Below, in pieces: positions 1 through 64,000 of a stretch of DNA of 64,000 nucleotides. Position 1 is the stretch's first letter, and every line of letters starts with the position of its first letter. Where the stretch lies: contig JASBSB010000006.1 in the NCBI GenBank assembly GCA_030149205.1, forward strand, positions 62,001 to 126,000, read 5' to 3'. The stretch comes from Candidatus Heimdallarchaeota archaeon. Its GTDB lineage: Archaea; Asgardarchaeota; Heimdallarchaeia; Heimdallarchaeales; Kariarchaeaceae. Both the position numbers and the translations under genes were made by a program. The notes beneath the pieces were generated by a model. It saw only the letters and a list, made by a program, of their open reading frames with translations. It made no database searches and was not told the DNA's origin.

Positions 1-231
1 ACCTATCAATATATAATAAAGGTGGATGAATTAAGCTTTTCAGGGATAGCTTCAGGATCTAAGGAGTTAAATGCTACAAATAAATATTCGTTTGTAATCA
101 GAAAAAGTAAATTTGTATCTGATAGAACTGTAGGGGTTCATTCATCTCTAGCTGCTCTTGATCTTCCAAGGTCATTAGTTACTAAAATGAAAAATGAAAA
201 CAAAAAAATATCCATCCAATTTCTCTATTAG
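1..231 (+). CDS. DUF371 family protein, C-terminal part (5' end outside window)
   Basis: The reading frame is open to the left edge, so only the last 76 residues or so are present. The visible part resembles the second half of archaeal DUF371 proteins: a Gly-x-x-x-Leu-x-Ala-Thr stretch, then an Arg-Lys-Ser-x-Phe-x-x-x-Arg-Thr motif, then an Ala-Ala-Leu-Asp-Leu segment and a closing beta strand. The Arg-Lys-Ser-x-Phe and Arg-Thr pair is the strongest family mark. The function of DUF371 is not known. A GTG at 22 lies inside the frame but is probably not the start, because family members have more sequence upstream. It ends 45 bases before trm5 on the same strand. Family call is from memory of the motif. 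Confidence 0.6.
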   Translation, partial: TYQYIIKVDELSFSGIASGSKELNATNKYSFVIRKSKFVSDRTVGVHSSLAALDLPRSLVTKMKNENKKISIQFLY

Positions 232-244
232 ATTCTATTGTATG

Positions 245-254
245 TTTTATTATA
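245..254 (+). promoter_or_regulatory. TATA box for trm5
   Basis: The AT-rich element TTTTATTATA is centred about 27 bases before the ATG at 277. That is the distance at which archaeal TBP/TFB promoters start transcription, so the mRNA would be leaderless. This favours ATG 277 over TTG 265. Confidence 0.45.
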
Positions 255-276
255 CTTGTAGATTTTGAATGGAATT

Positions 277-1302
277 ATGGATTCAGTTAAGGTCAGAAAA
301 AAGGATGGTGAAACTGTGATCCAATTGCTTAGATCACTTAATCTTCTCAACACTACCTACAAGATCAAACAAGCAGGTGACTTCCTAATATTACCATTGA
401 TCAATTCATCAGAGATTTCAGCAGTTCTAGAGGATAAAGAATTACAGTACACTTTCATAGACACAGATTTTGAGCTTAGTGATACCAGAAATCGCTCACT
501 AAAAGAAATTTTGTCACAGGTGATTCCACAGGACCTTTTACAATACGTCCCTCGTTCCTATGATATTGTAGGGTCAGTGATAATAATAGATCTTGACGAT
601 AACATACTTGATCATAAATTCGATATAGGCTTAGCTCTCCAAACTATACATCCGGATATACAAACTGTTTATTTAAAAAGTGAGGGAGTCAAAGGTAAGT
701 TTAGGCTAAGAACCTTAGAGCTTATTTCAGGGGTAGATGAACCACTTACAGTGGATCGAGAGTTCAGTTTAAACATTGTTGTGAATGTACAGACCTGCTA
801 TTTCTCACCTCGGCTTTCTACTGAACATAGAAGAGTGGCTGAAGAGTGTACCACTAGTGAATCTATTTTGGACATGTTTTCTGGGGTAGGCCCCTTTAGT
901 CTGCATCTTGCTTCTATGTACAAAAATAATGTGACTGCAATTGATCACAACCCAAAGGCAATCAAATGTCTCAAAATCAGCATAACTCGAAATAAATTGA
1001 GAGGACAAATTGACGCAATTTGTATGAATGCAGAGGAAATTTTGACACTTAATAGGTTGTTTGACACAATAATAATGAACCATCCATCAGATTCCAATCG
1101 ATATTTAAAGGTCGCAGACAGTGTGTTGAAATTGGGTGGAGTAATCTACTATTATACTTTTGTTCCAGTAGAAGATTATGAATTGAAGGCAAAGGAAGAA
1201 TTCTTGAGTAGCCTTTCAAATTATTCAATTCTTTATGTCCATAGGGTAAGACAGTATTCACCATCAGAACTCCATGTGGTCGTCAAAGCTAGAAAAAGAT
1301 AA
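277..1302 (+). CDS. trm5: tRNA (guanine37-N1)-methyltransferase Trm5
   Basis: Predicted SAM-dependent enzyme that methylates N1 of G37 next to the tRNA anticodon, which guards against frameshifting. The N-terminal part carries a D2-like domain with the Val-Pro-Arg-Ser-Tyr-Asp-x-(Ile/Val)-Gly motif. The C-terminal Rossmann domain has the SAM loop Asp-Met-Phe-Ser-Gly-Val-Gly-Pro-Phe and an Asp-His-Asn-Pro acidic end of strand 2. The catalytic Asn-x-Pro is present as Asn-His-Pro, where most relatives have Asn-Leu-Pro. Length of about 340 residues fits the family. I prefer the ATG at 277 because a TATA-like element (245-254) lies 27 bases upstream, giving a leaderless mRNA; a TTG at 265 is the alternative. 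Confidence 0.85.
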   Translation: MDSVKVRKKDGETVIQLLRSLNLLNTTYKIKQAGDFLILPLINSSEISAVLEDKELQYTFIDTDFELSDTRNRSLKEILSQVIPQDLLQYVPRSYDIVGSVIIIDLDDNILDHKFDIGLALQTIHPDIQTVYLKSEGVKGKFRLRTLELISGVDEPLTVDREFSLNIVVNVQTCYFSPRLSTEHRRVAEECTTSESILDMFSGVGPFSLHLASMYKNNVTAIDHNPKAIKCLKISITRNKLRGQIDAICMNAEEILTLNRLFDTIIMNHPSDSNRYLKVADSVLKLGGVIYYYTFVPVEDYELKAKEEFLSSLSNYSILYVHRVRQYSPSELHVVVKARKR

Positions 1303-1427
1303 ACACAATCAGTTCCGCCCGTCAGTCTTCATCTACAAAAGTATCACTGACTAGATTTTCATCATTTCGTGTTATCTTAGTTTGCTTTAGAGTATATTAA
1401 ACAGTTTCTAAGGTTTATATAAGATAC

Positions 1428-2480
1428 TCATTTGATTGGGACGAAATCGAAGCACTCATCAATCAATTCATTCAAGCTTTGTGGGTCAAGATTTTTGCGA
1501 CTAATCCACCGCTGTGAAAAATTATTTGCAAATAAGTCTAATGCAGCCATTAAGATTTCAGAACTCTTGTTAGTGAAAAGCACAAAATAAATTTCATTTG
1601 AATGAACGTCATTAAATAGCAAAAGCCCTTTCTTCAGTCTAATTTCCCTTAAATTCCCACTTTTAAAGGCTTCTGAATACATCATAGATGTAGATTCGAT
1701 AGTAGATGCAGCCAAAAATCTATTGGTTTTGTTACCCTCATTAACCGTCCAAGCGTAAGAATAAAGATTCAATCCTTGATTTTTTGATATGACAAATAGC
1801 TCATAGACTTGGTATGGGATTGTAAAAAGCAATGAGGGGGCTTTGTAAAATGAAATTGCAACCAAAATCATCCCGATCCCACTGCTTAGTTCTGTTGTAG
1901 CAATAAATATATCATTTGCACCTAAGCCAAATAATATTACTGTTAAAGGTGCAAAAATTGTTGTCCCAATAAAATTAAGTAGAGCATAGAATTTTAGGCT
2001 TGGGGGAGATTTATAATATATATAAAGAGTATATGCCCAAATTAGTAAACTCACATAAAGGCCAAGTATAGATAGGATTGATCTTGCTGGATTAATAACA
2101 ACCAAGGTTTGATTGTTTCCTATAATGCCCTGAACCACTGAGGGAAGAAAAAATATCGTATATAACCCATAGGCAGATGCTACAGTGACTACTGAAAGAG
2201 TTATCAAGACAATTCTTCCAAACACAAGTTGATCGATCCCCAATTGAATGAAGACTGCGACAAGGGCAAGAAATACAAGACTCAGTTTAAAAAGTTCTAT
2301 TGAGCCAGAATTATAAGCGAATGATAGAAAAATTAACTCTAATGAGATCGAAAACCAAACTCCCATCAAAAAGAGCACAACGAGTGCACGATACTTCAAA
2401 TAGAGCCTCAAGAAAATTAACCCTGCAACAATGCTTGGGAATGAACTAACTAAGGTAATCAGAGCCTCATAATTGACCAA
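1428..2480 (-). CDS. Seven-TM membrane protein with soluble, possibly longin-like C-terminal domain
   Basis: Unrecognised protein of 350 residues. The first 215 residues or so contain about seven hydrophobic segments, starting straight after the N-terminus. The last 125 residues are soluble and show alternating strands and helices: a Gly-Leu-x-Leu-Tyr-Ser-Tyr-Ala-Trp strand pair, a helix, two short strands, then a long helix ending in Phe-x-x-x-Phe-x-x-Arg-Trp. That order resembles longin or roadblock-type folds, which are common in Asgard archaea, but this is a fold guess. The start is a TTG at 2480 with an AT-rich TATA-like element (about 2500-2507) some 25 bases upstream. It is convergent with trm5. 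A sensory or trafficking role would be speculation. Confidence 0.6.
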   Translation of the reverse strand: MVNYEALITLVSSFPSIVAGLIFLRLYLKYRALVVLFLMGVWFSISLELIFLSFAYNSGSIELFKLSLVFLALVAVFIQLGIDQLVFGRIVLITLSVVTVASAYGLYTIFFLPSVVQGIIGNNQTLVVINPARSILSILGLYVSLLIWAYTLYIYYKSPPSLKFYALLNFIGTTIFAPLTVILFGLGANDIFIATTELSSGIGMILVAISFYKAPSLLFTIPYQVYELFVISKNQGLNLYSYAWTVNEGNKTNRFLAASTIESTSMMYSEAFKSGNLREIRLKKGLLLFNDVHSNEIYFVLFTNKSSEILMAALDLFANNFSQRWISRKNLDPQSLNELIDECFDFVPIK

Positions 2481-2562
2481 TTCTCTTCAGCCTAAGTATT
2501 TTATTCTCACTAATAAAATTTCTTTTGAACCTCGTATTATTAATCCTTGTACTATTAAAAAA

Positions 2563-3687
2563 CTAGGTTTTGTACATCCGTTCCTTCCAGACAACTTTTT
2601 TCCGAACGTTGATTTGATAGGTAGAATACCAAAAAATTAAAAAGAACATGAATAGGTAGAGGGGGAAGAGCAGAGAATGCCAACTATATTTTCCAGTTAT
2701 ATCCTTCTCAGTATTGAGATTTATTCCTACAGAAATAAGATAATTCAAGATTGCAATTCCCGCAGAGAAGTACCAAATGGAAACATTTTGGAATTCTAAT
2801 ATACTGATTACAAGTAAAATTGTTGATCCAATGAAGTAGGAATGTACTATTACAACTTTGAGAGTAGCAGAAATATTGGTTTTTTTTACACCAAGAGCTA
2901 AATTTTTACCAAACCCTTCTAACACATCTCTAAATGAGAAATACATTCTTGTAGAAACAAAATTGTTGTCACTTATCAATTTTATTTTGATTCCTTTTGA
3001 TTTAGCATAGCTAGCAAACTCCATATCTTCAATAATTGAGTTTGAAACAGTTTTGTGTGTTCCCAAATCCTCGTAGACTTTCCTTCTAAACATCAAATAT
3101 TGTCCATTTGCGATTTGTGTAGTAGAGTCACCCTCACTCCCGTTCACACCTATATATATTGTGAGGAAAATGGGGATGAGCGTATATTCCCAAAAACTAC
3201 GTATTACTTGGGTGGTCATTATAGAAAGAAATCCAGATGATTTATCCAAAGCCACAACAGTAGACTTGAGAGATTTAGGTGAATGTACTGTATCAGCGTC
3301 TGTAAATAATAAAACGGAATTTTTTGAGGCTAAATATCCATTGTAACATGCCCAAGGTTTACCTACCCAACCTTCTGGTTTTTTTGGTTCATTAATTACT
3401 TTTATTTCAGAAACACCCCCTACCAACTTTGGGGTATTATCTGTAGAATTCCCCTCAACTACTATAATTTCATAGTTAGGGTAATCCAGTTGTTTCAATG
3501 AATTTAAGCAATCTAATATTGTAGATTCTGAATTCCTCACTGGAACTATAATTGATACATTCGGATAATCATTCATTTTTATATTTTCTGTATCGATTTG
3601 ATCGAATGGTTTTACTCTAGCTAAAATAATAATTGAAACAAATCCTGTGAGAAGTGTTAGTAGATTCAATAGTACTAGAATATCCAT
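2563..3687 (-). CDS. Membrane glycosyltransferase, family GT2
   Basis: Inverting nucleotide-sugar glycosyltransferase of the GT-A fold. One N-terminal membrane segment is followed by the GT2 domain: the Val-Ser-Ile-Ile-Val-Pro-Val-Arg-Asn first strand, the Ile-Val-Val-Glu-Gly-Asn-Ser-Thr-Asp second motif, and a Thr-Asp-Ala-Asp metal-binding motif. A Glu-Asp pair further on (Ile-Ile-Glu-Asp-Met-Glu) fits the catalytic base region. Three or four membrane segments close the protein. The arrangement resembles carotenoid or glycolipid glycosyltransferases, with the substrate unknown. An ATG at 3723 also opens the frame, but a TATA-like element overlaps it (about 3727-3735), so transcription would begin near 3705 and the ATG at 3687 is preferred. 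It diverges from the VOC gene. Confidence 0.8.
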   Translation of the reverse strand: MDILVLLNLLTLLTGFVSIIILARVKPFDQIDTENIKMNDYPNVSIIVPVRNSESTILDCLNSLKQLDYPNYEIIVVEGNSTDNTPKLVGGVSEIKVINEPKKPEGWVGKPWACYNGYLASKNSVLLFTDADTVHSPKSLKSTVVALDKSSGFLSIMTTQVIRSFWEYTLIPIFLTIYIGVNGSEGDSTTQIANGQYLMFRRKVYEDLGTHKTVSNSIIEDMEFASYAKSKGIKIKLISDNNFVSTRMYFSFRDVLEGFGKNLALGVKKTNISATLKVVIVHSYFIGSTILLVISILEFQNVSIWYFSAGIAILNYLISVGINLNTEKDITGKYSWHSLLFPLYLFMFFLIFWYSTYQINVRKKVVWKERMYKT

Positions 3688-3788
3688 GATTATTATGGAT
3701 CTGCGATGATTTAAACCTAACATAAGTATAAATTTACGAAATACTGCTACTCCCCAAACCTTATAAACATCCTTTTCATTAGACCTTT

Positions 3789-4196
3789 ATGGACAAATGG
3801 CATGCTAGTCCTTATTTTTTGGTTCCCGATATAGTATCAATTTCTGAGTGGTATCGTGATAAACTAGACTTTAAGTATGAAAAGTTATGGGGTGAACCAC
3901 CTTCCTTCGTGATGGTTGTAAGAAACAATGTTAGAATAATGCTAGCTGAAGTTAGTTTAGCAAAGAAATATCCAGATATGATACATCCAAACAGGAAATC
4001 TGACCATCACGCCTGGGATATTTATATTGATATTGGAGAGGGTTCACTAGAAGACCTTCAAAAAGAATTTGAAGGTAAAGGTGTAAGAATTACTTCTTCG
4101 ATAAGTTTAAAAGAATATTACGGTATGTGGGAATTTGAAATAGAAGACCCAAATGGATATGTACTTTGCTTTGCAAAAGATGCGACTAAAAAATAG
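3789..4196 (+). CDS. VOC (glyoxalase/bleomycin-resistance-like) family protein
   Basis: Small protein of 135 residues with the beta-alpha-beta-beta-beta layout of the vicinal oxygen chelate fold. An N-terminal Tyr-Phe-Leu-Val-Pro-Asp strand and a Glu-Trp-Tyr-Arg-Asp-Lys-Leu helix are followed by an Arg-Ile-Met-Leu-Ala-Glu strand, a second module, and the typical Ile-Glu-Asp-Pro-Asn-Gly-Tyr ending. Family members are metal-dependent isomerases, dioxygenases or drug binders, and the sequence does not decide between them. A TATA-like element at 3761-3768 lies about 25 bases before the ATG, so the mRNA is probably leaderless. It stands alone between a divergent glycosyltransferase and the convergent amylopullulanase. 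Confidence 0.75.
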   Translation: MDKWHASPYFLVPDIVSISEWYRDKLDFKYEKLWGEPPSFVMVVRNNVRIMLAEVSLAKKYPDMIHPNRKSDHHAWDIYIDIGEGSLEDLQKEFEGKGVRITSSISLKEYYGMWEFEIEDPNGYVLCFAKDATKK

Positions 4197-4269
4197 AATG
4201 CAAATAGCTTGATGTAATACAAGAATTAATCTGAATTTATGGTATAATTTTTATTCTTTCAGCTAAGCT

Positions 4270-7200
4270 TTACAGATATTTTTTGTGGGGTTTAGCTCGC
4301 TTGATAATTTGAAAGACTGGTAGTAAAAACAAGGCAATCAAAATGCCCTCTGTACTAAATGGTATGAATCCACCCCCAGCTGGTTTACTTGAAGTAGATA
4401 TTAAAATTGTCACTTTTGCAGTCCCAAAATTTGTGGTGGTCTCTTTCACTGAATCATACACATTTATAGTAATAGAAACTTTTCCATTTACCACATCTGA
4501 CGAGCTTATATCAAGCTTTACTGAATTGATTCCGGACACTAGAGAGTGATCATTGAAAGTGAGGACATTTCCAACAAATAAATCATAATGATCAACCTTC
4601 ACATCATCTGTTGCGTTAAACTTAACTGTTAATGATAGTTTACCTGAACTATTCATTGTGAATGCTTGATTTGCTTTTGGTTCAAGTATGTTAACTACTG
4701 GTGGGGTTTTATCTAAAGAATACGATACCTTAGGACCCACACCAACCATTACAGCTTGTTGCTGCTTTACTACTGAATATGAGCTCAATAATTGAGTTTG
4801 ATCAACTCCGGGAGGAGTCAGCATATCTACCACATTTGGATCGTAGGGACCATCATCTCCTCCTCCAAGTTTCCAAGTTGATGCTGAGGTCATTCTTTCT
4901 CTAAAAGCAGAGAAATCTTGTGACCCAATTAAAACCACGTAAGCCCAATCTTGTGTTGGTGTTCCTACGATGTTAAGAGGGGCTTTAATTGTAATAGTCT
5001 TTTCTAAGGTATCTGCAATGGCAGAAACCCCAGCAAATGTCGTTTTGTTTTGATAGAGCCCGTATTGCTTAAACCCGTCAGCTCTTACCAAAGTTTCCCA
5101 GGCAAAATCAGGACTAATAAGTACATTTGGATTTTGGTCAGGTTTTGTATTTCCAGACCCGCTGATTCTATTTTTATCAATATAGATCTGAATCAAAGGA
5201 TGAGAAAATCCTGTAGGTGAATTCCAAGGATTTGTGATCTCAGAAAACTTTAATGACGCAACGAAATTATTTTTGTCATACCCGAGTTTGAAATCTAGAA
5301 TATCAAACAATCCATGTCCTGGAGCAAAATCTGGAGCTTTGGGATATGTCCCAAATTCATCTCCTGCTGGATCAGTGGTTGAGTATACAACATTAAAATT
5401 GACACCTGAAAAAGGAACTTGGAAAACAGCTGGCCCATCTTGAGGAGCTATATCTGTTTCAAAACCAGAATAAACTGCTCTGACTGAGAAAAATTCTCCA
5501 GGAGTATAATTGAAGAACTTTAGTGGAATTGACATTTCAAGAACAGAATTATAAGAAGCAAGTCCACCACTCACTACACTTTGTAGAACCCAATCACCGT
5601 TGACCACCTTCCAATAACGAAGGCTAGAATCATTAAACTGAAAGGTAACAGCATAGTTTAATTGAAATCCTAGGGTATTAGAGAAGTTAGTTTTATCTGC
5701 ACCTATAGGGAAAATTGCCCCTGACGAATCTTGAGGATTTTTGAAATAAAGACCCATAAAATCATTTGAAGAGCTACGAGCGCTTGATGACTCGAGGTCA
5801 AATTCATAAAGTAAGTTAGATGTGTTGCTATTTATCCCCGCACGCATATAGTTTATTGCCAGAAATTCAACGGAGGTATCATTTATGAAATATGCTCCAT
5901 CCCATTCTCCAGAAGCTTTAGTTCCATCGATAGAATACCCCGTCATTTTTGTTGGAAAACTGGAACTAATTGATGGTTTCTGTTCTAAAAATAGTAATGG
6001 GTTTATTGCTAATATTTGAGCATTCGTGTAGCCTATATTTACGTAAACATTTCTCAAGAATGATTTAAAGCCCCAATCAAAAACGTAGTCATGTCCAGAG
6101 TTTTGATCTGTTCCATACCACCAGAACCAATCTGAACCTTCAGCTTTGTAAATTGATTCCCATGCAGCGGTGGTGTTATAGGTTGGATTGGCTTTCTCAA
6201 AGTTGACTAAATCAGTCCTGGTTTGAATCAACCAATCCCAAGCGTTATTCTCCTCAGCTTCACCTATCCAAGTGTTCAGGTTTCCACTAATCCAAGAGCC
6301 TGATGCAAGTTTGTTGACCACAGGAAGATTTTTTGTACCAAATGTGTTGATAAATTGGGTTGGGGTTACAGTTTTTAACCATCCCTCTGTTTGGGCTTGT
6401 TCAAGTTTCGCGTAGAGATCATTTCTAAAGATGTTTCCTGTATACTCGTTTTTGCCATCTCCGTTAATATCATAACTGTAATGTTCCCATGCATTTTCTC
6501 CATCCAATGCAACAGTAATAATATAAGGTGTTGTCTTTGCAGGAGCCTTTTGTAATTCATTATAACGAGTTTTAAGCTCATTATAGAAATCTTGAGCTGC
6601 CTTTGCTGGATCCATTCCAGAGTAGGTGAATCCAATTTTATCTGAAAGTGCTGTATCTCGATAAAGGCTTGCAATCTCATATGATTTTGTACCATTTGTT
6701 GCTTTAACTTTGTACATCTGGTATTGTTGTTCTGGGGTTAATGAACTCAGTCCTAAACTATTTTGGAGGACGGTTTGGTCAGATACAAACCATTTAATAC
6801 CAGAAGCATTCATCAAAGGAACCACGTCGTTTGAAACTGCTTCCTCACTTGGCCACATACCAGTTGGTAATGTTCCAAACTTGGTTTTATAATATTGTAC
6901 TGCCTTGACAATTTGTGCGTTTGCATCTGAAACCCAGCCTGTATTTCCTTTGGGAAGGGGAAGGTTTCCATTTCCTGGTGAATCTCTTGCAGAAGTGAGA
7001 TTGATTAATAATGGTAGTATAGGATGGTAGAAGGGAGTTGTAATAATCTCGAGATTCCCCTGATTTTTTGCCAGATTATGTTTGGGTACAACAGATTTCA
7101 AAAGGTCTAATCCCTTCGTTAAAACATAGTCAAGATTACTATGAGAAAATCGACCGGTGCTATTACTAGTTTCAATATCATTGTTCAAAGTTGCGAGAGT

Positions 7201-7794
7201 GAAATCAGCCTTAATGTAATCTGGGTTAATCCATCTTAAGAAGAACATCACCTTTAAATCAAGGAGATCCCCATTCGTGAAATGAGCAATCTTCTCAGCC
7301 ATGGTAGGATATTTGTTTGCCTTTTCCTGAAGATAAGCATATCTTCCAGTTACAAACTGGGGGTTAATGTCGAAGAAAAATTGTAAAACAACAGATTTGT
7401 TTTCGGCACTCATTGCAGTCTCTTGCATTTTTGCAACCTGAATTCTTCTATCGTAAGCAACACCATTTGCGTAATCATCCATTTGAGAGAGAAGAGACGG
7501 TGTGAGGTTAATTGTTGCGTTCACCTTGGGATGATTTATCATTAGGTCTGCCATCCAGGGATATGAATTAGTAGAATGCATGTAGACCCAAGGTTGTTCA
7601 TATATCTTCGTTGTCGGATCCTGATAGTTCGGTTGGTGCTGATGCCAGATCAATGAAAAATAGACCGGTGTAACAGCTTGTTTACTGATCAGAATCGGTT
7701 CCGAAGTAGATCCTGCAATCGATCTATTCGTACTTGATGAGAACAAAAAAATCAGAATGAGGAATATTGGAATCAAATAATTTTTTACTTTCAT
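4270..7794 (-). CDS. apu: Secreted, membrane-anchored GH57 amylopullulanase with glucodextranase-type C-terminal module
   Basis: Predicted cell-surface enzyme that cleaves alpha-1,4 and possibly alpha-1,6 bonds of starch-like glucans. A signal peptide precedes the GH57 barrel. The His-Gln-His-Gln-Pro motif is at residues 51-55, the nucleophile motif Trp-Pro-Ser-Glu ends at Glu317, and the acid/base motif Leu-Asp-Gly-Glu-Asn has Asp431, matching archaeal amylopullulanases. A Trp-rich Trp-Ile-Gly-Glu motif and the Asp-Trp-Phe-Trp-Trp-Tyr-Gly segment follow. After residue 800 comes a glucodextranase-type module ending in an Asp-Pro-Asn-Val-Val-Asp-Met-Leu motif, then a Gly-Gly-Gly-Phe-Ile-Pro linker, a membrane helix and a basic tail. 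ATG 7794 is chosen because a GGAGA motif sits just upstream; a TTG at 7809 is the alternative. It feeds the adjacent ABC transporter. Confidence 0.9.
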   Translation of the reverse strand: MKVKNYLIPIFLILIFLFSSSTNRSIAGSTSEPILISKQAVTPVYFSLIWHQHQPNYQDPTTKIYEQPWVYMHSTNSYPWMADLMINHPKVNATINLTPSLLSQMDDYANGVAYDRRIQVAKMQETAMSAENKSVVLQFFFDINPQFVTGRYAYLQEKANKYPTMAEKIAHFTNGDLLDLKVMFFLRWINPDYIKADFTLATLNNDIETSNSTGRFSHSNLDYVLTKGLDLLKSVVPKHNLAKNQGNLEIITTPFYHPILPLLINLTSARDSPGNGNLPLPKGNTGWVSDANAQIVKAVQYYKTKFGTLPTGMWPSEEAVSNDVVPLMNASGIKWFVSDQTVLQNSLGLSSLTPEQQYQMYKVKATNGTKSYEIASLYRDTALSDKIGFTYSGMDPAKAAQDFYNELKTRYNELQKAPAKTTPYIITVALDGENAWEHYSYDINGDGKNEYTGNIFRNDLYAKLEQAQTEGWLKTVTPTQFINTFGTKNLPVVNKLASGSWISGNLNTWIGEAEENNAWDWLIQTRTDLVNFEKANPTYNTTAAWESIYKAEGSDWFWWYGTDQNSGHDYVFDWGFKSFLRNVYVNIGYTNAQILAINPLLFLEQKPSISSSFPTKMTGYSIDGTKASGEWDGAYFINDTSVEFLAINYMRAGINSNTSNLLYEFDLESSSARSSSNDFMGLYFKNPQDSSGAIFPIGADKTNFSNTLGFQLNYAVTFQFNDSSLRYWKVVNGDWVLQSVVSGGLASYNSVLEMSIPLKFFNYTPGEFFSVRAVYSGFETDIAPQDGPAVFQVPFSGVNFNVVYSTTDPAGDEFGTYPKAPDFAPGHGLFDILDFKLGYDKNNFVASLKFSEITNPWNSPTGFSHPLIQIYIDKNRISGSGNTKPDQNPNVLISPDFAWETLVRADGFKQYGLYQNKTTFAGVSAIADTLEKTITIKAPLNIVGTPTQDWAYVVLIGSQDFSAFRERMTSASTWKLGGGDDGPYDPNVVDMLTPPGVDQTQLLSSYSVVKQQQAVMVGVGPKVSYSLDKTPPVVNILEPKANQAFTMNSSGKLSLTVKFNATDDVKVDHYDLFVGNVLTFNDHSLVSGINSVKLDISSSDVVNGKVSITINVYDSVKETTTNFGTAKVTILISTSSKPAGGGFIPFSTEGILIALFLLPVFQIIKRAKPHKKYL

Positions 7795-7977
7795 TTGGAA
7801 TTTCTCCAAGTATTAGACCCGATACAAATTGTGTAAATTTTAATCTTTAGGAATAACAATAATATTTTTGGATATTAGCACAACTATTTGTTTTTAAGAA
7901 ATTTAACAATTTGCGAAATTTTTCCATTAATTTTAGACACTATATGACAATTTTCCAAAAATTTGTTAGATTCGCAA

Positions 7978-9348
7978 TTAATGAACAGAAAAATCATGGT
8001 TTTCAAGGCTAATACCTGATTTTTCATCAAATAGATGTGTTTGAGCACCAGAAAATCTGAAGTGGATTTCTGAACCAATTTTACGTGGTTTATGTCCAAT
8101 TTCACTTAATCTAACCTCTGAACCGAACAGATTGACAAAGATGATTGTAGAAGAGCCTATTGATTCAGTAAAGGTGACTGTACCTGTGATGGAATTAGAG
8201 TCTTTTATTGACAGGATTTCTACCTGTTCTGGACGAAATCCAATAATAACTTCGTTTCCAATGTGGTTTTCTAATAAATCTGGATTTGGATAATCGGATG
8301 GTATTTTGATGAAAGACCCCTCATTTACACGAATTAAAAGTTGTTTCCCTTGTTTGGTAAGTTCACCTTTAACAAGGTTTGTAGGAGGAGCACCAATAAA
8401 CCCAGCAACGAAGGCAGTTCGAGGTTTGTTATACACCTCGCTTGGTGTCCCTAGCTGTTCAATCACGCCTTTGTTCATAACTGCAATTCTATGCCCTAGG
8501 GTCATAGCTTCAACCTGATCATGGGTCACATAAAGTGTTGTTGTTTGTAACTTTGACTGTAATTCTGCTAATTCAGCTCTGGTTGAATTTCTTAACTTTG
8601 CATCAAGATTAGACAATGGTTCATCCATAAGAAATACCTTGGGGTCTCGAATTATGGCACGACCAACTGCAACCCTCTGTCTCTGACCTCCAGACAATTG
8701 CTTTGGCTTTCTATTTAACAGTTCTTCAATTTCCAATATTTCAGCAGTCTGTTTGACCCGTGTCTCAATCTCTTCAAGTTGGTTAATATAATCATGAATA
8801 CCAGGAATCCCAATCGAAAATTTTAACACAAAATACTCTATATTTTTTCTCAATTCAGGATAAACAATCCAAGCTATAACGAAGGATAATGTTATAGCTG
8901 AGAAGAAGACTACCCCAGGAGATCTTAAGATAAATGAATCTAAGATATAGCCAAACGCATAAAAAACCGAAAAGAGTAAAGTATAAGCCAAGAGTTTTAA
9001 CAAACTAACTATTACCTTTTGGGGGGTTGATAAGGTTAGATTCTTTAAACCGAAGGCTAAATTATCTCTGACTGTCATATGAGGATATAAGGCATATGAT
9101 TGAAACACCATTGCAATATCTCTGTCCTTAGGTGGTAATCTTGTGATATCATCGTCATCAACTGTGATTGTACCTGTGGTTGGTGTCTCTAGACCTGCTA
9201 ACATTCGGAGTGTTGTAGTTTTGCCACATCCTGAGGGCCCAACTAAGACCATGAATTCCTTATCAGTTATTTCTAAATTAAGATTTGACACTGCAGGTTT
9301 GTTGGTGCCAAACTGTTTTGTTATTTCATTAAATTTTACCTTTGCCAA
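7978..9348 (-). CDS. malK: Sugar ABC transporter ATPase (MalK/MsmX type) with hydrophobic insert
   Basis: Energises oligosaccharide uptake with the two permeases upstream. Walker A Gly-Pro-Ser-Gly-Cys-Gly-Lys-Thr is at residues 37-44, the Q-loop Gln at 83, the signature Leu-Ser-Gly-Gly-Gln at 218-222, Walker B Asp242-Glu243 and the switch His276. A TOBE-like regulatory domain fills the C-terminus. The odd feature is residues 104-191: between the Q-loop and the signature, where relatives have a linker of about ten residues, there are two hydrophobic segments (about 112-136 and 143-163) and an amphipathic stretch. Both flanks align with normal MalK, so it is an in-frame insertion, not a frameshift. 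The start is TTG with an AGGTGA motif 7 bases away, 15 bases after the MalG-like gene. Confidence 0.93.
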   Translation of the reverse strand: MAKVKFNEITKQFGTNKPAVSNLNLEITDKEFMVLVGPSGCGKTTTLRMLAGLETPTTGTITVDDDDITRLPPKDRDIAMVFQSYALYPHMTVRDNLAFGLKNLTLSTPQKVIVSLLKLLAYTLLFSVFYAFGYILDSFILRSPGVVFFSAITLSFVIAWIVYPELRKNIEYFVLKFSIGIPGIHDYINQLEEIETRVKQTAEILEIEELLNRKPKQLSGGQRQRVAVGRAIIRDPKVFLMDEPLSNLDAKLRNSTRAELAELQSKLQTTTLYVTHDQVEAMTLGHRIAVMNKGVIEQLGTPSEVYNKPRTAFVAGFIGAPPTNLVKGELTKQGKQLLIRVNEGSFIKIPSDYPNPDLLENHIGNEVIIGFRPEQVEILSIKDSNSITGTVTFTESIGSSTIIFVNLFGSEVRLSEIGHKPRKIGSEIHFRFSGAQTHLFDEKSGISLENHDFSVH

Positions 9349-9363
9349 AATAATTTCACCTTT

Positions 9364-10908
9364 TTATTTGATTCCACCACTGGTTATTCCTCCAGTTAAT
9401 AATCTCTGTAAACTCATAAATACAACCATGATTGGTAAGGCAGCTAATATACTAAAAGCGCTTAACAGTTGGAAGTAAGGAGGGTTATCAGGGGCGCTTG
9501 TGTTCTGATACAGATAGAACATTAATGGTAGAGAGGAAGATGGATTTTTCTCTCCAACAAAGATTTGAGCCAGAGCAAATTCGTTCCAAGCCCCTAAGAA
9601 TGTAAATATTGCAACTGCAACCATCCCAGGTGCTGAAAGTGGAATAGCAATTCTTAAAAACGCGCCTAGATCAGTTGAACCATCAATTAATGCAGCCTCT
9701 TCAAGGTCATAGGGTAAAGTATCAAAATATCCCTTCATCATCCATACATTATAGGCTAATGCGCCAACGAAATAAGCAAGTAGCAAGCCAGATAGTTTGA
9801 ATGTTCCCCCATCAATGTAGAACAGAGGAATAGAGAAGAGATAAATCTCTCGTCCTCCACCAAAAAAGCCGAGGTTTTTCCAAATAATAAACTGAGGAAT
9901 CAGCAGAATAATTCCAGGAAACATTTGAGTTGCAAGAACAAGAAATTTAGAAGTGTTTCTCCCTTTAAACTTGTATCTTGAAATTGCATAAGCAGCTGGA
10001 AGGGATATAAACATACCTCCGAGTGATGTCCCAAATCCTAAAACAAGTGAGATCATGAATGAGCTTGAAAATGAGGAGCTGTTGGGATTGATTATAAAAA
10101 TTACACTAGAATAATTTCTTACGAAGCTTCCCAATGGGTCACTTGGAACTATAGATTGTTTTTGAATGTCAACAGCATTACTCATTGAAAGGATTAATGT
10201 GTACACTATTGGCACCACGGTATAAATAAAAAATAAAATAAGGATCAAAAAAGTAAAAAGGCTGGTTAAAGAGAAGTTTAAATTTTGAAAGAGATTTTTC
10301 CTTGACTTATCTTGAATTTTTCCAACCTGATCTAATTTAAGATTTGACCTATACCTCTTTACCGACAAAACTGTCCCAATCATTGAAATGGAAAAAAGAA
10401 CCCATATATTGAGGTTTAATATTAGCTGAAAGAGTAGATCACGTTCAGAATAGGTAGCTGACATTGGTAGGGGAATACCCACAAACTGCCATGCGTGTGA
10501 ACTTAAGGAATTTAATTCATTCACCAGCCAGTTATTTGGAGTAATTTTATAAGATTCACCTGTCCAAAACGCAAGAAACCAGAGAAAATAACTAATGAGC
10601 ACCATGACCATAGATGGCTTTAACCCCTTACTATAATCCACCTTAAAATAGAAATAAAGAACGGAGATTGAAAAAATACCTCCCATAAGCGTCATTACAA
10701 TTAGATTACTGAGGATTTGGGGAACATATACATCAGTAGGATAATCTCCCCTTGGAAAGAGAGGAGGGGGTGAGGTCCACTGTCCTACAATATAAGTAAC
10801 TCGGTTCCATATCTTTAGCTGAAAATTCCAAAATGCCCACATGAACATCATTGCAGTAAATAAAATTGTTAAAAAGGAAAACAATTCCCCTTTGCTTCTA
10901 TCAGTCAT
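9364..10908 (-). CDS. malG: Sugar ABC transporter permease, MalG type, with N-terminal membrane extension
   Basis: Inner permease of a CUT1-type oligosaccharide importer. The family core occupies about residues 212-514 and includes the EAA loop (Glu-Glu-Ala-Ala-Leu-Ile-Asp-Gly, about 403-410), which docks onto the ATPase, and the typical Phe-Leu-Gly-Ala-Trp-Asn-Glu-Phe motif in a late helix. The first 205 residues are extra: they hold about four predicted membrane helices (10-28, 65-88, 99-116, 159-182) and a long external loop, and they do not resemble the usual MalG N-terminus. Total length of 514 compares with about 280 for the family. It overlaps the upstream malF by 8 bases and has a strong GAGGAGG ribosome-binding site before its ATG. 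Confidence 0.9.
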   Translation of the reverse strand: MTDRSKGELFSFLTILFTAMMFMWAFWNFQLKIWNRVTYIVGQWTSPPPLFPRGDYPTDVYVPQILSNLIVMTLMGGIFSISVLYFYFKVDYSKGLKPSMVMVLISYFLWFLAFWTGESYKITPNNWLVNELNSLSSHAWQFVGIPLPMSATYSERDLLFQLILNLNIWVLFSISMIGTVLSVKRYRSNLKLDQVGKIQDKSRKNLFQNLNFSLTSLFTFLILILFFIYTVVPIVYTLILSMSNAVDIQKQSIVPSDPLGSFVRNYSSVIFIINPNSSSFSSSFMISLVLGFGTSLGGMFISLPAAYAISRYKFKGRNTSKFLVLATQMFPGIILLIPQFIIWKNLGFFGGGREIYLFSIPLFYIDGGTFKLSGLLLAYFVGALAYNVWMMKGYFDTLPYDLEEAALIDGSTDLGAFLRIAIPLSAPGMVAVAIFTFLGAWNEFALAQIFVGEKNPSSSLPLMFYLYQNTSAPDNPPYFQLLSAFSILAALPIMVVFMSLQRLLTGGITSGGIK

Positions 10909-12400
10909 TTAATTCCTCCTCAGGAAAAGTCATTTGGTATGCTTTAGAAAAAAGCACAAGTATAATAAACACCACGAAACTTAATGCAGCTCCTGCGGCA
11001 AATTCTGGGCCACTCCCTAGACCCTGTTGAATTAGATAATAAATATAAGTTATAAATATATCATACCCCTTCCTATTTCCAAGACCAGTTTGATTCTGAG
11101 AGAGAATGTAGAATACATTAAAAAGATTAAAAGTCCATATCATTCCCAATAAGGCAACTGTCCTTAATGTCGGGATTACATTTGGGAAGGTAATATTTCT
11201 AAATTCTCCCCAAGCTGAAGCCCCGTCAATTCTGGCGGCCTCATATAGATCCTGGGGGATTGATTGAAGAGCTGCTAGGAACGACATCATCATAAAAGGG
11301 ATTCCTAGCCAGATATTAGTAAGTATGGCGGCAAGAAAAATGGTTTTAGTTGAATAACCTAATAAGTAGAAGTCTGAGCTGAAAAAGAATTTAGTTTTAA
11401 TATTATAGACCTTCACAACATCTGCTCCAAAAAATGGCATGCCTTTCATTAATGCAGATTGATTGTTAAGTATGGACAGTACTGTCAGAACAATAACCAC
11501 TAACAAGATTAGCGCTTGTTGAACTTTCTTGTTGACAGATCTATTAGATTTGGTGAATACAATCCAACCTATCACCGAAACTGTCAATATTAACAATCCA
11601 GTATCCAAAAACGACAAACGAATTTCAGAACCTGGAACGAATGTCTGAGCGGCTATTCTTCCTAATATACCGTTATCTTGGTTAAAGATGAAATTTCTCC
11701 AAACAAGAGCTGTGATAAATGAAGGTATTGCCCAAGGAAGGATAAAAGTAGCTCTAAAAAAAGTGCGTCCCGTAAATTTCTGGTTTAATAGGACTGCAAG
11801 GAATATCCCAAACAGAACATGGAAAAAGGTGCAAATTGCAGACCAGAGGAATGTATTTAACAGGATTCTAAGGAAATCTCCTATGATGAAGGGACTTGTG
11901 AAGATATTCTTATAGTTCGCAATAGCTAATGTGGTATTACTACCTGATAGAATAATAAAATTTAATCCAAATATTATGAAATAACTCATGAAAGTCATAT
12001 TTAAGAAAATAGCAATCAAAAACCTGTTCAAAAACTTTAGATCTGATAAGATTGAAATACGCTTTAACTGCTTAGTTGTGGTAATAGTTGTGATACTAAG
12101 AGTAATAGCTAGAATTACTGGGAGGAACCCAGCTCCAATTAAACTTGATATAAAGGTAGATAAGTCTACCATGTAGAGATTGTTAAGATCCATAAAATAT
12201 CCTGTGAGGTTTTCAGAAATGGCTATAAGTCCTGGGTTCCTGTAAAAACTCAATAACAGTGCAAATAAGATGGGAATATACACAAACAGGAAAATCAATA
12301 AGAATGAAGGGAAAAGAAAGAGATATGACAATCTTACCCTTCGATCAATATAAAGTGAACTAACAACTCTAGGTGATTGTTCTTTTTCAGATACTGCCAT
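10901..12400 (-). CDS. malF: Sugar ABC transporter permease, MalF type, with two membrane inserts
   Basis: Partner permease of the MalG-like protein. The first helix (about 24-52) and the EAA loop Tyr-Glu-Ala-Ala-Arg-Ile-Asp-Gly-Ala (386-394) are standard. Two segments are additional to the family core. Residues 60-155 add two helices (82-104 and 125-151) in the first periplasmic loop, and residues 263-345 add two more (266-283 and 295-311) between core helices 3 and 4. Length is 499 against about 300. E. coli MalF is also long, but its extra part is a soluble P2 domain. A TATA-like element at 12424-12433 lies 24-33 bases before the ATG and no Shine-Dalgarno sequence is visible, so malF-malG-malK probably form their own leaderless transcript. 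Confidence 0.9.
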   Translation of the reverse strand: MAVSEKEQSPRVVSSLYIDRRVRLSYLFLFPSFLLIFLFVYIPILFALLLSFYRNPGLIAISENLTGYFMDLNNLYMVDLSTFISSLIGAGFLPVILAITLSITTITTTKQLKRISILSDLKFLNRFLIAIFLNMTFMSYFIIFGLNFIILSGSNTTLAIANYKNIFTSPFIIGDFLRILLNTFLWSAICTFFHVLFGIFLAVLLNQKFTGRTFFRATFILPWAIPSFITALVWRNFIFNQDNGILGRIAAQTFVPGSEIRLSFLDTGLLILTVSVIGWIVFTKSNRSVNKKVQQALILLVVIVLTVLSILNNQSALMKGMPFFGADVVKVYNIKTKFFFSSDFYLLGYSTKTIFLAAILTNIWLGIPFMMMSFLAALQSIPQDLYEAARIDGASAWGEFRNITFPNVIPTLRTVALLGMIWTFNLFNVFYILSQNQTGLGNRKGYDIFITYIYYLIQQGLGSGPEFAAGAALSFVVFIILVLFSKAYQMTFPEEELND

Positions 12401-12532
12401 ATTCTAACAGAAATCTTGAGTACTTATTTTAAGAATTCCCCTATTACTTTGCAATTTGGGATGTTTTTTGAATTAATAAATTTATTTCTTTTTCTGATAT
12501 ATGCCTAATATTTTAAACCTAGTCCTTTGACT

Positions 12533-14014
12533 TCACTTTTTCTTTGATTTTCTTCTTTTAATGTCTTGAATCACTGGGATACTAACCAACAAAATAGGAA
12601 CCACTATGAATTGAAAATCTCCCGGGTTTATTGTTGATTTAGATGTAGGCGTACCAGTACCTCCACTTACTAAAATGTCGCTCCAAAACGTGGTAACAAC
12701 ATCAATAAATTGACTTAGTGTTTCATTTCCAGCTAAGTAATTATCAAGTTCAGTTCCAAAAACGGTTTCCAACTGAGCCCATTTTGGATCCACGGGATTT
12801 TTATATGCTCGATCTATAATTCCCTTTATAGCTTTAATATAAGTCCAAGCCGGGGAATTCGTCACTGCAGGGTCTTTAAACACAGATTCACGGGCAGGAA
12901 CATGGTAATAACTTATTGCAGCTTCTGCCATGGCATGAGCAGAACTCATAAATCTGGAGAATTTCATGGCTGCTTCAGCAACCGCACCAGTTGCCCTCTT
13001 GGTTATAACGTAAGCATGTCCACCTAAAGGTGCTCCCTCGTGTCCCTGTTCATCATGTGGTAACCTCATTATCCCTAGATTGGAAGCTGATGCCCAGGTT
13101 CTTGAGCCTGGTGCGGATTTATTGAATTCAGGGGCATTCGTTAGAAAGTTCTTTAACTCCCAAGGCCCCTGTTGAATAAATCCAACTTGTCCTGTGGTAA
13201 ACATAGGATTGATTGTACTCCACCCTTGTTGATCCCAAGGAGGAGTATATGGGGCTGTAACCACATCCTTAAGGAAGGTTAAAGCAGTTCTTGATTCTGT
13301 AGAGTTAATATCTATATTAGCAAATGAGACATTGTCATTCTTAAAAAATCGAGCCCCGTGTCCGTAATATATAGGCTGGGCTCCGAAAAACATTCCTTGC
13401 AATGTAAGCCCATAAACGGGTTTACCTTCAGGATTTTTTAACTGCTTATCCCAAATTTGTTTTGTATAGTTAGTGAATTGCGACCAAGTTAACGAGGTAT
13501 TTAGGGTAAACTTCGTTGTATTAATTCCTGCGTTCTCTAATGTATGTTTGTTATAAAACAGGGCGGGGACATCCACAAGTTGAGGCCATCCCCAAATCTG
13601 TTCGGTTCCTGATTTATCAGGGTAAGACACTAACCTCAAGGCATCTGCGATGAAATCTTTCTTATCGGTTGCATTCAGGTAGGGAGTAATTGGTTGAATT
13701 AGTCCCTGTTGGGCAAATTCCACCACCCAATCTCTTGCTGCCCTAAATACTGTAGGTTCCAACTGGGCACTAAATTGTGTCAGATACGTTTCCTTTGCAC
13801 TGAAAAAGCCCTTTGCCTCTGCTTTAACATTTATTGTGGGATTTGCTGTCTCAAATTCCTTAACTAAACGAAGAACACCTGGTTCTTCACTAGAGTTTTC
13901 AGTGTACCAAAATGTAATTTTTACTGTACTCGTTTGTGCGAATGTGCTACTTGGAAGTACAGAAAACATAAACATGAAAATCACTATAATTGGGAGAATT
14001 ATTTTTTTATTCAT
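12533..14014 (-). CDS. malE: Extracellular solute-binding protein, family 1 (maltodextrin type), membrane-anchored
   Basis: Captures oligosaccharides outside the cell for the permeases. An N-terminal signal peptide is followed by the type-I binding-protein fold: Ile-Thr-Phe-Trp-Tyr-Thr-Glu at the start, a Pro-Ala-Leu-Phe-Tyr-Asn-Lys segment, and the Gly-Gln-Val-Gly-Phe-Ile-Gln-Gln-Gly-Pro-Trp motif usual in maltodextrin and trehalose binding proteins. The last 25 residues form a hydrophobic helix with a basic Lys/Arg tail, so the protein is anchored at its C-terminus instead of by a lipidated cysteine. A strong GGAGG site precedes the ATG. The frame overlaps the end of the second binding-protein gene by 8 bases, so the two are translationally coupled. 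Confidence 0.9.
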   Translation of the reverse strand: MNKKIILPIIVIFMFMFSVLPSSTFAQTSTVKITFWYTENSSEEPGVLRLVKEFETANPTINVKAEAKGFFSAKETYLTQFSAQLEPTVFRAARDWVVEFAQQGLIQPITPYLNATDKKDFIADALRLVSYPDKSGTEQIWGWPQLVDVPALFYNKHTLENAGINTTKFTLNTSLTWSQFTNYTKQIWDKQLKNPEGKPVYGLTLQGMFFGAQPIYYGHGARFFKNDNVSFANIDINSTESRTALTFLKDVVTAPYTPPWDQQGWSTINPMFTTGQVGFIQQGPWELKNFLTNAPEFNKSAPGSRTWASASNLGIMRLPHDEQGHEGAPLGGHAYVITKRATGAVAEAAMKFSRFMSSAHAMAEAAISYYHVPARESVFKDPAVTNSPAWTYIKAIKGIIDRAYKNPVDPKWAQLETVFGTELDNYLAGNETLSQFIDVVTTFWSDILVSGGTGTPTSKSTINPGDFQFIVVPILLVSIPVIQDIKRRKSKKK

Positions 14015-15392
14015 TGTTTCGCCTCCTTTTTCTAAGAAGTAATGCTACCGAAAATATTGCAAACAGCCCAGTTATAAATAGAAAACTTGGGCTTGATTTA
14101 GCCACACTATTTAGTGGTGTAAATTCTGGTAGATTCGACCAAGGTGAGCTTGGTGGAACCAACAATCTGAGAGCTATGTCTAAAGAGAGTGTGGTCCTTG
14201 GTGCGTTTTGATTTCGTTGAACAAATTTTGTCATCTGATTATTAAAAACATCGAGAACAGACAACCAAGCTGGGTCATGGGGCAGATCTAAAAATACGTT
14301 CATTGAAGTGTTTGCTACTTTTCCGAAATCAGTTGTAAGATCCAAAAATGATGTATTCACTGGTAAATATGATGCTTTTACCAAATTATCTTGTGTATTT
14401 TTGTTTCTCAACATTGCACTTATGGTTTTAACCAAAGGCATATCAGAGCTTTTTGCTTCAGTTGTAAGAAAAACAGAGTATGTTTCAACTGGAGCTGGAG
14501 CAGGCATTGGATATAATCCTAGATTACTCTTACCTGAAAATACTGTTCCCTTGGAAATATCATTGTATTTCAGTGATGAAGCAATGAGCATAGCAAGGGT
14601 CCCATTTGTCTTAAACAAGGATTCAGAACCACCATTCTCCTGAAGCGCCCAATCAGGTGCTGCTTGCTTGACATTTATTGTTTCATTGATGTTAGTTAAT
14701 GCAGCTAATGATGCATTACTATTCACAGAAAGATGAGCAACATCCACTGTGTTATCTTTGAACAAAGCACCCCCTAAACCATAAAACAGGGATAACATTG
14801 GATCTTGAACACTTTCAAAACCGACACCAAACACTTTTTTCAGAGGGTTGGATTGATCGTTTGATTGTACTGCTGCATCACTAAACTTTTTAATTGTATC
14901 TACACTGACCTTGTTGAGGTTTACTAAATCTTTATTTAGGTAAAGAAACTGAGTTGTCGAAGCAAAACCATATCCATAGAGCTTTACCGTGTTGTTTATG
15001 ATACTAGCAGTAGTTTTAGTGTTAGGAGATACTTCAAAAAAACTTGATCCACGATAAATTGATGGAAACACTCCCGCTTCACTCGAATTTGACACAACTT
15101 TAACAAGATTTCTTGTTGCAAGTTGAGGGAGTAAACTATCTGAAGTTATAAGAATCTTAGGGAGTGTCCCTAAAATTTTCTTTCTTACTAGATCATTTAT
15201 TAGCGAACTCTGTGAAACTGTTGTGATCTTGTAAGATGACCCAAGCGATGACGTCACAAGTGTCCCTAATGATTGGGGTACTGATACTATTATCTCAGTC
15301 TGAGATTGTGCTTGAGTGGGAATAACTGATAAGTTCATCCCAGCAGCTAATAATACTACCAGTACAACTGAAAAAAATAATTTTTGTTTCAT
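14007..15392 (-). CDS. Second, diverged solute-binding-like protein, membrane-anchored
   Basis: Protein of about 460 residues with a signal peptide, a body that looks like a poorly conserved extracellular solute-binding protein, and a C-terminal helix followed by a basic tail. Recognisable marks are the Tyr-Leu-Asn-Lys-Asp-Leu segment, equivalent to the Tyr-Asn-Lys motif of binding proteins, and a Gly-Thr-Leu-Ala-Met-Leu-Ile strand near residue 270. It is translated just before malE, with an 8-base overlap. It could be a second substrate receptor, a chaperone for sugar delivery, or a structural partner of malE. The ATG at 15392 is preferred because an AAGGTGA motif sits five bases upstream; a GTG at 15401 lies within that motif. 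Confidence 0.75.
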   Translation of the reverse strand: MKQKLFFSVVLVVLLAAGMNLSVIPTQAQSQTEIIVSVPQSLGTLVTSSLGSSYKITTVSQSSLINDLVRKKILGTLPKILITSDSLLPQLATRNLVKVVSNSSEAGVFPSIYRGSSFFEVSPNTKTTASIINNTVKLYGYGFASTTQFLYLNKDLVNLNKVSVDTIKKFSDAAVQSNDQSNPLKKVFGVGFESVQDPMLSLFYGLGGALFKDNTVDVAHLSVNSNASLAALTNINETINVKQAAPDWALQENGGSESLFKTNGTLAMLIASSLKYNDISKGTVFSGKSNLGLYPMPAPAPVETYSVFLTTEAKSSDMPLVKTISAMLRNKNTQDNLVKASYLPVNTSFLDLTTDFGKVANTSMNVFLDLPHDPAWLSVLDVFNNQMTKFVQRNQNAPRTTLSLDIALRLLVPPSSPWSNLPEFTPLNSVAKSSPSFLFITGLFAIFSVALLLRKRRRNNE

Positions 15393-15519
15393 TATACTCA
15401 CCTTCGTGTTAAAAAAACATCTAGACTCACTTAAAAAAGTAATCGTTCTTATAACTGTGACCTAGGTGTCTTTTTGGATAAATTTGTAAGTTCAAATTTA
15501 TTTGATAATTTTGGAAAAT

Positions 15520-17505
15520 TTACAGCTCGTAGAGAGTTTTGTAATCCAAAACCATACGATGAGAGGAAAATTTTGGACCAACACTCTCTATTGAGTTTCT
15601 CATTCTTTGAATCCAATTTTCTGGTAGACCTGATTCATTTAACTCATAATATTCAGGAATCACTTTATGTTCTAAAATTTTAAGGAGTGAATCCCAATCC
15701 TGTTGATCTTGTTCTGGAGGACTTAAAGCAGGATCATATTTTCCAATCACCCAGCCATTTTTTTCATTGAATGCTTCGGGCCACCAGCCGTCATAGGTTG
15801 AAAGGTTCAAAACACCATTAATTGATGCTTTCATACCGCTTGTTCCAGATGCCTCACGAGGGACTCTCGGAGTATTTAACCATACATCTACTCCACTGAC
15901 TAAATGTTTTGCTGTTGTCATATCATAATCTGGAACGAATGCTACTCTCCCTAAAAATTCTGGATCCTTTGCGTGATCATAAACCATTTGTAATAGAGCT
16001 TGACCCTCTCTGTCTGCAGGATGAGGTTTTCCTGAGAAAACGATCTGAATTGGTCTGGTTGGATGGGTTACTAATTTTTTAATTCTCTCAATATTCTCGA
16101 AAATAAGTGTAGAACGTTTGTATGTTGCAAATCGTCTTGCAAACCCAATTGTCAATATTTTTGGGTCAAATAATATCCCATAGGGAAGTAGGTTCTCAGG
16201 GTTAATTTCCCTATCTATTTTGGTTGTTACCCTTCTTTTGAAAAATTCCATCATCTCAATTTTTGCCAGATAATGGGTTTCCCAAAGCTTATGGTTGGAT
16301 ATTTTAAATGTATTCCAACTCTCAGGTTTGACATATTCATGTGGATCAATTTGGTCTAAATTTAACAGATGTGCAAGTTCTGTGTTCAAAAACGTTTGAA
16401 TATGTACGCCATTAGTTACAGGTACAATTTTCAAATTTTCTTTTATTAGAAAATCAGTCCAAAGTCTGTTCAATGCGGTCGCGTTCAGCTTACTCACCCC
16501 ATTGACTGTCTTTGCAAGTTTCATGCCTAGAACGGTCATGTTAAATCCCTCTCCATAACCCAAATCATGTACGCCTAATCCCCTAATATCAGAGAACTCT
16601 AAGGGAGATCCTTGGAAATACTTCTTAAATAAAGAATCAACCATATTCGGGTCGAAGACATCATGTCCTGCAGGTACAGGTGTGTGCGTGGTAAATAAAA
16701 TTTTTGATTTTAGGTTTTTGAAAGCTTCTTCTTTTGTTTGGTGTGATTTTATTAGGTGCTTCCATAAAGCGATTCCCCCGAAAGCCGCATGTCCTTCATT
16801 AAAATGATAAACATCAAATTCTAAATCAAGCATATTTATTAGTTCAATGCTTCCAACACCTAGAATATATTCTTGGTGAAGTCTTGTGTTTATATCACCA
16901 CCATAGAGCTGACTTGTTATTGTTCGCTGTTCGTCGGAGTTTTGTTTCAAGTTTGTATCTAATAAATATAAATTCACAGAACCCACTTTAACTAACCAGA
17001 CTGCAATGTAAATTTCAGAACTATAATATGGCAGTTGTAGTATAATTGGAACACCATTAGAATCAGTAACCCGTTGAGTAGGGATAATATCTAAATCTAG
17101 ATTTTGAGATTCTACTTTTTGTTCTCCATTATCATTGACAACTTGATGAAAATAGCCATCTTTGTATAGGAGACCAAAAGCTGTAACATCAACACCTAAG
17201 TCAGAAGAAGCCTTAAGATGATCCCCCGCTAGTACACCTAACCCACCAGAATAAATTGGAAGACTATCATGAATGGCATACTCCATACAAAGGTAAGCAA
17301 TTCGTTTCCCACTTGGTTTAATTCTGACTTTTTGAACATTCAATTCAGATAAATCAAAATTTGTAACTCTTACAAATTCAACAGGATTATGATTTACTTC
17401 TTCCCAGACCTGGGGGTTGGTCTTTTCGAAAATATCCTTTGTCTTGAAATCCCATGACCAGAAATAATTTTCCAAAATACTAAGTTGTTTTTCGAGCTGC
17501 AACAT
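15520..17505 (-). CDS. glgP: Alpha-glucan (glycogen/maltodextrin) phosphorylase, GT35
   Basis: Phosphorolyses alpha-1,4-glucans to glucose 1-phosphate using pyridoxal phosphate. The N-terminal 45 residues match the DUF3417-like cap seen in archaeal and Thermotoga-type phosphorylases. The conserved Gly-Gly-Leu-Gly-Val-Leu-Ala-Gly-Asp-His motif, the Asn-Glu-Gly-His-Ala-Ala-Phe motif and the PLP site Thr-Ser-Gly-Met-Lys (Lys559) are all present. At 661 residues it is shorter than the E. coli type but ends at the point where the core of this subfamily ends, so I see no truncation. A TATA-like element around 17527-17536 is about 27 bases before the ATG, giving a leaderless transcript. It takes the oligosaccharides that the adjacent transporter brings in. 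Confidence 0.92.
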   Translation of the reverse strand: MLQLEKQLSILENYFWSWDFKTKDIFEKTNPQVWEEVNHNPVEFVRVTNFDLSELNVQKVRIKPSGKRIAYLCMEYAIHDSLPIYSGGLGVLAGDHLKASSDLGVDVTAFGLLYKDGYFHQVVNDNGEQKVESQNLDLDIIPTQRVTDSNGVPIILQLPYYSSEIYIAVWLVKVGSVNLYLLDTNLKQNSDEQRTITSQLYGGDINTRLHQEYILGVGSIELINMLDLEFDVYHFNEGHAAFGGIALWKHLIKSHQTKEEAFKNLKSKILFTTHTPVPAGHDVFDPNMVDSLFKKYFQGSPLEFSDIRGLGVHDLGYGEGFNMTVLGMKLAKTVNGVSKLNATALNRLWTDFLIKENLKIVPVTNGVHIQTFLNTELAHLLNLDQIDPHEYVKPESWNTFKISNHKLWETHYLAKIEMMEFFKRRVTTKIDREINPENLLPYGILFDPKILTIGFARRFATYKRSTLIFENIERIKKLVTHPTRPIQIVFSGKPHPADREGQALLQMVYDHAKDPEFLGRVAFVPDYDMTTAKHLVSGVDVWLNTPRVPREASGTSGMKASINGVLNLSTYDGWWPEAFNEKNGWVIGKYDPALSPPEQDQQDWDSLLKILEHKVIPEYYELNESGLPENWIQRMRNSIESVGPKFSSHRMVLDYKTLYEL

Positions 17506-17583
17506 GTTTTTTTTTATCTAACTTATTATAAATTCTCTGAACAATTTCCATGCATAATCAATGTTTATAAAAAAATATGTTAA

Positions 17584-18918
17584 TTATTGGGCTTCGATAG
17601 AATTATTTAGGAGGATTTCCTCCTCTCTTCTCATAGATTCGGATTCCAAGGCCTTTAACCTCATGAATAAGTATGAAATGATAACAATGAAAATTAGAGA
17701 AATTCCAGTCAAAATTAGTAGATTACTAATGGTGTAATAAAGAATCAAGGTAGTCACTACTACAGCACCACCAGCTTGGGCTAAAGAGAAACCTGTATTC
17801 ATAAACGCACTTACTTTTCCAAGTTTTTTGTTATCAATCAATGTCTGAAACAGAGAGCTAATTGGGATGTTAATCAACACATTTACTGAACCTATTAAGG
17901 TCATTGAAAGATAGAGCCAAAAGACAGGATATTGTAAACTAGGAGCGAAACCCAGCAGAACTATTGAGACGCTAATGAAGAACAAACCTAAAATAATAAT
18001 AGTTAGTTTATGTTTCACGTGCCCAATTAAAGAAAAAATAATTGCTGTAACAATACCGATCAGTGCAGTATAACTTAATAAATATCCAAATGCCTGAGCG
18101 TTTAATTTAAAACTAACTTCAAGATAAAATGCAAGGACAGGATTGATCATTCCAATTGCAATTGAAGAAAACAGGAATGTTATTAAAACAAACAGAATCA
18201 CCCGGTCATTCTTAATAGCTTGAAATCCTACATTTAGGTCTCTCACAACTATTCTAGCGCTAAGCTTATCCTCAGATTTAGTTGGTTTAAGATTTCTTTT
18301 AATAAAAAGTAAAATGAAAGCAGACAAAAGATAGGAAATTGCATCTATAAGAAAAGCATATTTGAGCCCGACCAGTCCAATAGTTGTACCTGCCAATGCT
18401 GGGCCTATAAAACTGGAAACTTGTAACTCAGTCTGTAAGACACTGTTTGCTCTGACTATTTGATCAGTTTCTACAAGTTGGGGTATTGACGCTCCTTTTG
18501 CTGGTGAGAAAAAAAGATATATAGTTGACCCGATGAATACAACACTGTAAATTAAAACTAACGTATGAACAAAAAACAGGACAAGAACACTTAATCCTGA
18601 GAACAACTCAGAAATTATCAAAATTTTTTTCCGATCATATCTATCTACAAATACTCCAGCAAAAGGTCCAATAAATATTGTAGGTATTAATCTAAAAATT
18701 GTCACCAAAGCAACAGCCTGTGCAGAAAATTCCTGAGAAATTGGTAATGTTATATCTAAGACTAAAAACAATGATGCAATGAAAGTAAATGAGGAACCAA
18801 TGTCTGAAACTAATCCTGACAAAGCTAGTATGATAAAATCCCCGTTATTCTTTAAATTATTGACAGGTTCAACTTCAGGTGGTATTGGGTAAAGTGAATC
18901 ACTCACAACTAAATTCAA
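17584..18918 (-). CDS. MFS transporter, probably an exporter
   Basis: Twelve-helix major facilitator of 444 residues. The motif-A loop between helices 2 and 3 reads Gly-Pro-Phe-Ala-Gly-Val-Phe-Val-Asp-Arg-Tyr-Asp-Arg-Lys, as in the DHA3/enterobactin-exporter group, and a long basic central loop splits two six-helix halves. The substrate cannot be told. The frame opens with TTG at 18918, and an in-frame GTG at 18906 is an alternative. A 21-bp perfect inverted repeat (18910-18930) overlaps the TTG and lies downstream of a TATA-like element (18948-18958), which argues for repression at this promoter and slightly favours the GTG start. It is upstream of the phosphorylase on the same strand but probably has its own transcript. 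Confidence 0.85.
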   Translation of the reverse strand: MNLVVSDSLYPIPPEVEPVNNLKNNGDFIILALSGLVSDIGSSFTFIASLFLVLDITLPISQEFSAQAVALVTIFRLIPTIFIGPFAGVFVDRYDRKKILIISELFSGLSVLVLFFVHTLVLIYSVVFIGSTIYLFFSPAKGASIPQLVETDQIVRANSVLQTELQVSSFIGPALAGTTIGLVGLKYAFLIDAISYLLSAFILLFIKRNLKPTKSEDKLSARIVVRDLNVGFQAIKNDRVILFVLITFLFSSIAIGMINPVLAFYLEVSFKLNAQAFGYLLSYTALIGIVTAIIFSLIGHVKHKLTIIILGLFFISVSIVLLGFAPSLQYPVFWLYLSMTLIGSVNVLINIPISSLFQTLIDNKKLGKVSAFMNTGFSLAQAGGAVVVTTLILYYTISNLLILTGISLIFIVIISYLFMRLKALESESMRREEEILLNNSIEAQ

Positions 18919-18930
18919 AATTTGAATTTA
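18910..18930. promoter_or_regulatory. 21-bp perfect inverted repeat at the MFS gene start (putative operator)
   Basis: Two 10-base arms, TAAATTCAAA and TTTGAATTTA, flank a single A. The repeat lies about 20-45 bases downstream of the TATA-like element on the minus strand, over the predicted transcription start and the first codon. This placement is typical of archaeal repressor sites. The regulator is unknown. Confidence 0.55.
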
Positions 18931-18947
18931 TTAACTTTTTGAATGTA

Positions 18948-18958
18948 CCTTATATATC
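18948..18958 (-). promoter_or_regulatory. TATA box for the MFS gene
   Basis: On the minus strand the element reads GATATATAAGG. A start of transcription about 26 bases downstream falls near 18928, inside the 21-bp inverted repeat. Confidence 0.45.
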
Positions 18959-19071
18959 TACCAAGTTTTATTTTTTATCACGTATTATTGTAGCTTAACA
19001 CAGGTCCTGTAAGTTTAGATAAAAAATATGAATACTCTGTAGAATTATTTAGAATTTTACATTCTTTACAA

Positions 19072-21681
19072 CTAATGTTCAAGTTTAATTTCTGGAATAA
19101 CCTTCTTTAGCCATTTTGGTAACCACCAATTCCACTTTCCTGCTAATCTCATTGCAGCGGGTAAGATGATAACTCTTGAAATTGTTGCATCCACAAGAAT
19201 TGCAACCGCCATAGCAAGTCCCATTGTCTTTAGGATTAAAATTGGTGAAAGAGCAAATACAGCAAACGTTGCAATCATAATCGTTGCTGCACTTGTGATA
19301 ACACCTGCGGTCTTTGATATACCAACACTCACAGATTTAATATCCATCTCATGTTGTGATAACTTTCCTTCTTTCCTTTCTTTGTCAACCTCTTCTTTGA
19401 TTCTACTTATTATGAAGATGGAATAATCCATCCCTAATCCTAGAATTGTTGTAAATAGGAATATTGGGATAAAGAAAGATACACCGGATTTTTCTGCCCC
19501 AATAAGAGAAACAAAGTTTCCATCCTGAAACACAAAAACCAAGGTCCCAAGACCAAAGAGAATTGACCCTGCAATTGTAACTATTGCCTTAATTGGTAAA
19601 ATAACACTTCTAAAGAGGATCATGAGCGCGAAGAAGATTGCAATTACTGCAAAGCTAAGCATCTTAGGGACATCATTGTATAAACTGTTTTTACTGTCCA
19701 ATAGAGACGCACTTGCACCGGTAACGTAAACACCTTTCACACCACTTAAATTATCAAACAATTTGTGTGCCTCAGTTCGTAGATATCCAACAAGTTCCCA
19801 GGCACCACCCGATCCAAAATCCAGATTTGTTGTAAAATCTATGATAGAAACGTTAGCTCCATATTTAAAATTGACCAAATTTTGTGTGTTCTTTAAGTAT
19901 GAAAGCTTCTGAATATTCGGAATTTGAATGAAAGAACCATTTGGAAGCTGTTTAGGGACATAGTCAGGACTTTTTAAGATGTTTTGAACTGTTGCCAAGG
20001 AAAACTCTTGAAGATTTCTGCTATTTGGGACGGTAAATACATTTATCGCATTAACTGTTGAGAAATTAAGGTACACATTTTGAAATTTCCGTTTTTGATT
20101 AAACTGCATCGCCCACTGAGCCAACTCAGTTGTCTTGTTAAAGATGTCTGCATTAAAAACACCATTTTGGCTGCTCGTTTGTATAACCACCCGAATAGGA
20201 GTTAGGGAACCTAAGTCGAACTTTTGAAGTATCAGTTCTGTTCCTAATCGAGATTCTGAATTTTTAGGAAGGTTTTGAATGCTATCAAATGACAAGTCTG
20301 TCTGAAACGACAAGGACACGAAAGGGGCAAAAATTAGAAGAGCTAACACTAGATAAGTAACTGGTAGTTTCATTACACCCTTTGCCCAAGAACCCCAAAA
20401 CGTTCTTTTTTGAATTCCTGTCCTTCTCGAGTTCTCAATCTCTTTCACATCTTTGTTATGACCTGTTGCTACCGCTGGCCAATCAAGAAATCTTCCCCAA
20501 AGGCTAAGAAGAGCAGGTGTAAGGCTATTTGCGGACAAAATAGACAACACAACGACTATGCTCACACCTATTGCCATAGACTGAGTTAAGGAAGAATTAA
20601 CAAGGGCTAACGCTGCAAATCCAATTATTACTGTAATACCAGAGAAAGTAACTGCATGACCAGACGTTCTAGCCATTATGGTTGCAGATATTTGCTCAGT
20701 CTCTTTTCTTGTGAAACTATTCCAAGTCCCATTGTGTGTGTGTTCTGCTTTTCTTCGACGATACTCTTCTCTATACCGAACGATTGAAAACAGATTGTAA
20801 TCTACAGCTATAGCAATACCTATCATAGCTATTATGCTAGGTAAGAAATCACTAACCTGTACTAACCCAGCGTTTGATAAGAGGTACGTTCCTAAATAAG
20901 CACCAAATAAACTCCCTAATAAGGCAACCAGTGGAATAGCCACACCCATTGGGGATCTGAAAACGAGGGCAAGTATTATTACTACCACAATCAACGAAAT
21001 TATTTCAGACTGTCTGAATGCTTGTTCACTGTTGTGTGAAATATCATAGAAATTAGGTTTATCTCCAGTTAGATAAAAATTTATTCTCTTTACTTGATCA
21101 AGGGTAATAACTTTGGAGGATGTCAATTTTGCCTTATCATTTATGTAATTTGTAAAAGCGGAGGAATTCTTAATTATCTGTCTCATTAATTCAATTTCGT
21201 GGTTTGAGATGTCGTTAACTGTTCGATTTTTGGATGAGATAGAAATTAATGTTGTATGACGATCCTTTGAAACCAATGATAATGCAAATTCTCCTGCACC
21301 CGCCAGTTTTAATATAGGATATGAAATTATTGAATCATATTTGAGACTGTTGTTATTGAAACTAGAGTTAAGATACATGGTGTAATAAAGCAACCAATTT
21401 GTATATTGTGGAGCTGTAAAGTTTGCTGAATTTCCTGTTATCACTAAGGTGTCTGTTGTTCCACTAGAGTTTAAATGAAATGACTCCTTGATTATTGTAG
21501 AACCAATCCCACTCTCAGATTTAGATTCAGTGAACGTCCTTTGGTTGCTAATCGCAGAGTTTAGCAATACTGGTGCATTTACTGCAATAGTAAGACTTAT
21601 GAAAATCAACCAAATTAGGAGAACCCACTTTGGATGTTTTGACACCCAGTTAAGGTTGGATTTCCTTTTCAGTATCGACAT
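19072..21681 (-). CDS. MMPL/RND-family membrane exporter
   Basis: Large proton-driven exporter of about 869 residues with the two-fold RND layout: helix 1, a large extracytoplasmic loop, helices 2-6, then the same again. The MMPL signatures are visible in both halves: Ala-Val-Asp-Tyr-Asn-Leu-Phe in the first and Gly-Leu-Gly-Met-Asp-Tyr-Ser-Ile-Phe-Ile in the second, each with the Asp-Tyr used in proton relay. Substrates of archaeal MMPL proteins are not established; lipids or amphiphiles are the usual guess. The frame extends to an ATG at 21759, but a TATA box at 21703-21710 makes the ATG at 21681 the likely leaderless start. An operator-like repeat (21685-21700) sits between the two. The gene diverges from a PadR-like regulator. 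Confidence 0.88.
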   Translation of the reverse strand: MSILKRKSNLNWVSKHPKWVLLIWLIFISLTIAVNAPVLLNSAISNQRTFTESKSESGIGSTIIKESFHLNSSGTTDTLVITGNSANFTAPQYTNWLLYYTMYLNSSFNNNSLKYDSIISYPILKLAGAGEFALSLVSKDRHTTLISISSKNRTVNDISNHEIELMRQIIKNSSAFTNYINDKAKLTSSKVITLDQVKRINFYLTGDKPNFYDISHNSEQAFRQSEIISLIVVVIILALVFRSPMGVAIPLVALLGSLFGAYLGTYLLSNAGLVQVSDFLPSIIAMIGIAIAVDYNLFSIVRYREEYRRRKAEHTHNGTWNSFTRKETEQISATIMARTSGHAVTFSGITVIIGFAALALVNSSLTQSMAIGVSIVVVLSILSANSLTPALLSLWGRFLDWPAVATGHNKDVKEIENSRRTGIQKRTFWGSWAKGVMKLPVTYLVLALLIFAPFVSLSFQTDLSFDSIQNLPKNSESRLGTELILQKFDLGSLTPIRVVIQTSSQNGVFNADIFNKTTELAQWAMQFNQKRKFQNVYLNFSTVNAINVFTVPNSRNLQEFSLATVQNILKSPDYVPKQLPNGSFIQIPNIQKLSYLKNTQNLVNFKYGANVSIIDFTTNLDFGSGGAWELVGYLRTEAHKLFDNLSGVKGVYVTGASASLLDSKNSLYNDVPKMLSFAVIAIFFALMILFRSVILPIKAIVTIAGSILFGLGTLVFVFQDGNFVSLIGAEKSGVSFFIPIFLFTTILGLGMDYSIFIISRIKEEVDKERKEGKLSQHEMDIKSVSVGISKTAGVITSAATIMIATFAVFALSPILILKTMGLAMAVAILVDATISRVIILPAAMRLAGKWNWWLPKWLKKVIPEIKLEH

Positions 21682-21684
21682 ACA

Positions 21685-21700
21685 TTCGCTAAGTTGCGAA
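21685..21700. promoter_or_regulatory. Operator-like repeat TTCGC-N6-GCGAA at the MMPL start
   Basis: Arms TTCGC and GCGAA separated by six bases, between the TATA box and the ATG of the MMPL gene. The same arms with the same spacing recur at 21814-21829 in front of the divergent regulator. Binding here would block transcription initiation. Confidence 0.6.
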
Positions 21701-21702
21701 AG

Positions 21703-21710
21703 TATATAAA
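21703..21710 (-). promoter_or_regulatory. TATA box for the MMPL gene
   Basis: TTTATATA on the minus strand, about 25 bases before the ATG at 21681. It lies inside the longer frame that would begin at 21759, which argues against that upstream start. Confidence 0.55.
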
Positions 21711-21813
21711 GAGTAAGTTTTTGCACAGATATAAATATAAATATGCATAAACTTAACATTAACGAGTAGAAAAACTATATAATTAAATAATTATTCAAGA
21801 GAACAAATATATT

Positions 21814-21829
21814 TTCGCATTAATGCGAA
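21814..21829. promoter_or_regulatory. Perfect 16-bp palindrome TTCGCATTAATGCGAA (putative operator)
   Basis: Perfect dyad in the divergent intergenic region, 25 bases upstream of the regulator's TATA box. It shares the TTCGC-N6-GCGAA pattern with the site at 21685-21700. The probable binder is the PadR-like protein encoded next to it. Confidence 0.65.
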
Positions 21830-21853
21830 TTTAATTAATGCTAAACAAAAGTA

Positions 21854-21863
21854 TTTATATAAA
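21854..21863 (+). promoter_or_regulatory. TATA box for the PadR-like regulator
   Basis: TTTATATAAA, centred about 23 bases before the GTG at 21881. The mRNA would be leaderless or nearly so. Confidence 0.55.
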
Positions 21864-21880
21864 TGTAGGCTCGGTACTGT

Positions 21881-22846
21881 GTGATCAATAGATTACATCA
21901 TGATTCTCAGAGCAAAAATACAATTTCTGCATTTAGTGATGCATGGAAATCTCCATTTAAAGGACTTAAATTCCAGTTTTTAGAGTATGAAATATTGAAG
22001 CTAATCATGTATGGAGGCATAAATGAAGTAAGTGAAATAATTTCAATTGTTGAAGGTGAGTTTCAGGATATTAAAAAATCTAAATCACAATTGTATCGGA
22101 TCATTGAAAATTTAGAAACTGAAGGATTGATTTCATCAGAAAAATTGGGAAAGGAAAAAGTACTCAAGATAGAAAATAAAGGAATTCAAGAGTTAGGAAA
22201 TTTATCTAGGTATGTTTTGATTTCTTTGAGAGAAATCCTAATAGATGAAGGAATATGGAATGATATCTATGAAAAAGTTTTGCCTCAAACAGGGTGTCTA
22301 AGAGTAGATAACATTGCCTATTTAGGCCCACAAGCTCACGGTATTGTTCAATTACTTGACAGTTGTAGATATTGTGAATCTCCTAGATATCCCAACGATG
22401 ATTTACCAACCAGTCCAATATTCTTTCAATTACCTTATTCTGACACCACCCTGTCTCTAACAGAGAAAGATAAAATCACAATAATACAAAATCAAAAAAT
22501 CGACGACCTCATGTTGAAAACCAATAGTTTGGATATTGTTCTATCGTTTACCCTTATTTCCAAGTTTAAGGAACGTTCTTTTGAAGAGTTGAAGAGAATT
22601 GTTAAGCCAGAAGGCTTTTTAATATTTGTTGAACCTGTTAAAACAACACCACATGTTGTAATTATGATGTATAATCAGATTCTTATGGCGAATTCATTTG
22701 AGACCTCAGAATTTTGGAGGATAGACACCTTAGATAATACCCTTCCTTCAGTAGAGGAGCTTGAAAACCTATTAATGAATGAATTTACGAAGGTTACAAA
22801 GATAAAAGATTCCTTGTTATCTATTTTTGTCTGTCAAATCACCTAA
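21881..22846 (+). CDS. PadR-like winged-helix regulator fused to a methyltransferase-like domain
   Basis: Protein of 321 residues. Residues about 30-105 form a winged helix of PadR type: Leu-Glu-Tyr-Glu-Ile-Leu-Lys-Leu-Ile, then a Lys-Ser-Gln-Leu-Tyr-Arg-Ile-Ile recognition helix and a Leu-Glu-Thr-Glu-Gly-Leu-Ile wing entry. Residues 140-320 resemble the second half of a class I methyltransferase (Leu-Asp-Ile-Val-Leu-Ser, then Glu-Leu-Lys-Arg-Ile-Val-Lys-Pro-Glu-Gly-Phe-Leu), but no Gly-x-Gly-x-Gly SAM loop is visible. A Cys162-x-x-Cys165 pair with Cys139 might bind metal. I infer a ligand or metal-responsive repressor of the divergent MMPL exporter, based on the paired operators. Start is GTG behind a TATA box. 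The last four bases overlap the convergent SCO gene. Confidence 0.7.
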   Translation: MINRLHHDSQSKNTISAFSDAWKSPFKGLKFQFLEYEILKLIMYGGINEVSEIISIVEGEFQDIKKSKSQLYRIIENLETEGLISSEKLGKEKVLKIENKGIQELGNLSRYVLISLREILIDEGIWNDIYEKVLPQTGCLRVDNIAYLGPQAHGIVQLLDSCRYCESPRYPNDDLPTSPIFFQLPYSDTTLSLTEKDKITIIQNQKIDDLMLKTNSLDIVLSFTLISKFKERSFEELKRIVKPEGFLIFVEPVKTTPHVVIMMYNQILMANSFETSEFWRIDTLDNTLPSVEELENLLMNEFTKVTKIKDSLLSIFVCQIT

Positions 22847-23553
22847 GGTGAGACTGATCTTAAATAATCTATAAAGCCAATCATATCTGAATTTTTCCAA
22901 TCTAAACCATTATAGATCTTTTGAATACTACCTGCTTGGTCTACTACATACACGAGAAATTGATGTGCCCAGAGGCGATGAGTCATATGTGACATGTTTC
23001 CACCATGATTAGGGGTATACTCTGAAGGAATAGTGCCAGCTGTTTTTGTGGTGGTGGTAGTCTGATTGATTGGAAAGAAAACAAAGTTCCAATCCTTAGT
23101 GATTTTATCAATCTGAGTATGATTTCCAAGTAATACATGAAAGTTACTCGGCAAGTTCAATGTCCCCATTGTCTGATTTACATAATTTCGAACAGTTGTC
23201 AGATTATCATAATAATCGAAATCAATCTCAAAAAATGTTAAATCATTTACCTTAGATTTTTTTTGTAAATCAGTGTATACGTTATTAAGCTTGGTTGTAA
23301 TGACTGAACACCCATCAGGACAACTTGCATAAAAAAATGTGACAAGTCGAATAGTTCCATTACTGGAAGCAAAGTTGACAGGTTTGTTATTGATATCCTG
23401 GAGTGTGAAATCCTTAGGCTTCCACAGAAACTGTCTTGGGTCATTGGCTTTTGTAACATCTGCCCATAAGAAACCAGCAGCAACTATCCCCCCTAGAATG
23501 ATTAAACCAATAATTGTACCTTTCACCTTAGGGTTTTCAATTGAAAGACTCAT
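22843..23553 (-). CDS. sco1: SCO1/SenC family copper-delivery protein
   Basis: Membrane-anchored thioredoxin-fold protein, expected to load copper into the CuA centre of cytochrome oxidase subunit II. One N-terminal membrane helix (about 11-30) is followed by the SCO core. The metal site Cys78-x3-Cys82 is present in the Ser-Cys-Pro-Asp-Gly-Cys motif, and the third ligand is the His of Trp-Ala-His-Gln-Phe-Leu-Val-Tyr. A short Met/His-rich stretch (Asn-His-Gly-Gly-Asn-Met-Ser-His-Met) precedes that His and may bind extra copper. The cox genes lie 17 kb away. A TATA-like element (23576-23588) is about 29 bases before the ATG, and a 12-bp palindrome (23565-23576) lies between them. Confidence 0.88.
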   Translation of the reverse strand: MSLSIENPKVKGTIIGLIILGGIVAAGFLWADVTKANDPRQFLWKPKDFTLQDINNKPVNFASSNGTIRLVTFFYASCPDGCSVITTKLNNVYTDLQKKSKVNDLTFFEIDFDYYDNLTTVRNYVNQTMGTLNLPSNFHVLLGNHTQIDKITKDWNFVFFPINQTTTTTKTAGTIPSEYTPNHGGNMSHMTHRLWAHQFLVYVVDQAGSIQKIYNGLDWKNSDMIGFIDYLRSVSP

Positions 23554-23564
23554 TAAATGAAAGC

Positions 23565-23576
23565 AGCAAATTTGCT
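23565..23576. promoter_or_regulatory. 12-bp palindrome AGCAAATTTGCT upstream of SCO (putative operator)
   Basis: Perfect dyad abutting the downstream edge of the SCO TATA-like element and 11 bases before the ATG. The position suggests control at the transcription start. Twelve bases can occur by chance in AT-rich DNA, although the GC pairs in the arms help. Confidence 0.4.
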
Positions 23577-23615
23577 TTAAAAATATTTAGCTTTTATCGA
23601 CACTAAATTATTGTT

Positions 23616-23625
23616 AAAAAAAAAA
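23616..23625 (-). terminator. Poly-T tract downstream of gap
   Basis: Ten T residues on the minus strand, about 90 bases after the GAPDH stop codon and before the SCO promoter. Oligo-T stretches terminate transcription in many archaea. No hairpin is needed or seen at this tract. Confidence 0.35.
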
Positions 23626-23713
23626 TAAGTATACAAGCAATATATCAAAAATTAATACTGTTGTTAATTGATATGTCAATAATAGATTAAAAAAATTAGC
23701 TTTTTTAACTATT

Positions 23714-24742
23714 TCATGGTTCATTTTTCCATAAAAAGTCAACTAATTCAGCAGTTCTGCTTGCATACCCCCACTCATTATCATACCATGCTAGCACCTT
23801 TAGAAGAGTGTTTTCAACCAACATCATACTAGGAAAATCAATAATTGCACTGTGTGGGTTTGTATTGAAATCCACAGAAACAAGAGACCTCCATTCATAG
23901 TCTAAGATACCTTTCATGTAACCATGTGCTGCATCTTCAAACACTTTCTGAACATGATCTTTAGACTCAGCATCCTTTTTCAGTCTGACTGTTAAATCAA
24001 CAAGTGAGACATTAGGAGTGGGTACTCTAATTGAGATTCCATCCATTTTACCCTCTAAGTGAGGCATTATCACACCTATTGTTTTCGCAGCCCCTGTTGT
24101 TGTTGGGACTATTGACATAGCTGCAGATCGGGATCTTCTGAAGTCTTTGTGCTGAGAATCAAGCAACCGCTGATCATTGGTATAAGAATGAACTGTGCTC
24201 ATAGTGCCATGTTCAATTCCAAATTCATCATCCAAGACCTTACATACTGTAGCCAGACAGTTTGTGGTGCATGATGCGTTGGAAATTAAATAATGTTGTT
24301 TAGGATCATAGATTTGCTGATTTACACCAAGAACTATCGTTGCATCCACACCTTTTCCAGGAGCAGATAGCACTACTCGTTTCGCACCAGCTTCTAAGTG
24401 TTTACTCATCAACTCTCGAGTCCTAAAAAACCCTGTTGACTCAATAACATAATCTACTTCCATCTCCTTCCAAGGAAGTTTACTTGGGTCTTTTTCAGAT
24501 AAAACTGTAAATTCATCACCATCAAAAATCAGGTTATTAGTCTCATTGTGAACTTCAACAGAACCATTAAACCTACCATGTACACTATCAAACTCAAACA
24601 GATGTGCAAGCATGTCTGGTGAACTCAGATCATTGATAGCTACAATGTTTACCGGGAGCTTGTGTTCTAAAAACGCTCGTGTAACCAATCTCCCTATTCT
24701 GCCAAACCCGTTTATTGCGACATTAGGTATATCTCGTGCCAT
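23714..24742 (-). CDS. gap: Glyceraldehyde-3-phosphate dehydrogenase, bacterial/eukaryotic type
   Basis: Oxidises glyceraldehyde 3-phosphate to 1,3-bisphosphoglycerate with NAD in lower glycolysis. The dinucleotide loop Asn-Gly-Phe-Gly-Arg-Ile-Gly is at residues 11-17, Asn37-Asp38 is the NAD-selective position, the nucleophile is Cys158 in Ser-Asn-Ala-Ser-Cys-Thr-Thr-Asn-Cys, and His185 is its partner. The C-terminal Trp-Tyr-Asp-Asn-Glu-Trp-Gly-Tyr is intact. At 342 residues this is the class I enzyme usual in bacteria and eukaryotes, not the class II enzyme of most archaea. A TATA box at 24766-24773 is about 27 bases before the ATG, giving a leaderless mRNA. It sits among glucan-use genes. 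Confidence 0.95.
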   Translation of the reverse strand: MARDIPNVAINGFGRIGRLVTRAFLEHKLPVNIVAINDLSSPDMLAHLFEFDSVHGRFNGSVEVHNETNNLIFDGDEFTVLSEKDPSKLPWKEMEVDYVIESTGFFRTRELMSKHLEAGAKRVVLSAPGKGVDATIVLGVNQQIYDPKQHYLISNASCTTNCLATVCKVLDDEFGIEHGTMSTVHSYTNDQRLLDSQHKDFRRSRSAAMSIVPTTTGAAKTIGVIMPHLEGKMDGISIRVPTPNVSLVDLTVRLKKDAESKDHVQKVFEDAAHGYMKGILDYEWRSLVSVDFNTNPHSAIIDFPSMMLVENTLLKVLAWYDNEWGYASRTAELVDFLWKNEP

Positions 24743-24765
24743 ACTGAGAATACAAATGCTTATGG

Positions 24766-24773
24766 ATATAAAA
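24766..24773 (-). promoter_or_regulatory. TATA box for gap
   Basis: TTTTATAT on the minus strand, centred 27 bases before the ATG at 24742, so the transcript is predicted to be leaderless. Confidence 0.5.
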
Positions 24774-24879
24774 GTTCTAAGCTACCCACTATTTTGAAAA
24801 TTAAAAAAGATTAAATACAATTATACTAAATGCTGAAATTGAAAAATTGTCAATTAATTATTTATTTTTTATACTAAAT

Positions 24880-27543
24880 TTACACAAATTTTTTCTTTTT
24901 GAGGGTGATTACAAGACCAATTACAACAAAAGCACCTAATACAGGTACAATGTCCACAGGAATAAATCCACCACCAGAACTTGATGAAGTTGCACTCGTG
25001 GGTGTAGATGTGGGTGTCGCTTTGGCCGTGATAACAACCTTGAATGTCTGTGAGACAAAGTTTCCACTCGCATCAAAGAGGTTTGCTTTCAAATCATGCG
25101 TACCAACACCTAAGGAAATATTAAAGTTGACAAACACATGATAACCTACAACTTTCTGAGTACCGAGGAGAAGATTACCGTCGAACAACTCAACTTTGGC
25201 AAGTCCAGAAAGAGAACCTTGTGCATCATCATGAAGCAACGCATCAACTCTGAAATCTACCGTTGATGTACTTGTTGCAACCTCAAAAGAAGCCCCATTA
25301 GTCACAAGTTTACCTGCGTTTGTGACATTGAACGACAAGAATTTTGGTGCGGTAGTATCCTTGATGAACTTTTCGCCTGATCCAACAGGTAATACAGATG
25401 CTACTTTAGAGTTAGCAAGGTCATACCTTGATAAGGTATCATTCTGTAGAGTAGCTGGTGAGCCAACTGGAACTAACATGTCAACCACATTGGGGTCAAT
25501 TGGTCCGTCAACTCCACCACCAAGCTGCCAATCAGCACCCCATTTTGCACCTGCAGACCTAAATTTGTTGAAATCATCACTTCCAGAGAAGAGATAATAT
25601 TTCCAGGTGTTATTTGGTTGTCCACCAAGCATTTTGGTTGGAATTACAATTGAGGCCACATTTGTTGTGGTATTGCCAGATGCTTGAATTCCTGATCCCG
25701 CAAAAGGAGCTGACAGATCTGAGGATTTGAAATATTGGTTCACAAAACCATCTGATTTTAATGCATAATTCCATTGTGTTGAGGTCTGAACAGCCTCATT
25801 CCACAGAGTAGATGTAGCACCACCTGGTCCATTGTCAACATAAACGGAAAAGATAACAACTGAGAATCCTAATGAAGAACTAAAACCATTGGTCAGGTTA
25901 GCAAACGTAACCCTGAATTCGGTGTTATATTGATTAGAAAGAACTTCAAAGTTCAATATATCAATTACACCAGGTGCAAATGGTGGATTGTTTTTCGGTA
26001 TCCTCAGTGATAGATCACCCTTGGGATCAGAAATGTTATATTGAAGATTTCTGGGGGGTTCGATTCCAACTAACAGGGTGAAATTACCCTGAGTAATCAT
26101 TGAGGTTTTTTGACCTGTTTTATTGAAACCATAAGTTGTGACGTAATATGTGATATTTCCGGTGTAGTAAGGACCAATTGAAACTTCATAGTTGTTGTTT
26201 AGATTCTTATAACTGAGCCATGACATATTCTTTGACATAAAAGTACCAGTGTTGTTTCCTCTCCAGTAAATAGTGGTTCTTACAGGAACATTTGCTGCAG
26301 GATCTGCATTAATGCTAGTACCATCAGCAAATTTAAGGTTATTCTGTGCCTGAATGGTGACGGTTTTGTTTGGTGCAACGAAACCACCGGTGGGGGAGAT
26401 CCCACCTAAATAGGTCACATTGAAAGGTGGTAGGGGAGCCACATAAAAGCTCCCTGAAACGGTACCTACACTAATGTCAGTTGCATTGTTCAATCCTTTT
26501 GCCCACCAGAACACATGGTCACCATCTTGGAACTGAGTCGCATCGATTTTTACAACCTGTTTATCTGAACCTAAACCAACTCTTGAGCCAAACTCCTTAT
26601 ACGCATACGTTTTATATGAGGTGTTTACCCCAGTTCTTTCAACTTTGTAATCGAATTGAACTAATGCGCTACTATTAGCATTGTCATTAACGGTTGGTTG
26701 ACTGCTGTTCCCAGGAGAATGAAACCATGTGTTGAAACTCATGATTAGTGGATTTCCTGCCGTTAGATTACCACCTGCTAAGTTATCTGTCTCATGAGAT
26801 AGATACCCTATCTGTGGTGTTGGAGCTAATGCTGGTGAACTAATTGATGTAACTGAGATGTTAAGATATGTCTTAAGTGTCATAAATTCTGATGTTGTTG
26901 CGGCTGGAACACCTGCTTGACTTGGGACTGAATCATACACATTTGATCCGTCTCCACCTGAAGTGAGGACCAATAACCCTATTGTCGCGCTTGATGGTAC
27001 AGTTGCGTATAATAATGACCAATCAAACCTGTATGTTTTGATTTGGGATGTGCCATCATATTTCCATCCATAACCTGCGAGAGGTGTGGTACTGGTTGCG
27101 ATAGTTGCCCCAGATGAATCATAGAGGTCACCATAGCCTTGTTCCCATCCAGCAGCCCAATATTCTGCTCCAAAGTTACTAGGTAGCTTCACTGGTCTTA
27201 TCCAGTGTGCTCCAGTACTTAAATCAGAATATCCTATACCTGTACCAGGGTTTGTATCAATAAATACTAAGTCACCACCAGTAAATACATCTCCACTTAC
27301 CCTAATGACAAGTGATGATGTATTAACGGTTACATTTACAAATTTAATTTCTTGCTGTGGAAATGCTGCGTCATTTGGTGCATCAGGAATGATATATGAT
27401 GCGCTTGCTGCAGCTGCTTTTGGACTAACTGTACTGTTTGATGCTGGTGTTGCCAACGGCAAACCTGCTAACGCAGTGGGAGTTGATCCAAAAACTAATA
27501 CCAGAAACAAGAAAACTGATAAGCTAACCAATTTTATCTTCAT
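24880..27543 (-). CDS. Surface-anchored glucan-binding-type protein with glucodextranase-like modules
   Basis: Protein of 887 residues with a signal peptide and an Ala/Ser-rich stretch, followed by beta-rich modules. The first module (about 50-230) resembles a DOMON/glucodextranase-type domain that starts Ile-Pro-Asp-Ala-Pro-Asn-Asp. A middle region (about 380-500) looks immunoglobulin-like. The region about 505-750 repeats the C-terminal module of the GH57 amylopullulanase, including Ser-Asp-Pro-Lys-Gly-Asp, Ala-Pro-Gly-Val-Ile-Asp-Ile-Leu and Asp-Pro-Asn-Val-Val-Asp-Met-Leu. A Ser/Thr linker, Gly-Gly-Gly-Phe-Ile-Pro, one membrane helix and a Lys-rich tail end the protein. No catalytic domain is seen, so binding or display of glucan at the surface is the likely role. 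A GAGGA site precedes the ATG, and a TATA-like element lies near 27590-27600. Confidence 0.75.
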   Translation of the reverse strand: MKIKLVSLSVFLFLVLVFGSTPTALAGLPLATPASNSTVSPKAAAASASYIIPDAPNDAAFPQQEIKFVNVTVNTSSLVIRVSGDVFTGGDLVFIDTNPGTGIGYSDLSTGAHWIRPVKLPSNFGAEYWAAGWEQGYGDLYDSSGATIATSTTPLAGYGWKYDGTSQIKTYRFDWSLLYATVPSSATIGLLVLTSGGDGSNVYDSVPSQAGVPAATTSEFMTLKTYLNISVTSISSPALAPTPQIGYLSHETDNLAGGNLTAGNPLIMSFNTWFHSPGNSSQPTVNDNANSSALVQFDYKVERTGVNTSYKTYAYKEFGSRVGLGSDKQVVKIDATQFQDGDHVFWWAKGLNNATDISVGTVSGSFYVAPLPPFNVTYLGGISPTGGFVAPNKTVTIQAQNNLKFADGTSINADPAANVPVRTTIYWRGNNTGTFMSKNMSWLSYKNLNNNYEVSIGPYYTGNITYYVTTYGFNKTGQKTSMITQGNFTLLVGIEPPRNLQYNISDPKGDLSLRIPKNNPPFAPGVIDILNFEVLSNQYNTEFRVTFANLTNGFSSSLGFSVVIFSVYVDNGPGGATSTLWNEAVQTSTQWNYALKSDGFVNQYFKSSDLSAPFAGSGIQASGNTTTNVASIVIPTKMLGGQPNNTWKYYLFSGSDDFNKFRSAGAKWGADWQLGGGVDGPIDPNVVDMLVPVGSPATLQNDTLSRYDLANSKVASVLPVGSGEKFIKDTTAPKFLSFNVTNAGKLVTNGASFEVATSTSTVDFRVDALLHDDAQGSLSGLAKVELFDGNLLLGTQKVVGYHVFVNFNISLGVGTHDLKANLFDASGNFVSQTFKVVITAKATPTSTPTSATSSSSGGGFIPVDIVPVLGAFVVIGLVITLKKKKFV

Positions 27544-27715
27544 TATAATTTCCTCTAATTATTTTGGTTATTCTTGGGGTAGGAAAGGGTTATATATAAG
27601 TTAGCTCATTTCTATAATGATAAATACAACCTTTTGGATTTTTTTTGAGATCATTGTAATTTTTGAGATAAAATTTAATCATTTTCTAAATTTTGAAATT
27701 TTACCTGAAAAATAT

Positions 27716-29032
27716 TCATTTTTTTGAGAAATTTTCCAATAATTTGGAATGATAAAGTATAGATATTATTAAAGTATCAATAAGAAAATATCTCTGTTGA
27801 TTAGCTGTCATACGTATTTTTTCCAACTTTACTCCTCGATTTAGAAACAGCTCAAAAGTCTCTTCAAGACTTATACCAGATAAATCAAGCGAATTTTCCC
27901 AGTGTTTGATCGCATAATGAAGTTCTTTTAATGAACGGAGAATAAGAAATCTGTAGAATAAATGCTTCTGAGAAATACTTAGTTCAAATAGATCACGTAG
28001 TTTTACATGGATTTCTTTTGCCTTTGATAATAAAAGGTTTTCAAAATGCAAGAAATAGTTAATCTGATTTATGATTCCTGAATAATGACTAGCAAAGTCA
28101 TATAGGGGGGACCCAATTAATACATCCTCTATATCCATAATCTCTAATTTATCCATAGTTAGAATGAGTTGCCGCCACCAGAGATCCCCATGGATTGGTT
28201 GCTCAAGATCTGTCATGAGATTTGAAAAGTCAACTACCTCTTCGAGATGAGAAAAATTTAATTCTAGTCCAACTTTTTTAATTTGCTCATTGAATTTCGC
28301 CACCCATCTGGAAAGGTATTCTTTAACATTGAACAGTGCGGTCTTTGCCTCATCAGTAAGTTTTGAAAGATGTAGCCCCTCAATTATGATTGAACCTAAT
28401 GCTATATGAAATCTTGATATCAAATTGATAGATCTAGCTGTAAATTCTACAAAATCATCCTTAAATTTTGGATTTTGTGAGCTTATGTAGTCCCTTAGCA
28501 ATGAACCTGTGTAAGTATCAGCATTCTCCTGTTCTGAGATTTCTTCAAAAAGAGCAAAGATGGTATGGGTTCTTCCCTCAACTTGAATTTGCAAAGAGGT
28601 ATAGAGTTTTGGAAACATACCAAATTCGCAAAGTTTTGAAGAAAAAGTGACTTCATTGGATCCAATGAACATTCGAGTGTAAATCTTCATATGATACCTG
28701 GTTCCATCAACCCCAATTAACAAAAAATGTTGATTTGTAGCATCGATATTCAACCTCTCTATACTCTTACACATTATCCCAACTGATTCTAATGCTGTAT
28801 TTACTAATCCAAGAACATCTGTCACAAAACTAAGTGACTCACCTTTTCTTTCTAACCAAATAAAAGCTGAAGTAAAATCATCGTGGACCTTATACAGCCC
28901 ACCCACTTTTTTATTGGAATTTGTACTAACTGGTATGAAGTCAGTTATTTTTATACGGTGTTTGTCCAACCCATAATTTCTTCTGAGAATTTCCTGAGAA
29001 AGGTTAGAAATATCTAGCTTGTTTAGACTCAC
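27716..29032 (-). CDS. Maltokinase-like / aminoglycoside-phosphotransferase-fold kinase
   Basis: Protein of 438 residues with the catalytic marks of the APH kinase fold: Ile-His-Gly-Asp-Leu-x-x-x-Gln (catalytic Asp, with Gln where APH enzymes have Asn) and, 16 residues on, Met-Asp-Ile-Glu-Asp for metal binding, followed by Pro-Leu-Tyr-Asp-Phe-Ala-Ser. The Gln variant and the N-terminal layout match maltokinases of the trehalose/glycogen pathway (Mak1/Pep2), which make maltose 1-phosphate. The location beside glucan genes supports this, but no GlgE partner is in the window and other small-molecule kinases share the motif. The start is GTG. The activity call is inference. Confidence 0.6.
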   Translation of the reverse strand: MSLNKLDISNLSQEILRRNYGLDKHRIKITDFIPVSTNSNKKVGGLYKVHDDFTSAFIWLERKGESLSFVTDVLGLVNTALESVGIMCKSIERLNIDATNQHFLLIGVDGTRYHMKIYTRMFIGSNEVTFSSKLCEFGMFPKLYTSLQIQVEGRTHTIFALFEEISEQENADTYTGSLLRDYISSQNPKFKDDFVEFTARSINLISRFHIALGSIIIEGLHLSKLTDEAKTALFNVKEYLSRWVAKFNEQIKKVGLELNFSHLEEVVDFSNLMTDLEQPIHGDLWWRQLILTMDKLEIMDIEDVLIGSPLYDFASHYSGIINQINYFLHFENLLLSKAKEIHVKLRDLFELSISQKHLFYRFLILRSLKELHYAIKHWENSLDLSGISLEETFELFLNRGVKLEKIRMTANQQRYFLIDTLIISILYHSKLLENFSKK

Positions 29033-29114
29033 TAAAACAAAAAGCAGGTTGACAATTTTTTAAGGGGTTGTATGTGTTCTATTTTAAAAGTAAAGTTGGG
29101 CCTCATCACCTAAC

Positions 29115-29459
29115 TTATAAGCCTAATTGTTTGGTAAGTTTTTCCTCGAGTGTTTTCATTTCATGTTGAATTGTTTCTATCTGAGCCTTGTATCTACCAG
29201 ATTGAATTTTATATAACTCTAAATCCTCATTTAGTTTTTCTCTGGTTTTACCGACTGTTGTTTTATACATGAGCATCCCTGCAGCCCTGTAGATCTCTTC
29301 TTCTTCCTTCAACCCTTCAACCTCTTTAATAGCCTGTTCAGCTTCTCTCATTGATCCACTGATTTGTGAGTTGTTCTGTTGTAATGTGTTAAGTTGTTGA
29401 GCAAGATTTTGCAATTTCTTTATATCAGCCTCTTGCTGTGGTGTTAAATTAGCTGCCAT
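29115..29459 (-). CDS. pfdB: Prefoldin beta subunit
   Basis: Subunit of the hexameric jellyfish-like chaperone that passes unfolded proteins to the thermosome. At 114 residues it has two long coiled-coil helices flanking a short central beta hairpin (Glu-Glu-Ile-Tyr-Arg-Ala-Ala-Gly-Met-Leu-Met), the standard beta-type layout. The hairpin followed by Lys-Thr-x-x-Gly-Lys-Thr-Arg-Glu is typical. In many archaea the gene closes the exosome/L37Ae/Pcc1 cluster, and it does so here, except that a hydrolase gene and 150 bases of spacer separate it from pcc1. Its own weak TATA-like element lies about 30 bases before the ATG. Confidence 0.9.
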   Translation of the reverse strand: MAANLTPQQEADIKKLQNLAQQLNTLQQNNSQISGSMREAEQAIKEVEGLKEEEEIYRAAGMLMYKTTVGKTREKLNEDLELYKIQSGRYKAQIETIQHEMKTLEEKLTKQLGL

Positions 29460-29609
29460 TCTCGTGTCAGATTAATCTTATTGAATCATAATATCAATGT
29501 TCTGTTTTGTTCGTAAAGAAAGAGTAATTTGAGTTCAATGAATATAATGATTGGAGCTGCAATTTAGCATAATTTAAATTTTATATTAGTTCGAGATGTA
29601 CACTTAGAA

Positions 29610-30371
29610 TTACGAATCATTCAAAAAATCAATTAGTTTAGGAAAGATCAAATTATATCGGATAAATGCGAGATCATGTGTTGAATGCTTCACCTCATAT
29701 ATTTGATAGCTTGTAAATAATTCACTAAACCTTAAGATTTGTGATTTCATTGGATCGTCCTCCCCAAAGAAGATGAAGCATTGAATGCTGAAGGATATTT
29801 GCTTACCAGGTATTAAACCATCATACCTTGAAAAAGCAGATAGAAATGTAGAGATTGCCTTGTAATCTTGTGTCCTGAGATAGCTGATTCTTTGTAACGA
29901 CTTTGGTTGAAGCAACTTCTTAGCACCTTCCCAACCCTGGTTAAAGTAAGGAATTCTTGGGTCTGACTCCGTTCTTCTAAATGGATGCATTCCCCCTAAT
30001 ATCAATTTCTCAACGTAAACTGGATTAAATTTATAAAACCAAAATGCATACCATGCACCCATAGAATACCCGAAGATGTGAACTTTTGAAATTTCAAGTA
30101 AATTTAATAGCTGAACAATTAAGGGTACAACGAATTCAGGGAGATAATATTTTTCCTCATGTGGTTTAGAGCTTTTTCCATGACCCAGCTCATCGATGAG
30201 TATAACTGTGTAATATTTACTAAGTTTATTCAGATATCCTAACCGTTCCCACGTTTCATGAGAACCTAAGAGAGGATGCAACAACAGGAGAGGTTTACCA
30301 TCTCCATGAATTTCGTAATAAAGTTGAATTGCAGGATCTAGATTAGAAACAATGTAGGGTATATTTCTCAC
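29610..30371 (-). CDS. Alpha/beta-fold hydrolase
   Basis: Serine hydrolase of 253 residues. The oxyanion loop Leu-His-Pro-Leu-Leu-Gly-Ser-His-Glu-Thr-Trp leads to the Asp-Glu-Leu-Gly-His-Gly-Lys-Ser motif. The nucleophile is Ser103 in Gly-Tyr-Ser-Met-Gly, the acid lies in Phe-Gly-Glu-Asp-Asp-Pro, and the base is the His of Ser-Thr-His-Asp. It looks like a complete, active enzyme, probably an esterase or lipase-like hydrolase. The substrate is unknown. The GTG start overlaps the last bases of pcc1, so it is co-translated with a tRNA-modification subunit. I know of no reason for a functional link, so simple operon membership is the safest reading. Confidence 0.8.
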   Translation of the reverse strand: MRNIPYIVSNLDPAIQLYYEIHGDGKPLLLLHPLLGSHETWERLGYLNKLSKYYTVILIDELGHGKSSKPHEEKYYLPEFVVPLIVQLLNLLEISKVHIFGYSMGAWYAFWFYKFNPVYVEKLILGGMHPFRRTESDPRIPYFNQGWEGAKKLLQPKSLQRISYLRTQDYKAISTFLSAFSRYDGLIPGKQISFSIQCFIFFGEDDPMKSQILRFSELFTSYQIYEVKHSTHDLAFIRYNLIFPKLIDFLNDS

Positions 30372-30622
30372 CTCTTTAGATCATCTACAAGGCTATCAAG
30401 TCTGATGGTTGTTCTCAGTAATCTAAGGGTTGAGTTAGAAAATGCTCGAAGGCTTACTAGATCAGTGGAAATTATATTGATGATTAAGGACCCACTTTTT
30501 GATATCACTTTTACCGTTGATCTGTCAGAATCATTTTGGTTATTTTCTATTTCTAATAGGTCAATTACCCTTTTCCTCATCTCTTCCTGAGGAATTAACA
30601 ATTCTATAGAAATCTTATACAT
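30368..30622 (-). CDS. pcc1: KEOPS complex subunit Pcc1
   Basis: Small dimerising subunit of KEOPS, the complex that makes the t6A modification on A37 of tRNAs. At 84 residues, the protein has two strands, a helix, two more strands, and the diagnostic Thr-Asp-Leu-x-x-Leu-Arg-Ala-Phe-x-Asn-Ser-x-Leu-Arg helix near residues 53-67. The start overlaps the Brix gene by 8 bases and is preceded by AAGGTGA. The end overlaps the hydrolase start by four bases. Location between Brix and prefoldin beta is the common archaeal arrangement. Confidence 0.85.
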   Translation of the reverse strand: MYKISIELLIPQEEMRKRVIDLLEIENNQNDSDRSTVKVISKSGSLIINIISTDLVSLRAFSNSTLRLLRTTIRLDSLVDDLKR

Positions 30623-31133
30623 GCTTTTTCACCTTAATGTTGCAGGTAAACACTGTCTTTTTTGACCTGCTTTCCATAATTTTCAATTTTATTGTTGTGT
30701 CTATTGTGTCAATGAAAAGCCACAACCTTTTCGACTTATCTGACGTGACTTGAAGTACTTTTCTTAGAAAAAGTTGTAATTCATTATCTAAGTCTTCAAT
30801 TAACACATCTGGTAAAGAGACAGGCCCATTAGCAGGGAATGATTCCCAGCCATAGATCTGATGGTCTATGATTTTGGTTAAAGTAACATTAATTGGTAAC
30901 CGAAGCCTTGATTCATTAAGAGGAATAAACTCTAAGGTTACCTTCTGATTGTATTTTGAGCTAACTCGAACCACCAAATCTATCTTTTCATCGAAGCAGT
31001 ATGAATAAATCTCATCAACAGATCTATTTCCCTTGTTAATCTTCTGAGAATTTGGAATGAGCTTGTTGAGAATTTTTGCTGTTCTTCGACTGAGTTCAGT
31101 ACCTTTATTTCCTGTCAGGATTAAAGTTTTCAT
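30615..31133 (-). CDS. Archaeal Brix/Imp4-like ribosome biogenesis protein
   Basis: Single Brix domain of 172 residues, the archaeal relative of the eukaryotic Imp4/Rpf family that act in rRNA processing and ribosomal subunit assembly. The N-terminal strand is Thr-Leu-Ile-Leu-Thr-Gly-Asn-Lys-Gly, followed by a helix and an Arg-Ser-Val-Asp-Glu-Ile region. The second half has the Gly-Pro-Val-Ser-Leu-Pro segment found in archaeal members. Sequence conservation is low in this family, so the neighbours carry part of the call: L37Ae ends three bases upstream and pcc1 overlaps the end. Confidence 0.75.
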   Translation of the reverse strand: MKTLILTGNKGTELSRRTAKILNKLIPNSQKINKGNRSVDEIYSYCFDEKIDLVVRVSSKYNQKVTLEFIPLNESRLRLPINVTLTKIIDHQIYGWESFPANGPVSLPDVLIEDLDNELQLFLRKVLQVTSDKSKRLWLFIDTIDTTIKLKIMESRSKKTVFTCNIKVKKHV

Positions 31134-31136
31134 AAA

Positions 31137-31418
31137 TTATTCTTCAAATCGTTTCTCTTCTAACTGACCTGCGACTCGGTTAATTCTTTTAGCTGCCAAG
31201 GTTTCGGGTCTCCAAGCGCCACCAGTGAATTCATAGTTACATTTCCGACAAAGCCACAAACCAACTGATTTTCTTTTTACCGCATTTAACCTGCATCTTG
31301 GACACCTGTGTATGCCTTTTGCAGTTAGGTCTATTTTTAAAATATCTTTTCTAAGACGAGCACCGTATCTTACTCCATATCTTCCAACAGATTTGGTTTT
31401 CTTACTTCGACGTGCCAT
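31137..31418 (-). CDS. rpl37ae: Large subunit ribosomal protein L37Ae (eL43)
   Basis: Zinc-binding ribosomal protein of 93 residues. A basic N-terminus with Gly-Arg-Tyr-Gly-x-Arg-Tyr-Gly is followed by the zinc ribbon Cys-Pro-x-Cys and Cys-x-x-Cys, and then Phe-Thr-Gly-Gly-Ala-Trp, all diagnostic for eL43. A TATA-like element near 31450-31460 suggests a promoter for this and the downstream genes in addition to read-through from the exosome genes. In many archaea an rpoP gene follows, but here Brix follows directly. Confidence 0.95.
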   Translation of the reverse strand: MARRSKKTKSVGRYGVRYGARLRKDILKIDLTAKGIHRCPRCRLNAVKRKSVGLWLCRKCNYEFTGGAWRPETLAAKRINRVAGQLEEKRFEE

Positions 31419-31504
31419 TAAACTTCCCTAAACAACCTGATTCTCCATCTTTTTAAAATGAATTGATGTGTTACAAATCTATTTACTTGAAATTCTTGAT
31501 AGGA

Positions 31505-32317
31505 TTATAGGTTAAGAGCAGATTTAATTACAGATCTAAGTTCTTTTGATCGTTTGAATGAAGATTCAAAAATATCCATTAACTCTTGAGATTTAAATGC
31601 ACCAAATCCTCCCTTTTGTGCTGAGACAATATGGTCTTCAGTGAAGCCAATTGTGATTCTTGCATCACCTGCATCCTCTTCTTTGTAGCTAGGATCTGTG
31701 ATTTTAAAATCTCCAAGTTTATACGTTGTGATAGAAACTGGTATTTCCTTCAGTTTAATAGACCTTGAGGTATCAAGTTTCTCTATTTCACCCATCTCAT
31801 CTATTTTTATCTCTGGCACTTTGGTGGAGGAAAGAGCAGCAAAGGCTGCGATAGCGCAGGCATCAAATAAGTTTCCATCATGATCTAGTGGATAAATATC
31901 CAAAAATATAGTCCAAACCTTTTCTCCTTCTATTATGCATAAGTCTTCAAGATCCACACACTCTGACTCACGAATGATTCTGTCTGTGACTCTAGTTAAC
32001 TCAATTGACTCTGGACTTGGTGGACCATTTCTAAATGCTGGCGAGGCGGTAGGATTCAATTCCCCAGTAACAATTAAAGTGGCTTTATTAGGGTAGTCAT
32101 CATAAGGTTTACCTATTGATAGTTTTACACCTGCGACAACTTTTGTGTTACCCAGCTCAACAAGAGCAGATCCTTCGGCTTTCTCCACGATTCCTGTCTT
32201 TATTTTGATAGGGCGATAATCAGAAAGACCTCTCCCATCCAACCTTTTTCCCCGTTCTAGTAACGTTAGTATATAATTTCTTTCAACTGTTGATGTGACA
32301 ATTCCTTTTTCGGTCAT
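31505..32317 (-). CDS. rrp42: Exosome complex subunit Rrp42
   Basis: Non-catalytic RNase PH-like subunit that alternates with Rrp41 in the hexameric ring of the archaeal exosome, a 3'-5' RNA degrading machine. The protein has 270 residues with the Gly-Lys-Arg-Leu-Asp-Gly-Arg-Gly-type N-terminus, the Pro-Tyr-Asp-Asp-Tyr-Pro-Asn loop and the Asp-Ala-Cys-Ala-Ile-Ala-Ala helix typical of Rrp42. It starts 7 bases after Rrp41 ends and a GAGGAG motif lies about ten bases before its ATG, inside the Rrp41 coding end. RNA binding and ring assembly are its expected roles. Confidence 0.95.
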   Translation of the reverse strand: MTEKGIVTSTVERNYILTLLERGKRLDGRGLSDYRPIKIKTGIVEKAEGSALVELGNTKVVAGVKLSIGKPYDDYPNKATLIVTGELNPTASPAFRNGPPSPESIELTRVTDRIIRESECVDLEDLCIIEGEKVWTIFLDIYPLDHDGNLFDACAIAAFAALSSTKVPEIKIDEMGEIEKLDTSRSIKLKEIPVSITTYKLGDFKITDPSYKEEDAGDARITIGFTEDHIVSAQKGGFGAFKSQELMDIFESSFKRSKELRSVIKSALNL

Positions 32318-32324
32318 CTATAAT

Positions 32325-33767
32325 CTACTCCTCATACTCCATGTATTCAAGGTCTCGCTCGACCTCACGCTTTTTCTCGTCTTCCTTTGTTGACTCTTCC
32401 TTAGTCACATCTATGTTCAAGTCTCCAGTTGAGAGTTTGTTGTTCTGGAGGAGCTCCTGCATCTTTGAGCTGAAGAAACCACTCTTTGGTTTCTCCTTGT
32501 CTTTTACCTGTTCATTCTTTCTCTTTTCATAGAGTAACTCAGTCACAGACTTGACAGAACTTTCGTCAAATTGATCCCTATCTTCCTCTTCAGAGGATTG
32601 AGTTTTATCAGCTGTTTCTTCAGGTTCAGTTGTGTGTTTATTAATTTTAGTGACTAAATCGTTGGCTTCCTTTAGTGCCTCATCTATCTCATTGTATTTT
32701 TCATCAAATGAAGGCTTAGGAGATTCATCCTTAGATATTTTATCCAACGTTTCTGCAATAAGAGATTCCTTATTTATTGATGTTTCACCTTTAACAACAG
32801 TATCTTCTGATGCTTGTGATTCGGAAGAACTATCCGTTGAGGCTTCTTCCACAGGAGTCGTTTCCTTGGGTATATCAACTGTTTCTTCCTTAACTTCATC
32901 GATTTGACTCTCTTCAACAGTCACATCAGTTTCTGTCATATCCTCTGAACTCTGTTCAGGCTCCTCTGATTGCGTAGGTGATTCCACATCTGCATCTGTT
33001 ACATCTTGATTAACTGTGAGAAGAGCTGCTTTTTCATCATCCTCTTCTAATGGTTCCTCACCTAGTATGGATTGTCTAATCACATCATATTTTTTAACCA
33101 GAGCTGCTCGCTGAACTTCATCAATCTTCTTGATTGCGTCAATTGACATATTGAAACAAGTTTTAAATTGATCTAATGTGAACTTCCCATCAAGTTGTAA
33201 TAAGGACACCTCATCTAATGCAGGTGAGTATAAAATTGGACAATCACCTGTACCCTCGTTATCCTCTATTCCGCTTAGATCAAGAACACAATGGTCTTGA
33301 TACAATCCGGATGCTATACCCCCAATTAATCCCCTCATTGGAATTCCAGCATCTGCCAATGCAGCGCTGGTCGCAATTGCCGCAGCTGTACGTGAACCAC
33401 CATCTGATTGGATCATTTGCACCTGAATGTCAATGGTTGATCTTGGAAATAGTTTCGTTAGAATGATGCTTTCAAATGCTTCACTAAGTACTTTCGATAT
33501 TTCCTTCTCTCTTCTTGAAGGAATTGGGTGTTTTCTATATTCTACAGAAAAGGGGAGCATTTTATAGGTCACCTGTACTATTGCTTTTTGTGACAAAGCC
33601 ATATGCTTAGGATGCAACTCCCTTGGTCCATTTACTGCTGCAATCACCTCATTTTTTCCTAAAATAACTCGTGCAGAACCGTCTGCCCGGTGCAAAACTC
33701 CGACCTCTATTTGCAAATTTCTAAGCTCATTTGCACTTCTTCCATCGAGTCTTTCTAATTCATTCAT
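32325..33767 (-). CDS. rrp41: Exosome catalytic subunit Rrp41 with long acidic C-terminal tail
   Basis: Phosphorolytic active subunit of the exosome. Residues 1-233 are a complete RNase PH fold: the Leu-Asp-Gly-Arg entry (7-10), Arg85-Arg86 in the Pro-Ser-Arg-Arg-Glu-Lys loop, Asp122-Gly-Gly-Ser-Arg and the catalytic Asp175 in Gly-Thr-Gly-Asp-Cys-Pro. Residues 234-480 have no counterpart in ordinary Rrp41, which ends near residue 245. This tail is low complexity, rich in Glu, Asp, Ser and Thr, likely disordered, with a possible helix near 345-370 and a charged end. There is no frameshift or stop at the junction. An AAAGGAGA site precedes the ATG. The gene sits between rrp4 and rrp42 with gaps of a few bases. 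Confidence 0.95.
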   Translation of the reverse strand: MNELERLDGRSANELRNLQIEVGVLHRADGSARVILGKNEVIAAVNGPRELHPKHMALSQKAIVQVTYKMLPFSVEYRKHPIPSRREKEISKVLSEAFESIILTKLFPRSTIDIQVQMIQSDGGSRTAAAIATSAALADAGIPMRGLIGGIASGLYQDHCVLDLSGIEDNEGTGDCPILYSPALDEVSLLQLDGKFTLDQFKTCFNMSIDAIKKIDEVQRAALVKKYDVIRQSILGEEPLEEDDEKAALLTVNQDVTDADVESPTQSEEPEQSSEDMTETDVTVEESQIDEVKEETVDIPKETTPVEEASTDSSSESQASEDTVVKGETSINKESLIAETLDKISKDESPKPSFDEKYNEIDEALKEANDLVTKINKHTTEPEETADKTQSSEEEDRDQFDESSVKSVTELLYEKRKNEQVKDKEKPKSGFFSSKMQELLQNNKLSTGDLNIDVTKEESTKEDEKKREVERDLEYMEYEE

Positions 33768-33769
33768 AT

Positions 33770-34459
33770 TTATTTCTCCTTTAAAAATTGTATAACTCTC
33801 TCGGTTAACCCAGTGACATGTGATTCTTGGATAATTTTGTCAATAGCTTCAATTACCTTAAGTTCTTTGTCAACGTTTTCTCCTCGGATCCAAACCCTAC
33901 CATTATGCCCTACAATGATTTTACAACCAGTAAATTCTTTGATTTTAGAGATCATTGATCCATTTCTTCCGATAACCCTACTAATAAGTGAAGGGTTAAT
34001 CTCTATGATTCTGCCTCCTACAAGTTTGCCTAACCCTTTTCCGGTAGTTGTTGATAACTGTGGGTCTCTGGTTCTATCAAACGTACGAATTTCAGCTCGG
34101 ATCGCATCACCTACATCAAAATACTTCCTGGCATCATCATTTATTGGGTCAAACTGGTCATTGGTTGCATTTGAAACCAATAGGATTGCAGGATATGGCC
34201 CTCCTATATCGACTTTCCAAGAAGTTAGGTTTGTTTCTTCAACAAGACCTATTACAATGTCTTTAACATTGGGAAAATATTTACCCTTCAAGGGTTTTAC
34301 TCTAATTTTGTTTTCGGTAGCTTTCTGGACTATACCAACATTATTTGCTATTGCTTTGTTCCCATTTTTGTATACACTTCCGGAGAGATTTATATTTTCT
34401 CCTTCAGCGATAATTTGACCGGGAATAACAATATCCTGTTCATTTACAAAATATTTCAT
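33770..34459 (-). CDS. rrp4: Exosome RNA-binding cap subunit Rrp4
   Basis: Cap protein that sits on the Rrp41-Rrp42 ring and threads RNA. At 229 residues it has an N-terminal domain (Ile-Val-Ile-Pro-Gly-Gln-Ile), an S1 domain (about 60-140, with the Gly-Asp-Ala-Ile-Arg-Ala-Glu-Ile segment) and a KH domain whose GXXG loop appears as Val-Ile-Gly-Arg-Asn-Gly-Ser-Met. Length and order match archaeal Rrp4. An AGAGGAATT ribosome-binding site precedes the ATG, one base after SBDS ends. Next comes rrp41, two bases away. Confidence 0.96.
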   Translation of the reverse strand: MKYFVNEQDIVIPGQIIAEGENINLSGSVYKNGNKAIANNVGIVQKATENKIRVKPLKGKYFPNVKDIVIGLVEETNLTSWKVDIGGPYPAILLVSNATNDQFDPINDDARKYFDVGDAIRAEIRTFDRTRDPQLSTTTGKGLGKLVGGRIIEINPSLISRVIGRNGSMISKIKEFTGCKIIVGHNGRVWIRGENVDKELKVIEAIDKIIQESHVTGLTERVIQFLKEK

Positions 34460-34460
34460 C

Positions 34461-35198
34461 TTAATTCCTCTTGATTACCTGAATTTGTGATTTTCCTTTT
34501 GATTTTGTGAGTACCTCTTCCATCAGTTTTGCTTGAACACCCGCAGGTATCTGTGACACAAGGGTTAAACTTCCGTCGTTTTCCCAATTTTCAGAAACGA
34601 CTTCCCCTTCATTTCGAATGGTTGAGTATAAGCTCCCTGCAAACTGAGAAGGGATTTTAAATTGAACATTTACTACCTCCATCTTTATAGGGAGTATTGA
34701 GTTGATCTCTTTTATGATGCGAATGGCTTGTTCCTTTGTAGGTTCATCTCTTGAGATATTTACTCCAGACTCATCTATTGCTTTCTCAATTCTTTCTGGT
34801 GTGTGTGGTGTTCGAGTCTTAGGATTGATGGTATTCTTAACTAAAAATGCAACTATTTCATCAATCTTCTCTTGTAAGAAACGTTTTCTCATTTCATGAG
34901 TAATAAGAAGTTCACCTTTCTTCAACATTGTTTCGGCGATCTTTCTTTCTTCTGTCGTTCCAAATGTATCCTCTAACTGTTGTTCACCTGATTTTAATCC
35001 TTTTGAAAAATTATCAAAGATTGTAAAGCTTTCGATTATCTCATCTAGTGGTACATCATCTCCTTGTTGGTACAACCAAGCTTTTTCTGGGTCTACAACT
35101 AGTTCAAACCTTTCACCTTTGAATTTATATCTTATTAATGATAAATTTCCCAGGTCTGATTGTTTATATCTTTCTCCTGGGTTTTTGTTGAATGACAT
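34461..35198 (-). CDS. sbds: Ribosome maturation protein SBDS (Sdo1)
   Basis: Helps release aIF6 from the large ribosomal subunit during maturation, together with EF-2-like GTPase activity. At 245 residues it has the N-terminal FYSH-like domain (Arg-Phe-Glu-Leu-Val-Val-Asp-Pro-Glu-Lys), a central three-helix domain with the Arg-Lys-Arg-Phe-Leu-Gln-Glu-Lys-Ile helix and Thr-Pro-His-Thr-Pro-Glu-Arg-Ile motif, and a ferredoxin-like C-terminus. It is the first gene of the exosome cluster. The ATG follows a clear AGAGGTGA site, and a TATA-like TTTAAAAA lies about 35 bases upstream. In many archaea the proteasome alpha gene comes before it; here it is absent. Confidence 0.95.
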   Translation of the reverse strand: MSFNKNPGERYKQSDLGNLSLIRYKFKGERFELVVDPEKAWLYQQGDDVPLDEIIESFTIFDNFSKGLKSGEQQLEDTFGTTEERKIAETMLKKGELLITHEMRKRFLQEKIDEIVAFLVKNTINPKTRTPHTPERIEKAIDESGVNISRDEPTKEQAIRIIKEINSILPIKMEVVNVQFKIPSQFAGSLYSTIRNEGEVVSENWENDGSLTLVSQIPAGVQAKLMEEVLTKSKGKSQIQVIKRN

Positions 35199-35382
35199 AT
35201 TTTCACCTCTTTACCCTATGAGGGGTTTTTAAATTCTATATTTTCTAAATAAATGCCCTCGTATAAAAACAAAGAGATGTAAATACGTACGCAGTTTAAA
35301 AATTATAGATATTCAAACACAAGGATTTCCCTATACAGCAAATTGAGAAAGAGACCCTCCCGTTTTCTGTAAGTATAAGACA

Positions 35383-35393
35383 GTTTAAAAATT
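35383..35393 (+). promoter_or_regulatory. TATA box for the THUMP gene
   Basis: GTTTAAAAATT centred about 24 bases before the ATG at 35412. It is part of a 14-base sequence CAGTTTAAAAATTA that also occurs at 35292-35305. Confidence 0.4.
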
Positions 35394-35411
35394 ACAATAA
35401 TAGGTAAATTT

Positions 35412-35972
35412 ATGCTGAATTATTATCGGGGACTGCTATTAGGGTGTAGGCGAAACCTTGAAAGAGCATGTGCCTCTGAAATGAAGTACACCCTGATAAA
35501 CCACCTTGGTTATTCAAAAGACCAAATCAAAATTGGTAGAACTGGGATAAGTGGATTGGTAAGCATTAAAGTACCAGAAGATGTTAATCCAGTTGATACT
35601 CTAAGAAAATTATCAGAATTAGAGACAGAAACTCCATTTTTCGTTCATACCCTAAAAATAAGACCAATACAAATGGTTTTACAAACCAACTTAGAAGAAA
35701 TGAAATCTATGGTTAAACAGCTAAGTGAAGGGTTTGAGGGAAACTATAAGGTAGTTGTGGAAAAAAGGCACACCTCACTTGATAAAGCAATTATAATCGA
35801 TGCTGCCGCATCAGTAATAGAGCAAAATGTTGACTTATCTAATCCTGATTGGGTTGTCTTGATTGAAGTCGTCGGGTCGAAAATGGGCCTTTCAGTTGGA
35901 GCTTCTCCATTGATCTATTCAACTGACGTAGCAAAGGTTCCAAACGATACTGACACAGGATGGTTTTTATAA
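35412..35972 (+). CDS. THUMP-domain RNA-binding protein (Tan1-like)
   Basis: Protein of 186 residues with an N-terminal Gly-Leu-Leu-Leu-Gly-Cys-Arg-Arg-Asn-Leu-Glu strand-helix unit and a C-terminal THUMP domain: Tyr-Lys-Val-Val-Val-Glu-Lys-Arg-His-Thr, a helix, Asn-Pro-Asp-Trp-Val-Val-Leu-Ile-Glu-Val-Val-Gly and Met-Gly-Leu-Ser-Val. This matches Tan1/THUMPD1 proteins, which present tRNA to the acetyltransferase that makes N4-acetylcytidine. No such acetyltransferase is in the window. The transcript is probably leaderless. It diverges from the SBDS-exosome operon across 213 bases that hold two copies of a TATA-like repeat and no other gene I can see. Confidence 0.8.
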   Translation: MLNYYRGLLLGCRRNLERACASEMKYTLINHLGYSKDQIKIGRTGISGLVSIKVPEDVNPVDTLRKLSELETETPFFVHTLKIRPIQMVLQTNLEEMKSMVKQLSEGFEGNYKVVVEKRHTSLDKAIIIDAAASVIEQNVDLSNPDWVVLIEVVGSKMGLSVGASPLIYSTDVAKVPNDTDTGWFL

Positions 35973-36096
35973 AAATTTACTATTTTCAGACAACTGTTTA
36001 ATTGATTTGTTTTATAACTAGATAAAATTCTACTCAATTTAAAGATGGATAAAGAATGACTTTAAATATTGCGTATAAACCTAGTTAAATTAAGCA

Positions 36097-36855
36097 ATGG
36101 ATACCGACATTCAAAGCAATGAAGATTTATCAGTCTCGATAGCAGGTCTGATGGATATAATTCATTCCGGAAATGACTTAATGATCAGACACGCGAGTGA
36201 AAGATATGACACTTTGAAAAAAGTTCTTAGCTCTATAAATTTAAATTCACCCCTTGGTGTAGAAGTCCTCAAGCTGGTCATGTCAGAATTGGTGAACCTT
36301 CAATCTGAGTTCAAGGGAAATCAACTCCAACATGAGATCGTTAGTGTCTTTTCTAGTAATTTTCAAGGGACAGATGTTGAAGACGTATTTGAAAAGTTCC
36401 CTCACCTGTTTGAAAGATTAGAAACTGGTGTTGCAATGGAGGAGGCTCTTGCAGAAGAGGTTTTGAGACAGGAACAGAATATTCAAAACAGAGATGAGTT
36501 AATCAGCATCCTTGAAGAAGATATAGCACTCATGGAAGTCGAGGTAGAGAGAACGATAACAGAGGTTCAATCACTGCATTTTCAGGGCGATGCATTTGAA
36601 AGGCAGATTGATGAGTTAGAGAGACTATTTATCAAAGACCCCAGATACCGAGTGGTTGCACTAATCAGTAAGTATCCTAAGGGATTAACATTTTCTCAAC
36701 TCAGCAACCGACTTAACCTTAAGCTTACTCACTGTATGAATGTGGTAATCTCTCTTGAGAAACAAAATCTATTGATTCGTGAAGGAAACCTTGTAAAACC
36801 CATTTTGGGAGAAAACGAAAGGAAAATCAGACGCAAGTTAATCGTTAACTACTGA
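36097..36855 (+). CDS. Coiled-coil protein with C-terminal winged helix
   Basis: Unrecognised protein of 252 residues. The first 115 residues are helical and acidic. A coiled coil follows (about 118-185, with a heptad-rich Glu-Asp-Ile-Ala-Leu-Met-Glu-Val-Glu-Val-Glu). The last 65 residues form a winged helix: Tyr-Arg-Val-Val-Ala-Leu-Ile-Ser-Lys-Tyr-Pro-Lys-Gly-Leu-Thr, a Ser-Gln-Leu-Ser-Asn-Arg-Leu helix, then a basic wing and tail. It could bind DNA as a dimer, or be a structural or complex-assembly protein. A TATA-like element (36061-36080) lies upstream. It precedes the acyl-CoA dehydrogenase by 85 bases, but that gene has its own AT-rich element. Confidence 0.55.
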   Translation: MDTDIQSNEDLSVSIAGLMDIIHSGNDLMIRHASERYDTLKKVLSSINLNSPLGVEVLKLVMSELVNLQSEFKGNQLQHEIVSVFSSNFQGTDVEDVFEKFPHLFERLETGVAMEEALAEEVLRQEQNIQNRDELISILEEDIALMEVEVERTITEVQSLHFQGDAFERQIDELERLFIKDPRYRVVALISKYPKGLTFSQLSNRLNLKLTHCMNVVISLEKQNLLIREGNLVKPILGENERKIRRKLIVNY

Positions 36856-36940
36856 GATGAAAAAGTAAATCAATACTAAATTTGTCTATAACACTGCTTT
36901 TAGAGTGCAATATTTTTATTTTGGGGTGTTCTAGTCACCT

Positions 36941-38071
36941 ATGGACTTTGAACTCTCTGAAGATGAGAAACTAATACTTGATGCTGTAAGATCAGTAGTC
37001 AATGATAAGGTTCGACCATTGTCAACAAAGGTTGACGATGAGAGCTACTTCCCTCATGAAAATATTGAGGCATTAGGAGAGTTAGGATTGTTTGGATCGA
37101 TACTTCATCAAGAATATGGTGGAGCAGATGCAAGTAGCCTGACTTATTCATTAATTCTGGAAGAAATTGCAAAAGCATGTGCTTCAACCAGTGTAATTAG
37201 CTCTGTAACAACCATGGTAGGATTAGCAATTCAGAGAGAGGGATCACCAGAACAGAAATCTAAATGGATTCCTAAGATAATAAACGGAGAGGTAATTGGT
37301 GCATTTTGTTTAACAGAGTCACAAGCTGGAAGTGACCCAAGTAACATGAAAACAAAAGCGAAAATTATTGGAGATACAATACATATCACAGGTCAAAAAT
37401 TATGGATAACAAATGCAAGTCATGCTGGAGTATTCTTAGTAATGGCTAAAGAAGACCCACATGGGATAAGCGCATTTTTAGTAGATTCAAAAAGCAAAGG
37501 GATCACTGTTAATTCACCTGAGAAAAAGATGGGGTTAAATGGTTCTCATACTTCTGCTGTTTATTTTGATGATGTTGAGATTCCACTTACAGAACGGCTT
37601 GGCAATCCAGGTCAAGGGTTAAGGATTGCTTTGAAAAGTCTAGACACTGGAAGAATCGGAATTGCCTCTCAGGCACTCGGAATTGGAGAAGCCGCCTTTG
37701 AAATCGCGAGAGAATACGCGAGGGACAGAGTACAATTTGGTAGACCCATTCATGAATTTCAAGCTGTTGGGTTCAGAATTGCGGAGATGAGAATGAAATT
37801 AGATGCCTCCAGACTATTAATTCAAAAAGCCTGTTGGATGAGAGACAAAGGACTTAATCATACGATGGAAAGTAGCATTGCAAAGGCATTTTCAACTGAA
37901 GCAGCAGAATGGGTCACCTCTGCCGCAATAAAAACACTTGGAGGTATGGGGTTTTCTAAAGAATTCCCCTTGGAACGGTATCACAGAGATATTCAAGCAA
38001 CATTGATTTACGAAGGAACCAATGATATACAACGATTGGTAATTAAAAGATCTATCTTTAGAGGAACCTAA
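36941..38071 (+). CDS. Acyl-CoA dehydrogenase
   Basis: FAD-dependent enzyme that introduces the 2,3-double bond in acyl-CoA thioesters, the first step of beta-oxidation. At 376 residues the family domains are complete: the N-terminal helical domain, the middle beta domain with Phe-Cys-Leu-Thr-Glu-Ser-Gln-Ala-Gly-Ser-Asp, and the C-terminal helical domain with Arg-Val-Gln-Phe-Gly-Arg-Pro-Ile. The catalytic base is the Glu of Tyr-Glu-Gly-Thr-Asn-Asp-Ile-Gln-Arg, the arrangement of short- and medium-chain enzymes. Electrons would go to ETF, which is not in the window. A 3-hydroxybutyryl-CoA dehydrogenase lies 23 kb away. The mRNA is probably leaderless, with an AT-rich element about 27 bases upstream. 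Confidence 0.93.
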   Translation: MDFELSEDEKLILDAVRSVVNDKVRPLSTKVDDESYFPHENIEALGELGLFGSILHQEYGGADASSLTYSLILEEIAKACASTSVISSVTTMVGLAIQREGSPEQKSKWIPKIINGEVIGAFCLTESQAGSDPSNMKTKAKIIGDTIHITGQKLWITNASHAGVFLVMAKEDPHGISAFLVDSKSKGITVNSPEKKMGLNGSHTSAVYFDDVEIPLTERLGNPGQGLRIALKSLDTGRIGIASQALGIGEAAFEIAREYARDRVQFGRPIHEFQAVGFRIAEMRMKLDASRLLIQKACWMRDKGLNHTMESSIAKAFSTEAAEWVTSAAIKTLGGMGFSKEFPLERYHRDIQATLIYEGTNDIQRLVIKRSIFRGT

Positions 38072-38171
38072 GTACTTGATTTTATTGGGTTACTTGATTT
38101 TATTGGTTCTGTAGATCTACCAGAGCCATTCAGTTGGTTTAATGTTCAAATTCATGAGTTGGGAAGATGTA

Positions 38172-39653
38172 CTAGAACTGCAGAGTTGCATCAATAGATA
38201 GGATTCCAAGAATATTCTCATAACTACGGAAAGGATTTACAAAAACATAAGAATCAGACAGATCTAAATTATTTAAATAGGTTATAATAAAATTTTTCAA
38301 TTCGTCAGTTAGTTTAATCTCTCGGTGATAAAGAAGTTGCGTCAAACTCTCGTGAACTCCAAAAATGGATAACGACGGAATTTCAAGGAGTTTTATTGTT
38401 AATTTGTCTAACGAGAGGGACTCCTTATGTAATTCTTTCTCATTCCTCCACACATTAAGTAGAATTAACCTTTCCACCAAAAAGATAGGTACATTCAATG
38501 ACCCTGTTAAAGTAGAAAATACCTCTGGGATAATAAATTTCAACCCTTCAGGGAATCTATAAGCTAATGTGCTATCATAGAACAAAAGAAGGTTCCTTAA
38601 TGATTTACTTGTGAACTGTTGATTTATATTTGTAATTACAGAATCATTTGAGGTAAGTGACAAATTCCGGACATTTTCAAGCAGAAGAATAAGGATTTGG
38701 TTTATGAGATCTGCTCTTAGGTTCTCCACACCATCCACCTCAGGATAATTTTCACAATAATTTAGAATAACCACGAGCGTATCTATCTGTGAGAATTTGT
38801 AATAATATTTTAATTCACAGTCTTCACCAAAAATGAAATTGAAAATACCCGAGAAGAGGTCAAAAATTTTAGATAGGTTATCTTGAGAAACCCCCTCTCC
38901 AAATAGCTGAGGTAACAAATCTCTAATATTATTCAGTATTTCTAATATACGATTTTCAATTACAAAGTAAAATTTGCTGACACCCTCAACTGAATTAATT
39001 AACTTGTCTTGGTCATTGCAGAGAATTTTGGCATATGAACCCAAGGCTTGATTAAAATTGATGAGTGAACTATTAGGATCAGATTCTGAAATATTGATAA
39101 ATTCAGATGTTTTTTGTAATATGCTGTCCAATATCTTGATTGCCTCAAGCAATGAAAAAATACCTAAACTACCCTCTAATTTAAGCAGGGTTTGAACTAT
39201 TTTTGTGTACTCTTCCTTGCTATCTGTTTTCAAGAGTCTCGCTATAGCATAATAAATAAGTTTGTAATTGCTATTTTTAAATTTTTGATGAAAAATTTTG
39301 ATGATTTCATAGCTAGTTAACTCACAATGCAAGAACAATGAGTCATTGTCCTTTTTGTTGTATTGAAAAGGGTACTTTATTTCTTCTAAAACTGTCTCAG
39401 GTATAGATTCAACCCCCACTGTGAGGTCTGTGACTGAAGAGTCAATGGGAATTTCATTCTGAAATATATTCTTAAATATGCCATTCATAAATCGTCTCTG
39501 TTGTCTGGTTATTGACAGCTCATGTACCATAAATGTTAATCCACACTGACTTATAATAAGGGCTCGGGGGGAGAGGTCACCGAATGTATTCACCCATCTC
39601 AAATTTCTTCCCACTATTGAATTACTATATTTCATTGAACACTTAGCAATCAT
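38172..39653 (-). CDS. Large helical protein of unknown function
   Basis: Unrecognised protein of 493 residues. The first 80 residues contain beta-like segments with a short basic motif (Thr-Arg-Gln-Gln-Arg-Arg-Phe). The rest appears almost wholly alpha-helical, with many Leu/Ile-rich amphipathic helices, in a way that recalls repeat-scaffold proteins, though I cannot identify HEAT or TPR repeats. No signal peptide or membrane helix is seen. The first ATG is at 39653, and a second at 39635 fits better with the TATA-like TTTTTAAAATT near 39668-39678. It diverges from the haem O synthase gene with only 28 bases between, so the two share a promoter region. Confidence 0.5.
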   Translation of the reverse strand: MIAKCSMKYSNSIVGRNLRWVNTFGDLSPRALIISQCGLTFMVHELSITRQQRRFMNGIFKNIFQNEIPIDSSVTDLTVGVESIPETVLEEIKYPFQYNKKDNDSLFLHCELTSYEIIKIFHQKFKNSNYKLIYYAIARLLKTDSKEEYTKIVQTLLKLEGSLGIFSLLEAIKILDSILQKTSEFINISESDPNSSLINFNQALGSYAKILCNDQDKLINSVEGVSKFYFVIENRILEILNNIRDLLPQLFGEGVSQDNLSKIFDLFSGIFNFIFGEDCELKYYYKFSQIDTLVVILNYCENYPEVDGVENLRADLINQILILLLENVRNLSLTSNDSVITNINQQFTSKSLRNLLLFYDSTLAYRFPEGLKFIIPEVFSTLTGSLNVPIFLVERLILLNVWRNEKELHKESLSLDKLTIKLLEIPSLSIFGVHESLTQLLYHREIKLTDELKNFIITYLNNLDLSDSYVFVNPFRSYENILGILSIDATLQF

Positions 39654-39681
39654 TCTTAAACCATAATTTTAAAAATCAGAT

Positions 39682-40626
39682 GTGGAGTACTCCAGCGTAG
39701 AACCGAGTTTTAGTTTTCAAAATTGGAAATATTATGTTGATATTATGAAGCCAAGAGTGGTGTTTTTACTTGTTCTGTCTGCTGTGGCGGGGTATTTCAC
39801 AGGTGCAACAGTCACTGGCTCAATTGACTGGTTTAAGGTGTTCTTAGTTATTTTTGCAGGATATCTCTCAAGTGGGGGAGCCAACGCTGTAAATTCATGG
39901 TTTGACAGAGATATTGATAAGATAATGTACAGGACAAAACAACGACCAATACCAGAACATAAGATCTCTGCAAACAGCGCTATTCTGTGGGCTATTATTT
40001 CAATAATATTGGGGGTTGGTCTGGCTTATTTCACTTTAAATCCCTTATCAGCCTTAATGATGTTAATAGGAGCAATATGGTACTCAATATTCTACACCAT
40101 GATTCTGAAAAGGAGAACCAGATGGAATATTATATGGGGAGGATTAGCAGGAACATTTCCTGTTTATGCAGGGTGGGCAGCTGCCACGAATTCACTTTCC
40201 TATTACTTTCCATGGTTAATAGGTTTAACCGTCTGGATTTGGATTCCTCTTCATTTCTGGGCCTTGGCAATCAGATTAAGAAAAGAGTATGAAGAGGTAA
40301 ATGTTCCGATGTTGCCAGTTGTAATTGGAGTAGAAAAGACAGTCCCATATATCGCTACAGCAGGTATTTTACTCTCTCTGGTTGTAACTTTATTGATATT
40401 TATTGAAACAACAAGCTTCTTATACCTTATCCTTGTCACGCCACTTACATTATGGATGTTAAAATACACCTTAAATGTGATCAGGCAACCAACAGAAGAA
40501 AATTCTTGGAGCTTGTTTAAGGTATCAAATATCTACCTCGTCTTGGTAGATTTTATTCTAATTCTTGATGCAATATTGTTCGTTCTTTTGAAAATCCCAG
40601 CTTTCGGTTATTTCAACATCATTTGA
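39682..40626 (+). CDS. ctaB: Protohaem IX farnesyltransferase (haem O synthase)
   Basis: Integral membrane prenyltransferase that adds a farnesyl group to haem b, making haem O for the oxidase. At 314 residues it has about nine membrane helices. The first prenyl-diphosphate motif reads Asn-Ala-Val-Asn-Ser-Trp-Phe-Asp-Arg-Asp-Ile-Asp, followed by Met-x-Arg-Thr-Lys-x-Arg-Pro, which is specific to the CtaB/CyoE branch of the UbiA family. The second motif region includes Trp-Ile-Trp-Ile-Pro-Leu-His-Phe-Trp. The start is GTG. The cox structural genes follow on the same strand after 417 bases. No haem A synthase (CtaA) is seen in the window. Confidence 0.93.
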   Translation: MEYSSVEPSFSFQNWKYYVDIMKPRVVFLLVLSAVAGYFTGATVTGSIDWFKVFLVIFAGYLSSGGANAVNSWFDRDIDKIMYRTKQRPIPEHKISANSAILWAIISIILGVGLAYFTLNPLSALMMLIGAIWYSIFYTMILKRRTRWNIIWGGLAGTFPVYAGWAAATNSLSYYFPWLIGLTVWIWIPLHFWALAIRLRKEYEEVNVPMLPVVIGVEKTVPYIATAGILLSLVVTLLIFIETTSFLYLILVTPLTLWMLKYTLNVIRQPTEENSWSLFKVSNIYLVLVDFILILDAILFVLLKIPAFGYFNII

Positions 40627-40769
40627 ATCACTATACCGATATAGAGAGTTAAACAACTACCCAATTTAATTTGGAAATTGCACAATATTTAGAGGGTTTC
40701 TAATTTTTTCAATTTTCAAATATTTTTATCATTAAGATTGTACAAATTTTACTAAAAAAATTAATAATA

Positions 40770-40789
40770 GAATTAATTACTATTAATTC
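40770..40789. promoter_or_regulatory. Inverted repeat GAATTAAT-N4-ATTAATTC upstream of cox genes
   Basis: Perfect 8-base arms with a TACT loop in the region between ctaB and coxB. It lies over 200 bases before the cox TATA element, so it could equally be part of the ctaB 3' end. All but two pairs are A-T, which weakens the case. Confidence 0.3.
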
Positions 40790-40995
40790 AGTATATATTT
40801 TCTATTAGTACTTATTTATTTGAAAATATGTCAATTAACGCAAATCGTCTATTGGATTTTTGTAATTTTTGACATACATTTTTTTACTTGTCTTAGTATA
40901 GTCCGATATTAGCCCATCTTGATTGGGTTATTATTAGATTTTTGAAAAATAGAACCCTGTGACAATCTTTGAATCTTACAATGTCAAAAGATTAG

Positions 40996-41003
40996 CTTAT
41001 AAG
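40996..41003 (+). promoter_or_regulatory. TATA box for the cox operon
   Basis: CTTATAAG, centred 45 bases before the coxB start. Transcription would begin near 41025, leaving a leader of about 20 bases that contains the AAAGGTGA ribosome-binding site at 41032-41039. Confidence 0.45.
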
Positions 41004-41043
41004 GGAGTATTTTTAACGACGACTAACAACAAAAGGTGAAAAT

Positions 41044-41724
41044 TTGAAACAGAAAGTTATTAGCTTCATTTCAATCATGGGATTCCTTATCTCAATGACC
41101 ATCAAAAATGTAAGTGGTGCTCAAGATCCTTATTATAGGACCTTTCAGTATCTTTTCGATCTTCAACTTTGGATATCGATATTTTTATTGGTGGCATTAT
41201 TGATTACTTCATTTTATCTAATGATAAAATATAGGGCGAGTAATACGGAATCAAAACACGTGAAGAACAAATTTCATTCAAGTAATTTAGAGATTTTATG
41301 GACTGTACTTGCAACAATTCTTGCATTGTGGTTATTTTTCTTAACTATAGGTCCAGTTACAACATTTGCTAAAGCAAACAATAAACATGCAGATGTAATT
41401 GTAAAGGTCAGAGGATATCAATTTTACTGGAATATCACGGTTGGAGATCAACCTTGGGTCACAGGGGTAAATTTTACCACTGGTGCATATAACAAAATTG
41501 TTTTTGATCATACCAAGACCTATCTACTGGAGATTACAGCTGATGTGGCTGGTGTGATACATAGTTTCTATGTCCCGAAACTAGGGTTTAAAGCAGATGC
41601 AGTACCAGGACACACCAACTATGTTTATTTATCAAATCTAGTGCCTGGTGTTTATGATGTAACTTGCGCAGAATTTTGTGGTGCTGGTCATTACAACATG
41701 CCTGCGAGGATAACGGTGATTTAA
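41044..41724 (+). CDS. coxB: Cytochrome c oxidase subunit II
   Basis: Carries the CuA electron entry site of the haem-copper oxidase. A signal-like first helix, then two membrane helices (about 37-60 and 80-100), are followed by the cupredoxin domain. CuA ligands are all visible: His in Val-Ile-His-Ser-Phe-Tyr-Val-Pro, then Cys-Ala-Glu-Phe-Cys-Gly, and His and Met in Gly-His-Tyr-Asn-Met-Pro. The acidic patch includes Tyr-Gln-Phe-Tyr-Trp for electron entry. No cytochrome c domain is fused. Start is TTG with AAAGGTGA five bases before it. The next gene starts directly after the stop codon. Confidence 0.96.
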   Translation: MKQKVISFISIMGFLISMTIKNVSGAQDPYYRTFQYLFDLQLWISIFLLVALLITSFYLMIKYRASNTESKHVKNKFHSSNLEILWTVLATILALWLFFLTIGPVTTFAKANNKHADVIVKVRGYQFYWNITVGDQPWVTGVNFTTGAYNKIVFDHTKTYLLEITADVAGVIHSFYVPKLGFKADAVPGHTNYVYLSNLVPGVYDVTCAEFCGAGHYNMPARITVI

Positions 41725-43260
41725 ATGGCGACACTCAAGAGACCTTCCTATTGGTTCATGGATTACCGCAAGCTATTTGGTACCATCGATCACAAACAGA
41801 TTGGAATGCTTTACATGGTGTTTGCTGCTGTAAATCTAACAGTCGCAGGCTATTACGCACTTCTAATTAGAACAGAACTATTCAATGTTGGATTGGACGG
41901 ATTTATATCTCCTGCAAATTATGGAAGTATTTTTACAATGCATGGAACGGCGATGATCTTCTTGGTCATTATGCCAATGGGTGCTGGATTTGGGAATTAT
42001 TTGATCCCACTGATGATTGGTGCAAAAGACTTGTATTGGCCGCGATGGAACAATATCGCATTTTGGATGCTTATTCCTGGAGCTAGTTTTGTTTGGATGA
42101 GTGAAGCACCAATAGGTTGGACCGCTTATCCCCCACTGTCAACCACTGTTGATTCTACAAATCTTTGGATCATAGGTTTAATAATTGTTGGTACATCATC
42201 TATAATAGGGGCAATAAACTTCTTTTTGACCATATTTAATTTAAGAAAACCTGGGTTGGGTATGATGGATCTGGATTTATTTTCATGGGCAATCTTATTT
42301 ACCTCCTTTATTCAGTTATTTGCAACTCCTATCATTACAACTGCCTTGGTTATGCTTCTATTTGAAAGAATTGCTGGAGCTCCATTTTTTACAATCACTT
42401 ATGGCTCATCATCACTTTTATGGCAGCACATCTTTTGGAGTTACAGTCACCCTGCTGTGTACATAATGATCCTTCCTGCAATGGGAATTATATCTGTGAT
42501 TATTGGAAGATTTTCTCAGAACCATATTTTTGGTAAGTCATCAATGATTTATTCAATGGGAGCTATTACTCTATTAGGTTTCATGGTTTGGGGACATCAC
42601 AATTTCACTGCTTCTCCAAATGCGGTTCCAAATTGGTTCTTTACATTCACAACCTTCCTTATTGCAATCCCTTCTGGGATTAAAACCTTTAATTGGATAC
42701 TTACAATGTATAAGGGATCTATTCACTTCGAACCACCTCTTCTGTTTGCTCTATCATTTATCTTAGGATTTATTTTAGGAGGGTTCTCAGGAGTAATTAT
42801 AAACACAATTCCTTTAGATTATTATTTTCATGACACCTACTTTGTAGTTGGGCATTTTCACTTCATCATAATTGGTGGAGGATTATCAGCTATAATCGGA
42901 GGAATCTACTTTATTTTCCCTGACGCTACAGGAAGAATGTATAACAAAAAAGCAGCTTACGTTCATTGGGCAATCTGGACAGTGGCCTTTATTGTAACTT
43001 TTGGAGGAATGAATGTGCTTGGGTACTTGAATCAACCAAGAAGATATGTGGATTATTCTGTGCTGTCAAACTATGCAGAGCTCGAATTCTGGCATCGTGT
43101 GACCACAATTGGTGCATATTTACAGGCACTGGCTTTTCTAATCGGATTCAGCAACCTGTTCTACAGTGCAATAAAGGGTCCTAAGGTTGGTGATAAACCT
43201 TATTCAATTGAAAATCCACAATTCTGGCCCTTAGAGACCAAGGAGGAATCTAGCCAATGA
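41725..43260 (+). CDS. coxA: Cytochrome c oxidase subunit I, A2-like
   Basis: Catalytic subunit, 511 residues and 12 membrane helices. Low-spin haem ligands are His in Met-His-Gly-Thr-Ala-Met and His in Gly-His-Phe-His-Phe-Ile, the latter motif also giving the high-spin haem ligand. CuB ligands are the His of Ser-His-Pro-Ala-Val-Tyr, with its cross-linked Tyr, and the His-His of Gly-His-His-Asn-Phe. Helix VI reads Tyr-Ser-His-Pro-Ala-Val-Tyr, so the Glu of the A1 type is replaced and the Tyr-Ser pair of the A2 type is present. A proton-pumping A2 enzyme is inferred. It overlaps coxC by four bases. Confidence 0.97.
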   Translation: MATLKRPSYWFMDYRKLFGTIDHKQIGMLYMVFAAVNLTVAGYYALLIRTELFNVGLDGFISPANYGSIFTMHGTAMIFLVIMPMGAGFGNYLIPLMIGAKDLYWPRWNNIAFWMLIPGASFVWMSEAPIGWTAYPPLSTTVDSTNLWIIGLIIVGTSSIIGAINFFLTIFNLRKPGLGMMDLDLFSWAILFTSFIQLFATPIITTALVMLLFERIAGAPFFTITYGSSSLLWQHIFWSYSHPAVYIMILPAMGIISVIIGRFSQNHIFGKSSMIYSMGAITLLGFMVWGHHNFTASPNAVPNWFFTFTTFLIAIPSGIKTFNWILTMYKGSIHFEPPLLFALSFILGFILGGFSGVIINTIPLDYYFHDTYFVVGHFHFIIIGGGLSAIIGGIYFIFPDATGRMYNKKAAYVHWAIWTVAFIVTFGGMNVLGYLNQPRRYVDYSVLSNYAELEFWHRVTTIGAYLQALAFLIGFSNLFYSAIKGPKVGDKPYSIENPQFWPLETKEESSQ

Positions 43261-44192
43261 ATGAAGATACTCAGGATCATTCAAATGAAGGTCATCATGA
43301 CCATATTAGTATGATGTCACCATTTATTGGACTATCATTTGGGTTAGTTGGGTTCTCTCTGCTATCCTTTGCACAAAATAACCTTGTTATGGGGTTAGGA
43401 ATGGCAGCTCTTTTTATAATCGTGCTAGCTGTGTTTGTAGTTCACGAAATTAGACAAAGAAAAGCAGCATGGGATGAAAGACAGATCGCATTAAAGGATC
43501 AAAGTCATTCTGCAACCTTCATGGGTAAGAAAATGTGGATGTGGATATTCCTAATATCTGAAGTTGTATTCTTCACCATTCTTATTGGGATTTCATTTTC
43601 ATTAAGACTTGTGAACGATCCATCTCTAGGGTTTCAAGATGTCGCTAGGTTCTGTGGTATACCGACCAACACAAAACTCTTCAATATTGGAGACTTTCCA
43701 AAAGGCTGGGTAGATTCAGAGGGTAAGACTCCAAGAGAGATATTGAACATCTGGGTGACCACAATTAATACCTTCATACTCATTGTTAGTAGCTATACCA
43801 TGGTAAAGGCTCATGAACAAGCAGAACATAAAAACTTCTTAGGACAGAAAGATGGAAAGGATCTTTTCTTTAAGCTGGGAGCTGGTAAACTTCTTTTGGT
43901 TACTGCAGCAATTGGTGCCATCTTTTTAGGAGTGCAAATTTATGAATACACCTTGCTGATCACCCGTGATCACTTCACACTTGGGTCAGGATTGTTTGGA
44001 GCCACATTTTATCTTCAGACTGGATTTCATGGTGCTCACGTTCTAGGTGGTATAATACTATTACTCTTGATGGCATACAAAACTTTCTCAAACGGAATGG
44101 AAGATGCCAGTGATATTGAGTTAGCAGGACTTTATTGGCACTTTATTGACGTGGTTTGGGTTATGCTCTTTACCATCGTCTATTTAATATAG
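43257..44192 (+). CDS. coxC: Cytochrome c oxidase subunit III
   Basis: Core subunit III, 311 residues, predicted to have seven membrane helices. The N-terminal region is His-rich and acidic (His-Ser-Asn-Glu-Gly-His-His-Asp-His). Family marks include Trp-Ile-Phe-Leu-Ile-Ser-Glu-Val-Val-Phe-Phe near residue 100 and the C-terminal Gly-Phe-His-Gly-Ala-His-Val and Tyr-Trp-His-Phe-Ile-Asp-Val-Val-Trp. An extra loop of about 55 residues between the second and third core helices includes a short Cys-containing stretch. Its ATG overlaps the coxA stop as ATGA, so translation is coupled. Confidence 0.95.
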   Translation: MNEDTQDHSNEGHHDHISMMSPFIGLSFGLVGFSLLSFAQNNLVMGLGMAALFIIVLAVFVVHEIRQRKAAWDERQIALKDQSHSATFMGKKMWMWIFLISEVVFFTILIGISFSLRLVNDPSLGFQDVARFCGIPTNTKLFNIGDFPKGWVDSEGKTPREILNIWVTTINTFILIVSSYTMVKAHEQAEHKNFLGQKDGKDLFFKLGAGKLLLVTAAIGAIFLGVQIYEYTLLITRDHFTLGSGLFGATFYLQTGFHGAHVLGGIILLLLMAYKTFSNGMEDASDIELAGLYWHFIDVVWVMLFTIVYLI

Positions 44193-44205
44193 GAGGAATT
44201 ACAAA

Positions 44206-44511
44206 ATGGCAACAGAAGTTTCAACAAACGTTCAACACGAACATCCACCAAGACCATATTTTAAGATTTTAATAATCTTAGCAGTTATTACTGCAATTGA
44301 AGTAACTACAAGTGAATTAGGGATTCCTGCATATGGAGCAGCAATCATAGCCTGGTTATTGATTGTAATGGCTTTAATTAAAGCAGTAACAATTATTGCT
44401 TTCTACATGCACATAAAGTATGAAAAGAGCCCACTTAAGGTGTTTTCAATCACCTTTGTAATTCCATTCCTGATGAGTTTCCTCGTGGCTTTCTTCCCAC
44501 TAGTTGGTTAA
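44206..44511 (+). CDS. coxD: Cytochrome c oxidase subunit IV (prokaryotic type)
   Basis: Small membrane protein of 101 residues with three helices, ending the cox operon. The central Glu-Val-Thr-Thr-Ser-Glu-Leu and the Phe-Tyr-Met-His-Ile-Lys-Tyr-Glu motif match the prokaryotic COX4/CtaF family that stabilises subunits I and III. A strong AGGAGGAATT site lies just before the ATG, 13 bases after coxC. An unrelated gene with its own TATA element follows. Confidence 0.88.
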   Translation: MATEVSTNVQHEHPPRPYFKILIILAVITAIEVTTSELGIPAYGAAIIAWLLIVMALIKAVTIIAFYMHIKYEKSPLKVFSITFVIPFLMSFLVAFFPLVG

Positions 44512-44555
44512 TTAGGGAAAAATAACTTTATATTTCTTACTTATTAATTTTTATT

Positions 44556-44879
44556 ATGAACACTGATAAATTAAACTCAGATTTTTTTATGAATAAATTA
44601 TTTGAAAGTGCACTAAAGGACAAGAAGATAACAAAGGAAGAGGATCTCCTCCTTAGATCTATAAAACTGAATCTTGACAATTACCTCAATTATCTTGATG
44701 AAGCTCTCTCTGATGGGATAATAAGTGTGTCAGAACATACTAAGCTTTTGGACCTTCAGAATATGATTTTCCAGGAGGCCGAAACCACAGCAAGAATAGA
44801 TCAAATTATTTCTGAGGATGAAGAATTGCTCTTGAATACCCTAAAAGGAGTTTTATTGAATCAAGACAATTACGAATAA
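44556..44879 (+). CDS. Small helical protein of unknown function
   Basis: Unrecognised protein of 107 residues, wholly helical, acidic, with no membrane segment. Two similar segments, Lys-Ile-Thr-Lys-Glu-Glu-Asp-Leu-Leu-Leu and Ile-Ile-Ser-Glu-Asp-Glu-Glu-Leu-Leu-Leu, suggest an internal duplication, with a third variant (Ile-Ile-Ser-Val-Ser-Glu-His) between them. This pattern recalls TerB-like helical bundles but I cannot confirm it. A TATA-like element at 44525-44534 gives a leaderless transcript independent of the cox operon. Confidence 0.55.
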   Translation: MNTDKLNSDFFMNKLFESALKDKKITKEEDLLLRSIKLNLDNYLNYLDEALSDGIISVSEHTKLLDLQNMIFQEAETTARIDQIISEDEELLLNTLKGVLLNQDNYE

Positions 44880-44963
44880 AATTTGTAATAGGAAAAATTT
44901 GATTTTTTAACTAATTTATTCATTACTGCATAAGCTTAAATTTACTCAAACAGATATATTAGT

Positions 44964-46706
44964 GTGTTAAATTACGAAGAAAGAATCCGACTTCTCCAAA
45001 CTCATGAGATGAAGAACCAGAGGGTCCTTTTTGACAGCTTTAAACTTTCAATAATTCTTGTGATCTTTCTAATTTTGTTTTTTGTGTATGGTACTTTTGT
45101 AAGTACACCCACACCCTATTATTTTGTTCTTCTTTCTTTATCAGCCGTAATTTTACTGTATGAATTTGCAATGTATAGAATGCAAAAATATCGAAATAGG
45201 TCATTCTCAAATATAAATTCAGTCAAGGTTTCATATTTTATAACTGGTTTACTGCTTGCAGCAATCCTCCCCGCTATCAAACCTTTCATTTCAATAATAA
45301 TTGTTTTTGAATATTCAAATTTCCAGTCTAATCCACTGAACATATTGATATACATGTTTTTAGAAGTCTTCGTTATAGCCTTGCTTGCGATCGTTACGAA
45401 TTTTATGTTAATCAAAATAGCCCTATTAAATGAAGAAACTAATAAGATTGAATATTTTGTGAATTCTCCTGCAGAAGTTTCATACTTGTCCTCAGTTCTA
45501 ACCGTTGGATTTATATCTGGAACTCTTGTGCTCTATTCTGGCTTAAACTATTATAACAAAAATCTACAATTAAATGGATTTTCCTTTAGCCTTGCAGGAA
45601 TAACAGCCTTTGATATAATTTTTTCATTTTATCTTTATTTTGGAATTTTCGCAGCATTAACGTCTCGGTTAATTTTTAAATTCAGTAATGGTATTTATTT
45701 AAAACAACCTAGCAGGAGTTCAGTTTTGAAGGCAATTGGTTATCTACTACTGATTTATCTATTCTTGGTTTTATTAGGACTGTTTGTCTTAAACTCTTAC
45801 TTCTCAAAGCTAGAACAAATAATATTCACAACCCAAGCTGTGAATTCAAACATATTGATAAACTCTCTTATTATACCTAATTTCCTTAGTTGGGGTATAA
45901 TAACAGTTTATATCATATCTCATCTTTCTATCCTTACACAACTGATATTTAGAGATAGGTATTGCAAGAGTTGCAATCGGATTTCCACTTCTAAATCTGA
46001 CTTCTGTGAAAATTGCCAGCCCTTGGAACAAAACAGTAAAAAATTAATAAATATTTCATTTTTCAAGCGAAAGATTCATGTACCGAACTGTCCTAGCTGT
46101 CAAAAAACCTGGAATAGCTTGTCAAGGAGATGTGATAAGTGCGGCTTTACTTTGTTAATAATATGTGATTTCTGCGGAAATACTATTAATCCTCTTTGGA
46201 AGACCTGTGCATATTGCAAATCTGACCTTATTCCTGTCCCAGAAGAGGTTCTAAGAGCTGAAAAGCTAAGGTATATCCCTCAGGCACTAACTGGAAGATT
46301 TCTAATATATATTATGCTGGGGATAGTTTTAACCACTAATTTATTGATCATAACTTATTATTATAATATTTTTGTCTTAGCTGTTTATCCTGAACTTCAA
46401 ACTTATTTTATTAGAGTCCTTGGACTTCCACTGATATATTCAGTATTCATTGCTATCAGTATTTTACCGGATTTACATTATGCAAGAGCTAAAGATGAAT
46501 TAGTATCAATAAACATGAAAATTTCTACAGAATACATCAAATTTATACTTTATTTTATTCTTATCTTGTTTTCATTCTACTTCGTCACACTGTTTTTGAA
46601 TAGAATTATAGTCTTTCTAATGTATGTAGTTGGTCTATCAGTTTGGACTTATTTCAAGGTTGATAAATTCCAAGCTGTGGTTCATGTAAATAAGGAGGAG
46701 ACATAA
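44964..46706 (+). CDS. Multi-spanning membrane protein with three zinc ribbons
   Basis: Unrecognised protein of 580 residues. The first 330 residues hold about eight membrane helices. A cytoplasmic block (about 332-425) contains three Cys4 zinc ribbons: Cys-Lys-Ser-Cys with Cys-Glu-Asn-Cys, Cys-Pro-Ser-Cys with Cys-Asp-Lys-Cys, and Cys-Asp-Phe-Cys with Cys-Ala-Tyr-Cys. Four more membrane helices follow. The GTG start has a TATA-like element about 25 bases upstream and opens a run of seven closely spaced same-strand genes that includes DUF4350, MoxR and DUF58 proteins. A scaffold or regulatory role in that membrane complex is possible but not shown. Confidence 0.65.
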   Translation: MLNYEERIRLLQTHEMKNQRVLFDSFKLSIILVIFLILFFVYGTFVSTPTPYYFVLLSLSAVILLYEFAMYRMQKYRNRSFSNINSVKVSYFITGLLLAAILPAIKPFISIIIVFEYSNFQSNPLNILIYMFLEVFVIALLAIVTNFMLIKIALLNEETNKIEYFVNSPAEVSYLSSVLTVGFISGTLVLYSGLNYYNKNLQLNGFSFSLAGITAFDIIFSFYLYFGIFAALTSRLIFKFSNGIYLKQPSRSSVLKAIGYLLLIYLFLVLLGLFVLNSYFSKLEQIIFTTQAVNSNILINSLIIPNFLSWGIITVYIISHLSILTQLIFRDRYCKSCNRISTSKSDFCENCQPLEQNSKKLINISFFKRKIHVPNCPSCQKTWNSLSRRCDKCGFTLLIICDFCGNTINPLWKTCAYCKSDLIPVPEEVLRAEKLRYIPQALTGRFLIYIMLGIVLTTNLLIITYYYNIFVLAVYPELQTYFIRVLGLPLIYSVFIAISILPDLHYARAKDELVSINMKISTEYIKFILYFILILFSFYFVTLFLNRIIVFLMYVVGLSVWTYFKVDKFQAVVHVNKEET

Positions 46707-46708
46707 TA

Positions 46709-47368
46709 ATGGATAAAGCAGATAATAAGTTAGCAAAAAAAATGGTGGGTCTAAAACAACCTAGATTTGCAACCTTACCTGGAAAACGAGTTCCATCACC
46801 AGTTAAATATCAATTGATAAGCAGAAAATCAAGAACCCAAAATTCAATTCAAGGTGATTTATTAACAATCATTGGTACTTTTTTAACGATAGTTTACACT
46901 CTGTTATTACATCCACCAAGGTTGTTCGATCAAGCATTAAACCCAGTCATTAATCTGGACATCTCAATTTATTTTATGCAACCAATTCTATCAACCTTAA
47001 TCACTGCTTTTCTAAGTATATTTTCCATTGGGTTCTTAATTTTTACCAGGGATATTTTGATAATCACCGTCTTGTGGTTCCTTTTGGGTATTGGAATTCA
47101 ACTCATTATACCCAGAAAGAGAACATCATCATTTAGTCTCTCCCTGTTACACTTAAAGTTAATTGCGCTCTCATTTTTCATTCTGATTGTTTTATTCTTA
47201 TTATTAATACCATTATCGTCATCAATCGTAGGAAATAGTTTTTCATCGTTTGGAGACCTAATTGCTGTTTCATTCCTATTTACGGTAATTTTTATACTTG
47301 AAATTCCTTTTGTATTTATAGGATCCGTAGGGATGATTCTTGGAGGATGGTTCGTAGTTGAAGAATAA
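46709..47368 (+). CDS. Membrane protein of unknown function
   Basis: Unrecognised protein of 219 residues. The N-terminal 50 residues are basic and probably cytoplasmic, followed by about five membrane helices. No motif is recognised. A strong AAGGAGGAG ribosome-binding site lies at the end of the zinc-ribbon gene, two bases of spacing separate the two frames, and the next gene overlaps by 11 bases, so it is part of the same operon. Confidence 0.6.
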   Translation: MDKADNKLAKKMVGLKQPRFATLPGKRVPSPVKYQLISRKSRTQNSIQGDLLTIIGTFLTIVYTLLLHPPRLFDQALNPVINLDISIYFMQPILSTLITAFLSIFSIGFLIFTRDILIITVLWFLLGIGIQLIIPRKRTSSFSLSLLHLKLIALSFFILIVLFLLLIPLSSSIVGNSFSSFGDLIAVSFLFTVIFILEIPFVFIGSVGMILGGWFVVEE

Positions 47369-48560
47369 GATAGTAGGTGTTCTTGCCTCATCCAGATCAT
47401 TAAAACCAAGCAGTATGGTGACTTATAGACGATTCATTGCTTTAATCCTAATTTTAATCCTCACCATTCTAATTTTACTTGCACAGGGGGCGTCTCAATA
47501 TTCTCCAATTGGCAAAACAGAAAATCCACCGATTATTGATAGTGGAAACCCAGGAAATGGGTTATCTGTTACTCCCCCTAATCTTCCATCCAATGGAGGT
47601 GGACTCCCAGGTGGTGGAAATCTTCCCTCTGGAATTAACCTACCAACATTTCCTGGAGGTAATCTCCCACCTGGTGCTGGATTACCGACTGGGGGTTTTG
47701 GAAACCCATCATTCTCTCTTCCCACCGGATTTACTCCACCAACCTTTCTACCCCCCCCAGGTATAAGTATTAACCCACCTACATTTAACCCTCCAACCTT
47801 TGGGAACCCCACAATTAATCCCCCCACACTTAACCCTCCAACTGCCCCAAATATTCCTAACAATCCAAATATTACTGGGATCCCCGATATAAATTTTGGA
47901 GGTAACCTTTTTGATTATAATAAACTTCCTAGAAAGGCTCAGGTTTTACCCGATATACAATTGAATTTAAATTTTGAAATTCCGTACATTGGATACAAAG
48001 TCAGCTTGTTGGGATTATTAATGGCTCTCGTTTTCATATCCGCAGTAGGTTTGTTGAACCAGTATACACAATTTCTGAATTCATTAAATTCTGAAAACTT
48101 CATAAAGAAAAGAAGACGAATGGATATCAAAACTCAGTCTGATGAAGAAGAAATAACAAATTCAGCAATTCCTATGACAGAAGAGATAGAACGTCAGAGG
48201 AGGTTATTAACCTTCAGAGACCATGTAATTGGCATCATTGATCAAACTGAACTTAGAATAAACAAGATCACACCCTCAGAAACAGTGATATTAGGATATT
48301 ATGATTTGGAGACCGCCTTCGAAAAATTCTCTACCTTAAGACGTGATGTTGGAGAAACTCCTTTAGAACATGCAACTAAATCATTTAAGGAAGGAGAAAT
48401 AAATAATGAAGCCTTAGAGACAATTGTCCAGCTGTTTTACGATGCAAAATATGGCGAGTATAAAAAGAACATAGAAGATGTAAAGATGTTCATAAACGAG
48501 CTTTATGAGCTGGTTCCTGATAAGCCAGAAGTTGAGGTTATTGAGAATGAAGGTCAATAA
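47358..48560 (+). CDS. Membrane protein with Pro/Gly-rich linker and DUF4129-like C-terminal domain
   Basis: Protein of 400 residues. A first membrane helix (about 22-40) is followed by a low-complexity segment (about 50-185) of Pro, Gly, Asn and Thr, then a second helix (about 215-235). The cytoplasmic tail resembles DUF4129: a helix pair, then Glu-Thr-Pro-Leu-Glu-His-Ala-Thr and Ala-Leu-Glu-Thr-Ile-Val-Gln-Leu-Phe-Tyr-Asp-Ala-Lys-Tyr, as found next to MoxR and DUF58 genes elsewhere. The extracytoplasmic linker could span a surface layer. The frame opens with TTG at 47358 after a GGAGGA motif; an ATG at 47415 is an alternative. It continues the operon. Confidence 0.65.
   Translation: MKNKIVGVLASSRSLKPSSMVTYRRFIALILILILTILILLAQGASQYSPIGKTENPPIIDSGNPGNGLSVTPPNLPSNGGGLPGGGNLPSGINLPTFPGGNLPPGAGLPTGGFGNPSFSLPTGFTPPTFLPPPGISINPPTFNPPTFGNPTINPPTLNPPTAPNIPNNPNITGIPDINFGGNLFDYNKLPRKAQVLPDIQLNLNFEIPYIGYKVSLLGLLMALVFISAVGLLNQYTQFLNSLNSENFIKKRRRMDIKTQSDEEEITNSAIPMTEEIERQRRLLTFRDHVIGIIDQTELRINKITPSETVILGYYDLETAFEKFSTLRRDVGETPLEHATKSFKEGEINNEALETIVQLFYDAKYGEYKKNIEDVKMFINELYELVPDKPEVEVIENEGQ
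47530..47905 (+). repeat. Pro/Gly/Asn-rich low-complexity coding repeat
   Basis: Irregular short repeats such as Pro-Pro-Thr-Phe-Asn, Pro-Pro-Thr-Leu-Asn and Gly-Gly-Asn-Leu-Pro make up an extended linker between two membrane helices of the DUF4129-like protein. The opposite strand also has an open frame here, caused by the composition and not a gene. Confidence 0.7.
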
Positions 48561-49833
48561 AAGGATAATACTTTTCATTATTCCCATAATTTTGTTCCTA
48601 AGTCTTTTGGTATTTAGAAGCCATATTGCATACATCCCACAAAGATCCATTTTAGACAAGGGTGAATATGGTCTGTCTGAATATTCTAAAGGAGTCAGCG
48701 AATGGTTAAAGTCACCAGTCCAAAGATCTGTAATTTCATCCTTTTCAGCGACACAAAAAGCTATAAATCAAACTATCGTAATTGATGGAGGAAACAGGCA
48801 ATTTACGCCAAGTGAGGTAAGAAGCTACGTTGAATTTGTAGAAAAGGGTGGAGGTCTCATCGTTTTTGAGGATTTTGGCCCAGCGAGAGCGATAGTAAAC
48901 GCATTTGGGATAAGTTACCTACCAGGCGTAATACGAGAAACCAATCCTGCACTTTATACAAATTCTCCAGATAAACCAATCATATTTGAGCAAGTTTTTT
49001 CAAGAATACTTAAGGGATACTCAATTAACCCTCTTCAGTTAAATAGGGCAAACGCTGTAATAGATTTAGAGGGGTTTTCAAGAGGAACAACCTTTCCCAT
49101 CCTACTGTCCAACTCATCCACAACTTACCTAGATATAAATGACGACAACAAGATTCAAAGTAGTGAACCTGTGGGTCGCCCCTTACCTCTTGGTTTATTG
49201 AAGATTGTCAAGAAAGGTTTTTTTGTAGTTATAGCAGATTCCACATTCCCTCTTAATTTCAATTGGAACCGAAAGATCAGCATTTCTAACCAATCATTTA
49301 TTCCTGGAAACGGTGCCTATAGTTTGGTTTTGACTGCATACATGATGGCTTTAACACATTCAAAACTATTGATTTTTGATGAATCACATCTCTCAATTGA
49401 CCCAACCAGTTTTACTGGGTTCACAAGTTGGATAGTAGGTGCATTGATTGGAATAATATACTCACCAGAGTTGATATTTCTTATTTCGTTACTGGTAATC
49501 ATCATTATTACAAATCAAATTCGTTTTATTTTTAAGAAGAAAACCCAAGAACCTTCATCTCGAGTCAGTTTCATTTCTAAACCGACCAGAAGTGAAAAGA
49601 CGTTATCAGAAGTTTTCCTTCTGGAAAAGGTAATGAAGGTTGGAATCCTTCCAACCGTATGCATTTATTTTTATGAGCAGATAAAATCTATAGAAGGAAA
49701 TGCAGAAATAGATAGAAGGATCTTTGAAGAGCTGAATAAATCAATTTATGATCTTGAAACAGAGAAGGAGTTTTGGCAGTTAAATGAGCTTTTGAGAAAT
49801 TATGTTTCAGAGAATAAAAAAAAGTGGGTATAA
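48547..49833 (+). CDS. DUF4350-type membrane protein
   Basis: Protein of about 428 residues, with an N-terminal membrane helix, an extracytoplasmic domain and a C-terminal membrane helix (about 300-325) followed by a cytoplasmic helical tail. The external part has the DUF4350 layout: Gly-Leu-Ser-Glu-Tyr-Ser-Lys-Gly at the start, a Tyr-Val-Glu-Phe-Val-Glu-Lys-Gly-Gly-Gly-Leu-Ile-Val strand and a late Glu-Ser-His motif. Such proteins are regular partners of MoxR and DUF58, but their biochemical role is not known. The ATG at 48547 follows a GAGGT motif and is preferred to one at 48505. It overlaps the previous gene by 14 bases and the MoxR gene by 32. Confidence 0.7.
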   Translation: MKVNKRIILFIIPIILFLSLLVFRSHIAYIPQRSILDKGEYGLSEYSKGVSEWLKSPVQRSVISSFSATQKAINQTIVIDGGNRQFTPSEVRSYVEFVEKGGGLIVFEDFGPARAIVNAFGISYLPGVIRETNPALYTNSPDKPIIFEQVFSRILKGYSINPLQLNRANAVIDLEGFSRGTTFPILLSNSSTTYLDINDDNKIQSSEPVGRPLPLGLLKIVKKGFFVVIADSTFPLNFNWNRKISISNQSFIPGNGAYSLVLTAYMMALTHSKLLIFDESHLSIDPTSFTGFTSWIVGALIGIIYSPELIFLISLLVIIIITNQIRFIFKKKTQEPSSRVSFISKPTRSEKTLSEVFLLEKVMKVGILPTVCIYFYEQIKSIEGNAEIDRRIFEELNKSIYDLETEKEFWQLNELLRNYVSENKKKWV

Positions 49834-50845
49834 GATAAATAAATTTCAAATTATTGAGGAGATAGGAAAAATACTAATAAGTGCCTATTTAAGAAATTCA
49901 AATGTGTTAAGTCCTGTCAAAATCAAAGAAATAACTGATAACATTTTATCTGAAAGCAGTAAGAGATTAGTTGGGTATGAATTTTATTTGAAAAAAATTT
50001 TAATTTCTCTATGGGCAGACGGGCATGTCTTACTTGAAGGAAATCCTGGATTGGCCAAAACTTTAGCTGCATCAACTTTAGCGAAGATTCTGGGGGTACA
50101 TTTCAGTAGAGTACAGTTTACACCAGATTTAATGCCTTCAGACATAACGGGAGTAAATGTATTTAATCAAAAGACCAAAGAATTTGAATTTATTGAAGGT
50201 CCTGTATTTACCAATCTGTTACTTTGTGATGAGATCAATAGGTCACCTCCCAAAACACAAGCTGCTCTTTTGGAGTCAATGCAGGAGAGACAGGTCTCAG
50301 TTGAAGGAGAAGCGCGACTACTTCCAAAGCCTTTTTTAGTTTTGGCAACTCAAAACCCCCTTGAGAATGCAGGGGTCTACCCCCTCCCAGAGGCCCAACA
50401 GGACAGATTCTTGATGAGACTACTAATAAATCTCCCAACCAAAGAAAATGAGAAAAAGATGTTGGTAATGAAAAGCAAGGATCTTAATCCTGATGTAGAT
50501 ATTTTATATACCAGCCAAACTATTTTGGATATACAAAATTCAATTCCAGCTATAAAGATATCAGAAAAAGTAATGGACTACATCTTAAACATAGTTACCT
50601 CCACACGAGAGAATGTAAATTTAGAACTCGGGGCTTCTCCTCGAGCAAGCATAGCATTAATGCAATTAGGAAAAGCTTATGCTGCAATCAATGGTAGAGA
50701 CTATGTAACACCAGATGATATCAAAGTTATTGCATTTGATGTCTTAAATCACAGGGTCGTTCTTTCAAATGAGGCAGAACTTGACAGAATTGATTTGAGA
50801 GACGTGATATTTGAGATTATAAAAAATTCAGAGGTCGAGATTTAA
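49802..50845 (+). CDS. MoxR family AAA+ ATPase
   Basis: Cytoplasmic ATP-driven chaperone or remodelling factor of 347 residues. Walker A Gly-Asn-Pro-Gly-Leu-Ala-Lys-Thr is at residues 80-87. Walker B Leu-Leu-Cys-Asp-Glu-Ile-Asn-Arg, the Pro-Pro-Lys-Thr-Gln-Ala-Ala-Leu-Leu-Glu motif and Ala-Thr-Gln-Asn-Pro (sensor 1) are all typical of MoxR, as is Pro-Glu-Ala-Gln-Gln-Asp-Arg-Phe. The C-terminal lid has Gly-Ala-Ser-Pro-Arg-Ala (sensor 2). MoxR proteins usually act with VWA or DUF58 partners, and one follows four bases downstream. The start overlaps the DUF4350 gene. Confidence 0.92.
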   Translation: MFQRIKKSGYKINKFQIIEEIGKILISAYLRNSNVLSPVKIKEITDNILSESSKRLVGYEFYLKKILISLWADGHVLLEGNPGLAKTLAASTLAKILGVHFSRVQFTPDLMPSDITGVNVFNQKTKEFEFIEGPVFTNLLLCDEINRSPPKTQAALLESMQERQVSVEGEARLLPKPFLVLATQNPLENAGVYPLPEAQQDRFLMRLLINLPTKENEKKMLVMKSKDLNPDVDILYTSQTILDIQNSIPAIKISEKVMDYILNIVTSTRENVNLELGASPRASIALMQLGKAYAAINGRDYVTPDDIKVIAFDVLNHRVVLSNEAELDRIDLRDVIFEIIKNSEVEI

Positions 50846-50849
50846 TCCT

Positions 50850-52211
50850 ATGCGTGTCGAATTTACAAAAAATGGGTTAAACATTACCATTTTTTCGATT
50901 ATCATTTTGATTTTAGCTGTGAGTCTACAGTCGTTCATCTTTCTCATCTTGGGCCTGTCTTTAGCCACATATCTCTTAACAGTTTCCTTGTTTGTTGCTT
51001 CTCAAGAAAAACCTCAACTTGACCTTCAATTTTCACCCCGCCACTTTCAAGTGTATAGGTACGAGGTTGAGTTAATTAATATCAAGGTGTATAATAGGTC
51101 TAATTCAGAGGTTCCATTTATAACCCTAGAAGTCGGACATTCTGTCAATTTAAAACTAGTTGGAGCTCCATCAGTGATTAGCTTTGGGTTAAAAGCTGGT
51201 GAAGAACTAGAGTTAAATCTGCCCATCTTACCTACTGAAAGGGGAAAACACCAATTTGGCCCCTTAAGGCTATCGATCTCTGATTACCTTGGCATATTTA
51301 AAACCAAAATTTCAGAATATGATCCTATTACCCTAAGAATTTTCCCGGCAAGAGTTACGAGAAGAGTAAACCCACTTAGAGCAAAGCAGGTGTTTTCCCA
51401 GCTTATCGGTGTCTATGCCCAAAGAAGGAAAGGGATCAGTAACAAATTTCAGAGCCTAAGAGAATATGTGCGTGGAGACCCTTCAAAAATTATCTCGTGG
51501 GCAGCTACAGCAAAATTAAACAAACTCATCTCAAAAGAATTTGAAGATGAGAGGGAATTAGAGGTTGTAATTGCACTTCAAGGAGGTGCTTCAATGAAAG
51601 GTAAGCTATTTGATTTCGCTCTTGGGAGTGTAACAGATATCTATGAACCCATTCTAAGGGAAGGTCACAGTGTTGGATTTTTATACTTTGATAAGGTTGT
51701 AAAAAATTATTTCGAGCCAAGTTTGAACAAACGGCAGTTAATGCAAATTTGGGGTGAAATCTATGATCTTGAAGTCAATGATGATTACGCAAATTATTCT
51801 CAACTTCAACAGTTCATATTAAGAAAGAAAATTACGAACAAGTTGATAATTATTATTGGGAACAATAGCTCTCCATTGATTGAAATTCGAGATTCTCTTA
51901 AAAAAATGATACTTCAGAAGAATTCGGTTTTATTTATTGATTTATGGAATTATGGGTTCTCCTACAAAGAACCTATAGCTGACCTGGCAAAATTCTATGC
52001 TGGTAGTGACTATGAGAGTTTTGTTTCTAATATTCTGGATCCCGCTTTGGATTTTGAAGAAATATTTGAATCCGCAAAGTTCAAGGCTGAGCTAAGAAAA
52101 CTTAATGTAGGATATGCTTTTGTGTCAGGACCGAAAGACACTGTTGTGGACGCAATAGAAAGGGCAATTAGAACCCTTTCAAGAACAGGACATCAATTAG
52201 TGAGGGTATAA
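50850..52211 (+). CDS. DUF58 domain protein
   Basis: Protein of 453 residues with two adjacent membrane helices at the N-terminus and a large cytoplasmic part. The DUF58 signature is visible at about residues 208-235: Leu-Arg-Glu-Tyr-Val-Arg-Gly-Asp-Pro-Ser-Lys and Trp-Ala-Ala-Thr-Ala-Lys. A VWA-like domain follows, but where relatives carry Leu-Asp-x-Ser-x-Ser for metal binding, this protein has Ala-Leu-Gln-Gly-Gly-Ala-Ser, so the Asp is missing. It probably forms a complex with the MoxR ATPase upstream. The next gene starts three bases after it. Confidence 0.85.
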   Translation: MRVEFTKNGLNITIFSIIILILAVSLQSFIFLILGLSLATYLLTVSLFVASQEKPQLDLQFSPRHFQVYRYEVELINIKVYNRSNSEVPFITLEVGHSVNLKLVGAPSVISFGLKAGEELELNLPILPTERGKHQFGPLRLSISDYLGIFKTKISEYDPITLRIFPARVTRRVNPLRAKQVFSQLIGVYAQRRKGISNKFQSLREYVRGDPSKIISWAATAKLNKLISKEFEDERELEVVIALQGGASMKGKLFDFALGSVTDIYEPILREGHSVGFLYFDKVVKNYFEPSLNKRQLMQIWGEIYDLEVNDDYANYSQLQQFILRKKITNKLIIIIGNNSSPLIEIRDSLKKMILQKNSVLFIDLWNYGFSYKEPIADLAKFYAGSDYESFVSNILDPALDFEEIFESAKFKAELRKLNVGYAFVSGPKDTVVDAIERAIRTLSRTGHQLVRV

Positions 52212-52213
52212 AC

Positions 52214-52984
52214 ATGGATGACTATCAATTATATTATGAAAGTGGATATGATTATACCAACCCATGGGAGGAACAATCAACAATTCTAATAAAAAGAATT
52301 TTTGTTCTTCTCCTCTTTGTCGGTATAACCCTCACTTTTACATATGGGTCACGCCAATTCCTATCATTAGCAATCTTATTAGTATTGGTCATCATACACC
52401 AAATATCAGGTTTCAGAATTATTCAATCTAAATCAACAATTTACATTCTTATTTTGATTTTATTTCTATCAGGGGCAGAACAATACTTTGCTGGAAAACT
52501 AATAGATTTATCTGGTTCAATAATTTCTACTCTTAATTTTTATTTTTCTGCATTGTTGTTGATTTGGGTTTTTTTAATATTCTTCCAAATTGGGTTGGTT
52601 TATAACAACCAACCTTTCAAATTTGAGAAAAACACTGTTTTTCCAAAAACTGTGGAAAAGCAGGAAGCATTATTGAATTTCTTAGAGAGGATGAAAGCAA
52701 CAGGGTATAGTGTTGATTTTACTTCTTTAGAATCCAATGTGAATAACTACAGGAACTTTTTTCTTAAACTCATTGGAGCCATTGTAATAGTAATATTAAT
52801 TCTCCTAGGTTTAAATGAATTAACATGGTTTTTTTATAACTTTCAAAGATCCCCAGTTTCACTAAGAGAACAGTACGACATCCCACTTTTAACCTTCTTT
52901 GGGACAATAATGATCGTCCTGGTGATTATCGTGGTTAGTTGGTCCACTGAGGATAAAAGTAAACTAAAAGAAAATAATCAATAG
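52214..52984 (+). CDS. Membrane protein ending the MoxR-DUF58 operon
   Basis: Unrecognised protein of 256 residues with about six membrane helices and a hydrophilic loop near residues 140-180. It starts two bases after the DUF58 gene ends, and the following phosphoesterase gene has its own promoter, so this is the likely last gene of the operon. No motif points to a function. Confidence 0.6.
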   Translation: MDDYQLYYESGYDYTNPWEEQSTILIKRIFVLLLFVGITLTFTYGSRQFLSLAILLVLVIIHQISGFRIIQSKSTIYILILILFLSGAEQYFAGKLIDLSGSIISTLNFYFSALLLIWVFLIFFQIGLVYNNQPFKFEKNTVFPKTVEKQEALLNFLERMKATGYSVDFTSLESNVNNYRNFFLKLIGAIVIVILILLGLNELTWFFYNFQRSPVSLREQYDIPLLTFFGTIMIVLVIIVVSWSTEDKSKLKENNQ

Positions 52985-53033
52985 CCACGTTATAATGAAG
53001 CAGGTTAATAAAGCTTGATTAGATACAGTAATT

Positions 53034-53789
53034 GTGGAAGAAGAATCTCTTTTTGATGCAAAGGTTATCGAGAGAGATGTCGACAAAATCGCCTTAATAG
53101 CGGACATCCATTCCAACCTGCCAGCCTTAAAAGCAGTCATGAATGATATGAAGAGTAAGGAATTTGATGCTATTTATAATCTAGGAGACCTTGTAGGATA
53201 TTACTCTCAACCTCTTGAAGTATTGGATGAAATAGTTGATAAACTTGATGTAAGTGTAATGGGTAATCATGATTGGGCATCCATTGATCTAAACAACCCC
53301 TTGTTCAAAATCGCTAGACCTGCAGCACAGGAGAGCTTAGTATTTACAAATAAGCTCTTGAGAGAAAAAGACAAAAAATTCATTAAAACCCTACCCTTAA
53401 AATGTATTGTTGAAACTCCACATGGTTCTCTAACACTTGTTCACGGTCATCCTGTGACAATATTTGATTACATCTATGGAACAACTAAACGACTTTTCGA
53501 CAAATCTATTCAAAGCGCATTAAATGCAGTTAAGACAGACTATTTATTTGTGGGTCATTCCCATATCCAAGGTGATTTTGTTGGAAGTAAGGGTAAGATA
53601 TTTGTCAATCCTGGATCTATTGGACAGCCACGTGATAATGATTTTCGATCTGCGTATGCAATTGTTGATCTTAAAAACAAAACCCATGAGTTAATCAGAG
53701 TCTCATACGATATAGAATCAGTGATTAAAAGTGTGCATAAATGTCACCTTCCTAGCGAGTTAGGATCACGTTTAAAATTTGGAATTTAG
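53034..53789 (+). CDS. Metallophosphoesterase (YfcE/MJ0936-like)
   Basis: Calcineurin-type phosphoesterase of 251 residues. The five metal-binding motifs are present: Asp-x-His in Ala-Asp-Ile-His-Ser-Asn, Gly-Asp in Leu-Gly-Asp-Leu-Val-Gly-Tyr, Gly-Asn-His-Asp, His in Val-His-Gly-His-Pro, and Gly-His-Ser-His. The closing Val-Asn-Pro-Gly-Ser-Ile-Gly-Gln-Pro-Arg is typical of the YfcE branch, which includes phosphodiesterases active on cyclic or model substrates. The physiological substrate is unknown. GTG start; the AT-rich TTAATAAAG at 53004-53013 is placed for a leaderless mRNA. Confidence 0.88.
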   Translation: MEEESLFDAKVIERDVDKIALIADIHSNLPALKAVMNDMKSKEFDAIYNLGDLVGYYSQPLEVLDEIVDKLDVSVMGNHDWASIDLNNPLFKIARPAAQESLVFTNKLLREKDKKFIKTLPLKCIVETPHGSLTLVHGHPVTIFDYIYGTTKRLFDKSIQSALNAVKTDYLFVGHSHIQGDFVGSKGKIFVNPGSIGQPRDNDFRSAYAIVDLKNKTHELIRVSYDIESVIKSVHKCHLPSELGSRLKFGI

Positions 53790-53920
53790 AGTACGAATTT
53801 AGGAACTGATACTATATTCTCCTATATTTTTTTCTGGGTTTAAGTAATTTTATAATTTGAGAAAGGTAAGACTTATATTGCGATAATTTGATTAGCTATT
53901 GAGAATCCACATTCGAAGAA

Positions 53921-54577
53921 TTGGGTACGAAGTTCGTTGGTGAAGTAATGTTAGATTTGCTGTTTAAAGTTGAGCTTGAAATTAAGAAAACTATTGAGAA
54001 TCATCATAATCAGCATAACAGTCACCTCTTCAGACATGAATCCGGGAGAAGATTGCTTCTTTCAGAGGTTAAAAAAATCGGTGTACAAGATGGTCCAATT
54101 ATTGGAGCATTAGTTATTTTTTACGCCCCCAGTTATTTTATGACAATAGATAGAATAATTTCAAAGACTGGTAGGTTTAAAAAGAAAAGAAGAATCATTT
54201 ATCATTTAAATTCAAGAGCTGGACAGATAGGATCAACGCTTTTGCTAGAGTTACTAAAAATTTCAGATGGACAAATATTTAGTAAGCCAGAGTTTGTTCA
54301 ATTTATTGATAAAAATTATTTCAGACAACTACATATCTCAAGTGGAGAGATTAATGAGGCATTATCTAGAATGTTTAGAAAGACTATGAAAGACTATTTC
54401 AAAGTTGAAGGAAAGATGCTTAACAGGAAACCATTTTCAATTTATTTCCAAGAAGTTACCATAAAAAATCCAATTTCTGAAAAAGAGAAACTCACCTATG
54501 ATAGAACAAAAATAGAGATTGATAACAAAGTTTCATCTTATATCAATGAATTAAACAGAGTTATCAGAGCAATTTAA
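53921..54577 (+). CDS. Protein of unknown function
   Basis: Unrecognised soluble protein of 218 residues. It has a His/Asn-rich segment near residues 28-40 and a middle region of helices with a basic Arg-Phe-Lys-Lys-Lys-Arg-Arg patch at about 84-91. The tail is lysine-rich and helical. No signal peptide or membrane helix is seen. The frame opens with TTG at 53921; an ATG at 53948 is a reasonable alternative. A TATA-like element lies near 53871-53878. It is followed by the small GTPase on the same strand, 70 bases away, which could make them partners, but this is only proximity. Confidence 0.45.
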   Translation: MGTKFVGEVMLDLLFKVELEIKKTIENHHNQHNSHLFRHESGRRLLLSEVKKIGVQDGPIIGALVIFYAPSYFMTIDRIISKTGRFKKKRRIIYHLNSRAGQIGSTLLLELLKISDGQIFSKPEFVQFIDKNYFRQLHISSGEINEALSRMFRKTMKDYFKVEGKMLNRKPFSIYFQEVTIKNPISEKEKLTYDRTKIEIDNKVSSYINELNRVIRAI

Positions 54578-54647
54578 TTTTCGTTCAATTCCTTAGTTGT
54601 TATCAGATAAATTTTAGTAATTTCTTGTTATAAACATATTATTAGAA

Positions 54648-55475
54648 ATGAGTAGTCGACAATTTATTTTTAAAATTCTTCTCACAGGAGATGGTGCTGT
54701 CGGAAAAACTTCGATTCGTGAAAGATATATGGGAAAGGGATTCTCAGGGGGATATTTAAAGACTATTGGGGCAGATTTTGCCTCGAAAAAAATTGAAATT
54801 GAACCTCATAAAGTAACATATCAAATTTTTGATTTAGCGGGGCAAGACGCATATGTTACTGCTAGGAGCTCCTTTTACAAGGGTGGACAGGCTGCTTTTT
54901 TAGTCTTTGATTTGCAGGATCCAGATACGTTACTTAACCTAAAAACATGGATACAAGACTGTATAACTAATTCCGATGGGTATATCCAAACTTTTGTGAT
55001 TCTTGGAAATAAAGCAGATTTGGTTCAAACCAGACAGGTCTCTCCAGAGATGATCACTGATTTTGTAAACCAAATGGTTGCTCAGACTGGACTCAGCTTT
55101 TATTATTTGGATACATCTGCAAAATCTGGCTTAAACATTGCGGAATCATTTGATTTAATTGGGAGATCGTTGTTAAAAAAACATAACATCGATGTAGATT
55201 TGGTTATCCCTGAAACAGCAGTTGTCTATGCACCCGGAAAACAAAGATCCCCGATTGATCAGAGGGTTGATGTGGCTGTAAACGAGCTTGTATCTAAATC
55301 AGATGTGATCATAAATGAATTACAAAACGAAGCTGAAGACTTAAATTCCCAGATAAGTCAGATTAAAGAGCAAAGCTTAAATCATGAATCAAGGATAATT
55401 TCTTTAGAAAAAAAAGTAGATAAACTTATTGAGATACTTGAATCTATTGTTGACGCAGAAACAGTTGAAAATTAA
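54648..55475 (+). CDS. Ras/Rab-like small GTPase with C-terminal coiled coil
   Basis: Small GTPase with all five guanine-nucleotide motifs: G1 Gly-Asp-Gly-Ala-Val-Gly-Lys-Thr (14-21), G2 Thr39 in Thr-Ile-Gly-Ala-Asp-Phe, G3 Asp62-x-Ala-Gly65-Gln66, G4 Asn121-Lys-Ala-Asp and G5 Thr-Ser-Ala-Lys. The catalytic Gln is present. After the G domain (about 1-180) comes a linker and a coiled coil (about 218-270). There is no C-terminal cysteine for lipidation, so membrane attachment would need a partner. Expanded Ras-like GTPases are a hallmark of Asgard archaea. The gene overlaps the convergent next gene by four bases. Confidence 0.92.
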   Translation: MSSRQFIFKILLTGDGAVGKTSIRERYMGKGFSGGYLKTIGADFASKKIEIEPHKVTYQIFDLAGQDAYVTARSSFYKGGQAAFLVFDLQDPDTLLNLKTWIQDCITNSDGYIQTFVILGNKADLVQTRQVSPEMITDFVNQMVAQTGLSFYYLDTSAKSGLNIAESFDLIGRSLLKKHNIDVDLVIPETAVVYAPGKQRSPIDQRVDVAVNELVSKSDVIINELQNEAEDLNSQISQIKEQSLNHESRIISLEKKVDKLIEILESIVDAETVEN

Positions 55476-56257
55476 ATAATAGTTAACTTGGAACTAATTT
55501 CTCGTAGGGCTAAATATTTATGTTTTGAAAATTTTATAGTTTCATTAATTGTATTTGATGTGATGTTTCCCCCTAATGTTGTTTCAAAATAATGTCGTTC
55601 TGAAATTTTTTCATGATAATAAGGTTCGAACTCTAATGACCCAAATGTTGAGAAATTTAAAAATTCAATTTCATTTGGACCATTCCAAATCAAATTTTTT
55701 GAAAAGAATTCTTTGATGTTTATAGCTTTCTTAAGTAATAATTTTAAGTCTAAGAATCCGAAACGGTCTATTTCATCAAGAATATTTTGATACCCCTTTC
55801 CCCAAGGTGAGAAATAAATCAAGGGCTGACCTTCAAGGTTGTTTACTAAAAACGTCTCTAGTCTGTTTAAGATTTGTTCCAACGAGTCATCAGGATACTT
55901 AGAATAGTAGTTTACTGATTTTGAGGAAAGGAAGACACTTGCAAACCACAGATTAAAATTTTTTATACTATATAGAAAGTTCACAAAAACATAATCTTTA
56001 GGAAGCGCCTTTAGAGTGGGGATATGATTATTTGAAAGAATATAGGCTTCACGTAGGATCACCAAGGCTGTCTGGATGTCAAATCCAGTTATTACTGAAA
56101 GCTCAACCGCATCGAGCTTAAGTAAATCTTGTAAATTAAAAATTTTGTACGAATAGAGTAAGTTCTTTGTTTTCTCATCTATAAGACTTAGAACATTCAG
56201 GGACTGAAATTTTGACTGGTTTTGATTTCTTACTAATTGACTCTCAATCTTCAACAT
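55472..56257 (-). CDS. Helix-hairpin-helix protein with possible degenerate RNase H-like domain
   Basis: Protein of 261 residues. Residues 21-75 look like a helix-hairpin-helix unit: Leu-Ile-Asp-Glu-Lys-Thr, Leu-Gln-Asp-Leu-Leu-Lys-Leu, then Leu-Ser-Val-Ile-Thr-Gly-Phe. Such units often bind DNA. The following 130 residues have the order of an RNase H-like nuclease of the YprB type (strands, then a Leu-Glu-Gln-Ile-Leu helix, Leu-Ile-Tyr-Phe-Ser, and a Leu-Asp-Leu-Lys-Leu-Leu-Leu strand-helix), but the acidic catalytic residues expected at the first strand are not seen. If it is a nuclease relative it is probably inactive. Fold assignment is tentative. Confidence 0.5.
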   Translation of the reverse strand: MLKIESQLVRNQNQSKFQSLNVLSLIDEKTKNLLYSYKIFNLQDLLKLDAVELSVITGFDIQTALVILREAYILSNNHIPTLKALPKDYVFVNFLYSIKNFNLWFASVFLSSKSVNYYSKYPDDSLEQILNRLETFLVNNLEGQPLIYFSPWGKGYQNILDEIDRFGFLDLKLLLKKAINIKEFFSKNLIWNGPNEIEFLNFSTFGSLEFEPYYHEKISERHYFETTLGGNITSNTINETIKFSKHKYLALREISSKLTII

Positions 56258-56280
56258 TCATACATAATTCAAGTTTTAAT

Positions 56281-56895
56281 TTAAAAGGACATTATGGAGA
56301 TAGGGTTAAGTTGAAATAATGAAGAGACCATGATGACAACTATACTCAAAATAAAAAATACTATTGACAGATCGATTTGATAATTCCCCAATGTTTCTTT
56401 GAGTGATGATTGAGTCTTCTGTGATAAAACAACTGATAACATTGGAAAAAAGGAAAAGGTTGCAAAATACAATAACCGGTAAATCACTAAATCATAAGGT
56501 TGAATTAATAGAGATAGGAAAACTATTAATAAAACTAATAGAGTGAAAATCGAAATTAGAAAAATCAGAATATACACCCCAGCATAGAGTTCATACGGCT
56601 GACCCTTAGATTTTTGCAATTTAATCCACCTTAATGAAAGATAAATTATGAGCACTGGGGGGATGATTGAATAAAATAACAATAATTTCCATTTCTTAAT
56701 TGTTCTGAATGTTAGACCGTAGTAGATTGAAGCAACTAAGGTTGTACTGAAAACTAGCGGGGAAGGGAACAGATAGAGGGAAGTTAGAGGTAATGTAGGC
56801 AGTGAAAATGAAAAAGAGATGATAACCATTACCACCAAATACACCTCAAAAGTACGTTGATAAGATAGCAATGCTTTCAACTTTTCAAATCCCAT
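56281..56895 (-). CDS. Membrane protein of unknown function
   Basis: Unrecognised protein of about 204 residues with six predicted membrane helices and short loops. A longer frame opens at a GTG at 56919, but a TATA-like CATTTAAG around 56919-56926 would place the transcript start near the ATG at 56895, which is preferred. It is separated from the neighbouring unknown gene by 23 bases on the same strand. No motif is recognised. Confidence 0.5.
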   Translation of the reverse strand: MGFEKLKALLSYQRTFEVYLVVMVIISFSFSLPTLPLTSLYLFPSPLVFSTTLVASIYYGLTFRTIKKWKLLLFYSIIPPVLIIYLSLRWIKLQKSKGQPYELYAGVYILIFLISIFTLLVLLIVFLSLLIQPYDLVIYRLLYFATFSFFPMLSVVLSQKTQSSLKETLGNYQIDLSIVFFILSIVVIMVSSLFQLNPISIMSF

Positions 56896-57002
56896 TACCA
56901 GCACATAGAAGTTACACACTTAAATGAACTCTTACGTCAATAAATCTAATTTCAAATAAATTTAATGAAAAGAATAAATATTCTTAGGGAAATAATAGAC
57001 CT

Positions 57003-57893
57003 GTGTATAAAATTATTGAATGGACTTCTACTTATTTTTGGATTACAAGGCCATTAAACAGTAGTACAGCTGCATTTGCGGTCATTTTTGCATTACTCTT
57101 TTCACAATCATTGAGTTCAACCTCAATACCTGTTTTTGTTTTAATTTTTGCAGGGTGCGCGGCATATTTTACCACCGCACATGCTATGGTGCACAACGAT
57201 ATTGTGGATATTGAGATAGATAAAATAAATGCACCTGATAGACCTCTACCTAGTGGTCGTTTATCAGTGAAGGCTGCTAAGATTTGGGCTGGAATACTGC
57301 TCTCATTAGCAATTATATCAGGTTTAATTATTGACCAAATTACCATGATCTACTTTTATTCTACTCTGTGGGCAATTGGTAACGCACTATTGTTAGATTT
57401 TTATAACCTTCGACTTAAAAAATATGGGATTATTGGCAATTTTATTGTGGGATTTTCACCATATGCTTTGTTCCTCTATTCAGACATTTTGGTAAATCGA
57501 ACACTTACTCTACCCATGGAAACTATTGGGTTATTCACACTATTTGTAATTTGGGGAAGAGAGGTCTTTAAGGGAATGTACGACGTCCAAGGGGATGAAA
57601 CACATGGGGTTCGCACTATTGCTGTTTCACTAGGGGTTAAAAACGCAGCACTCTTAGGGTCTGGATTGGTATTTTTGGGCATTCTAACAACCATCCCCTT
57701 TATCTTTTTGTTTTGGGGAAAAAGCTATCTTGCCTACATATTCCCGATTTTAGATGGACTGTTTGTTTACTTCTGCATAAGATTAATACAACAACCGTCA
57801 CCTGCTAACGCATTTCAAACAAAATTAAATATATTAAGAGTCCTATTACTGTTGATCATAGCATTAATCGTTGGGATTTTCATAATTCCATGA
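57003..57893 (+). CDS. UbiA-family prenyltransferase, probable digeranylgeranylglyceryl phosphate synthase
   Basis: Integral membrane enzyme expected to attach the second geranylgeranyl chain to sn-glycerol-1-phosphate lipid, a key step of archaeal membrane synthesis. At 296 residues it has about nine helices. The first Asp-rich motif is Asn65-Asp66-x-x-Asp69-x-x-x-Asp73, followed by Asn-Ala-Pro-Asp-Arg-Pro-Leu-Pro-Ser-Gly, typical of this enzyme. The second motif is Gly-Arg-Glu-Val-Phe-Lys-Gly-Met-Tyr-Asp-Val-Gln-Gly-Asp. The combination points to the archaeal lipid branch and not to haem O or quinone synthesis, though this is by memory of motifs. GTG start, with a TATA-like element about 27 bases upstream. 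Confidence 0.82.
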   Translation: MYKIIEWTSTYFWITRPLNSSTAAFAVIFALLFSQSLSSTSIPVFVLIFAGCAAYFTTAHAMVHNDIVDIEIDKINAPDRPLPSGRLSVKAAKIWAGILLSLAIISGLIIDQITMIYFYSTLWAIGNALLLDFYNLRLKKYGIIGNFIVGFSPYALFLYSDILVNRTLTLPMETIGLFTLFVIWGREVFKGMYDVQGDETHGVRTIAVSLGVKNAALLGSGLVFLGILTTIPFIFLFWGKSYLAYIFPILDGLFVYFCIRLIQQPSPANAFQTKLNILRVLLLLIIALIVGIFIIP

Positions 57894-57914
57894 TTTTAAG
57901 GCTACAGTTAAATT

Positions 57915-58532
57915 TTAGTTTCTAAATAATCTCAGAATAAAAATGATTAAAATTACAGATGTTAATGCTACAAATATGTAAAAAAATTCAGGTGTTTTAT
58001 AAAAAGGGATTTCGATCGTGGGAGGATTAGAAGTTTGATTATTTGGAATATATTTATCAATGTATTTAATGTAATCTGCGGATTGACTCACATCCCTGGC
58101 ATCGAATTTCACTAAAACTTTCCCATTTTGATCAAATAATACATAAGTTGGTATAATTGAAATCTTGTATGCAGACTGAAATACATTGCCACTATCTATC
58201 CCAAATTCCCAAGTTGCATTGTAAAATTTTTTGAAATCAAGCAATGCTTTTGGATTGTCTGTATTTGGTGAGATGGAAAGTGAGAACAGAGTTATGATGC
58301 TCCCTCGATACTTAATTACATCCGAAAGATGAGACATAGCTTTTTGACATGGGCCACACCAAGTAGCCATTGCATCAACCAATAGATATTTTCCTGAAAA
58401 TTTGTTGTAATTGGTTTTTGTACTTTGAAGGTTTGTGTAACTTAAGTCATTGCTGTAAACTGCGTTAACCTGTTGAAGACTAAAAATCATAAGAACAAAA
58501 ACTGTTACGACCATTCCTTTATTATTCAACAT
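57915..58532 (-). CDS. Membrane-anchored thioredoxin-like (TlpA/ResA type) protein
   Basis: Extracytoplasmic thiol oxidoreductase of 205 residues. A signal peptide precedes the thioredoxin domain with active site Trp-Cys59-Gly-Pro-Cys62 and the cis-Pro loop Ile-Ile-Pro-Thr-Tyr-Val-Leu. One membrane helix and a short basic tail end the protein, so the domain is held outside the cell by its C-terminus. It may serve in disulfide reduction during cytochrome oxidase or surface-protein assembly. A CcdA-type membrane reductant carrier lies 5 kb away and is a natural electron source. A TATA-like element is about 25 bases before the ATG. Confidence 0.85.
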   Translation of the reverse strand: MLNNKGMVVTVFVLMIFSLQQVNAVYSNDLSYTNLQSTKTNYNKFSGKYLLVDAMATWCGPCQKAMSHLSDVIKYRGSIITLFSLSISPNTDNPKALLDFKKFYNATWEFGIDSGNVFQSAYKISIIPTYVLFDQNGKVLVKFDARDVSQSADYIKYIDKYIPNNQTSNPPTIEIPFYKTPEFFYIFVALTSVILIIFILRLFRN

Positions 58533-58586
58533 ATAATAATTCTTCAGGATAATTTAAATTTTTCAATTATCTAACATTAAAAAACA

Positions 58587-59066
58587 TCAGAAACCATCAA
58601 TTTCAAATGGCGGGTCATTGCACTCTTTGATTTGTTGTAGTACGACATAAGTAAAACTCGAGGATATGCCGTTGATCTTTTTCATTTCAGTTATAACAAA
58701 ACTTCCAAGTTCATCTATATCTTTAGCCCGAACCTTACAGATAATGTCCCATTCTCCAGCGATTATATGAACCTCCTGAACCTTCGAAAACTCACTTAGT
58801 TGTTTTGCTGCATCCACCTGTGTTATAGAAGACCGAGTTGGGTCAAATTTTAACATAACAAATCCAACAATACTAAGATCCAATTTTTTCATTTCTAGGT
58901 AAATGCCAAATCTCTTGATTATACCACTTTTTTGAAGCTTCTTAATTCTTGCATGAATTGTGCTTTTTGGATTATTAAGTTTCTTAGATAAAGAAAGGAG
59001 AGGTTCCTGACTGTTTTGACGTAATAGCTGTAGAATTTTGAAATCAAGTTCATCTAATTTTACCAT
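58587..59066 (-). CDS. Lrp/AsnC-family transcription regulator
   Basis: Regulator of 159 residues. The N-terminal helix-turn-helix (Leu-Asp-Glu-Leu-Asp-Phe-Lys-Ile-Leu, then Leu-Ser-Lys-Lys-Leu-Asn-Asn-Pro-Lys-Ser-Thr-Ile-His-Ala-Arg-Ile) is followed by the ligand-sensing RAM domain (about 65-145), with the Gly-Glu-Trp-Asp-Ile motif near the effector site. Lrp proteins form octamers or dimers that sense amino acids and often control their own gene. Upstream 171 bases hold four copies of an AGAAAT/ATTTCT half-site, which fits autoregulation and control of the divergent membrane protein gene. Start is ATG with a TATA-like element about 28 bases upstream. Confidence 0.9.
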   Translation of the reverse strand: MVKLDELDFKILQLLRQNSQEPLLSLSKKLNNPKSTIHARIKKLQKSGIIKRFGIYLEMKKLDLSIVGFVMLKFDPTRSSITQVDAAKQLSEFSKVQEVHIIAGEWDIICKVRAKDIDELGSFVITEMKKINGISSSFTYVVLQQIKECNDPPFEIDGF

Positions 59067-59111
59067 GGATAATATTCAATTTTAACCAAGAGTATATTAA
59101 AAATTTTGCAT

Positions 59112-59208
59112 AATTTCCAGAAATTCCATGAATTATTAGACGTCAAATTTGAAGTTCTAGAAATATTTCTGAAATATTTTAAAAAGGTGAACACTTAACA
59201 CTAGAAAT
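59112..59208. promoter_or_regulatory. Cluster of AGAAAT half-sites between the Lrp gene and the divergent gene
   Basis: AATTTC-CA-GAAATT at 59112-59125, the perfect palindrome AGAAATATTTCT at 59159-59170 and a further AGAAAT at 59203-59208. The repeated half-site in an Lrp-flanking intergenic region suggests an operator array. The DNA is AT-rich, so some matches may be chance. Confidence 0.4.
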
Positions 59209-59222
59209 ACTTATCTGATAGG

Positions 59223-59234
59223 GAGATTAATCTC
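59223..59234. promoter_or_regulatory. 12-bp palindrome GAGATTAATCTC before a start codon
   Basis: Perfect dyad three bases before the ATG at 59238. A shorter version, AGATTAATCT, lies ten bases before the prefoldin beta ATG at 29469-29478. The position could fit a repressor site or be coincidence. Confidence 0.3.
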
Positions 59235-59237
59235 ACT

Positions 59238-59882
59238 ATGGAATCTAAGAGTACTGACAAATTAATTGGTTATTATTTGATTTTGTGGATTCTTCAGACT
59301 GCCATTTTGAATTATGCTCTTTTTGGGATTCTAAATGATGAAACCAAAAAAAATTTGTATAACCTAGGATATGCACTGGTTAATTTGGATTTGATCTTCT
59401 TCCTCGGATTAATTCTTTTAGTGCTCATTTCTCTACTAAATTCAACCTCATTGGCTGGAAGAATTTTAATAATACTTGGTTCAATAATCTTTATGTTTGG
59501 AGCTATTTCATACCGTGTTTTAATAAATTGGATTCCTAATATTTCTATTTTCAATGTTTTATCTAAATTACTCTATCCAAATTCTCCGAAAATACAAAAT
59601 TTGGGGTTCAGTGTTATTAACGAAATCATTAGGGCAGTTTTTATAGCGAATGTTGGTCTTTTGTTAGTTGCTATCGGACTTGTATTATTATCATCAAGGA
59701 GAAGAACCAAAATTATGTTCCTTCTCTATGGTATAATAAATCTCAGCCTATCATTTAGCCTCTTAGTTTTTTTAAAACCAATTATCAGTCTTGTGTTCCT
59801 CATTCCTGGAGTTTTGTTCTTTATTCAAGACCAAAAGTTGTACGATGAGATAGAAATCTATGAAGTAGAAGGGAACAAATGA
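59238..59882 (+). CDS. Membrane protein of unknown function
   Basis: Unrecognised protein of 214 residues with about six membrane helices and a short acidic C-terminal tail. It diverges from the Lrp gene and shares its regulatory region, so it may be a target of that regulator. Its last 25 bases overlap the 3' end of the convergent isopropylmalate-synthase-like gene. No motif hints at a substrate. Confidence 0.5.
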   Translation: MESKSTDKLIGYYLILWILQTAILNYALFGILNDETKKNLYNLGYALVNLDLIFFLGLILLVLISLLNSTSLAGRILIILGSIIFMFGAISYRVLINWIPNISIFNVLSKLLYPNSPKIQNLGFSVINEIIRAVFIANVGLLLVAIGLVLLSSRRRTKIMFLLYGIINLSLSFSLLVFLKPIISLVFLIPGVLFFIQDQKLYDEIEIYEVEGNK

Positions 59883-61093
59883 GAAACTTCTATTTCAGAC
59901 AAAACCTTTCCATTCTCCTTCGCAAAATCTAATACTATTCGGCAGTTTTCTTCTGTACAGTCAATCCCTAACTTCTCAAGTACAAATCTAGCATTTGATA
60001 TACCACTCAAAGGTCCAATGTCTATAATTTGCTCCTTGCCAAATTCTTTTGCAGGAACACTTGAATAAACGATGTCACCCCAACTTTCATCCTTGGTTTG
60101 TGCCTTTATGATAGCAGCTGCATGTACCCCCGTAGCCGTCCTAAAAGCATCAGTTCCCATGACAGGGTAATTTTTGGGAATATCAAATTTAACCATTTCA
60201 GAAACTGTTTCTGTATATGCAGACAACTTAGACAGGTCTCGGTTTTTGTAATTCTTAAAGCCCATAAGTTTTAAGTTCACTAATAAAGTATCCATCGGAG
60301 TGTTGCCGCATCTTTCACCTATACCAATTCCGGTCCCATGCACTCTGTCTATCCCTGCCTCTATAGCTGCAATCGAATTAGCTAAACTTAAACCACGATC
60401 TCTATGACCATGCCAATCAACACGTACCTTTGAAAATCCGTTTTCTTTTAACATATGCTTAATATAAGAAACCAATTGATAGGTTCCATGAGGGGTTGCA
60501 TGCCCCACAGTATCTGAGAGACAGATCGCCTGTGCTCCGTTCTCCACGGCAGTCAGATAGATTTTTTCCAAGACCTTAGGATCTGCCCTAGTAGTATCTT
60601 CTGTTACGAACATTATTGGAACATTATTGTCAATACATAATCGAGTTGCATCCTTGGTTAATCGCAACAATTTTTCAAGACTCCAAGATTCAACCTTCAT
60701 TCTTATAGGAGAAGAACCTAGGAAAGCAGCAACCTCTAAGGGAATCCCAACCTTATGACTGATATCTATTACAGGTTCAATATCATGGGCTATTGTACGA
60801 GCTGCACAGTTTGGAGCAAGGTTAAACCCTTCATCTCGTATCATCTCACATATGGCTGTGACATCATCATACATTTTTTTGGTTGAGCTTGGAAAGCCAA
60901 TGTCTGCCCCATTAATCTGTAGGTCTTCCATCAATCTTACAAGCTTAAGTTTGTACTCCAAGGGAGGATCTTGTGTCGATGGTGATTGAAGACCATCCCT
61001 TAAACTTTCATCATCCAATTGAACCTCCTTTTCCAAAACTTGACTATTGAGGTCAAATGAATTCCAATCAAAGATTAAGGTCTCATTGTTCAT
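59858..61093 (-). CDS. 2-isopropylmalate/homocitrate synthase-like DRE-TIM enzyme
   Basis: Member of the DRE-TIM metallolyase family, which condenses acetyl-CoA with 2-oxo acids (leucine or lysine pathway) or cleaves HMG-CoA. The divalent-metal and catalytic motif Asp-Asp-Glu-Ser-Leu-Arg-Asp-Gly-Leu-Gln is near the start. His-Gly-His-Arg-Asp-Arg-Gly-Leu and Gly-Ile-Gly-Ile-Gly-Glu-Arg-Cys-Gly-Asn follow. The Arg-Cys-Gly-Asn-Thr-Pro-Met-Asp signature is the variant seen in many LeuA-like or homocitrate-synthase-like proteins. The C-terminal regulatory domain of classic LeuA is absent. ATG 61093 is preferred because a TATA-like element lies about 27 bases upstream; an ATG at 61144 also opens the frame. 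Exact substrate is open. Confidence 0.8.
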   Translation of the reverse strand: MNNETLIFDWNSFDLNSQVLEKEVQLDDESLRDGLQSPSTQDPPLEYKLKLVRLMEDLQINGADIGFPSSTKKMYDDVTAICEMIRDEGFNLAPNCAARTIAHDIEPVIDISHKVGIPLEVAAFLGSSPIRMKVESWSLEKLLRLTKDATRLCIDNNVPIMFVTEDTTRADPKVLEKIYLTAVENGAQAICLSDTVGHATPHGTYQLVSYIKHMLKENGFSKVRVDWHGHRDRGLSLANSIAAIEAGIDRVHGTGIGIGERCGNTPMDTLLVNLKLMGFKNYKNRDLSKLSAYTETVSEMVKFDIPKNYPVMGTDAFRTATGVHAAAIIKAQTKDESWGDIVYSSVPAKEFGKEQIIDIGPLSGISNARFVLEKLGIDCTEENCRIVLDFAKENGKVLSEIEVSHLFPSTS

Positions 61094-61281
61094 AGACAGA
61101 TGTAAAATAGGTAATTTATAGCTTTTTGGAGTAATGGAAACCAATTTGCTATGGAATTTTATAGAAAAAATTATGTTGAAAATATTGTTTATAGAAACTA
61201 ACTAGATTTCTTTGAGACTGAAATACCAAATTTAGCCTTCCTGTTCGGTAAAGTTCAATAATACCTACCAATTATAAACTC

Positions 61282-62139
61282 ATGCGAGAAATTAAGACTA
61301 TATTGGTATTAGGACTCGGAGCTATGGGTAATGGAATTGCGCATGTTGCAGCACAATCAGGGTATAAAACCCATGTGTATGATGTTTCAGAGGAATTCTT
61401 GAATCGGGGTATGACGACGATTAGAAAAAACTTGGAACGTGGTCTAAAAAAAGGAAGAATTACAACAGAAGAAATCGATGCAATAATGAGTCGAATTACT
61501 CCTTTTACTGATCTTACTAAGGCTTCAGAGGGGGTTGATTTTGTCATAGAGGCAGTATTTGAAAATATCGAAGTTAAAGTTGAGCTTTTTGCTCATCTAA
61601 ATGAGGTGCTACCTTCAGACATAATCTTTGCATCCAACACATCATCAATATCATTATCTTTGCTTGGAGGATCATCTGGTCGTCCAGAGAACTTTATTGG
61701 TATGCATTTCTTTAATCCTGTTCCAGTAAAAAACTTAGTTGAAATCATTAGAGGTCTACTTACATCAGATGAGACCTATGAAATTGCAAAGATGCTCTCC
61801 TCAAAATTTGGAAAAGAATACATTACAGCGAAGGACTCTCCTGGATTTGTTGTCAATAGGATACTGGTTCCCATGCTCAATGAAGCAGTGTTTGCCGTTC
61901 AGGAGGGGTTAGCGACTCCTGAAGATATTGATAAAGGGATGGTCTTGGGGACGAACATGAATATGGGTCCACTGGCACTGCTCGACTTGGTTGGGTTGGA
62001 TACTGCATTAATGGTCTCGAATGTATTCTATGAACAGTTCCAGGACAGTAAATACAGAGTCCCAGAGTTACTGAAGCAGATGGTTGCTTCAAAACTATTG
62101 GGTAGAAAGACAAAAAGAGGATTTTACACCTACGACTAA
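61282..62139 (+). CDS. hbd: 3-hydroxybutyryl-CoA (3-hydroxyacyl-CoA) dehydrogenase
   Basis: NAD(P)-dependent dehydrogenase of 285 residues that interconverts 3-hydroxyacyl-CoA and 3-oxoacyl-CoA, in beta-oxidation or its reverse. The Rossmann loop is Gly-Leu-Gly-Ala-Met-Gly-Asn-Gly-Ile-Ala. The catalytic His is in Gly-Met-His-Phe-Phe-Asn-Pro-Val, and the preceding Asn-Thr-Ser-Ser-Ile-Ser strand is typical. The C-terminal domain has Asp-Ser-Pro-Gly-Phe-Val-Val-Asn-Arg. Length and motifs are those of a stand-alone enzyme, with no enoyl-CoA hydratase fused. It is consistent with the acyl-CoA dehydrogenase elsewhere in the window. Confidence 0.93.
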   Translation: MREIKTILVLGLGAMGNGIAHVAAQSGYKTHVYDVSEEFLNRGMTTIRKNLERGLKKGRITTEEIDAIMSRITPFTDLTKASEGVDFVIEAVFENIEVKVELFAHLNEVLPSDIIFASNTSSISLSLLGGSSGRPENFIGMHFFNPVPVKNLVEIIRGLLTSDETYEIAKMLSSKFGKEYITAKDSPGFVVNRILVPMLNEAVFAVQEGLATPEDIDKGMVLGTNMNMGPLALLDLVGLDTALMVSNVFYEQFQDSKYRVPELLKQMVASKLLGRKTKRGFYTYD

Positions 62140-62165
62140 ATATATACTGGTTTGAATTAACGTCG

Positions 62166-62693
62166 TTATTTTAATAAGTTTGAATACGTTTTCCTAAATT
62201 TTATCAATTTAGGATTGATCACAACTTGACAGTATCCTTGGTTTGGATTTTTGTTAAAATAGTTTTGATGATACTCTTCAGCCTCAAAAAATTTGACAAA
62301 TGGAACTATTTGAGTGACAATTGGATCTGACCATACCTGTTGTTGAGTAAATTCGCTGATTACACTCTCTGAAACCTTTTTCTGTTCTTCAGAATGATAT
62401 AGAATGATTGAACGGTATTGAGTCCCTACATCAGCCCCTTGTCTGTTTAGAGTTGTTGGATCATGAACACTAAGAAATATCTCCAACAATGATTTAAAGG
62501 AAATGATCTCAGGATTAAAGGTTATTTGAACTACCTCTGCATGTCCAGTTCTCCCTGAACAAACTGACTTATAACTTGGGTCATCAACATTTCCTCCGCT
62601 GTAGCCACAGAGTACTGATTCCACACCTTGAAGATCCCTAAATAATGCATCTAAACACCAGAAACATCCACCACCCAATGTTGTTTTCTCCAT
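62166..62693 (-). CDS. msrA: Peptide methionine-(S)-sulfoxide reductase MsrA
   Basis: Repairs oxidised methionine in proteins. At 175 residues the sequence begins with the catalytic Gly-Gly-Gly-Cys10-Phe-Trp-Cys13 motif. Glu and Tyr residues of the substrate pocket follow in Glu-Ser-Val-Leu-Cys-Gly-Tyr-Ser-Gly-Gly and Thr-Gln-Tyr-Arg-Ser. A resolving cysteine may be in the C-terminal Gly-Tyr-Cys-Gln. No signal peptide, so it is cytoplasmic. It would protect a respiring cell. A TATA-like element (about 62718-62727) precedes the ATG. The CcdA gene lies 55 bases away on the same strand. Confidence 0.93.
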   Translation of the reverse strand: MEKTTLGGGCFWCLDALFRDLQGVESVLCGYSGGNVDDPSYKSVCSGRTGHAEVVQITFNPEIISFKSLLEIFLSVHDPTTLNRQGADVGTQYRSIILYHSEEQKKVSESVISEFTQQQVWSDPIVTQIVPFVKFFEAEEYHQNYFNKNPNQGYCQVVINPKLIKFRKTYSNLLK

Positions 62694-62747
62694 GATATTT
62701 GTAGAGGCTACAGTTTTATTAAGTTTAGGAATGAAAATTCAGACAAG

Positions 62748-63449
62748 TCAATAATATATTCTTAATTCAGGAATGTAGGTAGATAAGATAAGATAAAACC
62801 CAGATATTAATACAATAATTCCAAGAACCGTTTTTATCTTTTCTTGATTTTTTGAAATTTTAGCAGCAAAAGTTTGTTTAAACTCTGGAACCAGTAAAAC
62901 TATTAAAAGAAAGGGAAATGCAGCCCCTAAGCTGAATCCAGAGTATCCTATAATTTTGTCAGACAATCCAAGATTTAGGAGTTGTCCCCAAGAAACAAAA
63001 AAATAAGATATAGCGCATGGAGCTGCTATTATGGTATATAATAATCCCACAACAAACCCTAGAATTAGTAAATTACCTGAAACTCGCTTAGAGTATAATA
63101 GGTCATTCAAAAATTGAGGTAGTTGAATGGAGTACAGAATCTTTGGAGTATATACTAACATTATTCCTGCAAGGATCAATAAAGCTCCTTGGACAGTTGC
63201 AAATGTAACGTAATTTTGTAAAAAAAAACCAATCAAAGATAGAAATGAATTAACAAGTAGCCCTATTGTAGAATAAACTATCATAATCCCAGCAGTTAGA
63301 CCAATCAGGGAAAGTAAAAGTTTGCTTTGTGATGTTTCATTTTCAGCTGCGATTAATGCAAAATAAGTTGGCATTAATGGAAACAGACATGGACTCAATG
63401 ATGTCAGAATTCCCAAAATGAACTGAAAAAAGAAAACATCTAAATTCAT
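62748..63449 (-). CDS. ccdA: CcdA-type membrane thiol-reductant carrier
   Basis: Transfers reducing equivalents from cytoplasmic thioredoxin across the membrane to extracytoplasmic thioredoxin-like proteins. It has 233 residues and about six helices, with paired cysteines Cys21 (Ser-Pro-Cys-Leu-Phe-Pro) and Cys145 (Ala-Ala-Pro-Cys-Ala) in helices 1 and 4, the DsbD/CcdA hallmark. A likely client in this window is the membrane-anchored thioredoxin-like protein at 57915-58532; the CuA site of coxB and SCO are other candidates. No c-type cytochrome assembly genes are seen. The transcript may be leaderless, with an AT-rich element about 30 bases upstream. Confidence 0.88.
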   Translation of the reverse strand: MNLDVFFFQFILGILTSLSPCLFPLMPTYFALIAAENETSQSKLLLSLIGLTAGIMIVYSTIGLLVNSFLSLIGFFLQNYVTFATVQGALLILAGIMLVYTPKILYSIQLPQFLNDLLYSKRVSGNLLILGFVVGLLYTIIAAPCAISYFFVSWGQLLNLGLSDKIIGYSGFSLGAAFPFLLIVLLVPEFKQTFAAKISKNQEKIKTVLGIIVLISGFYLILSTYIPELRIYY

Positions 63450-63518
63450 AAATTACTGAAAGGACAAGTTCTTTAATATTATTTCGATTGGTCTGAACTG
63501 ATACGCATGTGTTTTGTA

Positions 63519-63947
63519 CTACTGCTCAGACATTAGGCTACTGATTATCTTCTCTAATCGAACCATGAGGGGTTGAACCTTTGATTCAAAATGAATTGAA
63601 ATTTGGTTTTGAACAGCTTCAGAGGTGATTCTTTCTTCTTTTTGTTTTTCTTCCTCTAGTGTCTGTACCCTTGCTGTTAATCCCTTAATCTTATCGTCAT
63701 ACTCGGAAAGTTTCCCTTGAAGGGCACTAGATTGCCCTATTTCATCTGTGATCTCAGTTACTGCCAACCGCTGTGATAATTCATCATCATGTACATATCC
63801 TTTTTCCAAATATATTTGAATTGAGCGATTGATTAGTTCTGTCAATGTCGATCCCATTTTTTGTGCATTAAGTTGCAATTTGTCTTTTAATTTCTTGTCC
63901 AACCAGAAAGTTGTTGCGACTCTATCTTTTCTCCGAGTTGAGGGCAC
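63519..63947 (-). CDS. Ribbon-helix-helix DNA-binding protein with coiled-coil tail
   Basis: Protein of 142 residues. The first 50 residues match the ribbon-helix-helix fold: a strand Val-Ala-Thr-Thr-Phe-Trp-Leu-Asp, a helix Leu-Lys-Asp-Lys-Leu-Gln-Leu-Asn, the turn Met-Gly-Ser-Thr-Leu-Thr-Glu, and a second helix. The remaining residues are helical with coiled-coil character (about 80-105). DNA binding as a dimer, possibly of higher order through the tail, is likely. The GTG start has a TATA-like TTTTTAAATC about 27 bases upstream, giving a leaderless mRNA. No target is evident. Confidence 0.65.
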   Translation of the reverse strand: MPSTRRKDRVATTFWLDKKLKDKLQLNAQKMGSTLTELINRSIQIYLEKGYVHDDELSQRLAVTEITDEIGQSSALQGKLSEYDDKIKGLTARVQTLEEEKQKEERITSEAVQNQISIHFESKVQPLMVRLEKIISSLMSEQ

Positions 63948-64000
63948 AAGTATTATGTGAACCTTAGATTTAAAAAATGTTTGCCCGTATATCTTAAGAT

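Follow-up and report, generated by a model that had tools for sequence, protein, structure and literature searches.

Background

In type I ABC importers, the ATPase is regarded as a soluble motor that touches the permease mainly through coupling helices, and a peripheral ATPase devoid of membrane segments is typical of, if not strictly defining for, the CUT1 ATPases. Insertions that act as functional elements within the ABC ATPase domain are known from the ABC-F arm, the helix-loop-helix of ABCE1, UvrA and Rad50/SMC; these are soluble and do not belong to transporter ATPases. The helical subdomain of the ATPase receives the coupling helix and rearranges strongly during the ATP cycle (PMC3150292). 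In MsmX, mutation of R104 in the alpha3-alpha4 loop and of E110 in alpha4 weakened transport, for which a role in NBD–TMD contact was proposed by the authors, who noted that neither residue lies directly at the interface; some MalK-like ATPases serve several transporters (PMC7658222).

The ATPase described here is encoded in an Asgard archaeal window of 64,000 nucleotides, the whole stretch of DNA that was analyzed. It has the NBD, OB/TOBE domain, catalytic motifs, fold and MalE/F/G-like operon in common with MalK, UgpC and MsmX, but differs from them by an 83-residue insertion. The two membrane segments predicted in it by hydropathy, in which it departs from the peripheral type and from the soluble insertions listed above, make it a variant CUT1 ATPase rather than a non-member.

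The ATPase gene and its insertion

The gene (7978..9348, minus strand) encodes a MalK/UgpC-type ABC ATPase of 456 aa with a TTG start. Its product exceeded the Pfam cut-offs for ABC_tran, OB_MalK (31.2 bits) and TOBE_2 (24.9 bits), the last two marking a C-terminal OB/TOBE regulatory domain at residues 319-440 (8029..8394, minus strand). Against the NCBIfam models, it just passed the cut-off for the UgpC subfamily (NF008653; 435.7 bits, cut-off 432) and failed that for the E. coli-type MalK equivalog (NF008233; 339.2 bits, cut-off 568), which places it by model score as a MalK-like ATPase of the UgpC subfamily, outside the MalK equivalog.

The catalytic motifs were complete, as a preliminary description of the locus had claimed, with Walker A (GPSGCGKT) at residues 37-44, Q83 in the Q-loop, the LSGGQ signature at 218-222 (8683..8697, minus strand), Walker B (FLMDE) at 239-243 and H276 in the H-loop. 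In alignment A2, these motifs were invariant or nearly so, LSGGQ being invariant. Outside the insert, the AlphaFold2 model had the fold of MalK, with a TM-score of up to 0.92, to 2it1 and 4tqu. The ATP cycle would stay conventional, and ATP-driven sugar uptake by the transporter is predicted.

The insertion occupied residues 104-191 (8776..9039, minus strand) in the alpha3-alpha4 loop of the helical subdomain, between the Q-loop and LSGGQ. The preliminary description had placed it at these residues, that is at bases 9039-8776 of the minus-strand gene, and within a helical subdomain with normal MalK flanks. Both points were borne out, as solved MalK-type ATPases aligned to residues 1-102 and 192-443, with 89 residues in the hairpin ATPase against 6 in the solved MalK 1v43, a net insertion of 83 residues. 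The distance from AFGL to LSGGQ was likewise 120, compared with 37 in those canonical relatives for which it was measurable. A hairpin rooted in this loop would come out beside the permease.

Hydrophobicity, charge and predicted structure of the hairpin

The two hydrophobic segments and the amphipathic stretch reported earlier for the insert were recovered by hydropathy and AlphaFold2. Helix 1, residues 108-139 (8932..9027, minus strand), would comprise a cytosolic stalk and the first membrane segment (KD 2.03, octanol -10.4 kcal/mol), in which Lys118 and Asp137 flank a short hydrophobic core. Helix 2, residues 144-162 (8863..8919, minus strand), would form the second (KD 2.17, octanol -11.1 kcal/mol), followed by a helical amphipathic return stalk at residues 164-177 (8818..8859, minus strand). 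The latter contains R167, which lies just past helix 2 and was invariant in all seven homologues (column R70 of alignment A4), an alignment in which the insert had few invariant residues.

Two hydrophobic 19-residue windows were present in each of the seven homologues, with KD values of 1.65-2.49 and octanol values of -7.6 to -14.1 kcal/mol, and the hydrophobicity of these segments equaled that of the adjacent permease helices in all seven. Among 47 hairpin-less relatives, the top 19-mer reached a KD of 1.53 (median 1.15). Summed over the seven sequences, the net charge was +23 in the flank leading into helix 1 and +11 in that following helix 2, with -3 in the turn between them; this is the positive-inside pattern expected of a hairpin with both ends cytoplasmic.

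The AlphaFold2 model had a mean pLDDT of 91.6, with values of 68-85 in the insert, the input alignment consisting of the 47 relatives that lack the hairpin. Its fold was that of a normal MalK, and the insert consisted of two helices, of 32 and 19 residues, joined by a short turn and followed by the amphipathic stalk. A soluble domain, named in the preliminary description as the outcome that would speak against a membrane insert, did not appear; the helices were long and hydrophobic, not packed into a compact soluble domain. Judging from their lengths, the 32 residues of helix 1 would suffice for a 10-residue stalk and a membrane span, and the 14-residue helix 164-177 would serve as the return stalk. 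Given the hydropathy and the model, the hairpin is very likely inserted in the membrane.

Distribution and conservation

The hairpin insertion was found in seven of the 228 genomes of the phylum, representing five families and six genera. A profile built from three sequences had led to the four other genomes; when the phylum was searched again with all seven sequences, no further intact hairpin ATPase was found, and two weak extra matches (G103 and G074) were discarded for their stop codons. The preliminary description had considered that the insert might be missing from relatives as a result of misassembly; in fact, one of the seven genomes (G087) is a single contig, another (G007) belongs to the same genus as the window genome and has a hairpin ATPase at 59% overall identity, and a third (G033) comes from another family of the same order. 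The hairpin profile had no match among 115 genomes of the Thermococcus phylum or among nine genomes with relatives. MalK-like ATPases as such occurred in 169 of the 228 genomes at 1e-50, so that those with the hairpin are in the minority. An actin gene was also detected in the window genome (445 bits), which agrees, together with an archaeal gene content, with an Asgard origin.

Identity of the insert to that of the window was 22-42%, compared with 63-82% for the flanking ATPase. Such a drift in sequence with hydrophobicity kept is as in lipid-facing helices. That seven divergent genomes keep the insertion in open frame, at the identical site and with two hydrophobic segments is more than would be expected by chance.

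Other insertions at the same loop

When the insert was left out of the tree, the hairpin ATPases of all seven genomes formed one clade (bootstrap 98, SH-aLRT 92), and the insertion-bearing ATPases of cyanobacteria, which we take to be GgtA-like, formed a separate one (100/99). These cyanobacterial MalK-like ATPases likewise carry an insertion at the alpha3-alpha4 loop that ends in a short amphipathic stretch, with the conserved motif ENLLVGxTRxLPKGLRY (loci L163-L204). Their insertions are hydrophilic, with a maximum KD of 0.97 among those read, whereas the hairpin insert is hydrophobic. The cyanobacterial insertion profile matched 135 of 386 sampled cyanobacterial genomes, and no adjacent permease genes were seen at the five loci inspected. 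Homology between the two insertions was considered, as their amphipathic tails look alike by eye, and was rejected: no similarity was detected in profile-against-shuffle comparisons (p 0.12-0.75), the TRxLPKGLRY part of the motif was absent from the hairpin insert, and the careful tree separated the clades. An AU test on a quick tree did not reject a joint clade of hairpin and cyanobacterial ATPases.

A further insertion at this loop was observed in another Asgard genome (L146:1841-3922, on G084:C18), where a 693-aa MalK-like ATPase has about 150 residues, charged and internally repeated, at the loop and is extended at its C-terminus by a TPR-like region. It shares phylum and site with the hairpin but is charged and coiled, with no hydrophobic segment. 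The occurrence of both hydrophilic and hairpin insertions at one loop points to an insertion hot spot, one that has received a membrane hairpin on at least one occasion.

No match to the insert profile was found in any PDB chain and no Pfam family matched the insert; no MalK-type ATPase with membrane segments was found in the open-access literature, and the main text of a survey of Asgard archaea transporters makes no mention of MalK. The earlier statement that no MalK of this kind had been described thus held for the solved structures, Pfam and the open-access literature found. It can be refined in two respects: hydrophilic insertions occur at this site in cyanobacterial and other MalKs, and the partner permeases have additional membrane segments as well. 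The hairpin MalK is a real and conserved, apparently undescribed variant of the CUT1 ATPases, which suggests that Asgard archaea, the archaeal group closest to eukaryotes, elaborated their sugar importers in a way unrecorded in the literature searched.

The operon and its permeases

The operon consisted of two binding-protein genes followed by genes for a MalF-like permease, a MalG-like permease and the ATPase, all on the minus strand. One of the two binding-protein genes (14007..15401) had no Pfam or NCBIfam match but aligned with the second binding protein of three homologous operons, and probably encodes a divergent sugar-binding protein; the other (12533..14014) encodes a MalE-like one (SBP_bac_8, SBP_bac_1). 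Adjoining them on the same strand were an alpha-glucan phosphorylase (15520..17505; TIGR02094, 708.7 bits) and a probably secreted GH57 glucanase with a glucodextranase C-terminal module (4270..7809; Glyco_hydro_57, Glucodextran_C). Genes for GH57, glucodextranase-module or GH77 proteins were close to all four homologous operons inspected over longer stretches.

Each window permease had ten membrane segments by hydropathy, compared with six in the core. The MalG-like permease (514 aa; 9364..10908, minus strand; BPD_transp_1 at residues 299-505) carried four extra segments in an N-terminal extension, residues 1-205 (10294..10908, minus strand). Profile A3 of this extension matched exactly the same seven of 228 genomes as the MalK hairpin, and neither was seen without the other. 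In the structure prediction for MalG, most core helices had high pLDDT and the extension helices low confidence. The MalF-like permease (499 aa; 10901..12400, minus strand; BPD_transp_1) had, between core helices, one additional membrane hairpin at about residues 83-146 and another at about 264-311, both of which were also present in the other four of the five MalF homologues aligned.

In a paralogous sugar importer at L147:4999-10519 (G042:C98), both permeases were very large, one of 677 aa having 11 hydrophobic segments and the other, of 780 aa, 16; the ATPase, of 385 aa, was ordinary. Extra permease helices hence do not in general require a hairpin.

Probable membrane anchoring and alternative explanations

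The explanation that we find probable is that of an Asgard CUT1 importer for maltodextrin in which the hairpin holds the ATPase in the membrane next to its cognate permease. In its favor are the conserved hydrophobicity and charge pattern, the single clade, the pairing with the extended MalG and the glucan enzymes that neighbor the operon. The chain would leave helix alpha3 near the site of the coupling helix, climb through the stalk, span the bilayer and turn outside, then span back and re-enter helix alpha4 through the amphipathic stalk, thus crossing the membrane in-out-in. With less certainty, the hairpin may pack against the added permease helices, most likely those of MalG. The ATPase would then be a permanently membrane-anchored, dedicated subunit and not an exchangeable soluble one, in a complex of about 24 membrane helices (10+10+2x2) by count of hydropathy segments; the MalFGK2 complex of E. 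coli has 14. Hairpin and extended MalG may, however, co-occur because they were inherited together in one operon and not because they touch. The G042 system, with its extra permease helices and no MalK insert, counts against the anchor, as do the pLDDT of 68-85 in an insert modeled from hairpin-less relatives and the short core of helix 1 between Lys118 and Asp137. If anchoring is correct, a motor so dedicated and permanently attached would offer a natural experiment on what sets the pairing of ATPase and permease, and on whether mechanical work inside the bilayer is within the reach of the helical subdomain.

A more active role is also conceivable. The nucleotide-binding subunit would be an integral membrane protein whose ATP-driven rotation reaches the added helices of the permeases through the bilayer hairpin; such a second coupling path at the level of the lipid is, in our view, a speculative proposal. 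That the hairpin is a working part in this sense appears unlikely: it would move in the membrane as the helical subdomain rotates, and thereby drive the extra helices of the permeases or lock them, as a second route beside the coupling helices of the EAA type. Its root in the helical subdomain, strongly rearranged during the cycle (PMC3150292), and its strict pairing with the extra MalG helices agree with such a role, but fast evolution and few invariant residues are more to be expected of an anchor than of a precise lever.

It is improbable that the hydrophobic helices, instead of spanning the bilayer, lie at its interface or are buried in contact with the stalks of the permease or with some other protein. 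The interruption of helix 1 by K118 and D137 and the hydrophilic or amphipathic insertions of several other MalKs at the same loop would be consistent with this, but all seven homologues combine two membrane-grade segments with the positive-inside pattern, the segments equal neighboring permease helices in hydrophobicity, and two helices joined by a short turn suit a spanning hairpin.

Added contacts serve to regulate ATPases of the MalK type, a general precedent by which the insertion could be the place where a membrane-bound regulator docks, and not a permease anchor. Such a docking site is quite improbable, as the homologous operons had no recurrent extra membrane gene apart from permeases and binding proteins, and the permease extensions were the constant partner. 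An artefact, whether a chimeric assembly, a degraded gene or an intein-like element, can be dismissed almost entirely: seven independent genomes, one of them a single contig, speak against misassembly, the frame is open with all catalytic motifs retained, and the size, sequence and conservation of the insert led to the rejection of an intein or mobile insertion, 83 residues being, to our knowledge, too short for a known intein.

Elsewhere in the window, 24880-27543 codes for a protein of 887 aa that has a glucodextranase module at its C-terminus, with genes for SCO1/SenC (22843-23553) and GAPDH (23714-24742) nearby.
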